49,077 nt of DNA from Desulfuromonas sp. TF (GTDB lineage: Bacteria > Desulfobacterota > Desulfuromonadia > Desulfuromonadales > ATBO01). Both the position numbers and the translations under genes were made by a program. Where the stretch lies: NCBI RefSeq assembly GCF_000472285.1, contig NZ_KI421418.1, forward strand, positions 299,531 to 348,607. The letters run 5' to 3'. A model generated the notes under the pieces. That model was not told where the DNA came from, made no database searches, and saw only the letters and a list, made by a program, of their open reading frames with translations. Each line of letters starts with the position of its first letter. Within the stretch, counting starts at the first letter, position 1. Shown piece after piece: positions 1 through 49,077 of this stretch.

Positions 1-15
1 GGTTAGTCATCAAAC

Positions 16-480
16 ATGGGTATTAAAATCATCGCCAGCAATAAGAAGGCCTTCCACGATTTCTTCATCGACGAGGTGTATGAGGCCGGTCTCGTCCTCA
101 CCGGGACGGAAGTCAAGTCGCTGCGCCAGACAAAGGTCAACCTGAAGGAGGCTTTCTGCCGGGTCAAGGACGGGGAGGTCTTCATCAACAACATGCATAT
201 CAGCCCTTACGAGCAGGGAGGGAGGGAGAATCCCGCCGATCCCACCCGGGTGCGCAAGCTGCTGCTGCATCGCGAAGAGATCGACAAACTGACCCGCAAG
301 GTAGAGGAAAAGGGCCTTTCGCTGGTCCCGACCAAGATCTACTTCAAGAACAGCCGGGCCAAGATTGAGATCGGCGTGGGACGGGGCAAGAAACTTCACG
401 ACAAGCGCGAGAGCCTCAAAAGCAAGGAAGCCGACCGGGAAATGGCCAAGGCCCTCAAGAGCGCGAGGCGTGAGGAATAA
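16..480 (+). CDS. smpB: SsrA-binding protein SmpB
   Basis: SmpB binds the tRNA-like part of tmRNA and brings it to stalled ribosomes for trans-translation in the cytoplasm. The 154-residue length is normal for the family. Hallmarks are visible: the N-terminal strand with [10 protein letters not shown], the GTEVKSLRQ motif near residue 30, the ISPYEQGG segment near residue 62, and a basic C-terminal tail starting at [12 protein letters not shown] that becomes helical in the ribosome. The start is the ATG at 16, which gives the usual short N-terminus. The tmRNA gene follows 117 bp downstream on the same strand, a common arrangement for these two partners. I am very sure of this call. Confidence 0.97.
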
Positions 481-494
481 CTCCTCTTTAAACC

Positions 495-523
495 TTGGAT
501 TTTTGGGCTCTGTGTGTCATAAT
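495..523 (+). promoter_or_regulatory. Probable sigma-70 promoter for the tmRNA gene
   Basis: TTGGAT (495-500) and CATAAT (518-523) are separated by exactly 17 bp just after smpB. Transcription would start near 530, so the primary transcript would carry a leader of about 68 nt before the mature tmRNA 5' end at 598. The leader contains the heptad repeats at 562-589. This is a motif match only. Confidence 0.5.
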
Positions 524-561
524 GGGTCTTGCCGTGAGTGGATTCAGAATTATGGATTTAC

Positions 562-589
562 CTCTCACCCCTCACGGTTAACTCCTCAC
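562..589 (+). repeat. Heptanucleotide tandem repeat (degenerate)
   Basis: Four units in 7-bp register: CTCTCAC, CCCTCAC, GGTTAAC, TCCTCAC. The unit TCCTCAC is the reverse complement of GTGAGGA, a tandem unit in the heptad tract at 23964-24019. It lies between smpB and the tmRNA gene, probably in the pre-tmRNA leader. Confidence 0.6.
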
Positions 590-597
590 GAATTTAA

Positions 598-954
598 GGG
601 GGTGCCAAGGTTTCGACGGAGGTTGGAAGCGAAGGTGGCATGCCGGGGACGCCAGTTGGCCTCGTTAAAAAACTGGCACAAATACAAACGCCGACAACGA
701 CGTTTCGTACGCACTGGCTGCTTAATTGCAGCCTCGTCCTTTGCCTGATCGCCCGCGTAGGGTAAGGGACGTCAATTTAGTGGGCTAGTCCCGGCAAGAG
801 TCCGTGCTGCCGGGGCGAAATCAAAGCGGAATCGCCTGACGGATATCCTGTCTGTGGGAGCTCCGCCAGGTTAAATCCAATATACAGACTACGCATGTAG
901 AAGCCTTACGTGAAAGACGTTCGGACGCGGGTTCGATTCCCGCCACCTCCACCA
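598..954 (+). ncRNA. ssrA: Transfer-messenger RNA (tmRNA, SsrA)
   Basis: tmRNA rescues ribosomes stalled on broken mRNA and adds a degradation tag. The 5' end GGGGGTG (598-604) pairs with CACCTCC (944-950) as the acceptor stem with one G-U pair, and ACCA (951-954) is encoded. The T-arm GGGTTCGATTCCC is at 929-941. The tag reading frame runs 690-725 and by comparison with E. coli (distance from GGCCTCGT to the resume codon) starts at GCC, giving ADNDVSYALAA followed by TAA; the last residues YALAA are the standard protease signal. The length of 357 nt is normal for a one-piece tmRNA. The exact resume codon is inferred; the in-frame codons just upstream (ACA AAT ACA AAC) are an alternative. Confidence 0.97.
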
Positions 955-1240
955 GTCTTCGTTCAGCCATCCTCCTGGGATGGCTGAACTTCGCCTTGGC
1001 AAGCCTTTTTTGCCGAGGCGAACCTTTTAGGGGAAGACTGCCACGGCGTAGCTCAAAGAGCGAAGCCGGGCTACGCTTTCAGCTTCGCCCTGGCGAGCGG
1101 GGCTTTTTGCGAATGAAAGCCCACCCTGGCGAGCCGGGCTTCTCGAGTCTGCTGGCGCGCGGGCTTCTTGCGAAAGAAAGCCCTACTTGTGAGGGCATAG
1201 CCGCAGGCGACGCCCCACGCCCTGACAGCCGGGCTTAATC
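955..1240. repeat. Hairpin-dense intergenic region after tmRNA
   Basis: No convincing gene is present here. A perfect 12-bp stem lies at 961-972/978-989 and may act as the tmRNA terminator, although no T-run follows it directly. A second stem, 990-1002/1010-1022, has TTCGCCTTGGCAA opposite TTGCCGAGGCGAA with T-rich loop. Two related 23-bp hairpins begin GGGCTT and end AAAGCCC at 1100-1122 and 1161-1183. At 1192-1214 lies the first copy of a 23-bp element (AGGGCATAGCC...GGCGACGCC) that recurs with one mismatch at 21848-21870 and in altered form near 24028. Confidence 0.6.
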
Positions 1241-1280
1241 CGCTTGCTTCCCTTCCAGCAAGCCACTTATTTTCAATGAA

Positions 1281-1568
1281 ATGAAGACTCCCTTCCACTA
1301 CGTCTACATCCTGGTCAGCGAAACCGACAGTAGCCGGCATTACACCGGGCTGACACAGGATCTTGAAGCTCGCCTCCTGGCTCACAATGCAGGACAGGTT
1401 TCCCACACCACGAAGTTCCGCCCTTGGTGGATCGAAAACGCCTTTGCCTTCCGTTCCAGGGAAGAAGCCGCCGCCTTCGAGAGATACCTCAAGAGCCATT
1501 CCGGCAGAGCATTTGCCATAAAGCACTTCTGGGATCCTCTCCGACTCCGGGCGCGTGTTTGCAGATAA
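1281..1568 (+). CDS. GIY-YIG domain protein (UPF0213-like)
   Basis: A 95-residue protein made almost entirely of a single GIY-YIG nuclease fold. The signature appears as YVYIL (residues 7-11) and HYTGLT (residues 20-25), followed by the conserved Arg in LEARLLAHNAG and a Glu in AAFERYLKSHSGRAFA. Small stand-alone GIY-YIG proteins of this type are widespread and mostly of unknown role; a DNA-nicking activity is inferred from the fold only. No good ribosome binding site is visible before the ATG at 1281. It sits between the repeat-rich region and a broken toxin gene, so the locus looks like a landing zone for small mobile genes. Confidence 0.8.
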   Translation: MKTPFHYVYILVSETDSSRHYTGLTQDLEARLLAHNAGQVSHTTKFRPWWIENAFAFRSREEAAAFERYLKSHSGRAFAIKHFWDPLRLRARVCR

Positions 1569-1780
1569 GCGGTTGTGGAGAACCCGGACGAACTGCTCCG
1601 GGGGATCGGCGAGAGCGGCTTCTAGTCGCTCCCCGTCACTCCCGGGCATGCCGCCACCCTCATGCGGCTGGCCGACCATCGCAAAGACCCCTTCGACCGG
1701 ATCCTGCTGGCCCAGGCCATCACCGAGCGCTCTACTTTCTCACCGCCGAGACCTACTCCGACCTGCTGGTGAAGGTTTAG
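1569..1780 (+). pseudogene. Decayed VapC-like PIN-domain toxin, C-terminal part
   Basis: Reading frame 3 from 1569 gives VVENPDELLRGIGESGF, then a TAG stop (1623-1625), then SLPVTPGHAATL and HRKDPFDRILLAQAITER. The frame then shifts by one near 1730 and continues YFLTAETYSDLLVKV up to the TAG at 1778-1780. HRKDPFDRILLAQA followed by FLTAET is the classic C-terminal half of VapC-type PIN ribonucleases (family pattern HRDPFDRLLIAQA...TADE). The N-terminal half with the first catalytic Asp is missing; the sequence in front belongs to the GIY-YIG gene. The TAG could derive from a GAG codon by one change. No antitoxin gene is visible. It is a dead remnant of a toxin-antitoxin pair. Confidence 0.75.
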
Positions 1781-1860
1781 GCGCGATGCTGGCCTTCGTC
1801 CTCCACGAACACCACGCCTCTCACCTCCATCGGGGTTTTACCGACCTCGAACCACTGTTT

Positions 1861-1935
1861 ATGAAAATTACCAAGACATATTTTTACAATTAAATTATTG
1901 TTGACTGACCGGTATGTCGGTGATATTTTCATAAT
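1861..1935 (+). promoter_or_regulatory. AT-rich promoter region with inverted repeat
   Basis: An imperfect inverted repeat pairs 1861-1879 (ATGAAAATTACCAAGACAT) with 1914-1932 (ATGTCGGTGATATTTTCAT). A possible promoter, TTGACT at 1901-1906 with TATTTT at 1924-1929 (17-bp gap), overlaps the right arm. This is upstream of the ATPase gene at 1962 and could be an operator, but no cognate regulator is known. No RNA-type T-run supports a terminator. Confidence 0.35.
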
Positions 1936-1961
1936 AAAACTCTTGTTAATCGGTAGAAAAT

Positions 1962-3272
1962 ATGGAAACAGCACGACTTCTAGAAATCCTGGCCAGCTAC
2001 AATCGCTTCTGGACGACCGGCCGTCTCGATGCCGGGATCAGGAGGGATTTGTTGCAGCGCTGCTTGTCGCAGGCGGACACCAAGGAAATCGTGGTCCTGA
2101 AAGGGGTGCGGCGCTGCGGCAAGTCGACCCTTCTCGGGCAGGTGATGGACGCGATTCTTGGGCGAGAGGTCAGACCGCAGCAGTTGTTGAGGGTCAACCT
2201 CGAGGAGCCTCTTTTTGCCGCCGAGGCGTCGGTGGAATTGCTGGAACAGATCTATCGCACCTGGAGGGAGCGGGTTTGCCCGGAAGGAAAGGGATATCTC
2301 TTCCTTGATGAGATCCAGAACATCCCCGGCTGGGAGGGATGGGTTCGCGGACGCAGCGACACCGAGGATGTGAAGATCTTCGTCACCGGCTCCTCGGCAC
2401 AGATGCTCTCCCGGGAGATCGGCACCAAGCTGACCGGCCGGCAAATTTCTTTCGAGGTCTATCCGCTTTCCTTCAGCGAATTCCTGCGTTTCAAGGAAGT
2501 TGAGGTTCATTCGGAACTTGAATATATCTCAAGCAAGACCCTGATCCGACATCATTTTCTCGATTACCTGAAGTACGGCGGTTTTCCCGAGGTAGCGCTC
2601 AGGCAGGACGACGCCGACAGGGAACTGCTGCTGAAGAATTATTTCGAGGATATCCTCTACCGGGACATCGTGACCCGTCATGAGATCCGTGACGTGGCCA
2701 ACCTGCGCAACCTGGCGGTCTTTCTCATGACCAACAACACCCGGCCGACCAGCGTCAACAAACTCAAGGGCAACTTTTCCATCTCCCAGGACAAGACCGA
2801 GAATTACCTCTCGGCGATCCTGGAAAGTTATCTGACATTCCAGCTGCAGAAGTTCAGCTGGTCCCTCAAGAGCGTCCAGCGGGCCGGGTTCAAGCCCTAC
2901 GCCATCGACACGGGCCTGCGCAACCGAGTAGCTTTTTCCTTCTCCGCCGATACCGGGCGGCTGGTCGAGAACGTCGTCCACAACCACCTGCGGCGCTGCC
3001 ACGAAGAAGTCTACTTTGCCGCCAATGGCGGCGAGACCGATTTCATCGTCAAGGAAGGGATGAGGATCGTCCGGCGCATTCAGGTCTGGTACGAGGATGC
3101 ACAGCAGGCGGAGATTCCGGATCGCGAACTGGCCGCCTTCGGTAAGTTGCAAGGGGATGACGCGGAGTGCCTGTTGCTCACCAACGACCTGGAGATAGAC
3201 ATCGAGATCGGGGCGAAAAAAGTGAGATGTCTGCCGGTTGTTAAGTACCTGCTTTTGGGTTTAGGACGATGA
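1962..3272 (+). CDS. AAA-family ATPase with DUF4143 domain
   Basis: A 436-residue ATP-binding protein of the AAA_14/DUF4143 family. Walker A is GVRRCGKST (about residues 48-56) and Walker B is YLFLDEIQ (about residues 111-118); GSSAQML near residue 144 fits sensor 1. The C-terminal DUF4143 part follows from about residue 200 (YLKYGGFPEV, then LENVVHNHLRR and ETDFIVKEG), the latter resembling the nuclease-like ending of the family. These proteins are common, often patchily distributed and of unknown role. The ATG at 1962 keeps a complete N-terminus; the ribosome binding site is weak. It stands alone, with no obvious partner gene. Family call is firm, biological role unknown. Confidence 0.88.
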   Translation: METARLLEILASYNRFWTTGRLDAGIRRDLLQRCLSQADTKEIVVLKGVRRCGKSTLLGQVMDAILGREVRPQQLLRVNLEEPLFAAEASVELLEQIYRTWRERVCPEGKGYLFLDEIQNIPGWEGWVRGRSDTEDVKIFVTGSSAQMLSREIGTKLTGRQISFEVYPLSFSEFLRFKEVEVHSELEYISSKTLIRHHFLDYLKYGGFPEVALRQDDADRELLLKNYFEDILYRDIVTRHEIRDVANLRNLAVFLMTNNTRPTSVNKLKGNFSISQDKTENYLSAILESYLTFQLQKFSWSLKSVQRAGFKPYAIDTGLRNRVAFSFSADTGRLVENVVHNHLRRCHEEVYFAANGGETDFIVKEGMRIVRRIQVWYEDAQQAEIPDRELAAFGKLQGDDAECLLLTNDLEIDIEIGAKKVRCLPVVKYLLLGLGR

Positions 3273-3374
3273 AATGAGTCCTGGCTTTATCTAGTGAAAA
3301 CTTCGAGTTATTAGGCACCAGTTTTTCCAACTTCTCCCATATTGTGCCCCGCGATTGAAAGGTACGAATTCAGC

Positions 3375-3391
3375 TGTAAATAATTCCGACA
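3375..3391 (-). promoter_or_regulatory. 17-bp activator-site-like element
   Basis: TGTAAATAATTCCGACA on the plus strand is, on the minus strand, a full match to the TGTCGRNWWWWTTTACA element found before all five PEP-CTERM genes. It lies 228 bp before the GAF/HD-GYP gene. Its orientation relative to that gene is opposite to that in the PEP-CTERM promoters. A minus-strand GG-N10-GC (GC at 3315-3316, GG at 3327-3328) is 46 bp away, but no gene follows it. The rest of the 3273-3619 gap shows no gene. Confidence 0.55.
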
Positions 3392-3557
3392 AGGCTCTGT
3401 AAAATAGACCATCGGAAAACTTGAAATGGTCCTCCTCCTCGTCTGAACCTGGGCATAACATCCTGACCAGGCTGTATTAAATCCAACGAAATCTAATAAT
3501 TTGTTTATTGATGATGCCATAATTGTTTTAGAATCATTGTGAAACCTGCTCCAGGAG

Positions 3558-3573
3558 TAGCATGATATTTGCA
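3558..3573 (+). promoter_or_regulatory. Candidate sigma-54 promoter (imperfect)
   Basis: TAGCATGATATTTGCA matches the sigma-54 consensus TGGCAC-N5-TTGCA except for AG instead of GG at -24 and T for C. It lies about 46 bp before the ATG at 3620 and 166-167 bp after the 17-bp element at 3375. A rival candidate, TGGGCATAACATCCTGA near 3450, has the 60-bp spacing of the other promoters but TG instead of GC at -12. Either is uncertain. Confidence 0.35.
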
Positions 3574-3619
3574 TAACTTAAATTGACGCTTTTTCCTCCT
3601 TTTTGAAAAGTGACTTGAG

Positions 3620-5875
3620 ATGGAGAACGTTTCAGGGTCCGCCAGCATCAATGATGCCTTGCTTCCGGTCCTTCAGGAGATCTCCAACGCTATCGTTGTC
3701 GCCGACAACCTCAGCACCATCTCCCACCTCATGCTCGACCTGGCGATCCGGCACACCGGAGCGGAAAAGGGCTCCCTCATGCTCATTAACGGGCACCAGG
3801 AGCTCTATATCCACAGCGCCCAGGGGCTGGATTACCTGCTGGCCAGAAGTTACCGGGTCAAGCTGGGAGAAGGAATCGCCGGCATGGTGGCAAAAAGTGG
3901 AGAGCCGATGATGGTGGCGGACATCGAGGCGGACGAACGCTTTCGGGGGATCGGGAGGGACCGGTACGCCACGCGCTCCTTCATCTCCTGCCCCATCAAA
4001 GGCATGGAAAAGGTCTTGGGGGTTCTGAACATCAATGACAAGAGGGACGGCGCCCCCTTCACCGCCGATGACTTCGCTCTTGTCCGGATCATCGCCGGCC
4101 AGGCGGGGATCGCACTGAAAAAATCCCTCCTGGTCAAAAAGTTCAAGGACAAGACCGCCGATCTTGAAGAGGCCAACCGCAAGCTGATCGACGCCGATAT
4201 CGGCAGGTCGGAGTTCCTGACCCGTATTTCCCACGAGCTGCGCACCCCGCTCAACGCCATCAAGGGCTCCGTCTATCATCTGCAGAACTCCGGCGAGCTT
4301 CAGCCTTTACTGCAGAAGGAATTCTTTGACATCATCGGCCGCGAGACCGGCAAACTGATCGCCATCGTCGAAAAACAGCTCGACTTCCTTCGCTTTGAGG
4401 ACGAAGACCGCGTTCTGCGCAAAAGCATCATCTATTTGCGGGAAATTTTGACCGGCATTTGCCATTCCAGGACCCTGCGCAACGCATTAAGCAAAAAGAA
4501 TATTCAGTTGGACCTCGATCTGGGGGAGGAGGCTTTCAATGTCGTTGGTGACAAGGTCATGGTCAATCAGCTTCTCATCAACCTCCTGGAAGGGTTGGCT
4601 CATTTTCTCGACCGCGGGAGCCGGATTGTTATTTCCGTACGGGAGACGGGCTCGATAGTGGCCCGCTTCCACGTTTCCTCACGTCTGCCCGAAGATTTTC
4701 TTAACCACCATTTCACGTTCAATGACCTGTTCCTGAACGAACAATCGGAAGGGGCGATAAAAATATTCCTGGCCCGGAAGGCCGCGGAGGCACACGGCTG
4801 GCAGTTGATCGGCGACAAGCAGCAGGATGATTTCTTCATCACGCTCACCATCCCAATGGTAAAACGCCACCGTGTGGAGGCTGCCATCAACGCCACTCTG
4901 GAGATGATCCTTGAGTTCACCTCGGAGCTTTTCGGGGCAAACACCTGCTCCCTGATGCTGGCCGACGAGCTCAGTGGAGATCTGGTGATCAATTGTGCTC
5001 GCGGCCTGGATGAGGAGATCATCAGAAGAACAAGGATTAGCGTTCCGAGCCGGATTGCCGGGTGGGTTGCCCAGGAAGGAAAGCCGCTGCTGGTGAAGGA
5101 CATCGAGACGGATCCGCGCTTCCGCAAGAGGAACCTCGATGCCCAGTACAATACGAAATCTCTCCTCTCATTCCCCCTCAAGGCTGGTGAGCGTATTCTT
5201 GGAGTCCTGAACCTCAACAACAAGAAAAGCGGTGAGCCTTTCACGGATCGGGATCTGCGCGTCGGCACCCTCTTGCTCGAGCGGGTCACCGCTTTTGTTG
5301 AAAATCTTTACACCGACTCCTGGACCGACGAGGAGCTGGGAAGGCTGCTCCAGTCCCTTGACAGCCTCATCAATGCTGAAAGGAAGTACCCTAAGAAGGA
5401 TTCCCGCCTGCCCTGGCTGATGGAGAGGCTATTGGAGCAGCTCGAGGTTGGCGAGGAGGAACTGGGGGTGGCGCTCTACATCTCCATGATTTACGACCTG
5501 GGGCTGATGCTGGTCGGCAGCGGGGTGCTGGAGAAGATGGCCCCTCTATCGCCCCTGGAAGAATCGAGCCTCAGGGCTCACCCTTACAGCACCCTGGGCC
5601 TTCTGGGAGATTTCGAGCCCTCCCAAACCGTCCGCAAGGTCATTCTGCATCATCACGAGCGCTATGACGGAACCGGCTATCCGGACGGTCTCAAGGGGGA
5701 GGAAATCCCTTTCCTCTCCCGCGTCATCGCCGTCGTCGACGCATACTGTGCCATGACAGAGGCGCGCCCCTACCGCTCGGTCCTCAGCGAGGAGGAGGCC
5801 TTGGGGGAGATTCGCAAGGGGGCCGGGAAGCAGTTCGATCCGCGGGTGGTGGAGGCGTTGGAAAAGGTCCTTTGA
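3620..5875 (+). CDS. GAF / histidine-kinase-like / GAF / HD-GYP signalling protein
   Basis: A 751-residue soluble signalling protein. Domains in order: GAF (about 20-165), a dimerization/H-box region with FLTRISHELRTPLNAIKG (His205), a weak ATPase-like region (about 300-415), a second GAF (about 420-565) and an HD-GYP domain (about 600-750). The ATPase part has no recognisable DxGxG or GxGxG box, so kinase activity is doubtful. In the HD-GYP domain the HHE (678-680) and GYP (686-688) motifs are present, but the HD pair reads YDLG (Tyr625-Asp626), losing a metal-binding His and the Lys of HDIGK. HD-GYP proteins normally degrade cyclic di-GMP; here that activity is uncertain and a sensing or scaffold role is possible. 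No membrane segment is seen. The gene faces the PEP-CTERM island and has a 17-bp element upstream, suggesting it belongs to that regulon. Confidence 0.85.
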   Translation: MENVSGSASINDALLPVLQEISNAIVVADNLSTISHLMLDLAIRHTGAEKGSLMLINGHQELYIHSAQGLDYLLARSYRVKLGEGIAGMVAKSGEPMMVADIEADERFRGIGRDRYATRSFISCPIKGMEKVLGVLNINDKRDGAPFTADDFALVRIIAGQAGIALKKSLLVKKFKDKTADLEEANRKLIDADIGRSEFLTRISHELRTPLNAIKGSVYHLQNSGELQPLLQKEFFDIIGRETGKLIAIVEKQLDFLRFEDEDRVLRKSIIYLREILTGICHSRTLRNALSKKNIQLDLDLGEEAFNVVGDKVMVNQLLINLLEGLAHFLDRGSRIVISVRETGSIVARFHVSSRLPEDFLNHHFTFNDLFLNEQSEGAIKIFLARKAAEAHGWQLIGDKQQDDFFITLTIPMVKRHRVEAAINATLEMILEFTSELFGANTCSLMLADELSGDLVINCARGLDEEIIRRTRISVPSRIAGWVAQEGKPLLVKDIETDPRFRKRNLDAQYNTKSLLSFPLKAGERILGVLNLNNKKSGEPFTDRDLRVGTLLLERVTAFVENLYTDSWTDEELGRLLQSLDSLINAERKYPKKDSRLPWLMERLLEQLEVGEEELGVALYISMIYDLGLMLVGSGVLEKMAPLSPLEESSLRAHPYSTLGLLGDFEPSQTVRKVILHHHERYDGTGYPDGLKGEEIPFLSRVIAVVDAYCAMTEARPYRSVLSEEEALGEIRKGAGKQFDPRVVEALEKVL

Positions 5876-5897
5876 GACGGCGGGAGGACCGAAAAAA

Positions 5898-5952
5898 AAG
5901 AAGACCACAGGAAAGGCGGTGCAACTGGCACCGCCTTTCCTGTGGTCTTTCA
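5898..5952. terminator. Bidirectional terminator between convergent genes
   Basis: A long stem, AAGACCACAGGAAAGGCGGTGC (5901-5922) against its complement ending GGTCTTT at 5950, is flanked by an A-run on the left and T's on the right. It serves both the signalling gene ending at 5875 and the minus-strand PEP-CTERM gene ending at 5972. Confidence 0.9.
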
Positions 5953-5971
5953 GTCTTTGGAATAATTCGGA

Positions 5972-6586
5972 TCAGACCTTTTGCAGTTTCCGGTATGCAC
6001 CCAGGCCAATCAGGCCAGCGCCAAGAAGGATCATTGTCGAGGGTTCGGGGACTGGTGCAGGAGCACCGCCATTATTGGTAACAGTCGCTTGAATTGTCGT
6101 ATTGGTTCCACAAAAAATATCAACACCACTTTCAAAATCAATCGTCAGTTCATTCCCATCCAGAAGGGTAAAGGTCCTTGGTATGTCAGTCCAGGTCAGG
6201 TACCCTCCCGATATAACGCCAAGAACTGTACCCCAAAGCCCATTGCCATTGCCTGTAGTATCCGCATCATCAGGTGTTATGAAGCCCAAGGTCGCTTCAA
6301 CAGTAAAGTCTCCACCACCGGCTAATACAAACCCATCCAGATCAAGATTGAATTCAAAAAAATCAAAGGAGTAGCTCTCACCCTCTGCCAACGTGAAAGA
6401 TTCACTTGCGAGTGATGGTGACAGAGTTGCGGTTAATGTCGCTGTTCCAGGCCATCCAGAGGACGTGGTGCCACTCAATGTTACGGCAGATCCTGCGAGG
6501 TCCGTTTCGAAATAGACAGGAGTAGCGCAGACAAAATTACTGATACTGAACAAAAGGACGGGAAGTAACAGCAGCACTTTCTTCAT
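5972..6586 (-). CDS. PEP-CTERM sorting domain protein 1
   Basis: A 204-residue secreted protein. Residues 1-21 form a Sec signal peptide (MKKVLLLLPVLLFSISNFVCA). The middle is a Ser/Thr/Gly-rich, probably beta-rich domain with no family I recognise. The end has the exosortase sorting signal: VPEPST, a hydrophobic helix MILLGAGLIGLGA, and a basic tail YRKLQKV. Such proteins are cut and anchored or released by an exosortase at the inner membrane. The ATG at 6586 is preceded by AGGAGGG. The promoter is a sigma-54 type at 6635-6650 with a 17-bp element at 6701-6717. It is the only PEP-CTERM gene of the five on the minus strand, and its tail sequence differs most from the others. Confidence 0.92.
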   Translation of the reverse strand: MKKVLLLLPVLLFSISNFVCATPVYFETDLAGSAVTLSGTTSSGWPGTATLTATLSPSLASESFTLAEGESYSFDFFEFNLDLDGFVLAGGGDFTVEATLGFITPDDADTTGNGNGLWGTVLGVISGGYLTWTDIPRTFTLLDGNELTIDFESGVDIFCGTNTTIQATVTNNGGAPAPVPEPSTMILLGAGLIGLGAYRKLQKV

Positions 6587-6634
6587 GTTTCCCTCCTGGG
6601 AAAGTTTTTTACTACTGCCTGTCTATTCTTTTTA

Positions 6635-6651
6635 CGCACTATTTGTGCCAA
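6635..6651 (-). promoter_or_regulatory. Sigma-54 promoter of PEP-CTERM gene 1
   Basis: On the minus strand this reads TTGGCACAAATAGTGCG: GG (6648-6649), ten bases, then GC (6636-6637), matching TGGCAC-N5-TTGCA closely. It lies about 50 bp before the start codon. The 17-bp element ends 51 bp upstream of the GG. Confidence 0.85.
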
Positions 6652-6700
6652 TTAGAAAAACACGCTAAAGTGAAGGGTTTTTTTCGATGGCTGATTTTTG

Positions 6701-6717
6701 TGTAAAGGATTTCGACA
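6701..6717 (-). promoter_or_regulatory. 17-bp upstream activating element of PEP-CTERM gene 1
   Basis: On the minus strand TGTCGAAATCCTTTACA. It matches the shared element, oriented toward the promoter (TGTCG distal, TTTACA proximal). Its distance to the GG of the promoter is 51 bp, about one DNA turn less than the 60-62 bp seen in the other four genes, so it keeps the same helix face. Confidence 0.75.
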
Positions 6718-6731
6718 ACTTTCTTCGGTCG

Positions 6732-6816
6732 GGGGCCTCCTGGTCGGGCAAGGAATCAATGGCAGCGGATGAGAACTAACCAATTGTGACAATGATTTCA
6801 GCTGGTGTCCACCGGA
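6732..6816. repeat. Duplicated segment, copy A
   Basis: This about 85-bp stretch is clearly related to 10496-10581: both begin GGGGCCTCCTGGTCGGGCA and end in TTCCACCGGA-like sequence (here TGTCCACCGGA), with few small gaps. Copy B holds the ribosome binding site and upstream region of the CPBP protease gene. Copy A has no protease gene beside it, so it is a remnant of a segmental duplication that also carried the PEP-CTERM promoter region lying to its right. Confidence 0.75.
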
Positions 6817-6902
6817 GGGCTTCGAGTGTAAGTATCATGACCCCGCCGAGAGACCCTAACATTCCTGATGATCTGCCTCGGGAATGATCAGGATTTCTGA
6901 TC

Positions 6903-6919
6903 TGTCGGAAAAATTTACA
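6903..6919 (+). promoter_or_regulatory. 17-bp upstream activating element of PEP-CTERM gene 2
   Basis: TGTCGGAAAAATTTACA, a full match to the shared element. The GG of the sigma-54 promoter begins 60 bp further on. Confidence 0.8.
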
Positions 6920-6977
6920 AAGGCCGTAAAATAGAAGTCATGTCAAATAAAGTAACTTAAAAACAAATACTTATGCC

Positions 6978-6994
6978 TAGGCACGGATTCTGCA
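6978..6994 (+). promoter_or_regulatory. Sigma-54 promoter of PEP-CTERM gene 2
   Basis: TAGGCACGGATTCTGCA: GG at 6980-6981, ten bases, GC at 6992-6993. Transcription would start near 7004, giving a leader of about 130 nt before the ATG at 7136. Confidence 0.85.
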
Positions 6995-7045
6995 AATGAG
7001 ATCAGGTAAAACGCTTCGGAGGTAAAAATCAGTCGAATCCTCGAA

Positions 7046-7060
7046 CTTCGGAAAGGAGGG
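7046..7060 (+). other. Conserved leader element with Shine-Dalgarno core
   Basis: CTTCGGAAAGGAGGG lies about 75 nt before the real start and is followed by no start codon at a useful distance. Near-identical sequences occur in the leaders of PEP-CTERM genes 3 (8075-8090) and 5 (10862-10877). The gene's own ribosome binding site, AAAGGAGG, is separate at about 7120. Confidence 0.6.
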
Positions 7061-7135
7061 GCTCTAAACAGGTAGACCGCACCAATCAAACCCAGAAGAA
7101 CAACCACCGAACATTGCAGAAAGGAGGCTAAACCA

Positions 7136-7771
7136 ATGAGGAAGATATGTGGCGTATTGTTTGTGCTAGCAACATTTTTGTGGGCGACTCCCTCTGTTCA
7201 AGCCACGTCGCTGTTCGATTATCAAGGCTATCTTTCGGATACAAAAACCGTCGACGGGATCACGTCCACTGCTACCACAACCGGAGGCACACTGGCCTTC
7301 AATGACGGCTATGGGGTGGATGGGAACGGCTGGCCTGAAATAAATAATAATGAAACCCTTAATATCGAATTCAGTGAATGCGTCTTGGTGGAGGGGCTTC
7401 GCTTTACGCATTCAAACGGCACCAATAACGATTACGTTAAAATGTTGGTGGATGGAGTCGAGTTCGACTTTTCCTCAGACTTTGGTAGCAGTCACCCAGA
7501 GGAAATGTTCATATTGACACCATCCAGGGTAACCAATCCTGCAGACCAAGTGTTTGACCTAGACTTCACCGGGATTGGCGTTACCGGAACGAATTTCACC
7601 TTCCTGATACCAGCCGAATGGCAGGCCTCCGGAACCCTTGGAAGTGAGTACGTCCTTGGCTCCATGACTGTAGCGCTGTGCCCCGTTCCCGAGCCTTCAA
7701 CCATGCTCCTTCTCGGTGCGGGCCTGGCCGGCCTTGCGGGAGTGACCTGGAGGCGGCGGAAGAACGGGTAA
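7136..7771 (+). CDS. PEP-CTERM sorting domain protein 2
   Basis: A 211-residue exported protein. The signal peptide covers about residues 1-23 (ending SVQA). The core is acidic and beta-rich and has no family I recognise. It contains Cys-82 in FSECVLVEG and another Cys just before the sorting tail (ALCPVPEPST). The C-terminal signal is VPEPST, then MLLLGAGLAGLAG, then TWRRRKNG. The tail and the DNA after the stop codon are nearly identical to those of genes 3 and 5, while the cores differ. The ATG at 7136 has the strong site AAAGGAGG. Expression is predicted to need sigma-54 and an activator bound at 6903-6919. The function of the mature domain is unknown. Confidence 0.92.
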   Translation: MRKICGVLFVLATFLWATPSVQATSLFDYQGYLSDTKTVDGITSTATTTGGTLAFNDGYGVDGNGWPEINNNETLNIEFSECVLVEGLRFTHSNGTNNDYVKMLVDGVEFDFSSDFGSSHPEEMFILTPSRVTNPADQVFDLDFTGIGVTGTNFTFLIPAEWQASGTLGSEYVLGSMTVALCPVPEPSTMLLLGAGLAGLAGVTWRRRKNG

Positions 7772-7785
7772 GGTTTGGATCAAAA

Positions 7786-7854
7786 TGTAAAACCTTCCAA
7801 CATACAAATGATTCTGAAGGCCTATCCGGAGGACGGTTCCTCCGGATTTTTTTT
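7786..7854 (+). terminator. Terminator with relic 17-bp element before it
   Basis: A stem ATCCGGAGGA (7824-7833) / TCCTCCGGAT (7838-7847) followed by eight T's is a strong intrinsic terminator. Between it and the stop codon lies TGTAAAACCTTCCAACA (7786-7802), which resembles the reverse of the 17-bp activating element. The same order (element, then CCGGAG stem) follows genes 3 and 5. Confidence 0.88.
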
Positions 7855-7924
7855 GTCTGTTCGGCTGCTGTAGGAACAGTGCAGATTCCCATCTTTCCAG
7901 TGAGGTGCTGAAGCAGTTGCGGCC

Positions 7925-7941
7925 TGTCGAGAAAATTTACA
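7925..7941 (+). promoter_or_regulatory. 17-bp upstream activating element of PEP-CTERM gene 3
   Basis: TGTCGAGAAAATTTACA, a match to the shared element, 62 bp before the GG of the promoter. Confidence 0.8.
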
Positions 7942-8001
7942 AATCCTAATAGTTGTGTTTTTTTTCTTAAGATAATGTAGTAAAAACAAATACTTGAAAA
8001 T

Positions 8002-8018
8002 TTGGCTTTGCTTATGCA
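8002..8018 (+). promoter_or_regulatory. Sigma-54 promoter of PEP-CTERM gene 3
   Basis: TTGGCTTTGCTTATGCA: GG at 8004-8005, ten bases, GC at 8016-8017. The leader to the ATG at 8176 would be about 148 nt. Confidence 0.78.
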
Positions 8019-8074
8019 CTAAGGTGGTTGTGCATGGAAAGAGAACTCAGAAAAGTCAAGACGGCATTATGGAT

Positions 8075-8090
8075 CTTCGAAAGGAGGTGG
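8075..8090 (+). other. Conserved leader element with Shine-Dalgarno core
   Basis: CTTCGAAAGGAGGTGG is identical to the element in the leader of gene 5. Here TTCTGA follows instead of a start codon. A little further on a six-codon frame (ATG at 8108, MGKREA) could be read. Confidence 0.6.
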
Positions 8091-8175
8091 TTCTGAGAGA
8101 GGAAAAAATGGGAAAAAGGGAGGCGTGATAGAGGGAGATATTCCGGGCAGCATACCATTCAAAGGGAGGACAAAA

Positions 8176-8736
8176 ATGAAAAAAATCTTTTTTGCCGGAT
8201 TGTTTTTCACACTTATTGGTTTGACTAGTCTTGCCGGAGCGAGCGGCTATCCTTTCGAGGATCTGATTGACACATGGAATGTACTTGGGGTAGACGTTGA
8301 CGCAGTTCCGATTTTTCAGTTGGCCGGGCCCCTGGAATACACTCATGATATAAATGATTCCGTCAATTTCGGTGCTGGCCACGTGGTGACCGAGGCTTGG
8401 CTGGAACTCGACTTCACTAATGATATTAAAGACTTTGTCTATGGTTTTCCACTTTTTACCGAAAATATTACAGTCTATTGGGATGGAAATGAATGGGTTG
8501 TTGGAGAAGTGGATAACGGCCAATATACTCTTGGGCTCGACATCAGTTTCTTGAATACGGATGGTCTTCTGGATATCTCCATCGAGGTTTCGAACCCGTA
8601 TCATATTGCTGAAGCTTGGCTCGATCATTCGCGCCTTTACGGTTGCGCCGTCCCCGAACCCAGTACCTTGCTCCTCCTCGGCGCGGGCCTGGCCGGCCTT
8701 GCGGGGGTGGCCTGGAAGCGTCGGAAGAACGGGTAA
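8176..8736 (+). CDS. PEP-CTERM sorting domain protein 3
   Basis: A 186-residue exported protein, counting from the ATG at 8176. This start is chosen because GGGAGGA precedes it by six bases and a proper signal peptide follows (MKKIFFAGLFFTLIGLTSLAGA); an in-frame upstream start at 8125 would bury the signal. The core is acidic and rich in Trp, Asp and aromatic residues, with no known family. The tail reads VPEPST, LLLLGAGLAGLAG, VAWKRRKNG, nearly identical to genes 2 and 5. Sigma-54 promoter and 17-bp element lie upstream at 8002-8018 and 7925-7941. The mature function is unknown. Confidence 0.9.
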   Translation: MKKIFFAGLFFTLIGLTSLAGASGYPFEDLIDTWNVLGVDVDAVPIFQLAGPLEYTHDINDSVNFGAGHVVTEAWLELDFTNDIKDFVYGFPLFTENITVYWDGNEWVVGEVDNGQYTLGLDISFLNTDGLLDISIEVSNPYHIAEAWLDHSRLYGCAVPEPSTLLLLGAGLAGLAGVAWKRRKNG

Positions 8737-8759
8737 GTTTTAAAGCTTCGACGAAAAAA

Positions 8760-8827
8760 AGTGAAATATTCCGACTTCCAACGATTCTGAAGCCTTATCC
8801 GGAGACAAGTTCCTCCGGATTTTTTTT
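8760..8827 (+). terminator. Terminator with relic 17-bp element before it
   Basis: The stem ATCCGGAG (8797-8804) / CTCCGGAT (8813-8820) is followed by eight T's. About 20 bp before it the text matches the region after gene 2 (CCAACGATTCTGAAG-like). At 8760-8776 AGTGAAATATTCCGACT is a degraded reverse copy of the 17-bp element. Confidence 0.88.
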
Positions 8828-8878
8828 GCACCGAATTGAGAGGTTTGTGTTGGACAATATCGCTCGATAGTCTCTTGG

Positions 8879-8895
8879 TGTCGAATAATTTTACA
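8879..8895 (+). promoter_or_regulatory. 17-bp upstream activating element of PEP-CTERM gene 4
   Basis: TGTCGAATAATTTTACA, 60 bp before the GG of the promoter. Confidence 0.78.
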
Positions 8896-8953
8896 GTTCT
8901 CTTTATAAGGGGGTATTAGCAAATTTTTTGATGTAATAACGGTCACTTAACAA

Positions 8954-8970
8954 TTGGATCGCAATTTGCA
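8954..8970 (+). promoter_or_regulatory. Sigma-54 promoter of PEP-CTERM gene 4
   Basis: TTGGATCGCAATTTGCA: GG at 8956-8957, ten bases, GC at 8968-8969. The -12 half is a perfect TTGCA. The leader of about 100 nt lacks the CTTCGAAAGGAGG element found in genes 2, 3 and 5. Confidence 0.8.
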
Positions 8971-9081
8971 TAAAAATGAGACTAAGTGCAAAGGCAGATG
9001 GCTGATGTCGATCCGATTGGCTATCGCGCTGTCCTGAATAGAACATAACCATGTTGCCAAAGCAGGGGAAAGGAGATCACC

Positions 9082-9729
9082 ATGAAGAGAATGTTTTTAA
9101 TCTTATCCGGAGTGGCTTTAGTCTTTGGATTGACGGTCAATGCACATGCCTTGATGTTCGATTTCACCGGGTCTCTTGAGACGGGTACCAGCTCAATGGT
9201 TTTTTCTGAATCCGGGGTTGAGTTGACTGTGACGGCTGAAAGACAGACCGGAGATAGCATTCTGGTGACTAGGAATCTAACGGGCGGCTTGGGGGCATTA
9301 ACCGATAGCGTTGACGATCCCCTTCTGGATTCCGTCGGTCCGAACGAAAGACTTATCTTCACTATAACCCAGTTGCCCGTCGGGATCGACGCCCTGATTC
9401 TGGAAAGTATCTATTTCAATGCATATAACGCCGGCAATGAAGACTTCGGTATCATTATTGATGGGGTCGACATGCTCGGGAATGAATTCAGTTCACCAAC
9501 TGATCTTTGGAATGTGGCAAACGATTTGACCATGGAGCAGAGGACGATCAACAGTTTCTTTAGTATCCGGGCGACGGATGCAGGTGGTGAAGAAAACTTT
9601 CGCATCGGAAGTATGGAATTTACTCTGTACACCGAGCCAGCGCCGGTTCCCGAGCCTTCCACTCTGCTCCTTCTCGGCGCCGGTTTGACGGGACTTGCCG
9701 TCTTCCGGAAGTTTAAGAAGTCTGCCTGA
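9082..9729 (+). CDS. PEP-CTERM sorting domain protein 4
   Basis: A 215-residue exported protein. The signal peptide spans about residues 1-23 (MKRMFLILSGVALVFGLTVNAHA). The core begins LMFDFTGSLETGTSS and contains many beta-type segments; it may be a carbohydrate- or matrix-type domain but I do not recognise a family. The tail reads VPEPST, LLLLGAGLTGLAV, FRKFKKSA, of the same type as the others but with its own terminator. The ATG at 9082 follows AAAGGAG. It carries the same promoter layout as its neighbours but is the most diverged of the plus-strand members. Confidence 0.92.
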   Translation: MKRMFLILSGVALVFGLTVNAHALMFDFTGSLETGTSSMVFSESGVELTVTAERQTGDSILVTRNLTGGLGALTDSVDDPLLDSVGPNERLIFTITQLPVGIDALILESIYFNAYNAGNEDFGIIIDGVDMLGNEFSSPTDLWNVANDLTMEQRTINSFFSIRATDAGGEENFRIGSMEFTLYTEPAPVPEPSTLLLLGAGLTGLAVFRKFKKSA

Positions 9730-9753
9730 CATCTCCAAGCGGCCGGTGAACGG

Positions 9754-9787
9754 AAAAAGGGATGCGAGAGAGCTCGCATCCCTTTTT
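9754..9787. terminator. Bidirectional terminator between convergent genes
   Basis: AAAAAGGGATGCGAG (9754-9768) pairs with CTCGCATCCCTTTTT (9773-9787). It ends PEP-CTERM gene 4 on the plus strand and the CPBP gene on the minus strand. Confidence 0.92.
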
Positions 9788-9809
9788 CTGTGATTGTCGG
9801 TTTTTTCAA

Positions 9810-10493
9810 TCACCAGAAACGCCACTGCCCCGTCTGCAGCACATAGATCCCCAAGGCCAGGTTGGCCACCGCATGAGCCAGGATGCACTGGGAGATGCTT
9901 CTTGTGTAATAAAGGAGCAGGTTGAAGGCCGCTCCCGCCATCATGCCGGCGAGAAAGTAATTGTGCTCAAGCCCGAACAGGACGACCGTTGCCAGGAATG
10001 AGGCCCAGGAAAAAGTTCCGATCGGGACCCTCGAAAATTTCCCGTCGATGATGTAACGCAGCAGAAACGAACGCCAGAAAAGCTCTTCCATCACCGGCAC
10101 GACCAGAACGGCTCCGGCGAGGCGCACCGCCGTCATTCCCGTTCGTGAAGTGTCGTCGAAAACATTCGGATTGAAACCTGACGGCGCCCCCTGCGTGCCG
10201 AAGCTCCAGTCCATGTTGACCCACAGCCAGAAAACCCCCAAACCCACAAGCAGGCTTGCGACTGTCTGGGTAGGCCTTCCTAGGTCGCCAAGGCGCATCT
10301 CCCGGTAGTGCTTGCGAAAGAAGATCAGGACTGCCCCCACCGCAACCGCTTTCACCGGATAGATCCAGTAGATGGCGTGGGTTCCCACCTGGAGGATATC
10401 CTTGCCCTGCAGGAAGCGGGCGAACTCCTCCAGGCCGATGAAAAGCATGAACAGGGCAAAAGGGAAGACGCGGGAAAAGGTTTCTTTTTTCAA
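9810..10493 (-). CDS. CPBP-family (CAAX-like) membrane protease, exosortase-associated type
   Basis: A 227-residue integral membrane protein with about six or seven hydrophobic segments. It has the three motifs of the CPBP/Abi (CAAX protease-like) family: EELFWR (EExxxR) near residue 136, FGLEHNYFLAG near residue 172 and HAVANL near residue 207. A dedicated subfamily of these proteins occurs with exosortase systems, so it may process or degrade exported PEP-CTERM proteins; that role is inferred. The start is TTG at 10493, supported by AGGAGG six bases upstream on the minus strand. It sits between PEP-CTERM genes 4 and 5 in the opposite direction. A weak copy of the 17-bp element (10583-10599) lies upstream but no good sigma-54 promoter follows it. 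Confidence 0.85.
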   Translation of the reverse strand: MKKETFSRVFPFALFMLFIGLEEFARFLQGKDILQVGTHAIYWIYPVKAVAVGAVLIFFRKHYREMRLGDLGRPTQTVASLLVGLGVFWLWVNMDWSFGTQGAPSGFNPNVFDDTSRTGMTAVRLAGAVLVVPVMEELFWRSFLLRYIIDGKFSRVPIGTFSWASFLATVVLFGLEHNYFLAGMMAGAAFNLLLYYTRSISQCILAHAVANLALGIYVLQTGQWRFW

Positions 10494-10495
10494 CA

Positions 10496-10581
10496 GGGGC
10501 CTCCTGGTCGGGCATGGGATCGAATGCCAGCGGATGGGATTGAGCCAATAATGACATGATATTCACTGATTTCCACCGGAC
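10496..10581. repeat. Duplicated segment, copy B
   Basis: It matches copy A at 6732-6816 over about 85 bp. It contains the ribosome binding site of the CPBP gene and the sequence upstream of it. To its right, as in copy A, lie a 17-bp element and the sigma-54 promoter of a PEP-CTERM gene (2 or 5). Confidence 0.75.
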
Positions 10582-10607
10582 GGATGAAACATCCCGACAA
10601 ATGATTT

Positions 10608-10628
10608 CCCCTCCCCTGGTGGGAGGGG
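10608..10628. repeat. GC-rich hairpin within a low-complexity insert
   Basis: CCCCTCCC (10608-10615), loop CTGGT, GGGAGGGG (10621-10628), followed by AAGGGGAGGGGG and a run of CCCTCTCCCCCCTCTC. The whole stretch, about 10603-10695, has no counterpart in copy A's flank at 6820-6900, so it looks like an inserted dispersed repeat. Confidence 0.6.
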
Positions 10629-10725
10629 ATTAAGGGGAGGGGGCAGGCCAATCACCCTCTCCCCCCTCTCTCATCGAGGGAGGAGTGAGATGGTCGGAAG
10701 TCCTGCTTCAGGGATGATTCCAACC

Positions 10726-10742
10726 TGTCGGGAAAATTTACA
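10726..10742 (+). promoter_or_regulatory. 17-bp upstream activating element of PEP-CTERM gene 5
   Basis: TGTCGGGAAAATTTACA, 62 bp before the GG of the promoter. Confidence 0.8.
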
Positions 10743-10802
10743 AGGGCCTGCAGAGGGATGGTGTTATTGAATAAAACACATTAAAAACAGATAGTTATCT
10801 CC

Positions 10803-10819
10803 GGGGCACAGGTTATGCA
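10803..10819 (+). promoter_or_regulatory. Sigma-54 promoter of PEP-CTERM gene 5
   Basis: GGGGCACAGGTTATGCA: GG at 10805-10806, ten bases, GC at 10817-10818. The -24 half GGGCAC matches TGGCAC in five of six places. The leader is about 139 nt. Confidence 0.85.
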
Positions 10820-10861
10820 TTAGGATTTGTCAAAACGCTTTCGAGCAGGTTAACCATTGGA

Positions 10862-10917
10862 CTTCGAAAGGAGGTGGAATGAGTAAATATAGAAGAAAGA
10901 GGGCGGGAGCACTCTAA
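10862..10917 (+). other. Leader Shine-Dalgarno element with 12-codon mini-ORF
   Basis: CTTCGAAAGGAGGTGG (10862-10877) is directly followed by ATG at 10879 and a short frame, MSKYRRKRAGAL, ending TAA at 10915-10917. CTTTCGA (10838-10844) can pair with TCGAAAG (10864-10870), which would hide this site. In genes 2 and 3 the element is kept but the mini-ORF is lost. Whether it is translated or acts as a decoy or standby site is unknown. Confidence 0.4.
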
Positions 10918-10967
10918 ATGGCAACAAGCCGAGAACGAGAATTTCATTTCCGAAAGGAGGACAGTGT

Positions 10968-11666
10968 ATGAAAAAAGCAATCTTATCAGTTGCTTTGCTG
11001 GCGGCAGGATTGTTTCTGTACAGCATGCCGGCTCAAGCCGTTCAGTTGTTGAGCGAGGATTTTACAGGGGTAACGATCGCCGACAGTCTGAGCGTCAACC
11101 TTGTCACCGCAACCACCACTGACGACAACCTGAATACGTGGATCGATTTCCCTAATTCAGATCGATGGGCCATAAATACCACGAATCCGTATGGAACGGG
11201 TGATATTGCCCAGCATTTGGTTCAGGATCCGGACCAAACCAATATTATGTTCTACGCCTTCGAGAACCCTTGCACCGATGGGGGAACGCTAACCCTGGAT
11301 TTCGACTATATCCTAACTTCCGCCAGGGGGACCGTCACAATCCTGGGCATGAATTACGGTACGCATGACCTTCAGCCTTTTCTCCCGATTGTGGACGGCG
11401 TAGACGGGGTCTTCCTCCTTAATGAAACGCTGAGTACCACGACTAATTCCCTCACCTCTGCCCATTTCGAAACGTTCGTTGCCGGCTTGGGCGATTACGA
11501 TGTCCTTGCCTTTGGAATCACCATGGGAGGAGGAGGCGGATATCGCTTCATCGATAACATTGAGCTGAACTGCGCCCCCGTCCCCGAACCCAGCACGCTG
11601 CTCCTCCTCGGCGCAGGCCTGGCCGGCCTTGCGGGGGTGACCTGGAGACGGCGTAGGAATGGGTAA
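10968..11666 (+). CDS. PEP-CTERM sorting domain protein 5
   Basis: A 232-residue exported protein. The signal peptide covers about residues 1-24 (ending PAQA). The core starts VQLLSEDFTGVTIADSL and ends in GGGYRFIDNIELNC, a pattern often seen in beta-sandwich (jelly-roll) domains of secreted proteins; this is a suggestion only. Two Cys residues (near 101 and just before the tail) could pair. The tail reads VPEPST, LLLLGAGLAGLAG, TWRRRRNG. The ATG at 10968 follows GAAAGGAGG. Its 5' region matches that of gene 2 and its 3' region matches genes 2 and 3. The histidine kinase and sigma-54 activator genes follow on the same strand. Confidence 0.92.
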   Translation: MKKAILSVALLAAGLFLYSMPAQAVQLLSEDFTGVTIADSLSVNLVTATTTDDNLNTWIDFPNSDRWAINTTNPYGTGDIAQHLVQDPDQTNIMFYAFENPCTDGGTLTLDFDYILTSARGTVTILGMNYGTHDLQPFLPIVDGVDGVFLLNETLSTTTNSLTSAHFETFVAGLGDYDVLAFGITMGGGGGYRFIDNIELNCAPVPEPSTLLLLGAGLAGLAGVTWRRRRNG

Positions 11667-11701
11667 GGTCCCGACTTGCATTTCAGATCCTCGGGGCAAA
11701 A

Positions 11702-11718
11702 TGTAAAATATCCCGACG
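11702..11718 (-). promoter_or_regulatory. 17-bp activator-site-like element after gene 5
   Basis: TGTAAAATATCCCGACG, i.e. CGTCGGGATATTTTACA on the minus strand, one mismatch from the shared element. It lies between the stop codon of gene 5 and its terminator, as the relics do after genes 2 and 3, and about 480 bp before the kinase gene. Confidence 0.55.
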
Positions 11719-11751
11719 GAAACTTTCCTTGAAGATCGATACTGAATGCTT

Positions 11752-11780
11752 ATCCGGAGAGCCGTTTCTCCGGATTTTTC
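11752..11780 (+). terminator. Terminator of PEP-CTERM gene 5
   Basis: ATCCGGAGA (11752-11760) pairs with TCTCCGGAT (11767-11775), followed by TTTTTC. The stem is homologous to those after genes 2 and 3. Confidence 0.88.
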
Positions 11781-11796
11781 TTTGTCTGATTATGAC

Positions 11797-11813
11797 TGTA
11801 AAAAATTCCGACA
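11797..11813 (-). promoter_or_regulatory. 17-bp activator-site-like element before the kinase gene
   Basis: TGTAAAAAATTCCGACA, a full match on the minus strand, 95 bp (about nine turns) after the site at 11702. Between here and the kinase start at 12199 there is no gene. The only GG-N10-GC before the start is TTGGAAATATACAGGCA at 12134-12150, a weak match, so autoregulation of the kinase/regulator pair is possible but not shown. Confidence 0.5.
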
Positions 11814-12198
11814 GAAACTGAATTCCTCTCTCCACGGGAGGCTTGATCCCGGGCAAGCGATGTTTCATCCGCGGGTATGTTGCTTTTTTATTGATTTATA
11901 GTATCCATTTACATGCAGGGTGTTTTTGGGAAAGAAAAACTAAAAAAGTACGAATTATCCGGGTTTTATGCCGGTCATTGTCTCCAATTTTGAAATATTT
12001 TACGGAGTCCCGATTAATATCAGATACTTAGCCTTAGACGGTGATCATTAAGCTCTCTTTTTGTTGTGGCATGGTCCATTTTCCAGCTTGCCTTTCCCGT
12101 TTATTCATCATGGGAAAAGCGAACCAGGGATAATTGGAAATATACAGGCAGGGTCGTTTTATTTTAAAATTCGGTACGTTCGAGGACTTGGGGGCATT

Positions 12199-13224
12199 GT
12201 GAGTTCTTTTGATTTTACCGTTGACCGGCAATTACGGGTTGTCGGCATAAACAGGGGGTTGGAAATAGCCAGGACCGATTCTTCGGAGTCGTTTCTGGGA
12301 CATCTCTATCACGAAGTACTGCCCCTGATTTTTTACGACGGCGCCGAGGCGGTCGGCCAAGTTGTTCTCAACGGCCAAGCTCTCACCTTGAAGGACCACC
12401 GCATCGCCTGTTGGCACCAACATTCCTATGCCGATATCGACATCAGCCCTCTTCTCGACGGCGCCGGCAAGACCACCGGTGCCTGTGTGAACATCACGCT
12501 GCGTGAAGGTTGCAGCCTGGTTGCCCACCTTAAAAAATCCCAGCACCTGATCGAAATCGGCAAGAACGCCGCCATTCTTTCACACGGTGTAAGGAATCCG
12601 CTTAATGCCATCAAGGGAGCGGTGGTTTATTTAAAGAACCGCTACAGCCAGGAAGCTACCCTGCTCGAGTTCACCCGGATCATGGAGGAAGAGATCTCCC
12701 AACTCGACCGCTTCATCACCGGTTTTCTCAGCGGCTCGGCCGGCGAAGCGGAGAAACGGAGCACCGACCTCAATGAACTGCTGAAGAAGATCGAAAAACT
12801 CATCTCCCTGCAAGCCAGGACCTCCGGCATCGAACTCGCCTTCCGTTATGGAAAAACCCTCCCCTTGAAGATCGATTCCTTTCAGATCGAGCACGCGATC
12901 CTCAACGTGATCAATAACGCCCTCAATGCCCTCTCCCCCGGCGGCAGGATCATGGTTGAGAGTCGCGCCGAGGTGACGGAGGGAGCTTCTTTCATGGCGG
13001 TGGAGATCTCCGACAACGGCCCCGGGATTTCTGGAGGGACCGATGAGAACTACCTGTCCCCGCTGCAGGAGTCGGCGCGTAGCCGTGGAAAGGGGTTCGG
13101 GTTGTTCATTACTCGTGAGATCCTTCAGCATCACGGAGGGAAGCTGGAATTAACGAGCCGGAAAAATCAAGGTACCACGGTCAGGCTGGTGCTGCCGGCA
13201 GCAGAGGGGAATCACATATTATGA
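12199..13224 (+). CDS. PAS-type histidine kinase (NtrB-like)
   Basis: A soluble sensor kinase of 341 residues from the GTG at 12199. The frame is open back to 12061, but 12199 has a G-rich ribosome binding region and starts right before the PAS-like domain (FDFTVDRQLRVVGINRGLE). The H-box is ILSHGVRNPLNAIKG with His129; N-box NVINNALNAL; G1 box DNGPGI; G2 box GKGFGL. All catalytic parts look intact, so it should autophosphorylate and pass phosphate to the regulator encoded next, whose gene overlaps it by 4 bp. No membrane segment is seen, so it senses an internal signal or a partner. It differs from the large multi-membrane-helix PrsK kinase known from exosortase systems, so I do not give that name. 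Confidence 0.88.
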   Translation: MSSFDFTVDRQLRVVGINRGLEIARTDSSESFLGHLYHEVLPLIFYDGAEAVGQVVLNGQALTLKDHRIACWHQHSYADIDISPLLDGAGKTTGACVNITLREGCSLVAHLKKSQHLIEIGKNAAILSHGVRNPLNAIKGAVVYLKNRYSQEATLLEFTRIMEEEISQLDRFITGFLSGSAGEAEKRSTDLNELLKKIEKLISLQARTSGIELAFRYGKTLPLKIDSFQIEHAILNVINNALNALSPGGRIMVESRAEVTEGASFMAVEISDNGPGISGGTDENYLSPLQESARSRGKGFGLFITREILQHHGGKLELTSRKNQGTTVRLVLPAAEGNHIL

Positions 13225-14570
13225 GCGAACCTGGCGGCGGGAAGGTACTGCTGGTCGATGATGAGCCCAACGCGCTGCGAGTTCTGTCCGCCATCCTGAG
13301 TCAGGAGGGCTATGAGACCTGTCAGGCTAAAAGCGTCGCGGAGGCGATGAAAAGGCTCTCCAGCGACCTGGATGCCGCCATCACAGACATGCGGATGCCG
13401 GACAGGGACGGGATGCAGTTTTTCGAGTACGTGAACCAGCATTTCCCCGATCTGCCGGTCATTTTCCTGACCGCCTACGGCACGGTCGACTCGGCGGTCC
13501 AGGCCATGACCCGGGGGGCATTCTACTATGTCATCAAGCCCCCAGACTATGCCGCTCTCAAGGGGATCCTGGCCCGGGCGGTGACGCAGCGGCGTCTGAA
13601 GCGGGAGGTGGAGCAGCTGAAAAGCCGCCTTGCGGCCCAAGACAGAATATCCCCGATCAACGGCAAGACCCCGGCCATGCAGAGGGTTCTCAAGCAGGTC
13701 GTCGCGATCCGCGATTCCGAGTGCAGCGTCCTCGTCTGCGGCGATACCGGAACCGGCAAGGAGCTGATCGCTCGGGCCCTGCATTTTCAAAGTTCCCGGA
13801 AAAGCCAGCCCTTCGTCGCGGTAAACTGCGCCGCCATTCCCGGACAGCTGATCGAGTCGGAGTTGTTCGGCTACGAGAAGGGGGCCTTTACCGGCGCACT
13901 GAGGAACCGAATCGGCCGGGTGGAGGAAGCCTCCGGCGGCACCCTCTTTCTCGACGAGATCGGCGAACTGGAACTATCGGTACAGGCCAAGCTCCTCCGG
14001 GTTCTGCAGGAGAAGGAGATCGTGCGGCTTGGCAGCAATCGGAAGGTCAAGGTCGACTTCCGCCTCATCTCCTCCACCAATCGGGACCTCGCTTTCGAGG
14101 TGCAGTCGGGCAACTTCCGGGAGGATCTCTTCTACCGGCTCAACGTGGTGAAGATCGATCTTCCCCCCCTGCGCGAGCGCCGGGACGACATTCCCTTCCT
14201 GGTCTCTGAGTTTCTAAGCGAGTTCTGTGCCCGGGAAAACAAAACGCTCACCATTTCCGGGGAGGTTCTGCAGGTCATTCAAGATCACTCCTGGCCGGGG
14301 AACATACGCCAGCTTCGCAATATCGTCGAACGGGCGGTTGTTCTTGCTCAGGGGCCGGAGATCACGATACAGGAGCTGCCACAGGAGTTCTCTCTCACGT
14401 CCCCGAGGAGACCCTCTTCCGAGCAGGTCAGAACTCTGAAGGAAATGGAGGTCCAGGCCGTTCGGCAAGCCCTGGAACAGTGCGGCGGCAACAAGTCGAA
14501 TGCTGCCAAGATGCTCGGCTTCTCCCGCAAATCCTTATATAAAAGGCTTCGGGAATTCGGAATATCGTAA
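13221..14570 (+). CDS. Sigma-54-dependent response regulator (NtrC family)
   Basis: A 449-residue transcription activator. The receiver domain (1-120) has the phosphorylated Asp56 in AAITDMRMPD, a Thr in FLTAYG and Lys in VIKPP. The AAA+ domain (about 145-380) has Walker A GDTGTGKE, the sigma-54 contact loop GAFTGA (221-226) and LFLDEIGEL as Walker B. A Fis-type helix-turn-helix ends the protein (GGNKSNAAKMLGFSRKSLYKRLREFGIS). It is co-translated with the kinase upstream (ATGA-type overlap). Because it lies beside five sigma-54 promoters that share a 17-bp element, it is the best local candidate to bind that element; this is inference. Its receiver sequence is a generic NtrC/AtoC type, unlike PrsR of exosortase systems. 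Confidence 0.93.
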   Translation: MSEPGGGKVLLVDDEPNALRVLSAILSQEGYETCQAKSVAEAMKRLSSDLDAAITDMRMPDRDGMQFFEYVNQHFPDLPVIFLTAYGTVDSAVQAMTRGAFYYVIKPPDYAALKGILARAVTQRRLKREVEQLKSRLAAQDRISPINGKTPAMQRVLKQVVAIRDSECSVLVCGDTGTGKELIARALHFQSSRKSQPFVAVNCAAIPGQLIESELFGYEKGAFTGALRNRIGRVEEASGGTLFLDEIGELELSVQAKLLRVLQEKEIVRLGSNRKVKVDFRLISSTNRDLAFEVQSGNFREDLFYRLNVVKIDLPPLRERRDDIPFLVSEFLSEFCARENKTLTISGEVLQVIQDHSWPGNIRQLRNIVERAVVLAQGPEITIQELPQEFSLTSPRRPSSEQVRTLKEMEVQAVRQALEQCGGNKSNAAKMLGFSRKSLYKRLREFGIS

Positions 14571-14583
14571 AGCCGTCACCTTA

Positions 14584-14632
14584 CTCCCCAGTCCCCAGCC
14601 CCCAGCCCCTCGTCCCTCGTCCCTCGTCCCAT
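14584..14632 (+). repeat. Heptanucleotide tandem repeat
   Basis: Seven units in perfect 7-bp register: CTCCCCA, GTCCCCA, GCCCCCA, GCCCCTC, GTCCCTC, GTCCCTC, GTCCCAT. It lies just after the regulator gene and before the promoter of the exopolysaccharide operon. Confidence 0.85.
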
Positions 14633-14648
14633 GCACTTTGACACACCT

Positions 14649-14696
14649 GTCTCCATTGGAAACACATAATTGACTGGACTTGTTTCTCCTGGAAAC
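14649..14696 (+). promoter_or_regulatory. Paired dyads, probable enhancer of the exopolysaccharide operon
   Basis: Two related 15-bp dyads: GTCTCCATTGGAAAC (14649-14663) and GTTTCTCCTGGAAAC (14682-14696), starting 33 bp (about three turns) apart. The second is a perfect GTTTC-N5-GAAAC palindrome. The gap from its end to the GG of the sigma-54 promoter is 64 bp, like the 60-62 bp in the PEP-CTERM promoters. The motif itself is different from the 17-bp element, so a second activator is likely. Confidence 0.65.
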
Positions 14697-14758
14697 GATC
14701 CCCGTGCCCCATGGGACGAATAATCTTCTTTCCTCTGACGGATCGAGGGGTTACAGCA

Positions 14759-14775
14759 TTGGCATGCCGTTTGCC
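14759..14775 (+). promoter_or_regulatory. Sigma-54 promoter of the exopolysaccharide operon
   Basis: TTGGCATGCCGTTTGCC: GG at 14761-14762, ten bases, GC at 14773-14774; close to TGGCAC-N5-TTGCA. Transcription would start about 37 bp before the first gene of the operon at 14823. Confidence 0.85.
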
Positions 14776-14822
14776 TATATTGAGAGCGAGTTAACATTCA
14801 GCACCTGCAAAGGGGGATAGGA

Positions 14823-15218
14823 ATGGTGTCGGAGCGAAGCAAGATTCCGATAAAAAAGATCCTGATTGTCGATGAGGAGCGGTTCTGTCGAGTCTGCACA
14901 GCTCTTCTGGGTTTGGTGGGAATCGAACCGGCCCGGATCGTCTGCCGTACACGCTTCGACTCCGACCATAGCCTCGAAGGCTACGAGCTCGTCATTACGA
15001 GTTTTCCCTATGATTCGTGCCTGCTCGAACGATTGCAGGTGCAGGATATACCGGCAATGGTCTTTTCCGACTGTCTCAGCGGGGAACTTCTCGACAACCT
15101 CAAGAAGTCAGCCAACATAGGGTGCATGATCAAGCCCATCGATTTTGAGAGGTTCAAAGAACTGCTGGGCAAACTCCTGCAATCCGTCAACAGCTTAGGA
15201 GGGTGCCAAATTGTCTAA
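14823..15218 (+). CDS. Pseudo-receiver domain protein heading the exopolysaccharide operon
   Basis: A 131-residue protein with the shape of a response-regulator receiver: first strand KKILIVDEERF, third strand region ELVITSFPYDS, and the late strand plus Lys in GCMIKPIDFERFKELL. The acidic pair after strand 1 is partly kept (DEE), but the place of the phosphorylated Asp is taken by Thr/Ser (ITSF), so ordinary phosphorylation is unlikely. No output domain is present. It is the first gene after the sigma-54 promoter and its end overlaps the prsT start by 8 bp, so the two are translationally coupled. The role could be a phosphorylation-independent partner of a regulator or kinase; I know no named family for it. 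Confidence 0.7.
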   Translation: MVSERSKIPIKKILIVDEERFCRVCTALLGLVGIEPARIVCRTRFDSDHSLEGYELVITSFPYDSCLLERLQVQDIPAMVFSDCLSGELLDNLKKSANIGCMIKPIDFERFKELLGKLLQSVNSLGGCQIV

Positions 15219-17883
15219 AATCAAATCGTTTAAAAAAGTCTTCTGCCTGGCTCTGTTGCTGCTCCTCGTGTCCGGCTGCCGCAGCCAAACCAAGGAGGAA
15301 CTTCTGCGGGAGGGGATGAACCTCATCAAAGAGGGAAACCTGAAAGGTTCGGTGGTTTTGCTCAAGAACGCCCTCGAGAAGGATCCCAACTACATCGAGG
15401 CCAGATACGAGCTGGCCAAGGTCTATCTGCGCAGCGGCATTTACGAAAGGGCGGAGAGGGAATTCCTGAAGGTCCAGATGCAGGGAGCGACTCTTCCCGA
15501 TCTCCCGCTGGAGATGGCCGAGCTCTACCTGCAGACCCAAAAGCCGGACCAGGCCATTGCCCAGGTGTTGGAATTCCTGGAAAGCCGTTCCGAAACGGCC
15601 GTGGCCGCCGACCTGCTCGGTCAGGCTCATCTCCAGAGGCAGGAAATCAAATCGGCCGAGCAATGCTTCCGGCGTGCGATGCAGCTTGATCCGAACGACG
15701 CTTCGCCACGGCTTCACCTCGCCGGCCTGCTGATCCATCAGGATGTGGCTGCGGCTCGGAACCTGTTGGAGGAACTCCTGCAGCAGGACGACAGGAACAA
15801 GGGTGCTCACTACCTGCTCGCGCAGCTCGAAACTTCGGTGGGTGACTACGGCCGTGCCCTGCAACTCTATCAACGGCTGTGTGAGATCGACCCTGAGGAC
15901 CCTCAGGCTGTCTATATGACCGGCCTGTTCAAGCTCCAGCGCGGAGAACTGGACGAGGGGGAAAAGATTGCCGACGACATGCTCAAGCGCTGGCCCAAGC
16001 TCTTTCACGGCCCCCTGCTCAAAGGCATGGCACGCTTTCAGCGAGGCGACTTGAACGGGGCGGTCGCCGATCTGCAGACCTCGCTTCAGACCGGTCAAAG
16101 CCTGCTTGCCTACTACTTTCTAGGCCTCAGCTACTACCAACTGGACAAACTGGAGCTGGCTCTGAGCCAATTTCAGAAGATGATCGACCTGCGGCCCGAC
16201 GCCATCAAGGCTCGGATGATGGTGGCCACCACCCTTCTCAGGCAGCAGCGGGAAGACGACGCCATCACCGAGGTGAAGAGGGTTCTGCAGCTTGACCCTG
16301 AAAACGGGGCCGCCTACAGCCTTCTCGGCAGCGCCTTGATGACCCAAGGGAAGGTGGTTGAGGCGATGAGCGCCTTCGAGCGGGCTACCGAACTCGATCC
16401 GGCCCTGATCGACGCCCACATCAAGAAAGGCCTGTTCCATGCTTCCCGAGGTGATCTTCCGGAAGCGGAGGAGGAGATCGCCGCCGCACTGGACGCGGCG
16501 CCCGAGATCCTCGATACCAGGATGCTTCTCGCCACCAATTACCTGCGGCAGAAAAACTTCACCGCCGCCGAAAAGACTCTCAAGGAAGGACTGGATGGCA
16601 AGAGTTCCGACGCCATCCTCTATAACTATCTCGCCGCTTCCTCCTTCGCCCGAAAAGATCCGGAGGCGGCCGTCGATTACCTGCAGAAAGCAAAGAAGGC
16701 AAATCCGGATTTCTTCGCCGCCTATTACAATCTGGCCTCCTACTACGCCGCACAGAGAAAATACGACAGCGCGCTGGAAGAGTATGGCGCTGTTCTCGAG
16801 AAGAACCCCGGCGACCTGAAAGCTCTCATCCAGTCGGGACTTCTCTATGAGTTGAGCGGCAAGGAGGAGCAGGCCCTGACTGCCTTCCTGAAGGCAAGGG
16901 AAATCGGGAAGGCAGAGGGGGCCATGGCTCTTGCCCAATACCATCTCGGCAAGAAGAGGAACGAGTTGGCTTTACAGGTCCTGGATGAAGCGCGGAAGTC
17001 GTATCCGGCCGAGCTCGGAATCCTGGAGTACCGTGGGAAGGTCCTGTTGAATCTGAACAGATACGAAGAGGCGGAGAGGATCTTCGGTGAGCTTGAAAAA
17101 GTGGCGCCGGGCAGGTGGGTGCCGTTTATGGTGGAAACCTACCTGCGCAGCGGCAACCTGAGCCGGGCGGAATCGCTGGCCCGGGAGATGACGGAAAGAG
17201 AGCCCGCCTCGCCCCAGGGGTTCCTCCTTCTGGCCCAGACCCATGAGCGGCAGAAGGACCTGGACAAAGCCCTGGAGGTTCTGCGGAAGGGGCTTTCCGG
17301 CAACCCGGGGGATCCTCAGATTCCGCTGCGGATCGGGGGCATCCATGAGAGAAAAGGGGAACTCGAGCGGGCCCGGAAGGTCTATGAAGATATCCTCGAG
17401 AAATTCCCCCGCTATCATCCCTCTCTCTTCGCCCTTGGCGCCATCGATGATCGTCTGGGAAACCGGCAGCTGGCGGAACGGCGGTACAGGGAGGTGCTGA
17501 AGGTCGCGGCCAATTTCACGCCGGCTCTCAACAACCTCGCTTATGTTCTGGCCGAAAACGGCAGCAGTGAGGAGGCCCTGGAGCTGGCAATGCGTGCCTA
17601 TCGAAACGAGCCTGGAAATCCCGGGATTGCCGATACTCTGGGCTTTGTCCTGCTGAAGAACGGCCGGGCCGAGGAGGCATGCCAGCTGCTGGAGAAGGCG
17701 GCGGCCGGACTTCCGGATAACCCCACGGTCTGCTACCACCTGGCCCTCTCCTATCAGGAAGTCGGCAAAAGGGGAGAGGCGGTCGAGTGGCTGAAGAAGG
17801 CCCTGACCCTGGGGGATTTCCCGGAGATGAAGCAGGCTCAAGCCCTGCTCAAGAAAACGCATCTCCTGGTCGAGGGGAGTTGA
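15211..17883 (+). CDS. prsT: PEP-CTERM system TPR lipoprotein PrsT
   Basis: An 890-residue lipoprotein made of many tetratricopeptide repeats, as in the PrsT family of exosortase/exopolysaccharide loci. The signal peptide ends in the lipobox LVSGC, so the mature Cys is lipid-modified and the protein is membrane-attached, likely in the periplasm. At least twenty TPR-like helical pairs run from residue 27 to the end, with typical A-Y-L-G-A/F-A-P spacing (for example ALEKDPNYIEARYELAKVY). The start is TTG at 15211, with AGGAGGG eight bases before; it overlaps the pseudo-receiver gene. TPR proteins here are thought to organise the envelope-spanning export machine. Length and context fit the family well. 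Confidence 0.88.
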   Translation: MSKIKSFKKVFCLALLLLLVSGCRSQTKEELLREGMNLIKEGNLKGSVVLLKNALEKDPNYIEARYELAKVYLRSGIYERAEREFLKVQMQGATLPDLPLEMAELYLQTQKPDQAIAQVLEFLESRSETAVAADLLGQAHLQRQEIKSAEQCFRRAMQLDPNDASPRLHLAGLLIHQDVAAARNLLEELLQQDDRNKGAHYLLAQLETSVGDYGRALQLYQRLCEIDPEDPQAVYMTGLFKLQRGELDEGEKIADDMLKRWPKLFHGPLLKGMARFQRGDLNGAVADLQTSLQTGQSLLAYYFLGLSYYQLDKLELALSQFQKMIDLRPDAIKARMMVATTLLRQQREDDAITEVKRVLQLDPENGAAYSLLGSALMTQGKVVEAMSAFERATELDPALIDAHIKKGLFHASRGDLPEAEEEIAAALDAAPEILDTRMLLATNYLRQKNFTAAEKTLKEGLDGKSSDAILYNYLAASSFARKDPEAAVDYLQKAKKANPDFFAAYYNLASYYAAQRKYDSALEEYGAVLEKNPGDLKALIQSGLLYELSGKEEQALTAFLKAREIGKAEGAMALAQYHLGKKRNELALQVLDEARKSYPAELGILEYRGKVLLNLNRYEEAERIFGELEKVAPGRWVPFMVETYLRSGNLSRAESLAREMTEREPASPQGFLLLAQTHERQKDLDKALEVLRKGLSGNPGDPQIPLRIGGIHERKGELERARKVYEDILEKFPRYHPSLFALGAIDDRLGNRQLAERRYREVLKVAANFTPALNNLAYVLAENGSSEEALELAMRAYRNEPGNPGIADTLGFVLLKNGRAEEACQLLEKAAAGLPDNPTVCYHLALSYQEVGKRGEAVEWLKKALTLGDFPEMKQAQALLKKTHLLVEGS

Positions 17884-18000
17884 AACATCTGGAAGGGCCG
17901 CCCCCGCTTTGGGAGCACCCCGTCGCCGCAGATTCCGCTGTTTTAACCGAGACGGCTGCCATGCGGCCCTACTGATCGAAGGGAAGTTCTGAGGAGGACC

Positions 18001-19356
18001 ATGAGCAAGACATTAATCATCCTGCTGGTCGGGGACTTTCTGTTGGCGCTCCTTACCAACTCCTGCTTTCTGCTGCCAGGCATCCAATCCGGCGGCGGGG
18101 AAATTTCGACAGCCGGTGTCCTGAGCCTTTCCGCCTTTGCCTCGGTCCCGGTTCTCACCACCTACTTTTCCGGTCTCTACAGCGACGATAAGGGCTTTCA
18201 GGTCAAGGAAATCCTGTTGCGGATCGCTGCCTCACTATCAGCTGCGTACATCCTGCTTCTCCTCATCTTCCACCTTTTCCTCTCGGCAACGATTACGCCG
18301 GAGTCGCTGCTTCTTGTCCTGGCCGCTTTCGGAGTCTTCCAGTTCATCTGGCACAACCGCTTTTTCCTGCTCCTCCGAATCCCGGGAGTGGCGCGAAAGG
18401 TCCTGGTAATCGGGGTGGGGCCCCAGGCCCTCAATATTGAAAAGATGCTCTGGGAGACCAACCACAATTTCGTTCTGGCCGGCTTCATCCAACTGGCCGG
18501 GGAGGCGTCGGTCATTCCCGCCGCTCATATCCTCGGCCAGGGGGAGGATCTGGTGGAGACCGCCATCCGGGAGCGGATCCACAAGATCGTCGTCTCCCTC
18601 TCCGAGCGGCGCGGGGTCCTGCCGGTGCGCGACGTCCTCAAATGCAAGCTGAACGGTATCGCCGTCGTCGACGGCCTCTCCTTCTACGAGCAGGTGACCG
18701 GCAAGCTGATGATCGAGAACATTAACCCGAGTTGGTTCATTTTCTCCGACGGTTTCCGCATGAGCCCTTTCATGCACTTCTACAAGCGGGGCTTCGACCT
18801 CTTATTCGCCCTCTTCGGAATTCTCATCTTTCTGCCGCTCCTTCCCCTCCTGGCATTGCTGATCAGGCTCGACTCGCCCGGGCCCGTTCTCTTCCGTCAG
18901 ACCAGGGTCGGGGAGAAGGACCGGCATTTCACCCTGTATAAGTTCCGTACCATGCGCGAGGATGCCGAAAGGCTGACCGGCGCAGTCTGGGCGCAGAAGG
19001 ATGATCCCCGGGTCACCAGCGTGGGGCGAATCATCCGCAAGACCCGTCTCGATGAGCTTCCCCAGCTCTTCAACGTCCTAAAGGGTGATATGAGCTTCGT
19101 CGGCCCCCGGCCGGAACGACCGGAGTTCGTCGATGCGCTCATGGAGAAAATCCCCTACTACTCAAGCCGTCACTGCGTCAAGCCCGGCATCACCGGCTGG
19201 GCCCAGGTCCGCTACCCCTACGGAGCTTCGGAAGAGGACGCCCTGGAGAAGCTGCGGTACGACCTTTACTACATCAAAAATTATTCCCTGTGGCTGGAGT
19301 TTCTGATCATCCTCGAAACGGTCAAGGTGGTCCTTTTCGCCAAGGGAGGGAGGTAA
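18001..19356 (+). CDS. Initiating undecaprenyl-phosphate sugar transferase, exosortase-system type
   Basis: A 451-residue membrane enzyme that puts the first sugar phosphate on undecaprenyl phosphate at the inner membrane. The N-terminal part has about four hydrophobic helices; the middle has a nucleotide-binding-like segment (VLVIGVGPQA, near residue 135). A further helix (FDLLFALFGILIFLPLLPLL) leads into the catalytic bacterial sugar transferase domain with KFRTMRED, TRLDELPQLFNVLKGDMSFVGPRPE and KPGITGWAQV. These are hallmark motifs of the WcaJ/EpsB family. The ATG at 18001 follows GAGGAGG. A 117-bp gap without a gene separates it from prsT. It is followed 4 bp later by the export gene. 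Confidence 0.93.
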   Translation: MSKTLIILLVGDFLLALLTNSCFLLPGIQSGGGEISTAGVLSLSAFASVPVLTTYFSGLYSDDKGFQVKEILLRIAASLSAAYILLLLIFHLFLSATITPESLLLVLAAFGVFQFIWHNRFFLLLRIPGVARKVLVIGVGPQALNIEKMLWETNHNFVLAGFIQLAGEASVIPAAHILGQGEDLVETAIRERIHKIVVSLSERRGVLPVRDVLKCKLNGIAVVDGLSFYEQVTGKLMIENINPSWFIFSDGFRMSPFMHFYKRGFDLLFALFGILIFLPLLPLLALLIRLDSPGPVLFRQTRVGEKDRHFTLYKFRTMREDAERLTGAVWAQKDDPRVTSVGRIIRKTRLDELPQLFNVLKGDMSFVGPRPERPEFVDALMEKIPYYSSRHCVKPGITGWAQVRYPYGASEEDALEKLRYDLYYIKNYSLWLEFLIILETVKVVLFAKGGR

Positions 19357-19360
19357 GGCC

Positions 19361-20149
19361 ATGCGGTTTCTATCGGTTCTTGTTTTTGTTCTGTTCCTCA
19401 GCGTTACCGCCGCGGCCGGCGACTATCTGATCGGTGACGGCGATATTTTACATGTTTCGGTCTGGGGGGTGCCGGAGCTGAGCGGCGCGGTGACCGTCCG
19501 CCCGGACGGGAAGATCACTCTGCCCGCGGCGGGGGATGTTCAGGCCACCGGCCTGGCGCCTTCAAAACTTGGCGAAAAGCTCACCGATGTGCTTGGAGAC
19601 TTCGTCAAGAAGCCGATTGTCACGGTGACAGTCAATGGCATCACCAACAACCGGGTCTACGTCTCCGGCGGCGGAGTTCCCGCCGGCGTGCACAGCCTCC
19701 CCGGGCGCACCACGCTGTTCAAGTTTCTCTGCAGCTTGGGATCGCTGGAAGATGCCGATCTGCACCACGCCTATCTCCTGAGGGACATGAAGAAGCTGGA
19801 GGTCGATTTCTACACCCTTTTCCTCGAGGGGGACTTTGCTCAAGACGTCGAACTTCGATCCGAAGACATTCTCTTCATTCCGGAGGACCGGTTCAACAAC
19901 GTCTATATTTTGGGGGCGGTCAAGGAGCCGAAGTTCCTCCTGTTCCGGGAAGGGATGCGAATCCTCGACGCCATCCTTGAGGCTGGTGGGTTCACTGAAT
20001 ACGCCAAGGAGAACGCGGTGACAATCCTCCGCAAGGACGGAAGTCGTGTGCGGGTCAAGGTTGGCGACCTGATGAAGGGGAAGGATGTCGCCTTTAACCT
20101 GCACCTGAAGCCGGGAGACTACGTGACAGTCGAGGAAGGGCTTTTCTGA
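19361..20149 (+). CDS. Polysaccharide export protein (Wza-like, exosortase-system type)
   Basis: A 262-residue exported protein with a signal peptide of about 20 residues and no lipobox Cys. The Poly_export domain is plain: DYLIGDGDILHVSVWGVPELSGAVTVRPDGKITLPAAGDVQATG, followed by two SLBB-like segments (NNRVYVSGGGVPAG and NNVYILGAVKEPKF). Proteins of this family form part of the channel that leads exopolysaccharide through the periplasm and outer membrane. Its length and missing lipobox fit the exosortase-linked subfamily, which is shorter than E. coli Wza and may work with the outer-membrane barrel encoded at 22722. The start follows GGGAGG and lies 4 bp after the sugar transferase. Confidence 0.9.
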   Translation: MRFLSVLVFVLFLSVTAAAGDYLIGDGDILHVSVWGVPELSGAVTVRPDGKITLPAAGDVQATGLAPSKLGEKLTDVLGDFVKKPIVTVTVNGITNNRVYVSGGGVPAGVHSLPGRTTLFKFLCSLGSLEDADLHHAYLLRDMKKLEVDFYTLFLEGDFAQDVELRSEDILFIPEDRFNNVYILGAVKEPKFLLFREGMRILDAILEAGGFTEYAKENAVTILRKDGSRVRVKVGDLMKGKDVAFNLHLKPGDYVTVEEGLF

Positions 20150-20214
20150 GGATGACAGCGCCAGATCGACTTATAGCCGATAGTTCATGGCTCAAAGGTT
20201 TTTGAATCTGTCAA

Positions 20215-20242
20215 GAGCCGGGAGTCGGGGGCTGAAAGGGGA
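20215..20242 (+). repeat. Heptanucleotide tandem repeat (degenerate)
   Basis: Units GAGCCGG, GAGTCGG, GGGCTGA, AAGGGGA run in 7-bp register up to the ribosome binding region of the chain-length gene. The units resemble the reverse complement of those at 14584-14632. Confidence 0.5.
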
Positions 20243-20248
20243 AAATCG

Positions 20249-21754
20249 ATGGACCAGGGCTTCAATGAACTTTTCAAATATCTGCAGATCGTCTACACGC
20301 GGAGGTACCTCTGTCTGCTCATAGCGTTGACGGTCATGACCGGTATCATCGCCTACAGTTATTCCCTGCCGAGGAAATACGAGGCGGACAGCACCGTCTT
20401 CATCGAAGAGAACGTCATCAAGAATCTGGTCAAGGGAATTGCGGTCACCCCCGAGATGGAGGACCGGGTCCGCGTACTCAAGTACGCGCTGGTGAGCCGG
20501 GACATCATCTCCAAGGTTCTCGCAGAGCTGGAGATCGACAGTACGACCCACAACGATTCCGAACTACAGGCTCTCATCACCAGCCTGCAGGAACGGATTC
20601 AGATCAGCGTCAAGGAAAGAAATGGCCTCTTTACAGTCTCCATCGTCGACGATAACCCCCGTTTTGCCCAGGGATTTATCAATCGGCTGATCAACCGCTA
20701 CCTGGAGGAGAATCTCTCCGCCAAGCGGGAGGAGTCATATGGTGCGAGCCGGTTTCTCCACGAACAGCTGGCCCTCCAAAAGGAAAAGCTCGACAAGGCG
20801 GAGGATACCATTATCGAGTTCCGCAAGAGCCAGGGGATCTTCCTGTCAAGGGATGAGAAATCCCTGCTCGAGGACATCAATCAGTATCAGAAGGAAATCG
20901 TGATGCTTCGGTTGAGCAGCGATACGCTGAAAGCCAGACGGCAGCAGCTGTCCGGTCAGCTCAAGAGTCTGGACCCGACGGTGGCGATCTTCAGCGAGAA
21001 GCAGGTCGAAGACCGGATCGCTACACTGGAGAGGCGGCTTGGGCAGCTCCTTCTGGCCTATACCGAAAACTATCCCGAGGTGATCAGGGTAAAAGCCGAG
21101 ATCGACGCGTTGCGCCAGGGGGGCGAAAAAGGCGAGGAAGGGTTGACGGAAAGTCGGCTGACGGCAGTCAATCCGCTCCACCAGGAAATCCAGCAGCAGA
21201 GACTGACTGTCGAGGCTGAGATCAGCTCCTTGGTAGCCAGGCAACGGTTGCTGAAGGAACTGATCATCGCCAGGGAAGGCGAATTGAAACACATTCCCGA
21301 GAACCGCAAGCAGTTGGCAGTCCTTGAGCAGGAGCGGGACTCCCATCGAAAACTATATGAAGATCTGCTTGCCCGCCTGGGGCAGTCGGAGGTCTCCAAG
21401 CAGATGGAGATCGGCGGCAAGACCACCAACTTCCGGGTCGTCGATCCGGCGGTTTTCCCCACTGTACCTGTTTCCCCCGACATGGTTCGAATGATCCTCC
21501 TGGCAATCGCGGGTGGTCTCGCCGCAGGAGTGGGGGCGGCTATTTTTAGGGATTTCCTCGACGGGTCGGTCAAGAACGTCTCGCAGTTGCAGGAGTTGGG
21601 CGTCGAGGTCCTGGCGGTGATCCCCCGCGTCATCATCCCACAGGCCGAAGCCAGACGTCGACGAAAGGACATCCTCGTCTTCAGCGCAGCCTCCGTCTAC
21701 CTGGTCGGAGTCGTCTGTTTGCTCGCCTTCGAGGCAGCCAAGAGGATTGCGTAA
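20249..21754 (+). CDS. Exosortase-system chain-length determinant (Wzz/GNVR type)
   Basis: A 501-residue polysaccharide co-polymerase that sets chain length and links the autokinase to export. A first membrane helix (LCLLIALTVMTGIIAYSYSL, about residues 20-40) is followed by a Wzz domain (PRKYEADSTVFIEE), a long coiled-coil periplasmic region (about 150-370), the GNVR-like segment (ERDSHRKLYEDLLARLGQSE) and a second helix (MVRMILLAIAGGLAAGVGAAIF, near 410). A third hydrophobic stretch (VFSAASVYLVGVVCLLAFEA) lies at the very end; it is typical of the exosortase-linked subfamily. The ATG at 20249 follows AAAGGGGAAAA. Confidence 0.9.
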   Translation: MDQGFNELFKYLQIVYTRRYLCLLIALTVMTGIIAYSYSLPRKYEADSTVFIEENVIKNLVKGIAVTPEMEDRVRVLKYALVSRDIISKVLAELEIDSTTHNDSELQALITSLQERIQISVKERNGLFTVSIVDDNPRFAQGFINRLINRYLEENLSAKREESYGASRFLHEQLALQKEKLDKAEDTIIEFRKSQGIFLSRDEKSLLEDINQYQKEIVMLRLSSDTLKARRQQLSGQLKSLDPTVAIFSEKQVEDRIATLERRLGQLLLAYTENYPEVIRVKAEIDALRQGGEKGEEGLTESRLTAVNPLHQEIQQQRLTVEAEISSLVARQRLLKELIIAREGELKHIPENRKQLAVLEQERDSHRKLYEDLLARLGQSEVSKQMEIGGKTTNFRVVDPAVFPTVPVSPDMVRMILLAIAGGLAAGVGAAIFRDFLDGSVKNVSQLQELGVEVLAVIPRVIIPQAEARRRRKDILVFSAASVYLVGVVCLLAFEAAKRIA

Positions 21755-21757
21755 TTA

Positions 21758-21841
21758 GGGACGCGGAACGTGGGATGAGGAACGAGGTTTAGGTTCAAGA
21801 TTCAAGAGGCGTGGCAATTGACAAGTGACAAGTGACTCGGG
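21758..21841 (+). repeat. Heptanucleotide tandem repeat, twelve units
   Basis: The tract stays in one 7-bp register: GGGACGC, GGAACGT, GGGATGA, GGAACGA, GGTTTAG, GTTCAAG, ATTCAAG, AGGCGTG, GCAATTG, ACAAGTG, ACAAGTG, ACTCGGG. It fills most of the gap between the chain-length and autokinase genes. Confidence 0.85.
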
Positions 21842-21845
21842 CTAG

Positions 21846-21873
21846 CCAGGGCATAGCCACAGGCGACGCCTGG
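21846..21873. repeat. Dispersed hairpin element, copy 2
   Basis: CCAGG (21846-21850) pairs with CCTGG (21869-21873) around a conserved middle, GCATAGCCACAGGCGACG. The inner 23 bp differ from 1192-1214 in one base. It ends about 27 bp before the autokinase start and directly follows the heptad tract. Confidence 0.65.
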
Positions 21874-21899
21874 ACCGGGACTTATATAAAGGACATTCC

Positions 21900-22700
21900 A
21901 TGAGCCGAATCGAACAGGCCATAGAAAAGGCCGCCCGACTGCGGAAGGAGGGGGATGTAGTGCATCCCCTTCCGGAGTGGTCGGAGCGGCCGCAGGATCG
22001 GGATCAGCTTCTGCGGGCGGAACCGATTCCAATCACCAGTCCTTATCTGGTTGCGACCAATGGCCATGTCGCGGCCGAGGAATATAGAAAGCTGAAGTCG
22101 CTGCTGCTCAGACTCAACCCCCGTGAGCAGACCGGAAAAACCCTGGCGGTGACAAGCGCGGTGGCGGAGGAGGGGAAATCAATCACCTCTCTGAATCTCG
22201 CCCTCGCATTGGCACAGGATTATGACCACACCGTGCTGTTGGTCGACACCGACCTGCGCCATCCCTCCCTGCATCGATATCTGGGGCTCAAGCCCGAAGT
22301 CGGGCTGGTGCACTGCCTCAAGGAAGGGAAGGATCTCGGCAAGGTGTTGATCAAAACCGGCCTCGGAAAACTGGTTTTGCTGCCCGCCGGCGGCACGGTG
22401 GATGATCCAGTGGAGCATTTCGCCTCCGGCCGGATGAAGGACCTCATCCGAGAGATGAAGCATCGTTATCCGGACCGCTATGTCATTTTCGACACCCCCC
22501 CGGCTCTCCCTTTTGCCGATGCCCAGGTTCTCGCAGCGGCGCTGGACGGGGTGATCTTCGTGGTCCGGGAGGGGCATGCCCGGCCCGGTCAGGTCAAGGA
22601 AGCTCTCGGCAACCTGAAAGGAGCCACTCTGCTCGGCACGGTCTTCAATGATGTCAGCTCCGCCCCGGGTCAGGGGGCCTATTACTACAATTACCGTTGA
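21900..22700 (+). CDS. Tyrosine autokinase (CpsD/BY-kinase), exosortase-system type
   Basis: A 266-residue cytoplasmic bacterial tyrosine kinase. Walker A is VAEEGKSITS (near residue 90), Walker A' is LLVDTDLRHPS (near 118) and Walker B is YVIFDTPP (near 200). The C-terminus carries a cluster of tyrosines (AYYYNYR), the usual autophosphorylation site. It works with the chain-length protein encoded just upstream to control polymer length and export. The N-terminal MSRIEQAIEKAARLR segment is typical of the exosortase-linked form. The ATG at 21900 is weakly served by AAAGGA 8-13 bp upstream. Confidence 0.92.
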   Translation: MSRIEQAIEKAARLRKEGDVVHPLPEWSERPQDRDQLLRAEPIPITSPYLVATNGHVAAEEYRKLKSLLLRLNPREQTGKTLAVTSAVAEEGKSITSLNLALALAQDYDHTVLLVDTDLRHPSLHRYLGLKPEVGLVHCLKEGKDLGKVLIKTGLGKLVLLPAGGTVDDPVEHFASGRMKDLIREMKHRYPDRYVIFDTPPALPFADAQVLAAALDGVIFVVREGHARPGQVKEALGNLKGATLLGTVFNDVSSAPGQGAYYYNYR

Positions 22701-22721
22701 AGTGGCGGGGAAAGGTCGGTT

Positions 22722-23969
22722 TTGAGGCGCCCATTGCTCTGTATTCTTCTGATGCTCATCGTGACATTGGTCGGCGCCGTTCAGGTCTCGGCAAGGATGA
22801 AGCTGAGTCCGAGTCTCACATTGAGGGAGGAGTACAACGACAACGTTTTCCTGCAGGAAGACGAGGAGGATGACTTCATCACTACAGTGGCACCTTACCT
22901 TTCCATTTTCCTCGACAGGAAGAGCATAGACCTTGAGGCGAGATACGGGTTCGAGTTTCGGCTGTACAGCGATCGGTCGGAACTCGACGAAACCGACCCG
23001 AGCACTGCGCAGCGGGCGTTACTGAAGGCGGACCTTTTCCCTGAGAATGATTTCACGGTGAATGTTCTGGACGAGTTCCGGCGGGTGGTGGTGGATGAAC
23101 GCCGCCCTTCGACTGAGGAGAACGTGGTGGTCAACAGGACCAACTCAAACAGATTCCGGGTCAATCCGCGCTACCGCTACCGGCGATGGAAGACCTTTAC
23201 CGCCACGGCGACCTTCCACTATGAGAAGCTTTCCTATGACGATCCTGTTGAAAACGATGACAGTGCAGGAAACGACTCCGATCGATATGGCGGCGGTTTG
23301 GAGCTGGAGAAGCGAATCTCGGAGAAGCTCACCATCTCCTCCGGGTATGACCATAGTACCTACCGCTCGGACACTGCAGCCGATTACCGGAGGGATGACT
23401 TTTATGCCGGCTTCGTTCACCGTTCTAGTCCCAAGCTGACGTTGAACGCCCGGGGCGGAGTGGCAGTCATCGACCAGACCGAAGACGACGAAATGACGGT
23501 GCAGTTGCTCAACATCGCGGCGAATTACGCCCTGACCGAGGAGATTGGCTTCGGTCTGGGCTATGAAGAGACGGTTGACGACTCGGTCGACTCCGGACTC
23601 GTCAATATCCGAACGGTAAAGGCAACCCTTAAGAACAACCGGCGCATCCCGACGATTGCAACCCTGACCTTGGAAGAGGATGAATATCTCGATTCGGACC
23701 GGGAGGACCTCTCCATCGGCTTGGTCGTTCAGATGAACGTGCTTCTCCGGAACCGCATCAGCATACAGGCCATACCCTACGTCACCTGGTTCGAGTTCAA
23801 GCCCGAAGAAGACCAGTCGCTTCGTTATGGGATTGGACTCAGCGCTCAGAGGGATTTCAAATACGGGCACCTGCGCTGCGGCTACAACTACCATGCGAGC
23901 CAGGACAGCGAAATCTCGGATGATTACCGGAACAATGTTGTATTTCTGGAGGTGGCGGTCAGGTTCTAG
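22722..23969 (+). CDS. Outer-membrane beta-barrel protein of the exosortase/exopolysaccharide system
   Basis: A 415-residue protein with a signal peptide (about residues 1-24) and an outer-membrane barrel. Alternating hydrophobic/aromatic strands run to the end, which closes with VVFLEVAVRF, a typical barrel-ending signal with final Phe. It starts LSPSLTLREEYNDNVF, as do the outer-membrane proteins of exosortase-type exopolysaccharide loci, which are thought to form the exit pore. The start is TTG at 22722 after GGGGAAAGG; ATG at 22752 is inside the signal peptide and less likely. It lies 21 bp after the autokinase gene. Very acidic loops (QEDEEDDF, NDDSAGNDSD) are noteworthy. Confidence 0.85.
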   Translation: MRRPLLCILLMLIVTLVGAVQVSARMKLSPSLTLREEYNDNVFLQEDEEDDFITTVAPYLSIFLDRKSIDLEARYGFEFRLYSDRSELDETDPSTAQRALLKADLFPENDFTVNVLDEFRRVVVDERRPSTEENVVVNRTNSNRFRVNPRYRYRRWKTFTATATFHYEKLSYDDPVENDDSAGNDSDRYGGGLELEKRISEKLTISSGYDHSTYRSDTAADYRRDDFYAGFVHRSSPKLTLNARGGVAVIDQTEDDEMTVQLLNIAANYALTEEIGFGLGYEETVDDSVDSGLVNIRTVKATLKNNRRIPTIATLTLEEDEYLDSDREDLSIGLVVQMNVLLRNRISIQAIPYVTWFEFKPEEDQSLRYGIGLSAQRDFKYGHLRCGYNYHASQDSEISDDYRNNVVFLEVAVRF

Positions 23970-24019
23970 GTTCAAGGTTCAGGTAAATGCGTGAGGAGTG
24001 AGGAGTGACCTGGGACGAG
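23964..24019 (+). repeat. Heptanucleotide tandem repeat, eight units
   Basis: In one register: TTCTAGG, TTCAAGG, TTCAGGT, AAATGCG, TGAGGAG, TGAGGAG, TGACCTG, GGACGAG. The first unit overlaps the stop codon region of the barrel gene. Confidence 0.8.
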
Positions 24020-24025
24020 GGCTTG

Positions 24026-24053
24026 CCAGCCATAGCTGCAAGGCGACGGCTGG
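24026..24053. repeat. Dispersed hairpin element, copy 3
   Basis: CCAGCC (24026-24031) pairs with GGCTGG (24048-24053) around ATAGCTGCAAGGCGAC. Compared with copy 2 the stem bases change on both sides so that pairing is kept, while the loop stays similar. Confidence 0.6.
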
Positions 24054-24070
24054 ACCCGGGACGAATGCCA

Positions 24071-24091
24071 AATAACCAATAACTAATAACG
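24071..24091 (+). repeat. Heptanucleotide tandem repeat, three units
   Basis: AATAACC, AATAACT, AATAACG, just before the ATPase gene. The unit resembles the short tandem repeats known from cyanobacteria (STRR). Confidence 0.75.
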
Positions 24092-24100
24092 GAACCCAAG

Positions 24101-25258
24101 ATGTACGAATCCTTCTTCGGTCTGCATTCCAAGCCCTTCGATCTTGTGCCGGATCCGCGGTTTCTCTACCTTGGCCGGGCGCACCAGAAGGCCTTGAATT
24201 ACCTCCGGTACGGCATCGAGGAGGGGGCCGGATTCGTGCTACTGACCGGCGAGGTCGGCTCCGGGAAGACGACCATCATCCGCAACCTGATCGGCGAGCT
24301 GGACACCGGCGTCTGCCTGGCCATGGTCTTCAATACCCGAGTGAGCGGCGAGCAGCTGCTCTCGCTGATCAACGACGACTTCGGACTGGAGACCGTGGGG
24401 AAAGACAAGGTTACCCTGCTTCGCGATCTCAATGATTTTCTCATCGCCCGCCATGCCGAAGGCTGCCGCTCCATTCTCATCATCGATGAAGCACAGAACC
24501 TCTCTCCGGAGACCCTGGAGGAGGTCAGGCTCCTTTCCAATCTCGAAGCCGCTCACAGCAAACTGCTGCAGATCATCCTGGTCGGACAGCCGGAGCTGCA
24601 GAAAGTCCTCGCCCGCTCCGACCTTCGCCAGCTTCGGCAGCGGATCAGCATCAACTGCAACCTCGACCCCCTGAACCGCCAGGAAACCGAAAACTACATC
24701 CTGCACCGCCTGGAACTGGCCGGCAATCGGGAGGCGGTTCGTTTTGCCGAGGGCGCCTTCGACGTCATTTTCAAACACAGCCGCGGGACCCCCCGACTGA
24801 TCAACATCTTCTGCGACTTCCTGCTGCTGGCCGCCTTCGCGGAGTCGACGACCGTCCTCCATCCGGAGCTGGTGGAGGAGGTGGCGGGCGAGTTCTCGAC
24901 CAGGGAAGCCTCGATCCGGGAGAAGGACCCGACTGCTTCGGGTCCGCCCATGGGGGCGGAAGAGAACGGATCCTGGAAAGACATCCTGTCGCTGATCGAG
25001 GATTTGCAGGATCGTCAACAGAAGCTGATGGGGCGCTTCGTCCTTCAGGAGAAGATGATCAAATCCCTGATAGACGGCCAGCGGGAGGTCGCCAAGCAGA
25101 AGGCGGAAAACCTCCGGATGGAGGAGACTCTGAGCGGGATCTCACGGCAACTTTCGGATCTGCGGACGGGCCTGCGCTTCAGTTCCGGGATAAGAAGTGA
25201 GCTCCCGGAAAAGGAGCCGGAGAAGAAGGGATTCCTGGAGCGGCTCTTCGGAGTGTGA
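24101..25258 (+). CDS. Exosortase-system ATPase (GspA/ExeA-like)
   Basis: A 385-residue AAA+ ATPase. The N-terminus MYESFFGLHSKPFDLVPDPRFLYLGRAHQKAL is the usual opening of GspA/ExeA-like ATPases. Walker A is GEVGSGKTT (about residues 50-58), Walker B is ILIIDEAQNL (about 126-135), and RQRISINCNLDPL gives the arginine-rich sensor region. From about residue 280 a charged, partly coiled-coil region follows, in which this protein differs from general secretion ATPases. Members of this subfamily are found in exosortase/exopolysaccharide operons; the exact task is unknown but probably concerns assembly of the envelope complex. No transmembrane helix is evident. The ribosome binding site before ATG 24101 is weak (GGAACCC). 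Confidence 0.9.
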   Translation: MYESFFGLHSKPFDLVPDPRFLYLGRAHQKALNYLRYGIEEGAGFVLLTGEVGSGKTTIIRNLIGELDTGVCLAMVFNTRVSGEQLLSLINDDFGLETVGKDKVTLLRDLNDFLIARHAEGCRSILIIDEAQNLSPETLEEVRLLSNLEAAHSKLLQIILVGQPELQKVLARSDLRQLRQRISINCNLDPLNRQETENYILHRLELAGNREAVRFAEGAFDVIFKHSRGTPRLINIFCDFLLLAAFAESTTVLHPELVEEVAGEFSTREASIREKDPTASGPPMGAEENGSWKDILSLIEDLQDRQQKLMGRFVLQEKMIKSLIDGQREVAKQKAENLRMEETLSGISRQLSDLRTGLRFSSGIRSELPEKEPEKKGFLERLFGV

Positions 25259-25274
25259 ACGCATGGAGACAAAT

Positions 25275-26249
25275 ATGATCAACCTTCTCACCATCGACGT
25301 GGAGGACTACTTCCATGTCAGCGCCTTCGAGGCGGTATCGCCGCCATCAATGTGGGAGAGCTGCGAATTCCGGGTCGACCGAAACACCGTGAAGGTTCTG
25401 GCGATTCTGGCGGAGTCGGAGGTCAAGGCGACGTTCTTCGTCCTCGGCTGGGTGGCCAGAAGGTTTCCTGAGCTGGTGCGGCGGATCGCGGCGGAAGGCC
25501 ATGAGATAGCCAGCCACGGGTATGGTCACCGCCGGGTCGGTACCCAGAGCCGAGCTGAGTTCCGTGAAGACGTCTACAGCAGCAAGACCCTGCTGGAGGA
25601 CCTGAGCGGGCAGGAAATCCTCGGTTATCGGGCGCCCAGTTACTCCATCGGTCTTAATTCCCTCTGGGCTTACGACGAGCTCATGGAAGCGGGGTATCTC
25701 TACGATTCCAGCGTGTTCCCGGTAGCACACGACTTCTACGGGATTCCCGACTGGCCGCGTTTTCCCTTCTGTGTGGTCCGTGGCGGCGAAGGACAATGGG
25801 CTCCCGATGAAAGTGGGGCGGAGGCTCCTTTTCCAGACTCCGGCTGCCGGATGCTGGAGATTCCCATCACCACCCTGAACCTTTGCGGCCGCAACCTGCC
25901 CATTGCCGGCGGCGGCTATTTCCGCCTTTTCCCCTATGAAGTGACCCGCTGGGGATTGCGGCGCATCAACCGTCATGAGGGGCTGCCATTCGTCTTTTAC
26001 ATCCACCCCTGGGAACTCGACCCGGAGCAACCGCGGATGGCGGGAGCGAGTTGGAAGAGCCGGATGCGGCATTATCTGAATTTGGGGCAGACTGAGGGAC
26101 GGTTCCGGAAGTTGCTTGAAGATTTTTCCTTTGTGCCGGTTCGGAAATCGCTGGCTGCAGCAGAAGACAGAGGAGAGGATTGTCTGCCCGTCAAGATGCC
26201 GCGGGTTCCAGTCCCACATCCCATTCGTGCTGCATTAGGCAATAGTTGA
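25275..26249 (+). CDS. Polysaccharide deacetylase with DUF3473 domain, exosortase-system type
   Basis: A 324-residue cytoplasmic-type deacetylase of the NodB fold. The chosen start, ATG 25275, has GGAG six bases upstream and gives MINLLTIDVEDYFHVSAFE, the typical opening; starts at 25263 and further up are possible. The catalytic TIDVEDYF (Asp-Asp pair), HEIASHGYGHRRV (metal His residues) and LGYRAPSYSI motifs are all present. The DUF3473 end follows (FVFYIHPWELDPEQPRM, then RMRHYLNLGQTEGRFRKLLEDFSF). These enzymes probably remove acetyl groups from the exopolysaccharide or a precursor. It is the last gene of the conserved block; from 26250 on the sequence becomes more AT-rich and the gene content changes. 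Confidence 0.9.
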   Translation: MINLLTIDVEDYFHVSAFEAVSPPSMWESCEFRVDRNTVKVLAILAESEVKATFFVLGWVARRFPELVRRIAAEGHEIASHGYGHRRVGTQSRAEFREDVYSSKTLLEDLSGQEILGYRAPSYSIGLNSLWAYDELMEAGYLYDSSVFPVAHDFYGIPDWPRFPFCVVRGGEGQWAPDESGAEAPFPDSGCRMLEIPITTLNLCGRNLPIAGGGYFRLFPYEVTRWGLRRINRHEGLPFVFYIHPWELDPEQPRMAGASWKSRMRHYLNLGQTEGRFRKLLEDFSFVPVRKSLAAAEDRGEDCLPVKMPRVPVPHPIRAALGNS

Positions 26250-26292
26250 AAGATCAGTTTCATATCATTTTAAATTGCAAAGGAGATTGCTT

Positions 26293-27063
26293 ATGAAGGT
26301 CGGAATACTTGCCGGAGGTGTAGGGTCGCGATTGTCAGAAGAAACCCAGTTAAAACCCAAGCCATTGGTTGAAATCGGAGGGATTCCCATTTTATGGCAC
26401 ATCATGCAGCATTATGCCCATTATGGATTTAAAGAATTTTACATTGCGCTTGGCTATAAAGGCGAAATGATCAAAAAGTATATGGTGGATTATTGTCATT
26501 TAAATAGCAATCTTACAGTCGATTTAGAAAATGGTGAGGTGTCGATGCATGATGGCGATCGTTGTAGTTGGAAAGTTCATCTGATCGATACCGGCATCGA
26601 TACCAATACCGGTGGCAGAATAAAGCGTCTGGAGCCTTATTTGGGCGATAGCACCTTCATGCTGACATGGGGGGATGGCGTGTCGGACGTCAATCTTCAT
26701 GATCTTCTCTCATTTCATCGGACTCACGGGAAATTCGCTACGATGACGGCGGTACGGCCACCGGCCCGCTTTGGACATATCGAAATGGAAGCGGATAACA
26801 GGGTGGTTGAATTCTCGGAAAAACCTCAGACCGCCGAAGGCTGGATCAACGGGGCTTTCTTCGTCCTGGAGCCGGAGATATTCGATTATATCGAGGGAGA
26901 CAGCACCCCGTGGGAAAAGTCACCCATGGAGAATTTGGCCCGGGACGGTCAGTTGATGGCATTCCAACACACCTCTTTCTGGCAGTGCATGGACACCCTG
27001 CGCGACAAGGTATTGCTGGAGAGCCTGTGGAATTCTGGTAACACCCCTTGGATGAGGAGGTAG
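26293..27063 (+). CDS. rfbF: Glucose-1-phosphate cytidylyltransferase
   Basis: A 256-residue enzyme that makes CDP-glucose from CTP and glucose 1-phosphate, the entry to CDP-linked deoxysugars. The nucleotidyl transferase signature is LAGGVGSRLSEETQLKPKPLVEIGGIPILWHIM. Also seen are LTWGDGVSDV with the metal-binding Asp and the late WINGAFFVLEPEIFDYI. The start is ATG 26293 with AAAGGAG just upstream; the frame is open further up but that start lacks a ribosome site. A weak sigma-70-like pair (TTGAAA 26246-26251, TTTAAA 26269-26274) may drive the sugar region. It begins the variable sugar-synthesis part and lies 3 bp before the SDR gene. The first part is noticeably AT-rich compared with its neighbours. 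Confidence 0.93.
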   Translation: MKVGILAGGVGSRLSEETQLKPKPLVEIGGIPILWHIMQHYAHYGFKEFYIALGYKGEMIKKYMVDYCHLNSNLTVDLENGEVSMHDGDRCSWKVHLIDTGIDTNTGGRIKRLEPYLGDSTFMLTWGDGVSDVNLHDLLSFHRTHGKFATMTAVRPPARFGHIEMEADNRVVEFSEKPQTAEGWINGAFFVLEPEIFDYIEGDSTPWEKSPMENLARDGQLMAFQHTSFWQCMDTLRDKVLLESLWNSGNTPWMRR

Positions 27064-27066
27064 GAA

Positions 27067-28125
27067 ATGAAAGTCCTGGTAACGGGTTCCCATGGCTACA
27101 TAGGCACAATATTGGTCCCCATGCTGCTGGCCGAAGGGCATGAGGTGACGGGCCTTGATTCCGATCTATACCAGCGGTGCACCTTCTGCGGCGACATCCC
27201 CCGGATCCCCGTCCTCAAAAAGGATGTGCGAGATGTCGAGAAGGCCGATGTGGAAGGGTTTGAGGCGATTATCCATCTGGCCGGTCTCTCCAATGATCCC
27301 CTTGGTGATTTTCGCCCGGAGTTGACACAGGATATCAATGAAAGGGGTTCTGTCAGGTTGGCAGAAAAAGCAAAGGAGGCGAAGGTGAAGCGCTTCCTGT
27401 TCGCATCTTCCTGCAGCAACTATGGTGCCGGTGGCTCTGATTTTCTCACCGAGAAGACGACCTTCAATCCGGTGACCCCCTACGGTTGGTCGAAAGTCCG
27501 GGTAGAGGCCGCGCTGTCCCGGATGGCCGATGAAGACTTCAGTCCCACTTATCTGCGGGCCTCCACCGCCTATGGTGTCTCCCCCCGCCTGCGTTTCGAT
27601 TTGGTGGCGAACAACCTCACCGCCTGGGCCTTTACAACAGGCCGTGTTTACCTGAAAAGTGACGGAACCCCATGGCGTCCCATCGTCCATATTGAGGATA
27701 TCTCCAGAGCATATATTGCGGTCCTTCATGCGCCGAGGGAAGTTGTCCATAATGAGGCGTTCAACGTCGGTCTGACGACCGAAAACTATCAGATATGTGA
27801 AATTGCCGAGTTGGTGCGGGAGACCGTGCCGGGGTGTTGCATCGAGTACGCCCCGGAAGCCGGTGCAGACAAGCGTTGTTACCGGGTGGACTGTAACAAG
27901 ATCGCCCATACTTTGCACGGGTTCAAACCCCAATGGACGGCACGACGCGCCATCGAGCAGTTATATGAGGAATACAAAAGCGTCGGATTGACGCTTGAGG
28001 AGTTCGAGGGGCCTCGATACATGCGAATCGGTCACATCAAGTATCTGCTTGGAGAGGGGCTCCTGGATGAGAATTTTCGCTGGACAGGGCAGCAATATGC
28101 TGAAGCCGTCGGAGGGGAACAATGA
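27067..28125 (+). CDS. NAD-dependent epimerase/dehydratase (extended SDR)
   Basis: A 352-residue nucleotide-sugar enzyme. The Rossmann motif is GSHGYIG (residues 7-13); the catalytic site is SSCSNYG with YGWSK (Tyr and Lys). [12 protein letters not shown] and [14 protein letters not shown] are standard extended-SDR motifs. Members of this subgroup occur beside cytidylyltransferase and C-methyltransferase genes, so a role as dehydratase, epimerase or ketoreductase in a CDP-deoxysugar route is likely. The family contains a fold-level call only; the exact reaction cannot be read off. No separate CDP-glucose 4,6-dehydratase gene is in the window, which would be expected for the classic pathway. 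The methyltransferase start overlaps its stop (ATGA). Confidence 0.85.
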
Positions 28126-29351
28126 AAGAAATTTCTTTGAAATGCCGTTCCTGCGAAGCTGTGGACCTTCATCCTATTCTCGACCTGGGCATCACTCCGT
28201 TGGCCGACCGCCTGGTGCCGGCCCAACTGCTCCATGAAGCTGAACCGGTCTACCCTTTGGAGGTCGCTTTTTGTTCCTCGTGCGGATTGATGCAAATTCT
28301 GGAAACCGTTCCCCCCGAAGTATTGTTTTGCAACGACTATCCCTATTATTCCTCGATTTCCGAATACCTGCTGAAGCATACCCGGGACAACGTGCTCGAA
28401 ATGATCGAAAAAAGAAATCTCGGGAATAAAAGCCTGGTCATCGAACTGGCGAGCAATGACGGATATCTGCTCAAGAATTACGTCCAGCAGGGGATTCCCG
28501 TACTGGGGATCGATCCGGCGGACGGACCCGCCAGGGTCGCGGTGGAAAACGGTGTCACCACTCTAAACACCTTCTTTACGCGGGATCTGGCCATCGAACT
28601 GAAAGGGGCGGGCAAGCTGGCTGATGTTATCCATGCCAACAACGTCCTGGCCCATGTGGCCGACACCAACGGTTTTGTGGAAGGGATCGCGCTCCTGCTC
28701 AAGGGAGACGGAATGGCTGTCGTCGAAGTCCCGTACGTCAGAGACCTGGTCGACCACTCCGAATTTGACACCATCTATCATCAGCACCTCTGCTACTTTT
28801 CGGTCACCGCGCTTGACCGGCTTTTCCGTCGGCACGCCCTGTTCCTGAATGATGTGCGGCGAATCGACATCCATGGCGGCTCCCTCAGGCTGTATGTGGA
28901 AAAACAGGATAGACCCGGTCCGATGGTGCAGCAACTGCTGGGCGAAGAGAAGGCTCTGGGTATAGACCGGGTCGACTACTACAGCGAGTTTTCCAAACGG
29001 GTTCAGGAGATCAGGGATTCGCTGCTGGCCCTGCTGAAAGACCTTAAAGGAAAAGGCAGCCGTATTGTTTGCTATGGGGCGGCTGCCAAGGCTTGCACCT
29101 TGATCAATTATGCCGGCATCGGCACCGACCTGGTGGATTATGTCGTGGATCGCAATGTGTACAAGCATGGCCGCTACATGCCCGGGCACCATCTTCCCAT
29201 CTTCGGCACCGAAAAACTGCTCGACGAGATGCCGGAATACGTGTTGCTGCTTTCCTGGAACTTTGCCGACGAAGTCCTCGAGCAGCAGGCCGAATACCGC
29301 CGACGGGGAGGGAGGTTCATCGTACCGATTCCTGCTCCGAAGATCGTGTAG
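28122..29351 (+). CDS. Sugar C-methyltransferase (class I SAM, three-domain)
   Basis: A 409-residue protein with the layout of TylCIII/TcaB9-like sugar C-methyltransferases. An N-terminal zinc-binding part has CRSCEAVD and CSSCGLMQ. The SAM-binding part has [12 protein letters not shown] (near residue 107). The C-terminal domain has [19 protein letters not shown] and [20 protein letters not shown]. It would add a methyl group to a keto-sugar nucleotide, probably the product of the neighbouring CDP-sugar enzymes. The start overlaps the SDR gene by 4 bp, so the two are co-translated. The family is firm, the substrate is inferred from context. Confidence 0.87.
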
Positions 29352-29412
29352 GTCTCCGCTGGAAAACTGCAGTTGCAAGATTTTTCAATCTTTTCAAAGA
29401 AGGAAGAAGTCC

Positions 29413-30597
29413 ATGGCTGCAGAGCATCTTTGCCCCAGTTGCGGTGAAAAGAAAATGAAGGTTTTCCACCAGGCGTCTCAAGTGCCCTCCAACAGCTGCA
29501 TCCTTCTCGGCTCCCGTGAGGAAGCGATCAGCTACCCCAAAGGAGACATCAATCTGGGCTTTTGCCTTGAATGCGGGTTTGCCGCCAACACCTCTTTTGA
29601 CCCGGGCCTCACCGAGTACTCCGGTCGATACGAGGAAACCCAGGGATTCTCTGCGACTTTCAATGCGTTTCACCGAACCCTGGCCCGCCAACTGATCGAC
29701 CGACATCAACTGTGCAATAAACACATCCTCGAGATTGGCTGCGGAAAGGGGGAGTTCCTGCTTCTTCTGTGCGAGCTGGGCAATAACCGCGGCACCGGTT
29801 TCGATCCGGGTTATCACGAAGGGCGCCTGACCGGTCCGGCAGCCTCCAGGGTCACCTTCATCAAGGACTTTTATTCCGAGAAGTATGCCGACATCCAGGC
29901 GGATTTAGTCGTCTGCAAGATGACCCTGGAACATATCGGGCCGACCGGTGAGTTCGTCCGGATGATCCGCCGTGCCATCGGCGACCGGCTGGAGACGACC
30001 GTATATTTCCAGGTGCCCGATACGACCCGGATTCTTCACCAATGCGCCTTCGAAGATATTTACTACGAGCATTGCTCTTATTTCAGCTCGGGTTCCCTGG
30101 CCCGTCTCTTCAGGGCCAGCGGTTTCAATATCATCAGTCTCGATACCCAGTATGACGGTCAATATCTGACTGTCGAAGTCCGTCCCGCGCGAGAGAATTC
30201 CGAAAGACCGATTTCTCCGAGAGAGCGGGATCTGGCTCAGATCAAGAAACACGTTTCAACCTTTCCCATCCGCTTCGAAGAAAAAGTCCGGCGGTGGCGG
30301 CAGAAACTTGATTGGAACAAGCTCAATGGGCGCAAAGTGGTCCTTTGGGGGTCGGGCTCAAAGGGGGTGGCCTTTCTGACCACCCTCGGGATTACCGATG
30401 AAGTTCAATACGTGGTCGATGTCAATCCGTATCGTCATGGGTATTTCATGCCCGGGAGCGGACAGGAAATTGTGGCCCCGGAGTTTCTCCGGGAGTACCG
30501 ACCCGACCTGGTGGTGGTCATGAACGCCATCTACTGTGACGAGATCCGCGGGCAGCTGCAGTCCATGGGGCTCGAGCCCGACATGATGGCAGTCTAG
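29413..30597 (+). CDS. Class I SAM methyltransferase with C-methyltransferase-type ends, paralogue 1
   Basis: A 394-residue protein from the ATG at 29413, preceded by GAAGGAAGAAG. Two Cys pairs near the N-terminus (CPSCGEKK and CLECGF) suggest a zinc site. The SAM motif is ILEIGCGKGEFLLLL (near residue 105), with VCKMTLEHIG following. A C-terminal domain has KVVLWGSGSKGVAFLTTLG and VVDVNPYRHGYFMPGSG, as in sugar C-methyltransferases. The next gene is clearly a tandem paralogue; they share the pattern LGNNRGTGFDP / LGDNRGFGFDP. Both likely act on the same sugar pathway or on the glycan itself. A substrate cannot be assigned. Confidence 0.83.
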   Translation: MAAEHLCPSCGEKKMKVFHQASQVPSNSCILLGSREEAISYPKGDINLGFCLECGFAANTSFDPGLTEYSGRYEETQGFSATFNAFHRTLARQLIDRHQLCNKHILEIGCGKGEFLLLLCELGNNRGTGFDPGYHEGRLTGPAASRVTFIKDFYSEKYADIQADLVVCKMTLEHIGPTGEFVRMIRRAIGDRLETTVYFQVPDTTRILHQCAFEDIYYEHCSYFSSGSLARLFRASGFNIISLDTQYDGQYLTVEVRPARENSERPISPRERDLAQIKKHVSTFPIRFEEKVRRWRQKLDWNKLNGRKVVLWGSGSKGVAFLTTLGITDEVQYVVDVNPYRHGYFMPGSGQEIVAPEFLREYRPDLVVVMNAIYCDEIRGQLQSMGLEPDMMAV

Positions 30598-30612
30598 AGA
30601 GAGGATGATCCG

Positions 30613-31791
30613 ATGCCAAGCCCTGATCCGACATCTTGTCCGGTATGCCGCTCCCGGCGGGTTTTTGAAGTTATCAGGATCGACCGGGTTCCGGTCTGCT
30701 GTAACGTGCTCTGGAAGACCCGGGAGGAGGCGCTGCGGGCGCCGAAGGGAGATATCCATCTCCACTTCTGCCAGGAATGCGGTCACCTGTTCAATTCGGC
30801 TTTCGACCCCGCCCTGATGGAGTACGACAGCGGTTATGAGAATTCCCTCCATTTCTCCCCACGATTTCAACACTATGCCGAAGCTCTTGCCGCCGATCTG
30901 GTAGAAAGGCATTCCCTGAAGGGGAAGAACATCGTGGAGATTGCCTGCGGCAAAGGGGACTTTCTCCATCTATTGTGCAGGCTTGGGGATAATCGAGGAT
31001 TCGGTTTCGACCCGAGCTATGAATTCGACCGGCATGAGCCTGCAGGGGACGTGACGATCTTCCGGGACTACTTCGGGAAAAACGCGTTTCCGTGGACGGC
31101 CGATCTGGTCTGTTGCCGGCAGGCTCTGGAGCACATCCGGTTCCCAACCGACTTTCTTGCCGAAATTCGGAAAGCTATCGGAGAAAAGACCGGAACGGCG
31201 GTTTTTTTCGAAGTGCCCAACTCCCTGTACACCCTCCGGGACCTCGGGATCTGGGACATCATCTACGAGCACTGTTCCTTCTTCTGGGCCGGCTCACTGC
31301 GGCAAAGCTTCGAGCTGGCAGGATTCAAGGTGACTCAGGTTGGGGAGGCCTTCGACGAACAATTCCTTTGCATCGAGGGTTTTCCAGCCAAAGACCAAAC
31401 CCCTTTCCCGGTGCGGTCACCGGATCTCGATGAAGTACGAAAATGGGCCGCGATATTTGAGGGGGCTCACCGGAAAAAAGTCAGTCTCTGGAAAGAGCGC
31501 CTCAACGATATGGCAAAAGCCGGAAAGAGGGCCGTTGTATGGGGCGGAGGGTCCAAGGGGATTGCCTTCCTCAACCTGTTTGAAAACCAGGGAACCATTG
31601 AGTATGTGGTCGATGTAAATCCTCAAAAACAGGGAAAGTTTGTTCCTGGAACGGGGCACGAGATCGTATCTCCGAAAATGCTCATCAAGGACGAACCGGA
31701 GGTGGTTGTTTTGATGAACCCGATCTACCGGGAAGAGGTCTTCGCGATGCTTCGGCAGTTTAGGGTTAGTGCGCAAATCATTGTCGCCTGA
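30613..31791 (+). CDS. Class I SAM methyltransferase, paralogue 2
   Basis: A 392-residue paralogue of the protein encoded just upstream. N-terminal Cys pairs are CPVCRSRR and CQECGH. The SAM motif is IVEIACGKGDFLHLL, with CCRQALEHIRFP after it. The C-terminal domain reads RAVVWGGGSKGIAFLNLFE and VVDVNPQKQGKFVPGTG. The ATG at 30613 follows AGAGAGGATGATCCG. The two copies are well diverged, so the duplication is old; keeping both suggests different positions or substrates on the glycan. Confidence 0.83.
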   Translation: MPSPDPTSCPVCRSRRVFEVIRIDRVPVCCNVLWKTREEALRAPKGDIHLHFCQECGHLFNSAFDPALMEYDSGYENSLHFSPRFQHYAEALAADLVERHSLKGKNIVEIACGKGDFLHLLCRLGDNRGFGFDPSYEFDRHEPAGDVTIFRDYFGKNAFPWTADLVCCRQALEHIRFPTDFLAEIRKAIGEKTGTAVFFEVPNSLYTLRDLGIWDIIYEHCSFFWAGSLRQSFELAGFKVTQVGEAFDEQFLCIEGFPAKDQTPFPVRSPDLDEVRKWAAIFEGAHRKKVSLWKERLNDMAKAGKRAVVWGGGSKGIAFLNLFENQGTIEYVVDVNPQKQGKFVPGTGHEIVSPKMLIKDEPEVVVLMNPIYREEVFAMLRQFRVSAQIIVA

Positions 31792-31852
31792 GAAAGCTTC
31801 TGAGGCAGAGGTTGGCGTACAGCACAGGCAGTTTTCTTGAAGGAGGCGCAAG

Positions 31853-34800
31853 GTGAGTGAAAGTTACGGATCAAGGTTTCGAAATCTGCCGGAATTATTA
31901 TCCTTGTTCATCATCGTTATAGCGATGGGTGTTTTCCCTGTTCCGTCTTTCGCTTTGACATCTGATGATTTCAATCACCCCAATCTCGATATCGGTCTCT
32001 GGAATTTCGTCGACCCGCTCGGGGATGCGACCTTGATGGTCGACGGGGCGGGTTCGGGTGACGCTCATTTGCTGATTTCGGTTCCCGCAGGGCAGTCTCA
32101 TGATGTATGGACCGCGGGCAATCTGGCCCCAAGGATGATGCAGGCTACAGAGGACGAGGATTTTTCCGCCGAGGTCAAATTCGGATCGGGGGTCACCATC
32201 CCCTATCAGATGCAGGGGATTCTTGTCGAAGAAGACAGCGGAAATTTTATCCGGTTTGATTTTGTATCCGGCACCTCCGGAAGCAGGCTTTTCGCAGCGG
32301 TTTTTATCAATGGGAAACCCAGCGTCAAGTTGGACAAGATAATTCCAGGGGATCCCCCTCTTTATCTGCGGGTGGAGCGCTCAGGCGACACCTGGTACCC
32401 CTATTATTCTTACGACGGATTCAACTGGCAACTTGGGAAGAGCTTTACCCATCCGATGGTTGTGAACGGTATCGGGATATTTACCGGTAACGCCGGAAGC
32501 AATCCACCTGCCCATACTGCCGTGATCGATTATTTTTTCAATTCGGAAAGCCCTGTTGGCAGCGAAGACGGGGTAACTGATCCAGATACCGTTCCCCCTC
32601 TCCAATATGGCATAGTCGCTGTTCCCCGCGATACGATGTTCCAGCTTGCCTGGAAAACGGACGAATCCGCTCAAGGGATCGTGGAGTATGGAGTTACCGA
32701 CAGTTACGAACTCGGGTCGGTTGTCGATCCTGCCTTTTCTTATTCACACGATCTGATCATTTCGGGGTTAAATCCTGACACCAATTATTATTATAGGATT
32801 ATTTCACGAGATTCATCAGGTAATGAGAGTTATTCTCCAAACTTTATTATCAAAACAGAAAAAGATCCTCATAATTGTAATATTGAAATATGGTATGGCA
32901 AACAACAATCATTTGGAATGCTAGGTTTTCCACAAAGATGGGTCAACATATTGGGTAATGTCAATGGCTGTACAGATAATATAGATCTTGGGTATAGCCT
33001 TAATGATGGTCCGTTATATCCTCTATCCATGGGTCCTGATAGTTACAGACTAGCTTCACCAGGAGACTTCAATGTCGAAATAGCAATCGAAGACCTTTTG
33101 ACCGGTGATAATCAGCTCATGATTGAGGCAATCGAGGAGTTCGGATATTCATTTTCTGAAACCATCTCAATTTATCGGCATCATGGCAATATCTGGCCTC
33201 AGGTCTACGCCATTGATTGGAGTTCAACGGGCAATATCCAGGATGTCGCTCAAGTTGTGGATGGCTTGTGGGCGTTGAAAGAGAGCAGCATCCATCCAGT
33301 GGTGCTCGATTATGACCGGCTGGTGGCGATCGGCGATATGACGTGGCGGGATTACGAAGTCACCGTCCCTGTCACCATCCATGGGATCGATCCTTCCGGT
33401 TACAGTGCGCCGAGTTATGGGCCTGGAGTCGGTATCCTGATGCGATGGAATGGTCACTATGATTGGGGCGGGTGGCAGCCGAACATCGGCTGGTGGCCCA
33501 TGGGTGCTCTGGGTTGGTATCGCTGGCAAGGAGAGCGCTTGCAAATCATTGGCAGCAAGGGCGGTTTAATCGCCGAGGATACCAGCGGAAAGAAACTGAA
33601 TTTCGAAGTCCGATACCTCTTTAAAATGAGGGTTGAATCATTGCCGGAGGGGGGCTCGCGGTACAGTTTGAAAGTCTGGCCGGAGGGGGAGGTGGAACCC
33701 CCGGGTTGGGATCTCATGCCCATAAACAACAGTCCAGCTGATCCCGGCAGGGGCTCTTTTCTGCTGGTAGCCCATCATGTAGACGCAAGTTTCGGCAATC
33801 TTTCCGTGACTCCGTTATTGCCGATGAATGATGGAACCCCTCCGGAGATTAGCAATGTAAAAAGCGTCTCGGGCACCACCCAGGCGACCATCAACTGGAG
33901 CACGGACGAGCCGGCAACTTCCTGGGTGAGCTACGGGCCGACTGCGGGATACGAAGAAGGCGACGCGGGCAACGATGTTCTGACGACGCTGCACGCGGTC
34001 ACCCTGAGCGGGCTGACCCCCGGCGCCGAGTATCACTACCGGGTCCGCTCCGTCGACGCAGCGGGCAACGCCGCAACCTCCGGGGATCTGGTCTTCACCA
34101 CCGCCGTTGAGGGGGGGGGCGGAGGCTCGGCTATCGTCTCGGACGATTTCAGCGCTTCGACCCTGGACACAGGGGTATGGACCCTGGTGGATCCGGTGGG
34201 GGATGCCGGCCTGGCGATGACCGGCGCCCAGGCGTCCCTGTCGGTACCGTCCGGCGTCTCGCACGATCTCTGGACGAGCGGCAATTTTGCGCCTCGACTC
34301 ATGCAGGCAGCCGTCGATACGGATTTCGAGGTAGAGGTGAAATTCGAATCGGCCGTGTCATCGAAGTACCAGATGCAGGGGATTATTGTCGAGACCGACA
34401 GCGATCACTATCTTCGGTTTTGCCATTACTCGGACGGCAGCGCTACCCGGATCTTCGCGGCGAGTCTCTGGGGAGGGGCGGCCACCGTACACAAGAGCAT
34501 GGTCATCCCCGGCGGCGCTCCGCTGTATATGCGGGTGAAACGCAGTGGTGACCAGTGGACGCAGTCCTACTCCCGGGATGGGATGAACTGGTCGAATGGA
34601 GCCGCTTTTGCGCGTGCCATGGCCGTCACGGGTGTGGGCGTCTATGCGGGTAATGCCGGCGGCAGCGCTCCGGCCCATACCGCGGTGATCGACTATTTCT
34701 TCAATACCGCCTCTCCCATCGTCCCTGAAGATCCAAATGGCGCCGTCCTTCTGATCATCGACATCACCGGAGGCGGCAGCGTGCAGAGAAATCCCGATCG

Positions 34801-35857
34801 GGCGTCGTACTCTCCAGGCGAAACGGTGGAATTGACCGCGGTGCCAGATCCTGGCTGGAGTTTTGTCGGGTGGGGCGGGGCGGCGTCCGGCAGCCAGAAC
34901 CCTCTTCAGGTGGTCATTTCCGAAAACTTGAATATTACGGCGACATTCGAAGTGGAGGACGATACGACCCCGCCGGCCCTGAGCAACATCTCCTCAGGCG
35001 CTCCGGCAGCCAGCCAGGCGACCATCAGCTGGAGCACGGACGAGCCGGCAACCACCTGGGTGAGTTACGGGCTGACTGCGGGATACGAAGAAGGCGACGC
35101 GGGCAACGATGTTCTGACGACGCTGCACGCGGTCACCCTGAGTGGGCTGACCCCCGACACCGAGTATCACTACCGGGTCCGTTCATTCGACGCTGCCGGC
35201 AACGCCGCAACCTCCGGGGATCTGGTTTTCACCACCGTCATGGAGGGGGGCTCCGGGGGCTCGGTCATTGCCTCGGATGAATTCAGCGCTTCGACCCTGG
35301 ACACGGGGGTTTGGACTCTGGTGGATCCTGTGGGGGATGCCGGCCTGACGATGACCGGCACCCAGGTGTCCCTGTCGGTACCGGCCGGCGTCTCGCACGA
35401 CCTCTGGACGAGCGGCAATCAGGCTCCGCGCCTGCTGCAGGCCGCGCCCGACAGCGACTTCGAGGTCGAGGTGAAATTCGACCGGATGGCGAGCCAGAAA
35501 TACCAGATGCAGGGGATCCTGGTCGAACAGGACGCCGATCACTATCTGCGTTTCGGCAGTTATTTCGACGGAAGCGCTGTTCGCCTGTTCACCGCCAGCC
35601 TGTGGGCAGGGACGGCCCAGGTCCGGGGCAGCAGGGTGATTGGCGGGTCGGCCCCGCTGTATATGCGTGTGAAACGTTCAGGGTCGCAGTGGACGCATTC
35701 CTACTCCTTCGACGGGATCAACTGGCAGAGTCCCCACACGTTCAGTTTTCCGATGACGGTGACGGCTGCCGGGGTGTATGCCGGCAACGCCGGATCCAGT
35801 CCGCCGGCCTTCACGGCACTGATCGATTATTTCAAAAATGTCACGTCCGCGCCATGA
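31853..35857 (+). CDS. Large secreted mosaic protein: DUF1349-like, FN3-like and InlB-type repeat domains
   Basis: A 1334-residue exported protein starting at GTG 31853 after AAGGAGG. A signal-anchor or signal peptide lies at about residues 15-35. Domain order: DUF1349-like concanavalin A-type domain (35-236), FN3-like domain (246-336), an unassigned part (337-440), another beta-sandwich-like part rich in Trp (443-656), FN3-like (662-751), DUF1349-like (760-956), an InlB/bacterial repeat with GGGSVQRNPDRASYSPGETV and WSFVGWGG (962-1036), FN3-like (1039-1130), DUF1349-like (1137-1334). It ends in LIDYFKNVTSAP with no PEP-CTERM tail or anchor, so it is probably released or held by binding. Its place inside the sugar gene region suggests it binds the exopolysaccharide. 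The stretch 32770-33200 is visibly AT-rich and looks imported. No catalytic domain is recognised. Confidence 0.8.
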   Translation: MSESYGSRFRNLPELLSLFIIVIAMGVFPVPSFALTSDDFNHPNLDIGLWNFVDPLGDATLMVDGAGSGDAHLLISVPAGQSHDVWTAGNLAPRMMQATEDEDFSAEVKFGSGVTIPYQMQGILVEEDSGNFIRFDFVSGTSGSRLFAAVFINGKPSVKLDKIIPGDPPLYLRVERSGDTWYPYYSYDGFNWQLGKSFTHPMVVNGIGIFTGNAGSNPPAHTAVIDYFFNSESPVGSEDGVTDPDTVPPLQYGIVAVPRDTMFQLAWKTDESAQGIVEYGVTDSYELGSVVDPAFSYSHDLIISGLNPDTNYYYRIISRDSSGNESYSPNFIIKTEKDPHNCNIEIWYGKQQSFGMLGFPQRWVNILGNVNGCTDNIDLGYSLNDGPLYPLSMGPDSYRLASPGDFNVEIAIEDLLTGDNQLMIEAIEEFGYSFSETISIYRHHGNIWPQVYAIDWSSTGNIQDVAQVVDGLWALKESSIHPVVLDYDRLVAIGDMTWRDYEVTVPVTIHGIDPSGYSAPSYGPGVGILMRWNGHYDWGGWQPNIGWWPMGALGWYRWQGERLQIIGSKGGLIAEDTSGKKLNFEVRYLFKMRVESLPEGGSRYSLKVWPEGEVEPPGWDLMPINNSPADPGRGSFLLVAHHVDASFGNLSVTPLLPMNDGTPPEISNVKSVSGTTQATINWSTDEPATSWVSYGPTAGYEEGDAGNDVLTTLHAVTLSGLTPGAEYHYRVRSVDAAGNAATSGDLVFTTAVEGGGGGSAIVSDDFSASTLDTGVWTLVDPVGDAGLAMTGAQASLSVPSGVSHDLWTSGNFAPRLMQAAVDTDFEVEVKFESAVSSKYQMQGIIVETDSDHYLRFCHYSDGSATRIFAASLWGGAATVHKSMVIPGGAPLYMRVKRSGDQWTQSYSRDGMNWSNGAAFARAMAVTGVGVYAGNAGGSAPAHTAVIDYFFNTASPIVPEDPNGAVLLIIDITGGGSVQRNPDRASYSPGETVELTAVPDPGWSFVGWGGAASGSQNPLQVVISENLNITATFEVEDDTTPPALSNISSGAPAASQATISWSTDEPATTWVSYGLTAGYEEGDAGNDVLTTLHAVTLSGLTPDTEYHYRVRSFDAAGNAATSGDLVFTTVMEGGSGGSVIASDEFSASTLDTGVWTLVDPVGDAGLTMTGTQVSLSVPAGVSHDLWTSGNQAPRLLQAAPDSDFEVEVKFDRMASQKYQMQGILVEQDADHYLRFGSYFDGSAVRLFTASLWAGTAQVRGSRVIGGSAPLYMRVKRSGSQWTHSYSFDGINWQSPHTFSFPMTVTAAGVYAGNAGSSPPAFTALIDYFKNVTSAP
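33881..34716 (+). repeat. Long intragenic direct repeat, unit 1 (second unit 35015-35850)
   Basis: The FN3-like plus DUF1349-like block occurs twice with an offset of 1134 bp. DNA identity is near-complete over 33895-34110 versus 35029-35244 and lower afterwards. This can allow slippage or recombination that removes or adds domains. Confidence 0.8.
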
Positions 35858-35894
35858 CAATGTCGTCCTGCCCGCATTTCGCGAAGAGGGGATT

Positions 35895-36800
35895 ATGCCG
35901 ATAATTACCGTGGGTATGCCGGTTTACAATGGGGAGGAATTCATAAGGGATGCTCTCGACTCCATTCTTTCCCAGACGTTCCCGGATTTCGAGTTGATCA
36001 TTTCTGACAATGCATCTACGGATGGCATGCAGAAAATCTGCCGTGAATATGCTGAATCCGACGCCAGGATTCGTTACGTCAGAAATCCGGAAAACATAGG
36101 TGCAGCCAGGAACTACAACCAGGTCTTCCGAATGGCCCGAGGGAAATATTTTCACTGGGCCGCCCATGACGATGCCTTCAGGCCGGAATACCTTGCAAGA
36201 TGTCTCGAAGTTCTTGAGAAAAACCCTGATCTTGTTCTTTGCTTTACCCAGGAGGTCGGCATTGATGAGCGGGGTAACACTCTGGCTGAACGGCCATACC
36301 GACTGGACACTTCTCTGGCCCTGCCTGAGGACCGATTCCTTGAACTTTTGAAAATGCATCGAGGCTCACCCCCGATCTTTGGTTTGATGCGGGCAGATAT
36401 TCTGCGCCAAACATCGCTGATTGGATCTTATGACGGTTCGGATCAGGTTCTTCTTGCCGAACTGGCTCTTCATGGCCGGTTCCGGCAAATTGGGGAAAAC
36501 CTTTTTCTACATCGGGAACACGCCGGACGATCCGTTCACCGGCACCGCGGCCGTCATTCCGTCACCGTCTGGTTCGATACGGCCAATGCCGGGAAAATCG
36601 TTTTTCCCCGGTGGCGATGGTTCTGGGAATATTTCCGGGTGATTCGGAAATCTCCGATAACTCTGCATCAGCAGTGGCGCTGTGCCCTGCATGTGCTTCG
36701 CTGGGTTCGATTCAGGGATAATGTGGAGAAAATGATAGAAGATATCCGAATAGGCAGCAGAAGTTTCGCAGCGCTTCTCCGTTACAAACTCTGGAGTTGA
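35895..36800 (+). CDS. Family 2 glycosyltransferase
   Basis: A 301-residue inverting glycosyltransferase of the GT-A fold. Opening ITVGMPVYNGEEFIRDALDSILSQTFPDFELIISDNASTDG is classic GT2. The metal-binding site is present as HDDA (near residue 96, in FHWAAHDDAF). The start is ATG 35895 with GAAGAGGGG upstream; the frame is open back to 35838 inside the previous gene. No membrane helix is seen. It adds one sugar to the lipid-linked repeat unit in the cytoplasm; donor and acceptor cannot be told. Confidence 0.87.
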   Translation: MPIITVGMPVYNGEEFIRDALDSILSQTFPDFELIISDNASTDGMQKICREYAESDARIRYVRNPENIGAARNYNQVFRMARGKYFHWAAHDDAFRPEYLARCLEVLEKNPDLVLCFTQEVGIDERGNTLAERPYRLDTSLALPEDRFLELLKMHRGSPPIFGLMRADILRQTSLIGSYDGSDQVLLAELALHGRFRQIGENLFLHREHAGRSVHRHRGRHSVTVWFDTANAGKIVFPRWRWFWEYFRVIRKSPITLHQQWRCALHVLRWVRFRDNVEKMIEDIRIGSRSFAALLRYKLWS

Positions 36801-36891
36801 TCCTCGTCGAAAACAATAAATCTAATAAGTGAAGAGACACAAATGAGCAGTAAGCCGGTCCACGAATGAACAATATTTTAAAAGGATCAAC

Positions 36892-38457
36892 GTGAGTAGA
36901 GCTGCAACCATATTGCGCAACGTTTCCAGTAACTGGGTGGGGTTCGCTGTCAATGCGCTGGTGACCCTGTTGCTGACCCCTTTCGTGCTTCGTGAGCTGG
37001 GAGAGGCGCGTTACGGTGTGTGGATACTGACGTCGAGCGTGATCGGTTACTACGGGTTTCTGGATCTTGGATTCAGGGGTGGGGTGACTCAATATCTTAC
37101 CCGCTATCTGGCTGTTCGTGACCATCGCAGGGCAAACGAGTGCCTCAGCAGTGCAGTCGTGGCTTTTTCCTTGTTCGGCGCCTTTCTGGTTTTTCTCAGC
37201 ATGGGAGCGGCCCACGTTGCGCCTCACGTATTCAATTTTCCCCGGGAACTGGAATCCGAGTCGTTCTGGTGCATCCTGATTGTCGGTTTGAGCAGTGCCA
37301 TTCAATTTACGTTTTTCCCTTTCGCGGCGGTTTTCCCGGCCACGCAACGCTTCGATCTGGCCAATCTCATCGGGATAGGAACACGGCTTTTGACGGCGGG
37401 AGGCATTTTTGTTGCGCTCATAAAAGATTATGGGCTCATCGGAGTCAGTTTGGCGACCTGCGGAGCCAGTTTGGTCGACTATCTTATTCGCTGGCGTGTA
37501 GCGCTCCGGCTCGTCCCCGGTTTGAAAATTTCCTGGCGACTGGCACGGCTGGATCGGTTAAGGGAAATCGCTTCATTCGGTGCCTGGAATTTTCTGATTT
37601 CCGTCAACACCTACGCTTATGAGCACATGCCCGCTATTTTGATTGGCGCATTCATGCCTATCGCAGCCGTGGGTCACTACGCCCTCGCGACAGGTCTCCT
37701 TAGAAGTGTAAATTCAGTACTGTCTCCAGTGGGGCGAGTGCTCTATCCAGCGGCAGTCGAATTACATGCCATGGGGGATAGCGACGGGCTTCAACGCCTT
37801 TATCACAAAGGCTCCCGCCTTTTGATTCTGGTTATGATTCCTGTCGTCCTTACAGCCATGTTCTGGGCAGAAGATTTTTACCGGCTATGGATCGGGGAGA
37901 AATATTTGGGAGGGACCGATTTTCATTCCGTGGCTTTACTTCTGCAGATTTTATTGATCAGTACAATAACTGGACATACCTCTAATATCGCTGCACAGGT
38001 TTTGTCAGGATCCGGGTATATACGCGTTTTATCCATCGTTTTAATGGGTGGTTCCATCATCAACCTGACGATCAGTTTGATCTTGATTCATTATTATGGG
38101 CTTGCAGGGGTGGCCGCATCGACGGCCATTGCCTCAATCATTGTGAATTTTTTTATAATTCCAATGCTGGCGCAAAAGCTTGTGAGTCTTTCCATAAAGG
38201 ATTTCTTCTGCAGCGCTTGCGTGCGACCCGTGGCGGTGGCTGTCTTGTTGGTGGTCCTTATGACGTGTATCCGGCTTGCAGGAAAGCCTTCAAGCTGGTT
38301 CGATCTGATTTTCCAGGGGGTGGGTGCTGTTATGGGGTCAATAGTTGTGGTTCTTGGAGTGGGAGTCACTACCGACGAGCGACACCGCTTTTTAGTACAT
38401 CCCCTGGCACGCCTCAGGGATAAAGTGAGAGCAGGGCTGGAGGCCACAGGATATTGA
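36892..38457 (+). CDS. Oligosaccharide flippase (Wzx-type)
   Basis: A 521-residue integral membrane protein with about 12-14 helices, of the polysaccharide biosynthesis/MATE-like family. Opening: NWVGFAVNALVTLLLTPFVLRELGEARYGVWILTSSVIGYYGFLDLGFRGGVTQYL, typical of Wzx-like flippases. It moves the undecaprenyl-linked repeat unit across the inner membrane. The start is GTG 36892 after AAAGGA. It stands alone between two glycosyltransferase genes, with 91 and 64 bp gaps. With the O-antigen ligase/polymerase-like gene at 45022 it suggests a Wzx/Wzy-type assembly. Confidence 0.88.
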   Translation: MSRAATILRNVSSNWVGFAVNALVTLLLTPFVLRELGEARYGVWILTSSVIGYYGFLDLGFRGGVTQYLTRYLAVRDHRRANECLSSAVVAFSLFGAFLVFLSMGAAHVAPHVFNFPRELESESFWCILIVGLSSAIQFTFFPFAAVFPATQRFDLANLIGIGTRLLTAGGIFVALIKDYGLIGVSLATCGASLVDYLIRWRVALRLVPGLKISWRLARLDRLREIASFGAWNFLISVNTYAYEHMPAILIGAFMPIAAVGHYALATGLLRSVNSVLSPVGRVLYPAAVELHAMGDSDGLQRLYHKGSRLLILVMIPVVLTAMFWAEDFYRLWIGEKYLGGTDFHSVALLLQILLISTITGHTSNIAAQVLSGSGYIRVLSIVLMGGSIINLTISLILIHYYGLAGVAASTAIASIIVNFFIIPMLAQKLVSLSIKDFFCSACVRPVAVAVLLVVLMTCIRLAGKPSSWFDLIFQGVGAVMGSIVVVLGVGVTTDERHRFLVHPLARLRDKVRAGLEATGY

Positions 38458-38521
38458 TACGAGCATCGGAGATGACCCGTGCCATCCATAGTGAATCATG
38501 TAGGTCAAAGGGGATCTTTCC

Positions 38522-39718
38522 ATGTCATATGCACAAACGAGTGATGCAGCTTCCGTGAAGCCGAGTGTCGCGCCCGTCCTGATTGTGACACCTTGGTATA
38601 AGCCTACACTCGGTGGAGTTGCTGAAGTAGCCGATCGCTTACATCGTCTTTTAGCATTGAAAGGGGTTAGAACGCACCTGTTTGTGTGTGACCATACAAA
38701 GTCTCAGAAGTTCATTGAGTCTGTTCCCGGTTGTGAAAAGGCCTGGTATGTAAAGATGCCAAGCTATATCTTTGACAACCCGAGTTTGAAGTCCGCTCTG
38801 GCCTCAATAGTGCGGGGGATATCAGCCCTTCGGCTACTTTCCAGATTTGTTCGTGAAAATGAGATACGGACGATAATCCTTTTGTTCCCCGGGGGGTATG
38901 CCTGGCCGTTTCTTGTTTTGAGGCGATTCTCACCGGTTCGGATCATTGCCTCATATCATGGCAATGACCTCACCAGATATGAATCCTTCTCGCCATTATT
39001 GCGATGGCTTAATCGCAAGATTTTACTGTCTTCCGACGCCATAACCGTCTGTGCCGAGCATTTGGCCGAGCATGCCCGGAAAATAGCGACTCCTCATAAA
39101 TTAGAAATCCAGCTGATAACAAATTGTGTCGACACGGAATTTTTTACACCTTCCGCAGATTATCTTGAGCATCGTGCCAATCCGGTCACCTTGATCCATG
39201 TTTCGAATTTCAATCCGAAAAAAAGGACCAAGGATATTGTTCGAGCTTTCGCAATGGCCTCCATTCCTGCGGAAACCCGCCTTGTTATGGTAGGAACGGG
39301 ACCCGACCATGAAGCCGTCCGCGAGTTGTCGAGATCCCTGGGCGTCGCGGACCGCATTGAGTTCGCAGGCACAAAGAAGGATGTAAGGCCCTTTCTGTGG
39401 AAGGCGGATATTTTTGTTCTGGCTTCCGATGACGAAGGTGCTCCATTGGTTCTTCTGGAGGCGATGGCTTCTTGTCTGCCGTGGATATCGACACCGTGGG
39501 GGGCCGCGGCGATTCTGCCTCCGGGAGAATGTGGTCTTGTGGTGCCGCCCGGGTCCCCTGAAAAATTGGCAACGGCAATGGAAGAATTGGTCAGGGACCA
39601 CGAAAGAAGGCAGGTTATGGGCATGTGCGGTAGAAGTCGTGCCGAGGCGGATTTCAGCGTCAATGCCTACCTCGAAAGACATTGTCAATTGATTCGAACG
39701 GTCGAGGGTGCCGTATAA
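38522..39718 (+). CDS. Family 4 glycosyltransferase
   Basis: A 398-residue retaining glycosyltransferase of the GT-B fold. The N-terminal half has TPWYKPTLGGVAEVADRLHRLL, the usual acceptor-side glycine loop. The C-terminal GT4 domain has LIHVSNFNPKKRTKDIVRAF, VMVGTGPD and the nucleotide-sugar site ASDDEGAPLVLLEAMA (Glu-x7-Glu pattern). The ATG at 38522 has AAAGGGGAT upstream. The FemAB-like start lies 41 bp downstream. Confidence 0.88.
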   Translation: MSYAQTSDAASVKPSVAPVLIVTPWYKPTLGGVAEVADRLHRLLALKGVRTHLFVCDHTKSQKFIESVPGCEKAWYVKMPSYIFDNPSLKSALASIVRGISALRLLSRFVRENEIRTIILLFPGGYAWPFLVLRRFSPVRIIASYHGNDLTRYESFSPLLRWLNRKILLSSDAITVCAEHLAEHARKIATPHKLEIQLITNCVDTEFFTPSADYLEHRANPVTLIHVSNFNPKKRTKDIVRAFAMASIPAETRLVMVGTGPDHEAVRELSRSLGVADRIEFAGTKKDVRPFLWKADIFVLASDDEGAPLVLLEAMASCLPWISTPWGAAAILPPGECGLVVPPGSPEKLATAMEELVRDHERRQVMGMCGRSRAEADFSVNAYLERHCQLIRTVEGAV

Positions 39719-39759
39719 AGAAGGAGCGTCCCTGGACATACGGGAGCGGGATTGTAATC

Positions 39760-40797
39760 ATGCGAATCCGTCAGGCCAAAGACATTGATCATACTTCCTG
39801 GGACGCCTTCGTTCTGGATCATCCGGAAGGTTTGCCGTACCAGCTTTATGCCTGGAAAAAGGCTGTGGAGAAGGCTTACGGATTTCGGGGAGTCTATTTG
39901 CTGGCGGAAGAGCATGGGCGGATTTGCGGCGTCCTGCCATTGGTGTGGATGAATGTTCCCCTGCTGGGTCGGAAGCTGATTTCGCTCCCTTACTGCGATG
40001 TCGGGGGCGCCCTCGCATACGAGTCGGCGGTGGCGGCGGCACTGTTTGCCGAAGCGAGGAAGCTGGCCAGCTTGATCAAGTTCAGAGCTGTCGAGATCAG
40101 GTCGGCTGTTCCCACCTCTCTGGGTTGCGTTCGAAATTCTTTTCCGATCAAGAAGGTCCGGATGGTCCTTGAACTCCCCGGCGACTCAAGGACTCTGCTC
40201 GCCGGTCTGAAGTCGAAGCTCCGCAGTCAGGTCAACAAGCCGTTGCGAGACGGCTTGAAAGTCCGCCTCGGCGGCCTTGAACTGGTAGGAGATTTCTACC
40301 GGACTTTTACTGAAAACATGCGTGATCTTGGCTCTCCCGTGCACAGCCGGGAATGGATCGAGGCGGTGGTGGGATTCTTCGGGGAAAGGGCGAGGGTCGG
40401 CGTGGTGTACACGCCGGGTGGGCTGCCGGCCGCGGGCGGCATCATCCTTCTGCACAGGAAGACTGTTTCCATCCCCTGGGCCTCCTCCCTGCGCCGGCTG
40501 AATCACTTAAATCCCAATATGCTTCTTTACTGGGCGTTCCTTGCCTTCGCCGCGGATAACGGCCATTCCCGGTTCGATTTCGGCAGGTCCACTCCGGGCG
40601 AAGGGACTTACAAATTCAAGGAACAATGGGGGGCTCGGCCCCAGCCCCTTTTCTGGTCTGATCTTTTGACGGCGGGTGGAAAAGAAATCGCCAAGTTGGC
40701 GGTTAAACGAGGCCGGATGGAGGCGTTGTGGCGCAGATTGCCTTTGGAGATCTGCAATTCCCTGGGTCCGAAAGTTCGACGGTGGATAAGTCTTTGA
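39760..40797 (+). CDS. FemAB-like protein of the exosortase system
   Basis: A 345-residue protein of the FemAB/GNAT-like fold. Start ATG 39760 gives MRIRQAKDIDHTSWDAFVLDHPEGLPYQLYAWKKAVEKAYGF, the normal opening of the exosortase-associated FemAB-like subfamily. Late motifs include NMLLYWAFLAFAADNGHSRFDFGRSTPGEGTYKFKEQWGARP, which is diagnostic of the group. FemAB enzymes of Gram-positives add amino acids to cell-wall peptides; the role in exosortase systems is unknown, perhaps acyl or aminoacyl transfer to the glycan. A frame extension up to 39682 lacks a ribosome site. Confidence 0.87.
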   Translation: MRIRQAKDIDHTSWDAFVLDHPEGLPYQLYAWKKAVEKAYGFRGVYLLAEEHGRICGVLPLVWMNVPLLGRKLISLPYCDVGGALAYESAVAAALFAEARKLASLIKFRAVEIRSAVPTSLGCVRNSFPIKKVRMVLELPGDSRTLLAGLKSKLRSQVNKPLRDGLKVRLGGLELVGDFYRTFTENMRDLGSPVHSREWIEAVVGFFGERARVGVVYTPGGLPAAGGIILLHRKTVSIPWASSLRRLNHLNPNMLLYWAFLAFAADNGHSRFDFGRSTPGEGTYKFKEQWGARPQPLFWSDLLTAGGKEIAKLAVKRGRMEALWRRLPLEICNSLGPKVRRWISL

Positions 40798-40819
40798 GGA
40801 AATACACAAAAGGGGAGAT

Positions 40820-41620
40820 ATGGACCTGTCCTTTGTCATTTTGACCTGGAATTCCAGCGCGTATATCAGCCGTTGTCTGGATTCAATCTTTACCAGTCTC
40901 GATACTGCAGGATTGTCCTATGAAATCCTGGCCGTCGACAACGGCTCAAAGGACGACTCTCCCCGGATTCTGAGGGGGTATGAAAAAAAGAACCCGGGAG
41001 TTCTTGTCCCGATTTTTCTGCGGGAAAACGTCGGGACCACTGTATCCCGCAACATGGCCTTGCGAAAGGCCCGTGGTACGTATTTATGCGTGATGGACTC
41101 CGACGTCGAGGTTGCGCCTGGAGTTTTCCCTGCTCTGATGGAGGTGCTTGAGGCGGATTCCAGGGTTGGGATGGTTGTGCCTAAGGTCCTCTATCCGAGC
41201 GGCAACTGGCAGAAGTCGATAGATCGTTTCCCGACCCTGGTGCATAAGCTCAACCGGTTTCTTCGGTTACGGCAGATTGAAGCCGCCGAAGGCATCGGAA
41301 CTGTTGGTGAAGTGGAGAGGCGGGAAGTGGATTATGCGATCTCGGCCTTTTGGTTGTTGCGACGAGAAGTCATGGAGATGGTTGGATTGCTGGATGAGAG
41401 GATCTTCTATGCGCCTGAGGATGTTGATTATTGTCTTAGAATATGGAAGGCAGGATATCAAATTAATTATGTACCTTCTGTGTCAATTATTCATCATGCA
41501 CAGGAAATATCTCGTGGTTTTGAGATAAATATGGCTAAAATTAACCATTTTAAAGGTTTGATCTATTTATATAAAAAACATAGTTTTTTGTTCAAAACAC
41601 CTATTGTAAAAGCTATGTAG
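40820..41620 (+). CDS. Family 2 glycosyltransferase
   Basis: A 266-residue GT2 enzyme. Opening MDLSFVILTWNSSAYISRCLDSIF, then ILAVDNGSKDDS and the metal site CVMDSDVE. The segment ISAFWLLRREVMEMVGLLDERIFYAPEDVDYCLRIWKAGYQINYVPSVSIIHH is typical of rhamnosyl-type GT2 enzymes, though the donor is not certain. The ATG follows AGGGGAGAT. From about 41430 the base composition drops suddenly to AT-rich, inside the gene, so a recombination joint probably lies here. Confidence 0.88.
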   Translation: MDLSFVILTWNSSAYISRCLDSIFTSLDTAGLSYEILAVDNGSKDDSPRILRGYEKKNPGVLVPIFLRENVGTTVSRNMALRKARGTYLCVMDSDVEVAPGVFPALMEVLEADSRVGMVVPKVLYPSGNWQKSIDRFPTLVHKLNRFLRLRQIEAAEGIGTVGEVERREVDYAISAFWLLRREVMEMVGLLDERIFYAPEDVDYCLRIWKAGYQINYVPSVSIIHHAQEISRGFEINMAKINHFKGLIYLYKKHSFLFKTPIVKAM

Positions 41621-41676
41621 TTTATTTGTAAGTCTTGTTTATACATTTGATAAAAACTTATGAATCAGAGGATAGA

Positions 41677-42513
41677 ATGGAATTAAAAATTAAGCTACCA
41701 GAAAACAGAACTTACGACCAAGTTCGTCATCACTATGAAGTCGAAAAAAATATTGCAAATAGAATCAAGAAATCAAGCAGATCAGAGAGAAAAAGCATTT
41801 ATATGAGTATGTATGGTGAATTGTTCGCATCTGTTTCGGATCACCCTCGGCTGATTAAAAGATCCTGCAAAGAACACATTGATGATTCGAATAAAACCAA
41901 ATGGAAATTTTTCAAAAAGTTCATAAGGCAGGATAGCGATGTTGTTGAATTTGCATCGGGTGATTGCGAATTTTGCTACTTTATCGCAGATAAGTGCAAA
42001 AATATTATTGGTGTTGATATCTCTGACCAAAGAACTGATGATATAAAAAGTGTAAAAAACTTTAAGTTGGTTATATATGATGGTTATGAATTATATTTGT
42101 CTGATTCATCTATTGATTGTTGTTTTAGTGATCAACTTGTTGAACATATTCACTTCGATGATCTAAAAACTCATCTTGGACATGCCTATAAAATTTTGAG
42201 AAATGGTGGAATTTATGCATTCAGAACGCCACATAAATATGCTGGTCCACACGATGTTTCAAAGTTTTTTTCCGATACATCTGAGGGATTTCACTTAAAG
42301 GAGTATAATTATATTGAAGTATGGAATATTCTTAAGGATGCGGGATTCAATAAGATTAAGGCATTTCTGGAAGTGAAAGGAAATTATTTGGAAACTCCGA
42401 AATTACTTGTTTTTCTCTTAGAGAAAATTCTCGGTTCTTTCCCTACGACGTTAAGGCGAAGGGTATGCGGTAAATTATTTCAATCCGTTTCGATTGCTTG
42501 TTGGAAAGATTGA
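41677..42513 (+). CDS. Class I SAM-dependent methyltransferase
   Basis: A 278-residue enzyme. The SAM motif is VVEFASGDCEFCYFIADKCKNIIGVDIS (motif I near residue 89, acidic residue after strand 2), and DQLVEHIHFDDLKTHLGHAYKILRNGGIYAFRTPHKYAG gives the post-motif region of Methyltransf_11-type proteins. The Gly-poor motif I (FASGDCEF) is unusual. Start ATG 41677 follows AGAGGAT; a longer frame from 41635 has no ribosome site. The gene is AT-rich. It may methylate a sugar of the repeat unit. Confidence 0.75.
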   Translation: MELKIKLPENRTYDQVRHHYEVEKNIANRIKKSSRSERKSIYMSMYGELFASVSDHPRLIKRSCKEHIDDSNKTKWKFFKKFIRQDSDVVEFASGDCEFCYFIADKCKNIIGVDISDQRTDDIKSVKNFKLVIYDGYELYLSDSSIDCCFSDQLVEHIHFDDLKTHLGHAYKILRNGGIYAFRTPHKYAGPHDVSKFFSDTSEGFHLKEYNYIEVWNILKDAGFNKIKAFLEVKGNYLETPKLLVFLLEKILGSFPTTLRRRVCGKLFQSVSIACWKD

Positions 42514-42538
42514 ATTATAAAAAAGGAGTTGATAGAGC

Positions 42539-43894
42539 TTGAAAAACAAAGTTCTCTTCATAGCCTATCAAATGCCGCCGATTGCCGGGGCTGCGACACA
42601 AAGACACCTGAGGTTCTTGAGGAGGTTTTACTCATTCGGTTGGCAGCCAATTGTATTGACCAGTAACCCCAGGTTTGTCACCGATTATTACCTTAAAGAT
42701 CCATCTCTCTCGGAAAAGATACCGCAACAATGCGTTCTGGTCCGAGCCCTCGACTTTCACCCAATAGAATATCTCCTGGAAAAAAGACCAGGTTCCGGTA
42801 ATTCGGAGAAAATTGATCGGGCTAGACGATGCGTGGTTACTACCAGAAAAACCTGGGCAAGGCGTTCGGTGACCCTTTGCAAAGAAGGCATGGATTTACT
42901 CATCGAAATGTTTCGAATACCCGATAGGCAAGTTGGTTGGCTGCCTTTTGCTTTCGTCAAGGGGGCATTCTCTGCTTTTCGATCGGGCTGTCAGGTAGTT
43001 TATTCCTCTGGAAGTCCATGGACGGCTCATCTTGTGGGGATGTTGATCTCCTTGGTCCTTGGGCGTCCTTTGATTGTGGACTTTCGCGACCCTTGGATCC
43101 AGAATCCATATCGAAACATCAAGCATCCACTTGTTGAAAAAATAGAGACTTTATTAGAAAGAAAAATAATTTCAGTTGCATCCTACGTTGTTGCAAATAC
43201 AAAGCGTGCATGCAGTGAATTTGCTTCATTTTACTCTTGGGAAAATAAAGAAAAATTTGTTTGGATCAGCAACGGATTTTCTGATGATGATTTTAGAATC
43301 CTATTTACTGAAAATAACAAATCTAAAGACAATAAACTGAAAATAAGTCATGTCGGTTCATTGTATGGCCCTAGATCACCGATAAACCTTTTTAAGGCCA
43401 TTGTAAATTTGAAACAAAAAGGAATTATTCATTCGGCAAATTTCAATCTTAAATTTGTAGGAAAGTTTGATTCATCAATTTGTGATATTGCGAGAAGTAC
43501 TGAATTCGACATTGATGATCTGGTTACATTTGTGCCGCCTGTGGATCACTGTAAAGCACTTGAGGAGATATTTATTTCAGATATCCAGTTGATCATTCAA
43601 CCGAATACCTCACTTCAAATCCCTGGCAAGTTGTTCGAATGCATTGCTGCCAAAAAGATGGTGTTGGCTTTGACTCACGATGGAGCGACTGCTGATCTGG
43701 TGCATGAAGAGAGGATAGGAATGGTTGTTGATCCAGAGTCTGAATCAGAGATAGAGGCATCTCTCGAAAAACTTATCATTATGAAAGAAAATAATGAAAT
43801 TTTTGACTATGGAACTACTTTCCAACGGGATAAATTTGAGAGTCGGAATCTGACCAAAAAATTGGTGGATCTTTTTGAAAAGTGTATCCTATGA
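42539..43894 (+). CDS. GT-B-type glycosyltransferase
   Basis: A 451-residue protein. Opening KVLFIAYQMPPIAGAATQRHLRFLRRFYSFGWQPIVLTS is typical of GT4-like glycosyltransferases. In the middle VYSSGSPWTAHLVG and IVDFRDPWIQNPY fit the acceptor domain; later KISHVGSLYGPRSPINLFKA and QIPGKLFECIAAKKMVLALTHDGATADLV form the donor site. The start is TTG 42539, with AAAGGAG about ten bases upstream; no better start exists. Composition changes from GC-richer (first third) to AT-rich, so the gene itself may be a mosaic. The next gene starts within its stop codon. Confidence 0.82.
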   Translation: MKNKVLFIAYQMPPIAGAATQRHLRFLRRFYSFGWQPIVLTSNPRFVTDYYLKDPSLSEKIPQQCVLVRALDFHPIEYLLEKRPGSGNSEKIDRARRCVVTTRKTWARRSVTLCKEGMDLLIEMFRIPDRQVGWLPFAFVKGAFSAFRSGCQVVYSSGSPWTAHLVGMLISLVLGRPLIVDFRDPWIQNPYRNIKHPLVEKIETLLERKIISVASYVVANTKRACSEFASFYSWENKEKFVWISNGFSDDDFRILFTENNKSKDNKLKISHVGSLYGPRSPINLFKAIVNLKQKGIIHSANFNLKFVGKFDSSICDIARSTEFDIDDLVTFVPPVDHCKALEEIFISDIQLIIQPNTSLQIPGKLFECIAAKKMVLALTHDGATADLVHEERIGMVVDPESESEIEASLEKLIIMKENNEIFDYGTTFQRDKFESRNLTKKLVDLFEKCIL

Positions 43895-45009
43895 CGCCTC
43901 AAACTAAACGTCATGCCATCTGTCATGTCATACACTCGTTTTCACATATTGGTGGTGCTGAGAACGGTATCATCAATATTGTCAATAGATTGGTAGACCA
44001 ATCTGTTTTTCATGTTATATGCTCGCTTACAAACATAGGGGATATAAAAAAAAGAGTTAAATCAGATAATGTCATTTTTCATGAATTAAACAAAAGAGAA
44101 GGGAATGATATAATGGTCCCTTTTAAGCTTGCAAAGATTTTTATGAAAGAGAAGATTTCAGTCGTACATCTGCGGGGATGGGCTACGATGGCGGAAGGGA
44201 TTTTGGGGGCAAGAATGGCTGGTGTAAATAAGGTGATCTATTCAGAACACGGTCGTCATTTTGACGATGTCTGGCAGCATAAAAAATTGAAGTACACAAT
44301 AAAAAGATTCCTCTTTTCCCGTGTTGACTCCGTCATGGCCGTTTCCCGCGAGTTGGGGAGGGAGATCACCGAACTGTACCGCCTTTGCCGGCCGGTTGAA
44401 GTTGTGACTAACGGTGTAGATCTGTCGCGGTTCTGTCCGAAAGAACGTGGAGAATTACGAGCGAGATTAGGGTGGGGGGAAGAGGAAAAAGTCGTCGGTG
44501 TCGTTGGTCGTCTCTGCGAGGGAAAAGGCATTGAACGGATGGTGGGCGAGTTCCTTGATACAAGATTGTCAGCTCGTCTAGTAATTGTCGGTGATGGTCC
44601 GCTAAGGGAATGTGTTGAAAGCATTTTGTGCAAACATGATTACAAAAGCAATGTTTCTCTGTTAGGCCCACGCGACGATGTTGCCGAATTGCTTAATTGC
44701 TTTAATGTCCTGGCGCTGCCTTCTGCCAGTGAGGGGATGTCGAATGTGCTTTTGGAAGGCATGGCAAGCGGGGTATCTGTCGTTGCTTTCCGAGTAGGAG
44801 GCAACCATGAGCTGATCGATTCTGGCCATGGAGGATTTCTTGTTGAACATGATGACTGGAAGGGATTTTTCTCAAGTATTCGATGTCTTATCGACGATCC
44901 CTGTCTTGCTGATAAAATGGGGATTTACAATAGACATAAAACAGTAAATCAGTTTTCTCTCGAACAAATGATTTCGAACTACAAGAAGCTCTATGGAATT
45001 TCTATCTAA
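43891..45009 (+). CDS. Family 4 glycosyltransferase, exosortase-associated type
   Basis: A 372-residue GT4 enzyme. Start ATG 43891 overlaps the previous stop (ATGA); GTG 43882 is an alternative. The N-terminus HAICHVIHSFSHIGGAENGIINIVNRL and the later SEHGRHFDD and VSRELGREI, NGVDLSRFCP match a glycosyltransferase family often found with exosortase systems. The donor site is LPSASEGMSNVLLEGMASGVSVVAFRVGGNHELI (Glu-x7-Glu). It probably adds a sugar to the repeat unit. Composition is mixed. Confidence 0.87.
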   Translation: MTPQTKRHAICHVIHSFSHIGGAENGIINIVNRLVDQSVFHVICSLTNIGDIKKRVKSDNVIFHELNKREGNDIMVPFKLAKIFMKEKISVVHLRGWATMAEGILGARMAGVNKVIYSEHGRHFDDVWQHKKLKYTIKRFLFSRVDSVMAVSRELGREITELYRLCRPVEVVTNGVDLSRFCPKERGELRARLGWGEEEKVVGVVGRLCEGKGIERMVGEFLDTRLSARLVIVGDGPLRECVESILCKHDYKSNVSLLGPRDDVAELLNCFNVLALPSASEGMSNVLLEGMASGVSVVAFRVGGNHELIDSGHGGFLVEHDDWKGFFSSIRCLIDDPCLADKMGIYNRHKTVNQFSLEQMISNYKKLYGISI

Positions 45010-45021
45010 AGGTAGATTCGA

Positions 45022-46305
45022 ATGAGTATTCGCCTTTTAATATATCTGGTAATATGCCTTTGTTTTGTTGTCAAGTCCTTTAGAACTACGCCTGTAGTTT
45101 TAGCTGCTTTAATCATAGGAATGTATTTTATATATCCTGAAAAATACATTTGGGGATTAACTGAATATAGAATTGTAATGGTTCTAAATGTTATCTTATT
45201 AGTTGTCATACTTCATAAGGGACTGAAACTACATATATTTGGCGATATTTTTTCTAAGTTGATGGTTTGCTTACTAAGTTCATTCGTTTTATCTGCTTTT
45301 TTTGCAAAAGGAGATATTGCCCTCAGCAGAGAATATGCAGTTATGTTTCTAAAGATTGGATTATTCTGGTTTATGTTAAAAGCCTGTCTGAATGGAGAGC
45401 GTGATCTTGGAATATTTTATTGGACATGTTTGTTGTCCATTACTTTCCTTGCTGCATGGGGCGTTGAACAATATCTTCTCGGAAATGTACGTCTTGAAGG
45501 ATTTGGGGGCGGGCAGATCCTTGGTTCAAATCAGATAGCCGCAGCCATGGTCTGGGCTCTGCCGGTCGCTTATTTTAAATTCATCCAGAAACAGGGGGCA
45601 CCGCGATGGATAGCCCTGGCGTGTTTTTGCCTGCTGATTGCAGGTTTGGTCTGTACACAGTCTCGGCAAGCTGTTGTGGCGGTTTTGGTTTGTTTGCCAT
45701 GGTATTTCATTTATGTCAAAAGAAAACTCATCTTTATCGGAGGGGCATTGGTTTTTATTTTGGCAGGAAGCTTCATGGTCCCTTCCGAGTTTTTTCAACG
45801 AATTAAAACTATGGAAGAATACGAGGAAGATGCTTCGGCCATGGGACGAATTGAGCAATGGCGTGGGGCGACGAAGATGTTTCTTGACAATCCGATAATT
45901 GGCGTGGGCGGAAAAAACTACTATGTCCTTGCACATAAATATGTGGAACACCCCAGGGTTACCCATAATACTTTTTTCCAGATTCTGTCTGAAGAAGGAA
46001 TAATTGGCATAACTACTTTTCTACTTTTGTTTTTCATTACTTTGAAAAAATTATCGGCGTTGGCGAAATGGGAGGGTCAGTACGAGAAACCACAATATAT
46101 CCCACATTATGCAATGATAGCCAAAATAAGCATAATGGGTCTGCTTGTCGTCTGTATGTTTCAAAATAAAGCAGAGCATGAATTTCTTTATTGGCCAATT
46201 GCGGTTGCGGCTGCGTTGACTGCGCAAGCTCGCCGGTGGGAGACCGAGTCCCCTGAGGTTTCCCCTCAGTCAGTTGCGATTTCCCGAGATGCTAACCTGA
46301 AGTGA
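45022..46305 (+). CDS. O-antigen ligase/polymerase-like membrane protein
   Basis: A 427-residue integral membrane protein with about ten helices. The Wzy_C/O-antigen ligase region is CTQSRQAVVAVLVCLPWYF followed by a periplasmic loop with RIEQWRGATKMFLDNPIIGVGGKNYYVLAHKYVEHPRVTHNTFFQILSEEGIIG; the last part has the conserved PIIGVG and His-Asn of the family. In exosortase clusters such proteins are thought to polymerise or ligate glycan, possibly onto proteins. The ATG at 45022 follows AAGGTAG weakly. The first 480 bp are AT-rich. Confidence 0.87.
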   Translation: MSIRLLIYLVICLCFVVKSFRTTPVVLAALIIGMYFIYPEKYIWGLTEYRIVMVLNVILLVVILHKGLKLHIFGDIFSKLMVCLLSSFVLSAFFAKGDIALSREYAVMFLKIGLFWFMLKACLNGERDLGIFYWTCLLSITFLAAWGVEQYLLGNVRLEGFGGGQILGSNQIAAAMVWALPVAYFKFIQKQGAPRWIALACFCLLIAGLVCTQSRQAVVAVLVCLPWYFIYVKRKLIFIGGALVFILAGSFMVPSEFFQRIKTMEEYEEDASAMGRIEQWRGATKMFLDNPIIGVGGKNYYVLAHKYVEHPRVTHNTFFQILSEEGIIGITTFLLLFFITLKKLSALAKWEGQYEKPQYIPHYAMIAKISIMGLLVVCMFQNKAEHEFLYWPIAVAAALTAQARRWETESPEVSPQSVAISRDANLK

Positions 46306-46310
46306 TAATT

Positions 46311-48179
46311 ATGTGCGGTATAGCTGGAATCTTATCATTTACTGACCCACCCCGCGCGGCGGAGATTGCCGCCATGACCGACCGCATGCCCTGGCGCGGG
46401 CCCGACGGGCAGGGGTGTCTGGTGCTCGAAAACGACGGCATTGGCCTGGGACACCGGCGTCTAAGTATCATCGATCTGAGCAGTGCGGGGGCTCAGCCGA
46501 TGCAAAGTGCGGATGGGCGCTATGTCATCGTTTTCAATGGTGAGATATACAATTACCTGGAGATCCGCCGCGAGTTGCTGACCCGCGGCCATGTCTTTCG
46601 CTCCCATTCGGATACCGAGGTCTTGCTACAAGCATATATCTGCTGGGGGCCCCAGTGTCTGGAGCGATTTGTCGGAATGTTCGCTTTCGCCATCTGGAAT
46701 CGCCAGACCAGAGAGCTGTTCGCAGCCAGAGACCGGTTGGGGATTAAGCCTTTCTATTATTTTTATGACGGGAAACGCCTGATCTTTGCCTCGGAGATTA
46801 AATCCATTTTTGCGGTCAGCCCACCCGCCGGAATCGACCCCTCCTTGATCGATGCCTACATGGAGTTCGGTTACCTGCCTGGCGAGGAGACTCTGCACCG
46901 CGGGGTCAAACGTCTTCTTCCCGGGCATTATTTTACCTGCGCCGAAGGTTCTTTTAAAACCATTCGATACTGGGACCTTTCATTTGCTGATCAGAATGAC
47001 GCCGGTCTCGAACGGCACAAGGAAGCTGTCGAAGAACTCCTCACTGATGCCGTGGCTCTTCGCCTGCGCAGCGATGTACCGCTTGGGGTGTTTCTCAGTG
47101 GGGGACTGGATTCCAGCGCGGTGGTTGCACTACTGGCGCCCGGCGCCGGCAGCGGGCTGAAGACCTTTTCGGTCGCCTACGATTTTGGGTCTGAGTATAA
47201 CGAAACCCCATATGCCCGCGAAGTGGCCGCTCGCTTCCAAACCGACCACCACGAGATTTTCGTTTCGCCCCGTCAGTTCCTTGATTTTATACCCCACTAC
47301 TGTTGGCACATGGACGAACCCGTCACCGAGGCCGCAGCTATCTCCTTGTTTCAGGTCTCGCGTCTGGCTCGTGACCATGTGGTCGTTTGTCTCAGCGGTG
47401 AGGGGGCCGATGAGCTGTTTGCCGGTTATGATTTCTACAATTATAACTTGGCCATTGATCGAGCCAGAGACGTTTTGGGCGATCAGGGCAGCCGGGCGCT
47501 CAGTTCGATAGGTCGAAGACTAATCCGGGTAAAGAAATTGCGCAAATATCTCGCTCTCGCCGGCGAGTCCCTGGAAAAACGCTATCGTGGGATTTCCAGC
47601 TACGAGAGCGAACTTAAATTCAGTCTCTACGATCCCGATTTTGGGGAGGTTGCGCGCCAAGGCAGCGAGTCCTTGGCGGGTTTTCTGGAAAACATCTTTA
47701 AAGACTCCAAAGGTTGGGATCCGCTCAGCCGCATGCTGCACTTCGATACCAAGACCTGGCTGGTCGATGATCTGCTGATCAAGGCCGACCGTATGAGCAT
47801 GGCCACCTCCATCGAGCTGCGTGTGCCTTTTCTGGATCACCGCCTGGTGGAATATGCGGCCAGGGTACCTTCCAGGTATAAAATCCACCATGGCGAAACC
47901 AAGTTCCTGCTGAAGCAGGTTTTGCAAAACCGGTTGCCCGCCTCGGTGCTCAAGCGCAAGAAGATGGGGTTTCCAACACCCTTGGAACTCATGTTTCGTG
48001 GAGAGTTGTTTTCCTATGCCCATGATCTGCTGCTGTCTCAGAAGGCGATGCGAGGATATTTTGATCGCCGGGAGGTTGAACGGATATTGTTGGCACATCG
48101 CAGTGGAGTTGAAAGCAACCATCGTGAGCTTTGGCAACTGGTAGTGCTGGAAGAGTGGCACAGGCAATTCGGCTATTAA
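46311..48179 (+). CDS. asnB: Asparagine synthase-type amidotransferase, exosortase-system type
   Basis: A 622-residue glutamine-dependent amidotransferase. The start is ATG 46311, because Cys2 (MCGIAG) must be the N-terminal nucleophile after Met removal; a GTG at 46302 would block it. The glutaminase domain has RGPDGQG, HRRLSIIDL, FNGEIYNY and RDRLGIKPFYY. The synthetase domain has the ATP site FLSGGLDSSAV (about residues 262-272), CLSGEGADELFAGY and RMSMATSIELRVPFLDHRLVEYA. Such enzymes in glycan loci probably make amide-bearing sugars or modify the polymer rather than free asparagine. GC content returns to that of the core genes here, marking the end of the AT-rich patch. Confidence 0.92.
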   Translation: MCGIAGILSFTDPPRAAEIAAMTDRMPWRGPDGQGCLVLENDGIGLGHRRLSIIDLSSAGAQPMQSADGRYVIVFNGEIYNYLEIRRELLTRGHVFRSHSDTEVLLQAYICWGPQCLERFVGMFAFAIWNRQTRELFAARDRLGIKPFYYFYDGKRLIFASEIKSIFAVSPPAGIDPSLIDAYMEFGYLPGEETLHRGVKRLLPGHYFTCAEGSFKTIRYWDLSFADQNDAGLERHKEAVEELLTDAVALRLRSDVPLGVFLSGGLDSSAVVALLAPGAGSGLKTFSVAYDFGSEYNETPYAREVAARFQTDHHEIFVSPRQFLDFIPHYCWHMDEPVTEAAAISLFQVSRLARDHVVVCLSGEGADELFAGYDFYNYNLAIDRARDVLGDQGSRALSSIGRRLIRVKKLRKYLALAGESLEKRYRGISSYESELKFSLYDPDFGEVARQGSESLAGFLENIFKDSKGWDPLSRMLHFDTKTWLVDDLLIKADRMSMATSIELRVPFLDHRLVEYAARVPSRYKIHHGETKFLLKQVLQNRLPASVLKRKKMGFPTPLELMFRGELFSYAHDLLLSQKAMRGYFDRREVERILLAHRSGVESNHRELWQLVVLEEWHRQFGY

Positions 48180-48224
48180 GTCTGAATTAGTGGGTTGTTT
48201 TGCGGGAAGGTTAAAATTCCGAAG

Positions 48225-49077
48225 ATGAAAATCAAGGTGCTGGCAATCAGTCATTTGTTCCCCAACGCGGAGGCGCGGGAGTATGGCGTTTTTGTGTTCA
48301 ACAGACTGCAGGCGGTCAACCGCTTGTGTCACGTCAAGGTGATCTCGCCGGTTCAGTGGTTCCCTTTCATGGGATGGATGGGCCGAGGGTTTGGGAGCAG
48401 GCTTGCCATTCGGGAAAAATGGAGGGGAATTGATGTTCAGCGGCCACGATTCCCCGTCATTCCCCGCTATCTGAAAATCCTGGATGCTTTCTCTTTTCTG
48501 GCCTCTGCCTTTCCGGCAGCACTGCGGCTGCGCAATCGGGAGAGTTTCGACTATGACATTGTGGACGTCCACTGGACTTACCCGGATCTTTTGACAGGGT
48601 TTGTGCTTGCAAGGCTTCTCAAAAAGAAACTCATCGTCACCATCCGGGGTCGTGAGGCGCTTTACCTCGGCGAGTTGACTCTGCGCCGGAAGCTTTTAGA
48701 GTACCTGTTGCGGCAGGCGGACTTCGTGATCACCCTCAGCGCAGAACTGCAGGATTTGGTGGTCGATCTGGGGGTGCCGCCGGAAAAGGTCCGGGTGATT
48801 TTGAATGGAGTCGATATCGACCAGTTTCGGTATCGAGACCAGGAGACTTGCCGGAGGAATCTTGGATTGGCCCAAGAGGGTAAAATCATGGTTTCGGTGG
48901 GCTCCTTGATCGAACGCAAAGGGCACCATGAACTGATTCGCATTATGTCAGAGTTGACAAGGTTACATCCGGTCGCCCTTTACATTATCGGCGGCATCAA
49001 CCCCGAAGGGGATTTTAGCCCTGCATTGCGCCGCATGATCCAGGAGTTGGGCCTGAACAATGTTCACATGATCGACA
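48225..49077 (+). CDS. Family 4 glycosyltransferase, cut by window end
   Basis: A frame from ATG 48225, preceded by GGGAAGG, stays open to the last base (284 codons). It begins MKIKVLAISHLFPNAEAREYGVFVFNRLQAV, with DIVDVHWTYPDLLTGFVLARLL, VTIRGREALY, LSAELQDLVVDLGVPPEKVRVILNGVDIDQFR and MVSVGSLIERKGHHELI. These are GT4 features: acceptor domain, NGVD hinge and start of the donor domain. The Glu-x7-Glu donor motif is missing because it lies beyond the window. It is 45 bp after the amidotransferase and likely in the same operon. Confidence 0.88.
   Translation, partial: MKIKVLAISHLFPNAEAREYGVFVFNRLQAVNRLCHVKVISPVQWFPFMGWMGRGFGSRLAIREKWRGIDVQRPRFPVIPRYLKILDAFSFLASAFPAALRLRNRESFDYDIVDVHWTYPDLLTGFVLARLLKKKLIVTIRGREALYLGELTLRRKLLEYLLRQADFVITLSAELQDLVVDLGVPPEKVRVILNGVDIDQFRYRDQETCRRNLGLAQEGKIMVSVGSLIERKGHHELIRIMSELTRLHPVALYIIGGINPEGDFSPALRRMIQELGLNNVHMID

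Follow-up and report, generated by a model that had tools for sequence, protein, structure and literature searches.

The DNA under study derives from Desulfuromonas sp. TF (GCF_000472285.1, contig NZ_KI421418.1; genome of 4.4 Mb), and the window, i.e., the whole stretch that was analysed, comprises 49,077 nt. It contains the PEP-CTERM genes g1 to g5 along with components of the corresponding sorting and regulatory system:

5972-6586, minus strand: g1, PEP-CTERM gene that lacks the common 3' module (no 3'-UTR match)
7136-7771, plus strand: g2, PEP-CTERM gene, 211 aa
8176-8736, plus strand: g3, PEP-CTERM gene, ATG at 8176
9082-9729, plus strand: g4, PEP-CTERM gene likewise lacking the common 3' module, used as a control
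9810-10493, minus strand: CAAX prenyl-protease-related protein of PEP-CTERM systems (TIGR03008, above cut-off)
10968-11666, plus strand: g5, PEP-CTERM gene
12061-13224, plus strand: histidine kinase, PrsK-like, below the model cut-off
13221-14570, plus strand: sigma-54 response regulator, PrsR-like, below the model cut-off
15211-17883, plus strand: PrsT TPR lipoprotein (TIGR02917, above cut-off)

Two further genes of the same genome were included, namely g6, a fourth gene with the 3' module of g2, g3, and g5, which lies outside the window about 51 kb past g5, and g7, a PEP-CTERM gene that has neither the common codons nor the 3' UTR or terminator and served as a control together with g1 and g4. 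The TIGR02595 model of the PEP-CTERM tail (cut-off 16) scores g1–g5 at 24–29 bits and g6 and g7 at 30 bits. The stretch that carries g6 (L124) encodes exosortase A at L124:8070-8960 (TIGR03109, 221.6 bits against a cut-off of 208), adjoined by EpsI, as well as PrsK (557.6 bits, cut-off 300) and PrsR (652.2 bits, cut-off 502.6) beside g6. All four hallmarks of an XrtA/PEP-CTERM system were thus found, i.e., the tail, exosortase A, PrsK/PrsR/PrsT, and the box with its -24/-12 motif; g2, g3, g5, and g6 are ordinary genes for exosortase-sorted surface proteins in the PrsR/sigma-54 regulon of an XrtA locus. Excerpts of Haft et al. 2006 (PMC1569441) describe the same arrangement upstream of PEP-CTERM genes, in which a 17-nt box ending in TTTACA is followed by a spacer of about 60 nt and a -24/-12 element, and the locus further resembles that system in its single-gene units, long upstream regions, and nearby exosortase and EPS genes.

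The upstream regions contain the following features:

6732-6816, plus strand: 85-bp segment, first copy, at which the g2/g5 5' homology starts
6903-6919, plus strand: box upstream of g2, TGTCGGAAAAATTTACA, corresponding to motif 1 in Haft et al. 2006
6980-6993, plus strand: g2 -24/-12 sigma-54 element GG-N10-GC, 60 nt past the box (by eye)
7925-7941, plus strand: g3 upstream box, two mismatches
8004-8017, plus strand: g3 -24/-12 element, 62 nt past the box (by eye)
8075-8087, plus strand: leader 13-mer CTTCGAAAGGAGG, g3 copy
8879-8895, plus strand: g4 upstream box, three mismatches
10496-10581, plus strand: 85-bp segment, second copy, starting where the divergent CAAX-protease gene has its ribosome-binding region (by eye)
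10726-10742, plus strand: g5 upstream box, one mismatch
10805-10818, plus strand: g5 -24/-12 element, 62 nt past the box (by eye)
10862-10874, plus strand: leader 13-mer CTTCGAAAGGAGG, g5 copy

A scan placed the upstream boxes at zero to four mismatches, and GG-N10-GC follows 60–62 nt past the box in g2–g6 (by eye). A preliminary description of this DNA had counted the upstream element and the promoter spacing among the constant parts of a cassette. Both are present; however, they need no cassette explanation, because the box with its sigma-54 promoter is the PrsR-type PEP-CTERM site already known from the excerpted text of Haft et al. 2006. The duplication of the 85-bp segment was borne out (81% identity over 88 nt, all other genome matches at E 0.035 or worse), and the similarity between g2 and g5 continues past it, with indels, to the start codon, such that about 400 bp of upstream sequence are shared. 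For the comparison of 5' ends, upstream regions were trimmed, since the untrimmed regions of g3, g4, and g7 include the 3' end of the preceding gene. The trimmed Z scores were 28.7 for g2–g5, 14.7 for g2–g6, 6.4 for g3–g5, 4.9 for g2–g3, 3.8 for g5–g6, and 1.8 for g3–g6. As the control pair g1–g7 reached 4.0, 5' sharing is firm for g2–g5 and g2–g6, whereas the 5' end of g3 is shared at most weakly, with little beyond the box and promoter common to all regulon members. The common leader is likewise a partial match: across the genome, the 13-mer CTTCGAAAGGAGG occurs without mismatch just twice, in g3 and in g5, while the g2 version has one extra base (by eye) and none was seen by eye in the g6 leader. 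A riboswitch or structured leader is unsupported, given that Rfam returned only tmRNA in window positions 1-20000. Against shuffled sequences the leaders of g2 and g3 fold unremarkably (z 0.68 and 0.18); that of g5 folds better than its own shuffles (z -3.0, 0/200), and no structure common with g2 and g3 was seen.

At the other end of the genes, g2, g3, g5, and g6 have in common at the DNA level a 3' module consisting of the PEP-CTERM tail, the stop codon, an inverted 17-bp PrsR-type box, and a terminator. The copies within the window are as follows:

7679-7855, plus strand: g2 3' module (tail, stop, inverted box at 7786-7802, terminator)
8644-8828, plus strand: g3 3' module (tail, stop, inverted box at 8760-8776, terminator)
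11574-11783, plus strand: g5 3' module (tail, stop, inverted box at 11702-11718, terminator)
11797-11813: second inverted box 3' of g5

The module starts abruptly just before V-PEP, and all four copies share one orientation. What had been described as a degraded 17-bp element is the upstream box, inverted, between stop and terminator. Local alignments scored against dinucleotide shuffles gave Z 33.6–39.7 for the tails and 15.3–20.1 for the 3' UTRs of g2, g3, and g5, while their cores remained at shuffle level (Z -0.6 to 0.9), as did the 21 core pairs of all seven genes (Z -1.5 to 1.5); the cores of g2, g3, g5, and g6, signal peptides included, have no DNA similarity. The earlier claim of like ends around unrelated cores is thereby upheld, and the opposite outcome, in which ends are no more alike than cores, was looked for and not found. 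A single signal-bearing end thus joins bodies that are non-homologous as judged by sequence. The terminator pattern TCCGGAG...CTCCGGATTTTT occurs exactly four times in the 4.4-Mb genome, each time 3' of one of these four genes, and its reversed control zero times. A dispersed repeat was ruled out for the 3' block and the 85-bp block, neither of which has further convincing copies in the genome; a search with the g5 3' block matched only the g2, g3, g5, and g6 copies (next match E 0.02). Over the six pairs of module tails, 94 of 137 synonymous codons are shared against a simulated mean of 46.6 from codon usage (0 of 20000 runs reach 94), and the control tails of g1, g4, and g7 share 19/46 (16.5 expected). 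This sharing is uneven: taken singly, g2–g5, whose 5' ends match best, keeps 13/25 where 8.5 are expected (z 1.95), and z 2.2 is attained by some pairs of a control tail with a module tail.

The relatives were represented by 80 stretches from 24 of at least 69 other genomes with a match, among the matches listed, with genomes that had several listed matches taken first. The 141 genes called comprise 8 own genes, 87 from relatives of the order, and 46 in CAAX loci; tails were called by pattern and include some false ones, and own counts are given out of seven because one of the eight own calls is false. Fourteen genes were dropped from the 3'-UTR comparison for a short flank or a core below 40 aa, and cores are called dissimilar where blastp gave no match at E 1e-5, unless stated otherwise. 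By this measure, of 152 pairs within one genome whose cores are dissimilar, 10 have a common 3' UTR (score of at least 38), six of them our own and one each in G014, G049, G071, and G079. Among homologous-core pairs 7/58 share it, against 80/7790 cross-genome pairs without core similarity, as plain descent predicts; such pairs are not independent, the 80 involving 42 genes. The relatives have a module terminator of their own, AAGCGGGG...GGCTCCGCTT, with 10 exact occurrences in 10 genomes, which were mostly chosen for a module already seen (9 of the 10 sites were known beforehand). Nine lie behind an intact PEP-CTERM ORF; the tenth follows the same tail end, there lacking an in-frame PEP, and the nine intact cores have no mutual blastp match at E ≤ 0.5. 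For seven pairs drawn from relatives, no clear sharing of 5' ends was seen (Z -0.8 to 4.4), and L203/3745–L204, a pair among these seven, has the tail in common and not the 3' UTR. Between species, tails diverge along with cores, which speaks against separate histories. Within the 80 CAAX loci, module sharing was found in 0 of 9 pairs; in both L046 and L048, the g1 core has a homolog in the PEP-CTERM gene that directly follows the CAAX protease. As side observations, the g2 and g4 cores have a faint similarity (28.9 bits against a best shuffle of 24.6; 500 shuffles, 365 scored), which is a lead, and g6 gave borderline phmmer matches to L274 (E 0.0034) and L279 (E 0.0072) among 13 cores, the values being those of one search direction. 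A squalene-cyclase-like reading of the L279 core was set aside (below the Pfam cut-off at E 0.0019, weak PDB support at E 0.13).

The g3 core can be followed beyond this genome. It aligns over its length with L267 from another family (57%) and is homologous to L268 (46%), both of which have tails and 3' ends that differ from those of g3. At the DNA level, g3 and L267 score 80 for the core (shuffle maximum 30), 47 for the tail (maximum 29), and 16 for the 3' UTR (maximum 26, i.e., chance), in contrast to 123 for the tail and 56 for the 3' UTR between g3 and g5. The converse arrangement, the same body with another end elsewhere, was thus found for one core of the four.

On this sequence evidence, ends and cores have separate histories, in that the g3 core occurs with other ends in relatives and one 3' module stands behind dissimilar cores. 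We consider it probable, at roughly three chances in four, that the ends and cores of these genes recombined at paralogous ends, i.e., by terminal reassortment. Homologous recombination between the ends, whose copies all face the same way, would move cores between ends, or alternatively would copy ends onto existing genes; in this manner, new surface proteins would gain a sorting tag, a copy of the regulator site, and a terminator at once. The comparison covered one genome of the family, and we infer swaps rather than having sighted one directly. Repeated duplication followed by core replacement, as proposed earlier, agrees with the constant ends, the unrelated cores, and their separate histories, but its order of events is not favored: gene conversion of ends onto existing genes fits equally, because the homologs of g3 count among the PEP-CTERM genes already and have ends of their own.

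A sub-case of recombined ends and cores, in which cores never move, is concerted evolution alone: the cores would always have been separate PEP-CTERM genes, among which gene conversion distributed a single 3' end along with some 5' ends. We regard this as possible, though below even odds. It is consistent with the g3 homologs, which are already PEP-CTERM genes and of which L267 carries a box of its own along with a sigma-54-like site (by eye), with 5' and 3' sharing that do not always go together, and with the greater tail similarity within than between species noted in excerpts of Haft et al. 2006 (PMC1569441). However, the roughly 400 bp shared upstream of g2 and g5, including the 85-bp piece at the CAAX gene, look like a segmental duplication, and there is no sign that the g2 and g5 cores were earlier independent genes, since they have no match in 133 and 135 other genomes of the order, respectively. 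Whole-gene duplication followed by fast core divergence without exchange is quite improbable. In its favor, g2 and g5 both gave strand-rich models, though of low confidence (mean pLDDT 43 and 40), yet about two-thirds of the tail synonymous codons are kept while the signal peptide and core have no DNA similarity, and for g3 it is contradicted by a core that aligns to L267 with no similarity found to those of g2, g5, or g6.

The inverted box raises the question of a dedicated exchange system, in which the inverted pair bracketing a gene would act as the recombination site. At up to three mismatches within 90 nt of the stop, it follows 4 of 7 own genes and 8 of 87 genes of order relatives, against 7 of 1420 control ORFs, which would suit such a system. 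Under a stricter local control the background is 1/105 ORFs (p 0.012), these ORFs themselves coming from PEP-CTERM loci; forward boxes 3' of the stop are as common (9/87, some apparently the next gene's own site), the shared sequence runs beyond the box to the terminator, and no recombinase was found among the proteins annotated in this analysis. The 3' box is best explained as a regulator site, and an exchange system seems very hard to credit. An antisense sigma-54 promoter paired with it inside the tail was rejected for wrong spacing (by eye, few tails). Unlikely, if less so, is that the PrsR boxes bracket the gene such that the unit with its own terminator forms a heritable, exchangeable cassette, whose cores would be swapped between standard ends while the 3' box keeps newcomers in the regulon, e.g., by looping between the two sites. 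The least credible reading is that the likeness arose from selection on the sorting tag and regulator site, for although box, promoter, and tag are known and functionally constrained, g1, g4, and g7 carry these functions and yet lack the codons, 3' UTR, and terminator of the module, and the terminator pattern occurs at four genes only.

Terminal reassortment was described for secreted effectors by Stavrinides et al. 2006, as cited in the excerpted text of PMC5675462, where a secretion signal is likewise joined to unrelated functional sequence; here, in an environmental bacterium, the joined end belongs to a regulon of surface proteins and combines a C-terminal sorting tag with a 3' UTR, a box, and a terminator. 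Excerpts of Haft et al. 2006 (PMC1569441) describe the upstream site, treat the tag as a modular domain, and contain no mention of a 3' inverted box, a private terminator, DNA identity that extends across the 3' UTR, or histories that differ between cores and ends. The pepA gene of Aquincola tertiaricarbonis (PMC9850573) is an RpoN-dependent PEP-CTERM gene whose -24/-12 promoter has been mapped; an enhancer is predicted upstream, and a stem-loop behind the gene is its putative terminator. The available portion of that account does not mention paralogous end sharing. Among the open-access literature matches listed, none deals with PEP-CTERM genes that have 3' ends in common or exchange their cores, and no description of the putative 3' copy of the regulator box was found.

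PEP-CTERM protein sets have few shared domains and turn over rapidly, according to excerpts of PMC1569441. The present analysis suggests that recombination of common ends with differing middle parts gives rise to new surface proteins, and reuse of a DNA end module offers a testable route by which such sets may gain members. The 3' copy of the regulator box is a candidate that can be tested by footprinting, and module-specific terminators could serve as a marker for counting such events in genomes.

Among the PEP-CTERM genes g1–g7, which flank an XrtA exopolysaccharide locus, g2, g3, g5, and g6 have in common a DNA module that runs from about two codons ahead of PEP through the end of the terminator T-run, and no similarity is evident ahead of its start in their alignment. 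Genes g1–g5 occupy the left part of the window (C7:299531-348607 of a 4.4-Mb genome).

PEP-CTERM genes, further tail matches, and neighboring regulators
5972-6586 (-), g1
7136-7771 (+), g2
8176-8736 (+), g3
9082-9729 (+), g4
10968-11666 (+), g5
L124 (C7:348000-367999), past the window's right end, g6 and g7
C10, truncated-looking PEP-CTERM tail match, above the tail model's cut-off
C17, weak PEP-CTERM tail match (18 bits), above the tail model's cut-off
12061-14570, kinase/regulator pair adjoining g5, PrsK/PrsR-like, under both model cut-offs
L124:10659-14128, kinase and sigma-54-regulator pair adjoining g6, above the PrsK and PrsR cut-offs

In the XrtA locus, PrsT, an EpsB-type sugar transferase, an export protein, a chain-length determinant, an ATPase, a deacetylase, and a FemAB family protein score above their own cut-offs, and the autokinase falls just under its own; exosortase A, EpsI, PrsK, and PrsR, all above cut-offs, lie immediately left of g6. 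Either of the two kinase and sigma-54-regulator pairs is a candidate reader of the 17-bp PrsR-type boxes. Near the window's left edge, genes for a GIY-YIG protein and an AAA_14/DUF4143 ATPase come after a tmRNA gene (598-954 and 1281-3269); tmRNA ends are frequent island insertion sites.

The preliminary description held that the ends of g2, g3, and g5 are alike while their cores are unrelated, and this is borne out, with g6 added: the six pairs of module genes reach Z 30–42 in their tails and Z 11–38 in their 3′ UTRs against shuffles, whereas core DNA similarity is at chance level in 21/21 pairs of g1–g7. In this comparison, set beforehand, the ends are thus far more alike than the cores. The 17-bp element noted between stop codon and terminator in g2, g3, and g5 is present, and it is an inverted copy of the box, located inside the module in all four genes. 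The terminator pattern occurs at four sites genome-wide, all behind these genes, and the g5 3′ block used as a genome query returned no match with E <0.02 outside them. Protein constraint does not explain the identity of the module tails as a group, which have 94/137 synonymous codons in common (simulated mean 46.6, maximum 75, 20000 runs), while the control tails of g1, g4, and g7 are at expectation (19/46 vs 16.5). Single pairs are uneven, with g2–g5 at 13/25 vs 8.5 (z 1.95), and control-to-module pairs reach z 2.2. The tail of g7 (L124:15457-16059; core C-type-lectin-like, PF00059, E 7e-4, just under cut-off) is identical to that of g5 in its first 21 nt and then differs, and is possibly a mosaic. 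The g4 3′ UTR and tail (9730-9860) resemble a gene in L067, a stretch from the relatives (scores 48 and 47; no core blastp match at E 1e-5).

The 5′ ends were compared after trimming off the 3′ end of the preceding gene, since untrimmed values mislead for g3, g4, and g7. Two pairs are clear (g2–g5, Z 28.7; g2–g6, Z 14.7), three are weak (g3–g5, 6.4; g2–g3, 4.9; g5–g6, 3.8), and sharing is absent in g3–g6 (Z 1.8); because the control pair g1–g7 reaches 4.0, the box alone may be the cause of the weak values. The reported duplication of an 85-bp upstream segment (6732-6816 and 10496-10581) is present at g2 and g5, whose alignment extends from it, with indels, to the start codon. As the segment begins at the ribosome-binding region (read by eye) of the CAAX prenyl-protease-related gene (9810-10493, -), the copy at g2 appears to derive by duplication from the region between the CAAX gene and g5. 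The leader 13-mer ascribed to all three genes is found in exact copies genome-wide only in g3 and g5, but not in g2. No common structure was found among three leaders folded; an additional sequence resembling a ribosome-binding site adjoins the real start codon of g2, g3, and g5 (read by eye).

The box lies upstream of each of g1–g7 (0–4 mismatches vs the g2 box in a scan), with a -24/-12 GG-N10-GC element, read by eye, 60–62 nt beyond it in g2–g6. The sections of Haft et al. 2006 (PMC1569441) considered here report the same cis-site in a PEP-CTERM regulon with box and -24/-12 site as in g2–g6, term the PEP-CTERM tag a modular domain, and describe tail likeness as higher within than between species. 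The upstream element and promoter spacing, therefore, are common to regulon genes; they are indeed alike in g2, g3, and g5, but need not mark a cassette, since any regulon member is expected to have both. A box-like TGTCGGAATTATTTACA at 3375-3391 (-), with 2 mismatches vs the g2 box, stands upstream of a GAF-HisKA-GAF-HD gene (3620-5875), not next to a PEP-CTERM gene.

The g3 core has clear homologues in G097 (L267, 57% identity) and G051 (L268, 46%), both PEP-CTERM genes with different tails and different 3′ ends; G094 has a third, marginal match (28%, E 0.007). Against L267, g3 scores 80 in core DNA (shuffle maximum 30), 47 in the tail (29), 16 in the 3′ UTR (26), and 29 upstream (33), and against g5 it scores 123, 56, and 35 in tail, 3′ UTR, and upstream region, respectively. 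Judged from these alignments, ends and cores appear to have separate histories, g3 being the clear case. At the cut-offs used, the g5 core has no match in 135 other order genomes and the g2 core none in 133; g6 has a single marginal one (E 0.006). Homologues of g1, which is without the module, lie immediately downstream of the CAAX gene in 2/25 loci compared (L046 and L048); in the own genome, g2–g4 stand between the two.

PEP-CTERM matches occur in 70/134 order genomes (own included). From the matches listed, 80 stretches from 24 other matching genomes were drawn and, with 80 CAAX loci, gave 127 usable genes. Counting a 3′ UTR as shared at a score of at least 38 and cores as dissimilar without a blastp match at E 1e-5, sharing is seen in 10/152 same-genome pairs with dissimilar cores (six in the own genome, and a single one in each of G014, G049, G071, and G079), 80/7790 such cross-genome pairs, and 7/58 pairs with homologous cores. 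Per pair, descent still predicts end sharing best, yet the majority of end-sharing pairs have dissimilar cores. In 54/80 cross-genome sharing pairs, both genes belong to one module, characterized by tails of the type WYGRKRKKA or AFYRRKRK, in many cases an inverted box, and the terminator AAGCGGGG...GGCTCCGCTT. In exactly this form, the terminator was found at 10 sites in ten genomes, of which eight were picked because the module had already been seen there. Nine sites lie behind intact PEP-CTERM ORFs, whose cores (154–339 aa) have no mutual blastp match at E<=0.5 (best phmmer value 0.017, in one search direction); ahead of the tenth (G051, L276 about 1400–1530), the tail end is the same but no in-frame PEP is present, which reflects either gene decay or an error in assembly. 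Since the 5′ ends are not clearly shared in seven relatives' pairs (Z -0.8 to 4.4), one of which shares the tail and not the 3′ UTR, it is the reused 3′ end that recurs among relatives; two-ended sharing was seen, among the genomes compared, only in the window's genome. In L203 (G079), a short ORF start of about 58 nt is repeated, about 90% identical, downstream of two PEP-CTERM genes.

Within 90 nt past the stop and at <=3 mismatches, the inverted box follows 4/7 own genes, 8/87 genes of order relatives, and 2/46 CAAX-locus genes, compared with 7/1420 control ORFs and 1/105 in a local control (p 0.012). Forward boxes are equally frequent in order relatives (9/87; controls 16/1420 and 3/105), and some are apparently the upstream site of the next gene. 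Genes whose tails resemble GLGFWHRRRKA, in L198 (G043), L239 (G041), and L245 (G040), have a forward box 1 nt past their stop; at least one of these boxes apparently serves the following gene as its upstream site. The inverted box is possibly a second activator-binding site, or possibly a relic of the module's origin.

The sorting system, the regulon, and the type of process are already known; among the matches listed from the open-access literature, we found no description of an end module shared at DNA level that includes an inverted regulator box and a private terminator. Recombination of paralogous ends with one another, i.e., terminal reassortment as the term is used in the section of PMC5675462 considered, would account for these findings most economically. 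With one genome of the family compared, either cores may have been put into duplicated shells, or ends copied onto genes; the reassorted unit would comprise the C-terminal sorting tag and, along with it, the 3′ UTR, box, and terminator.
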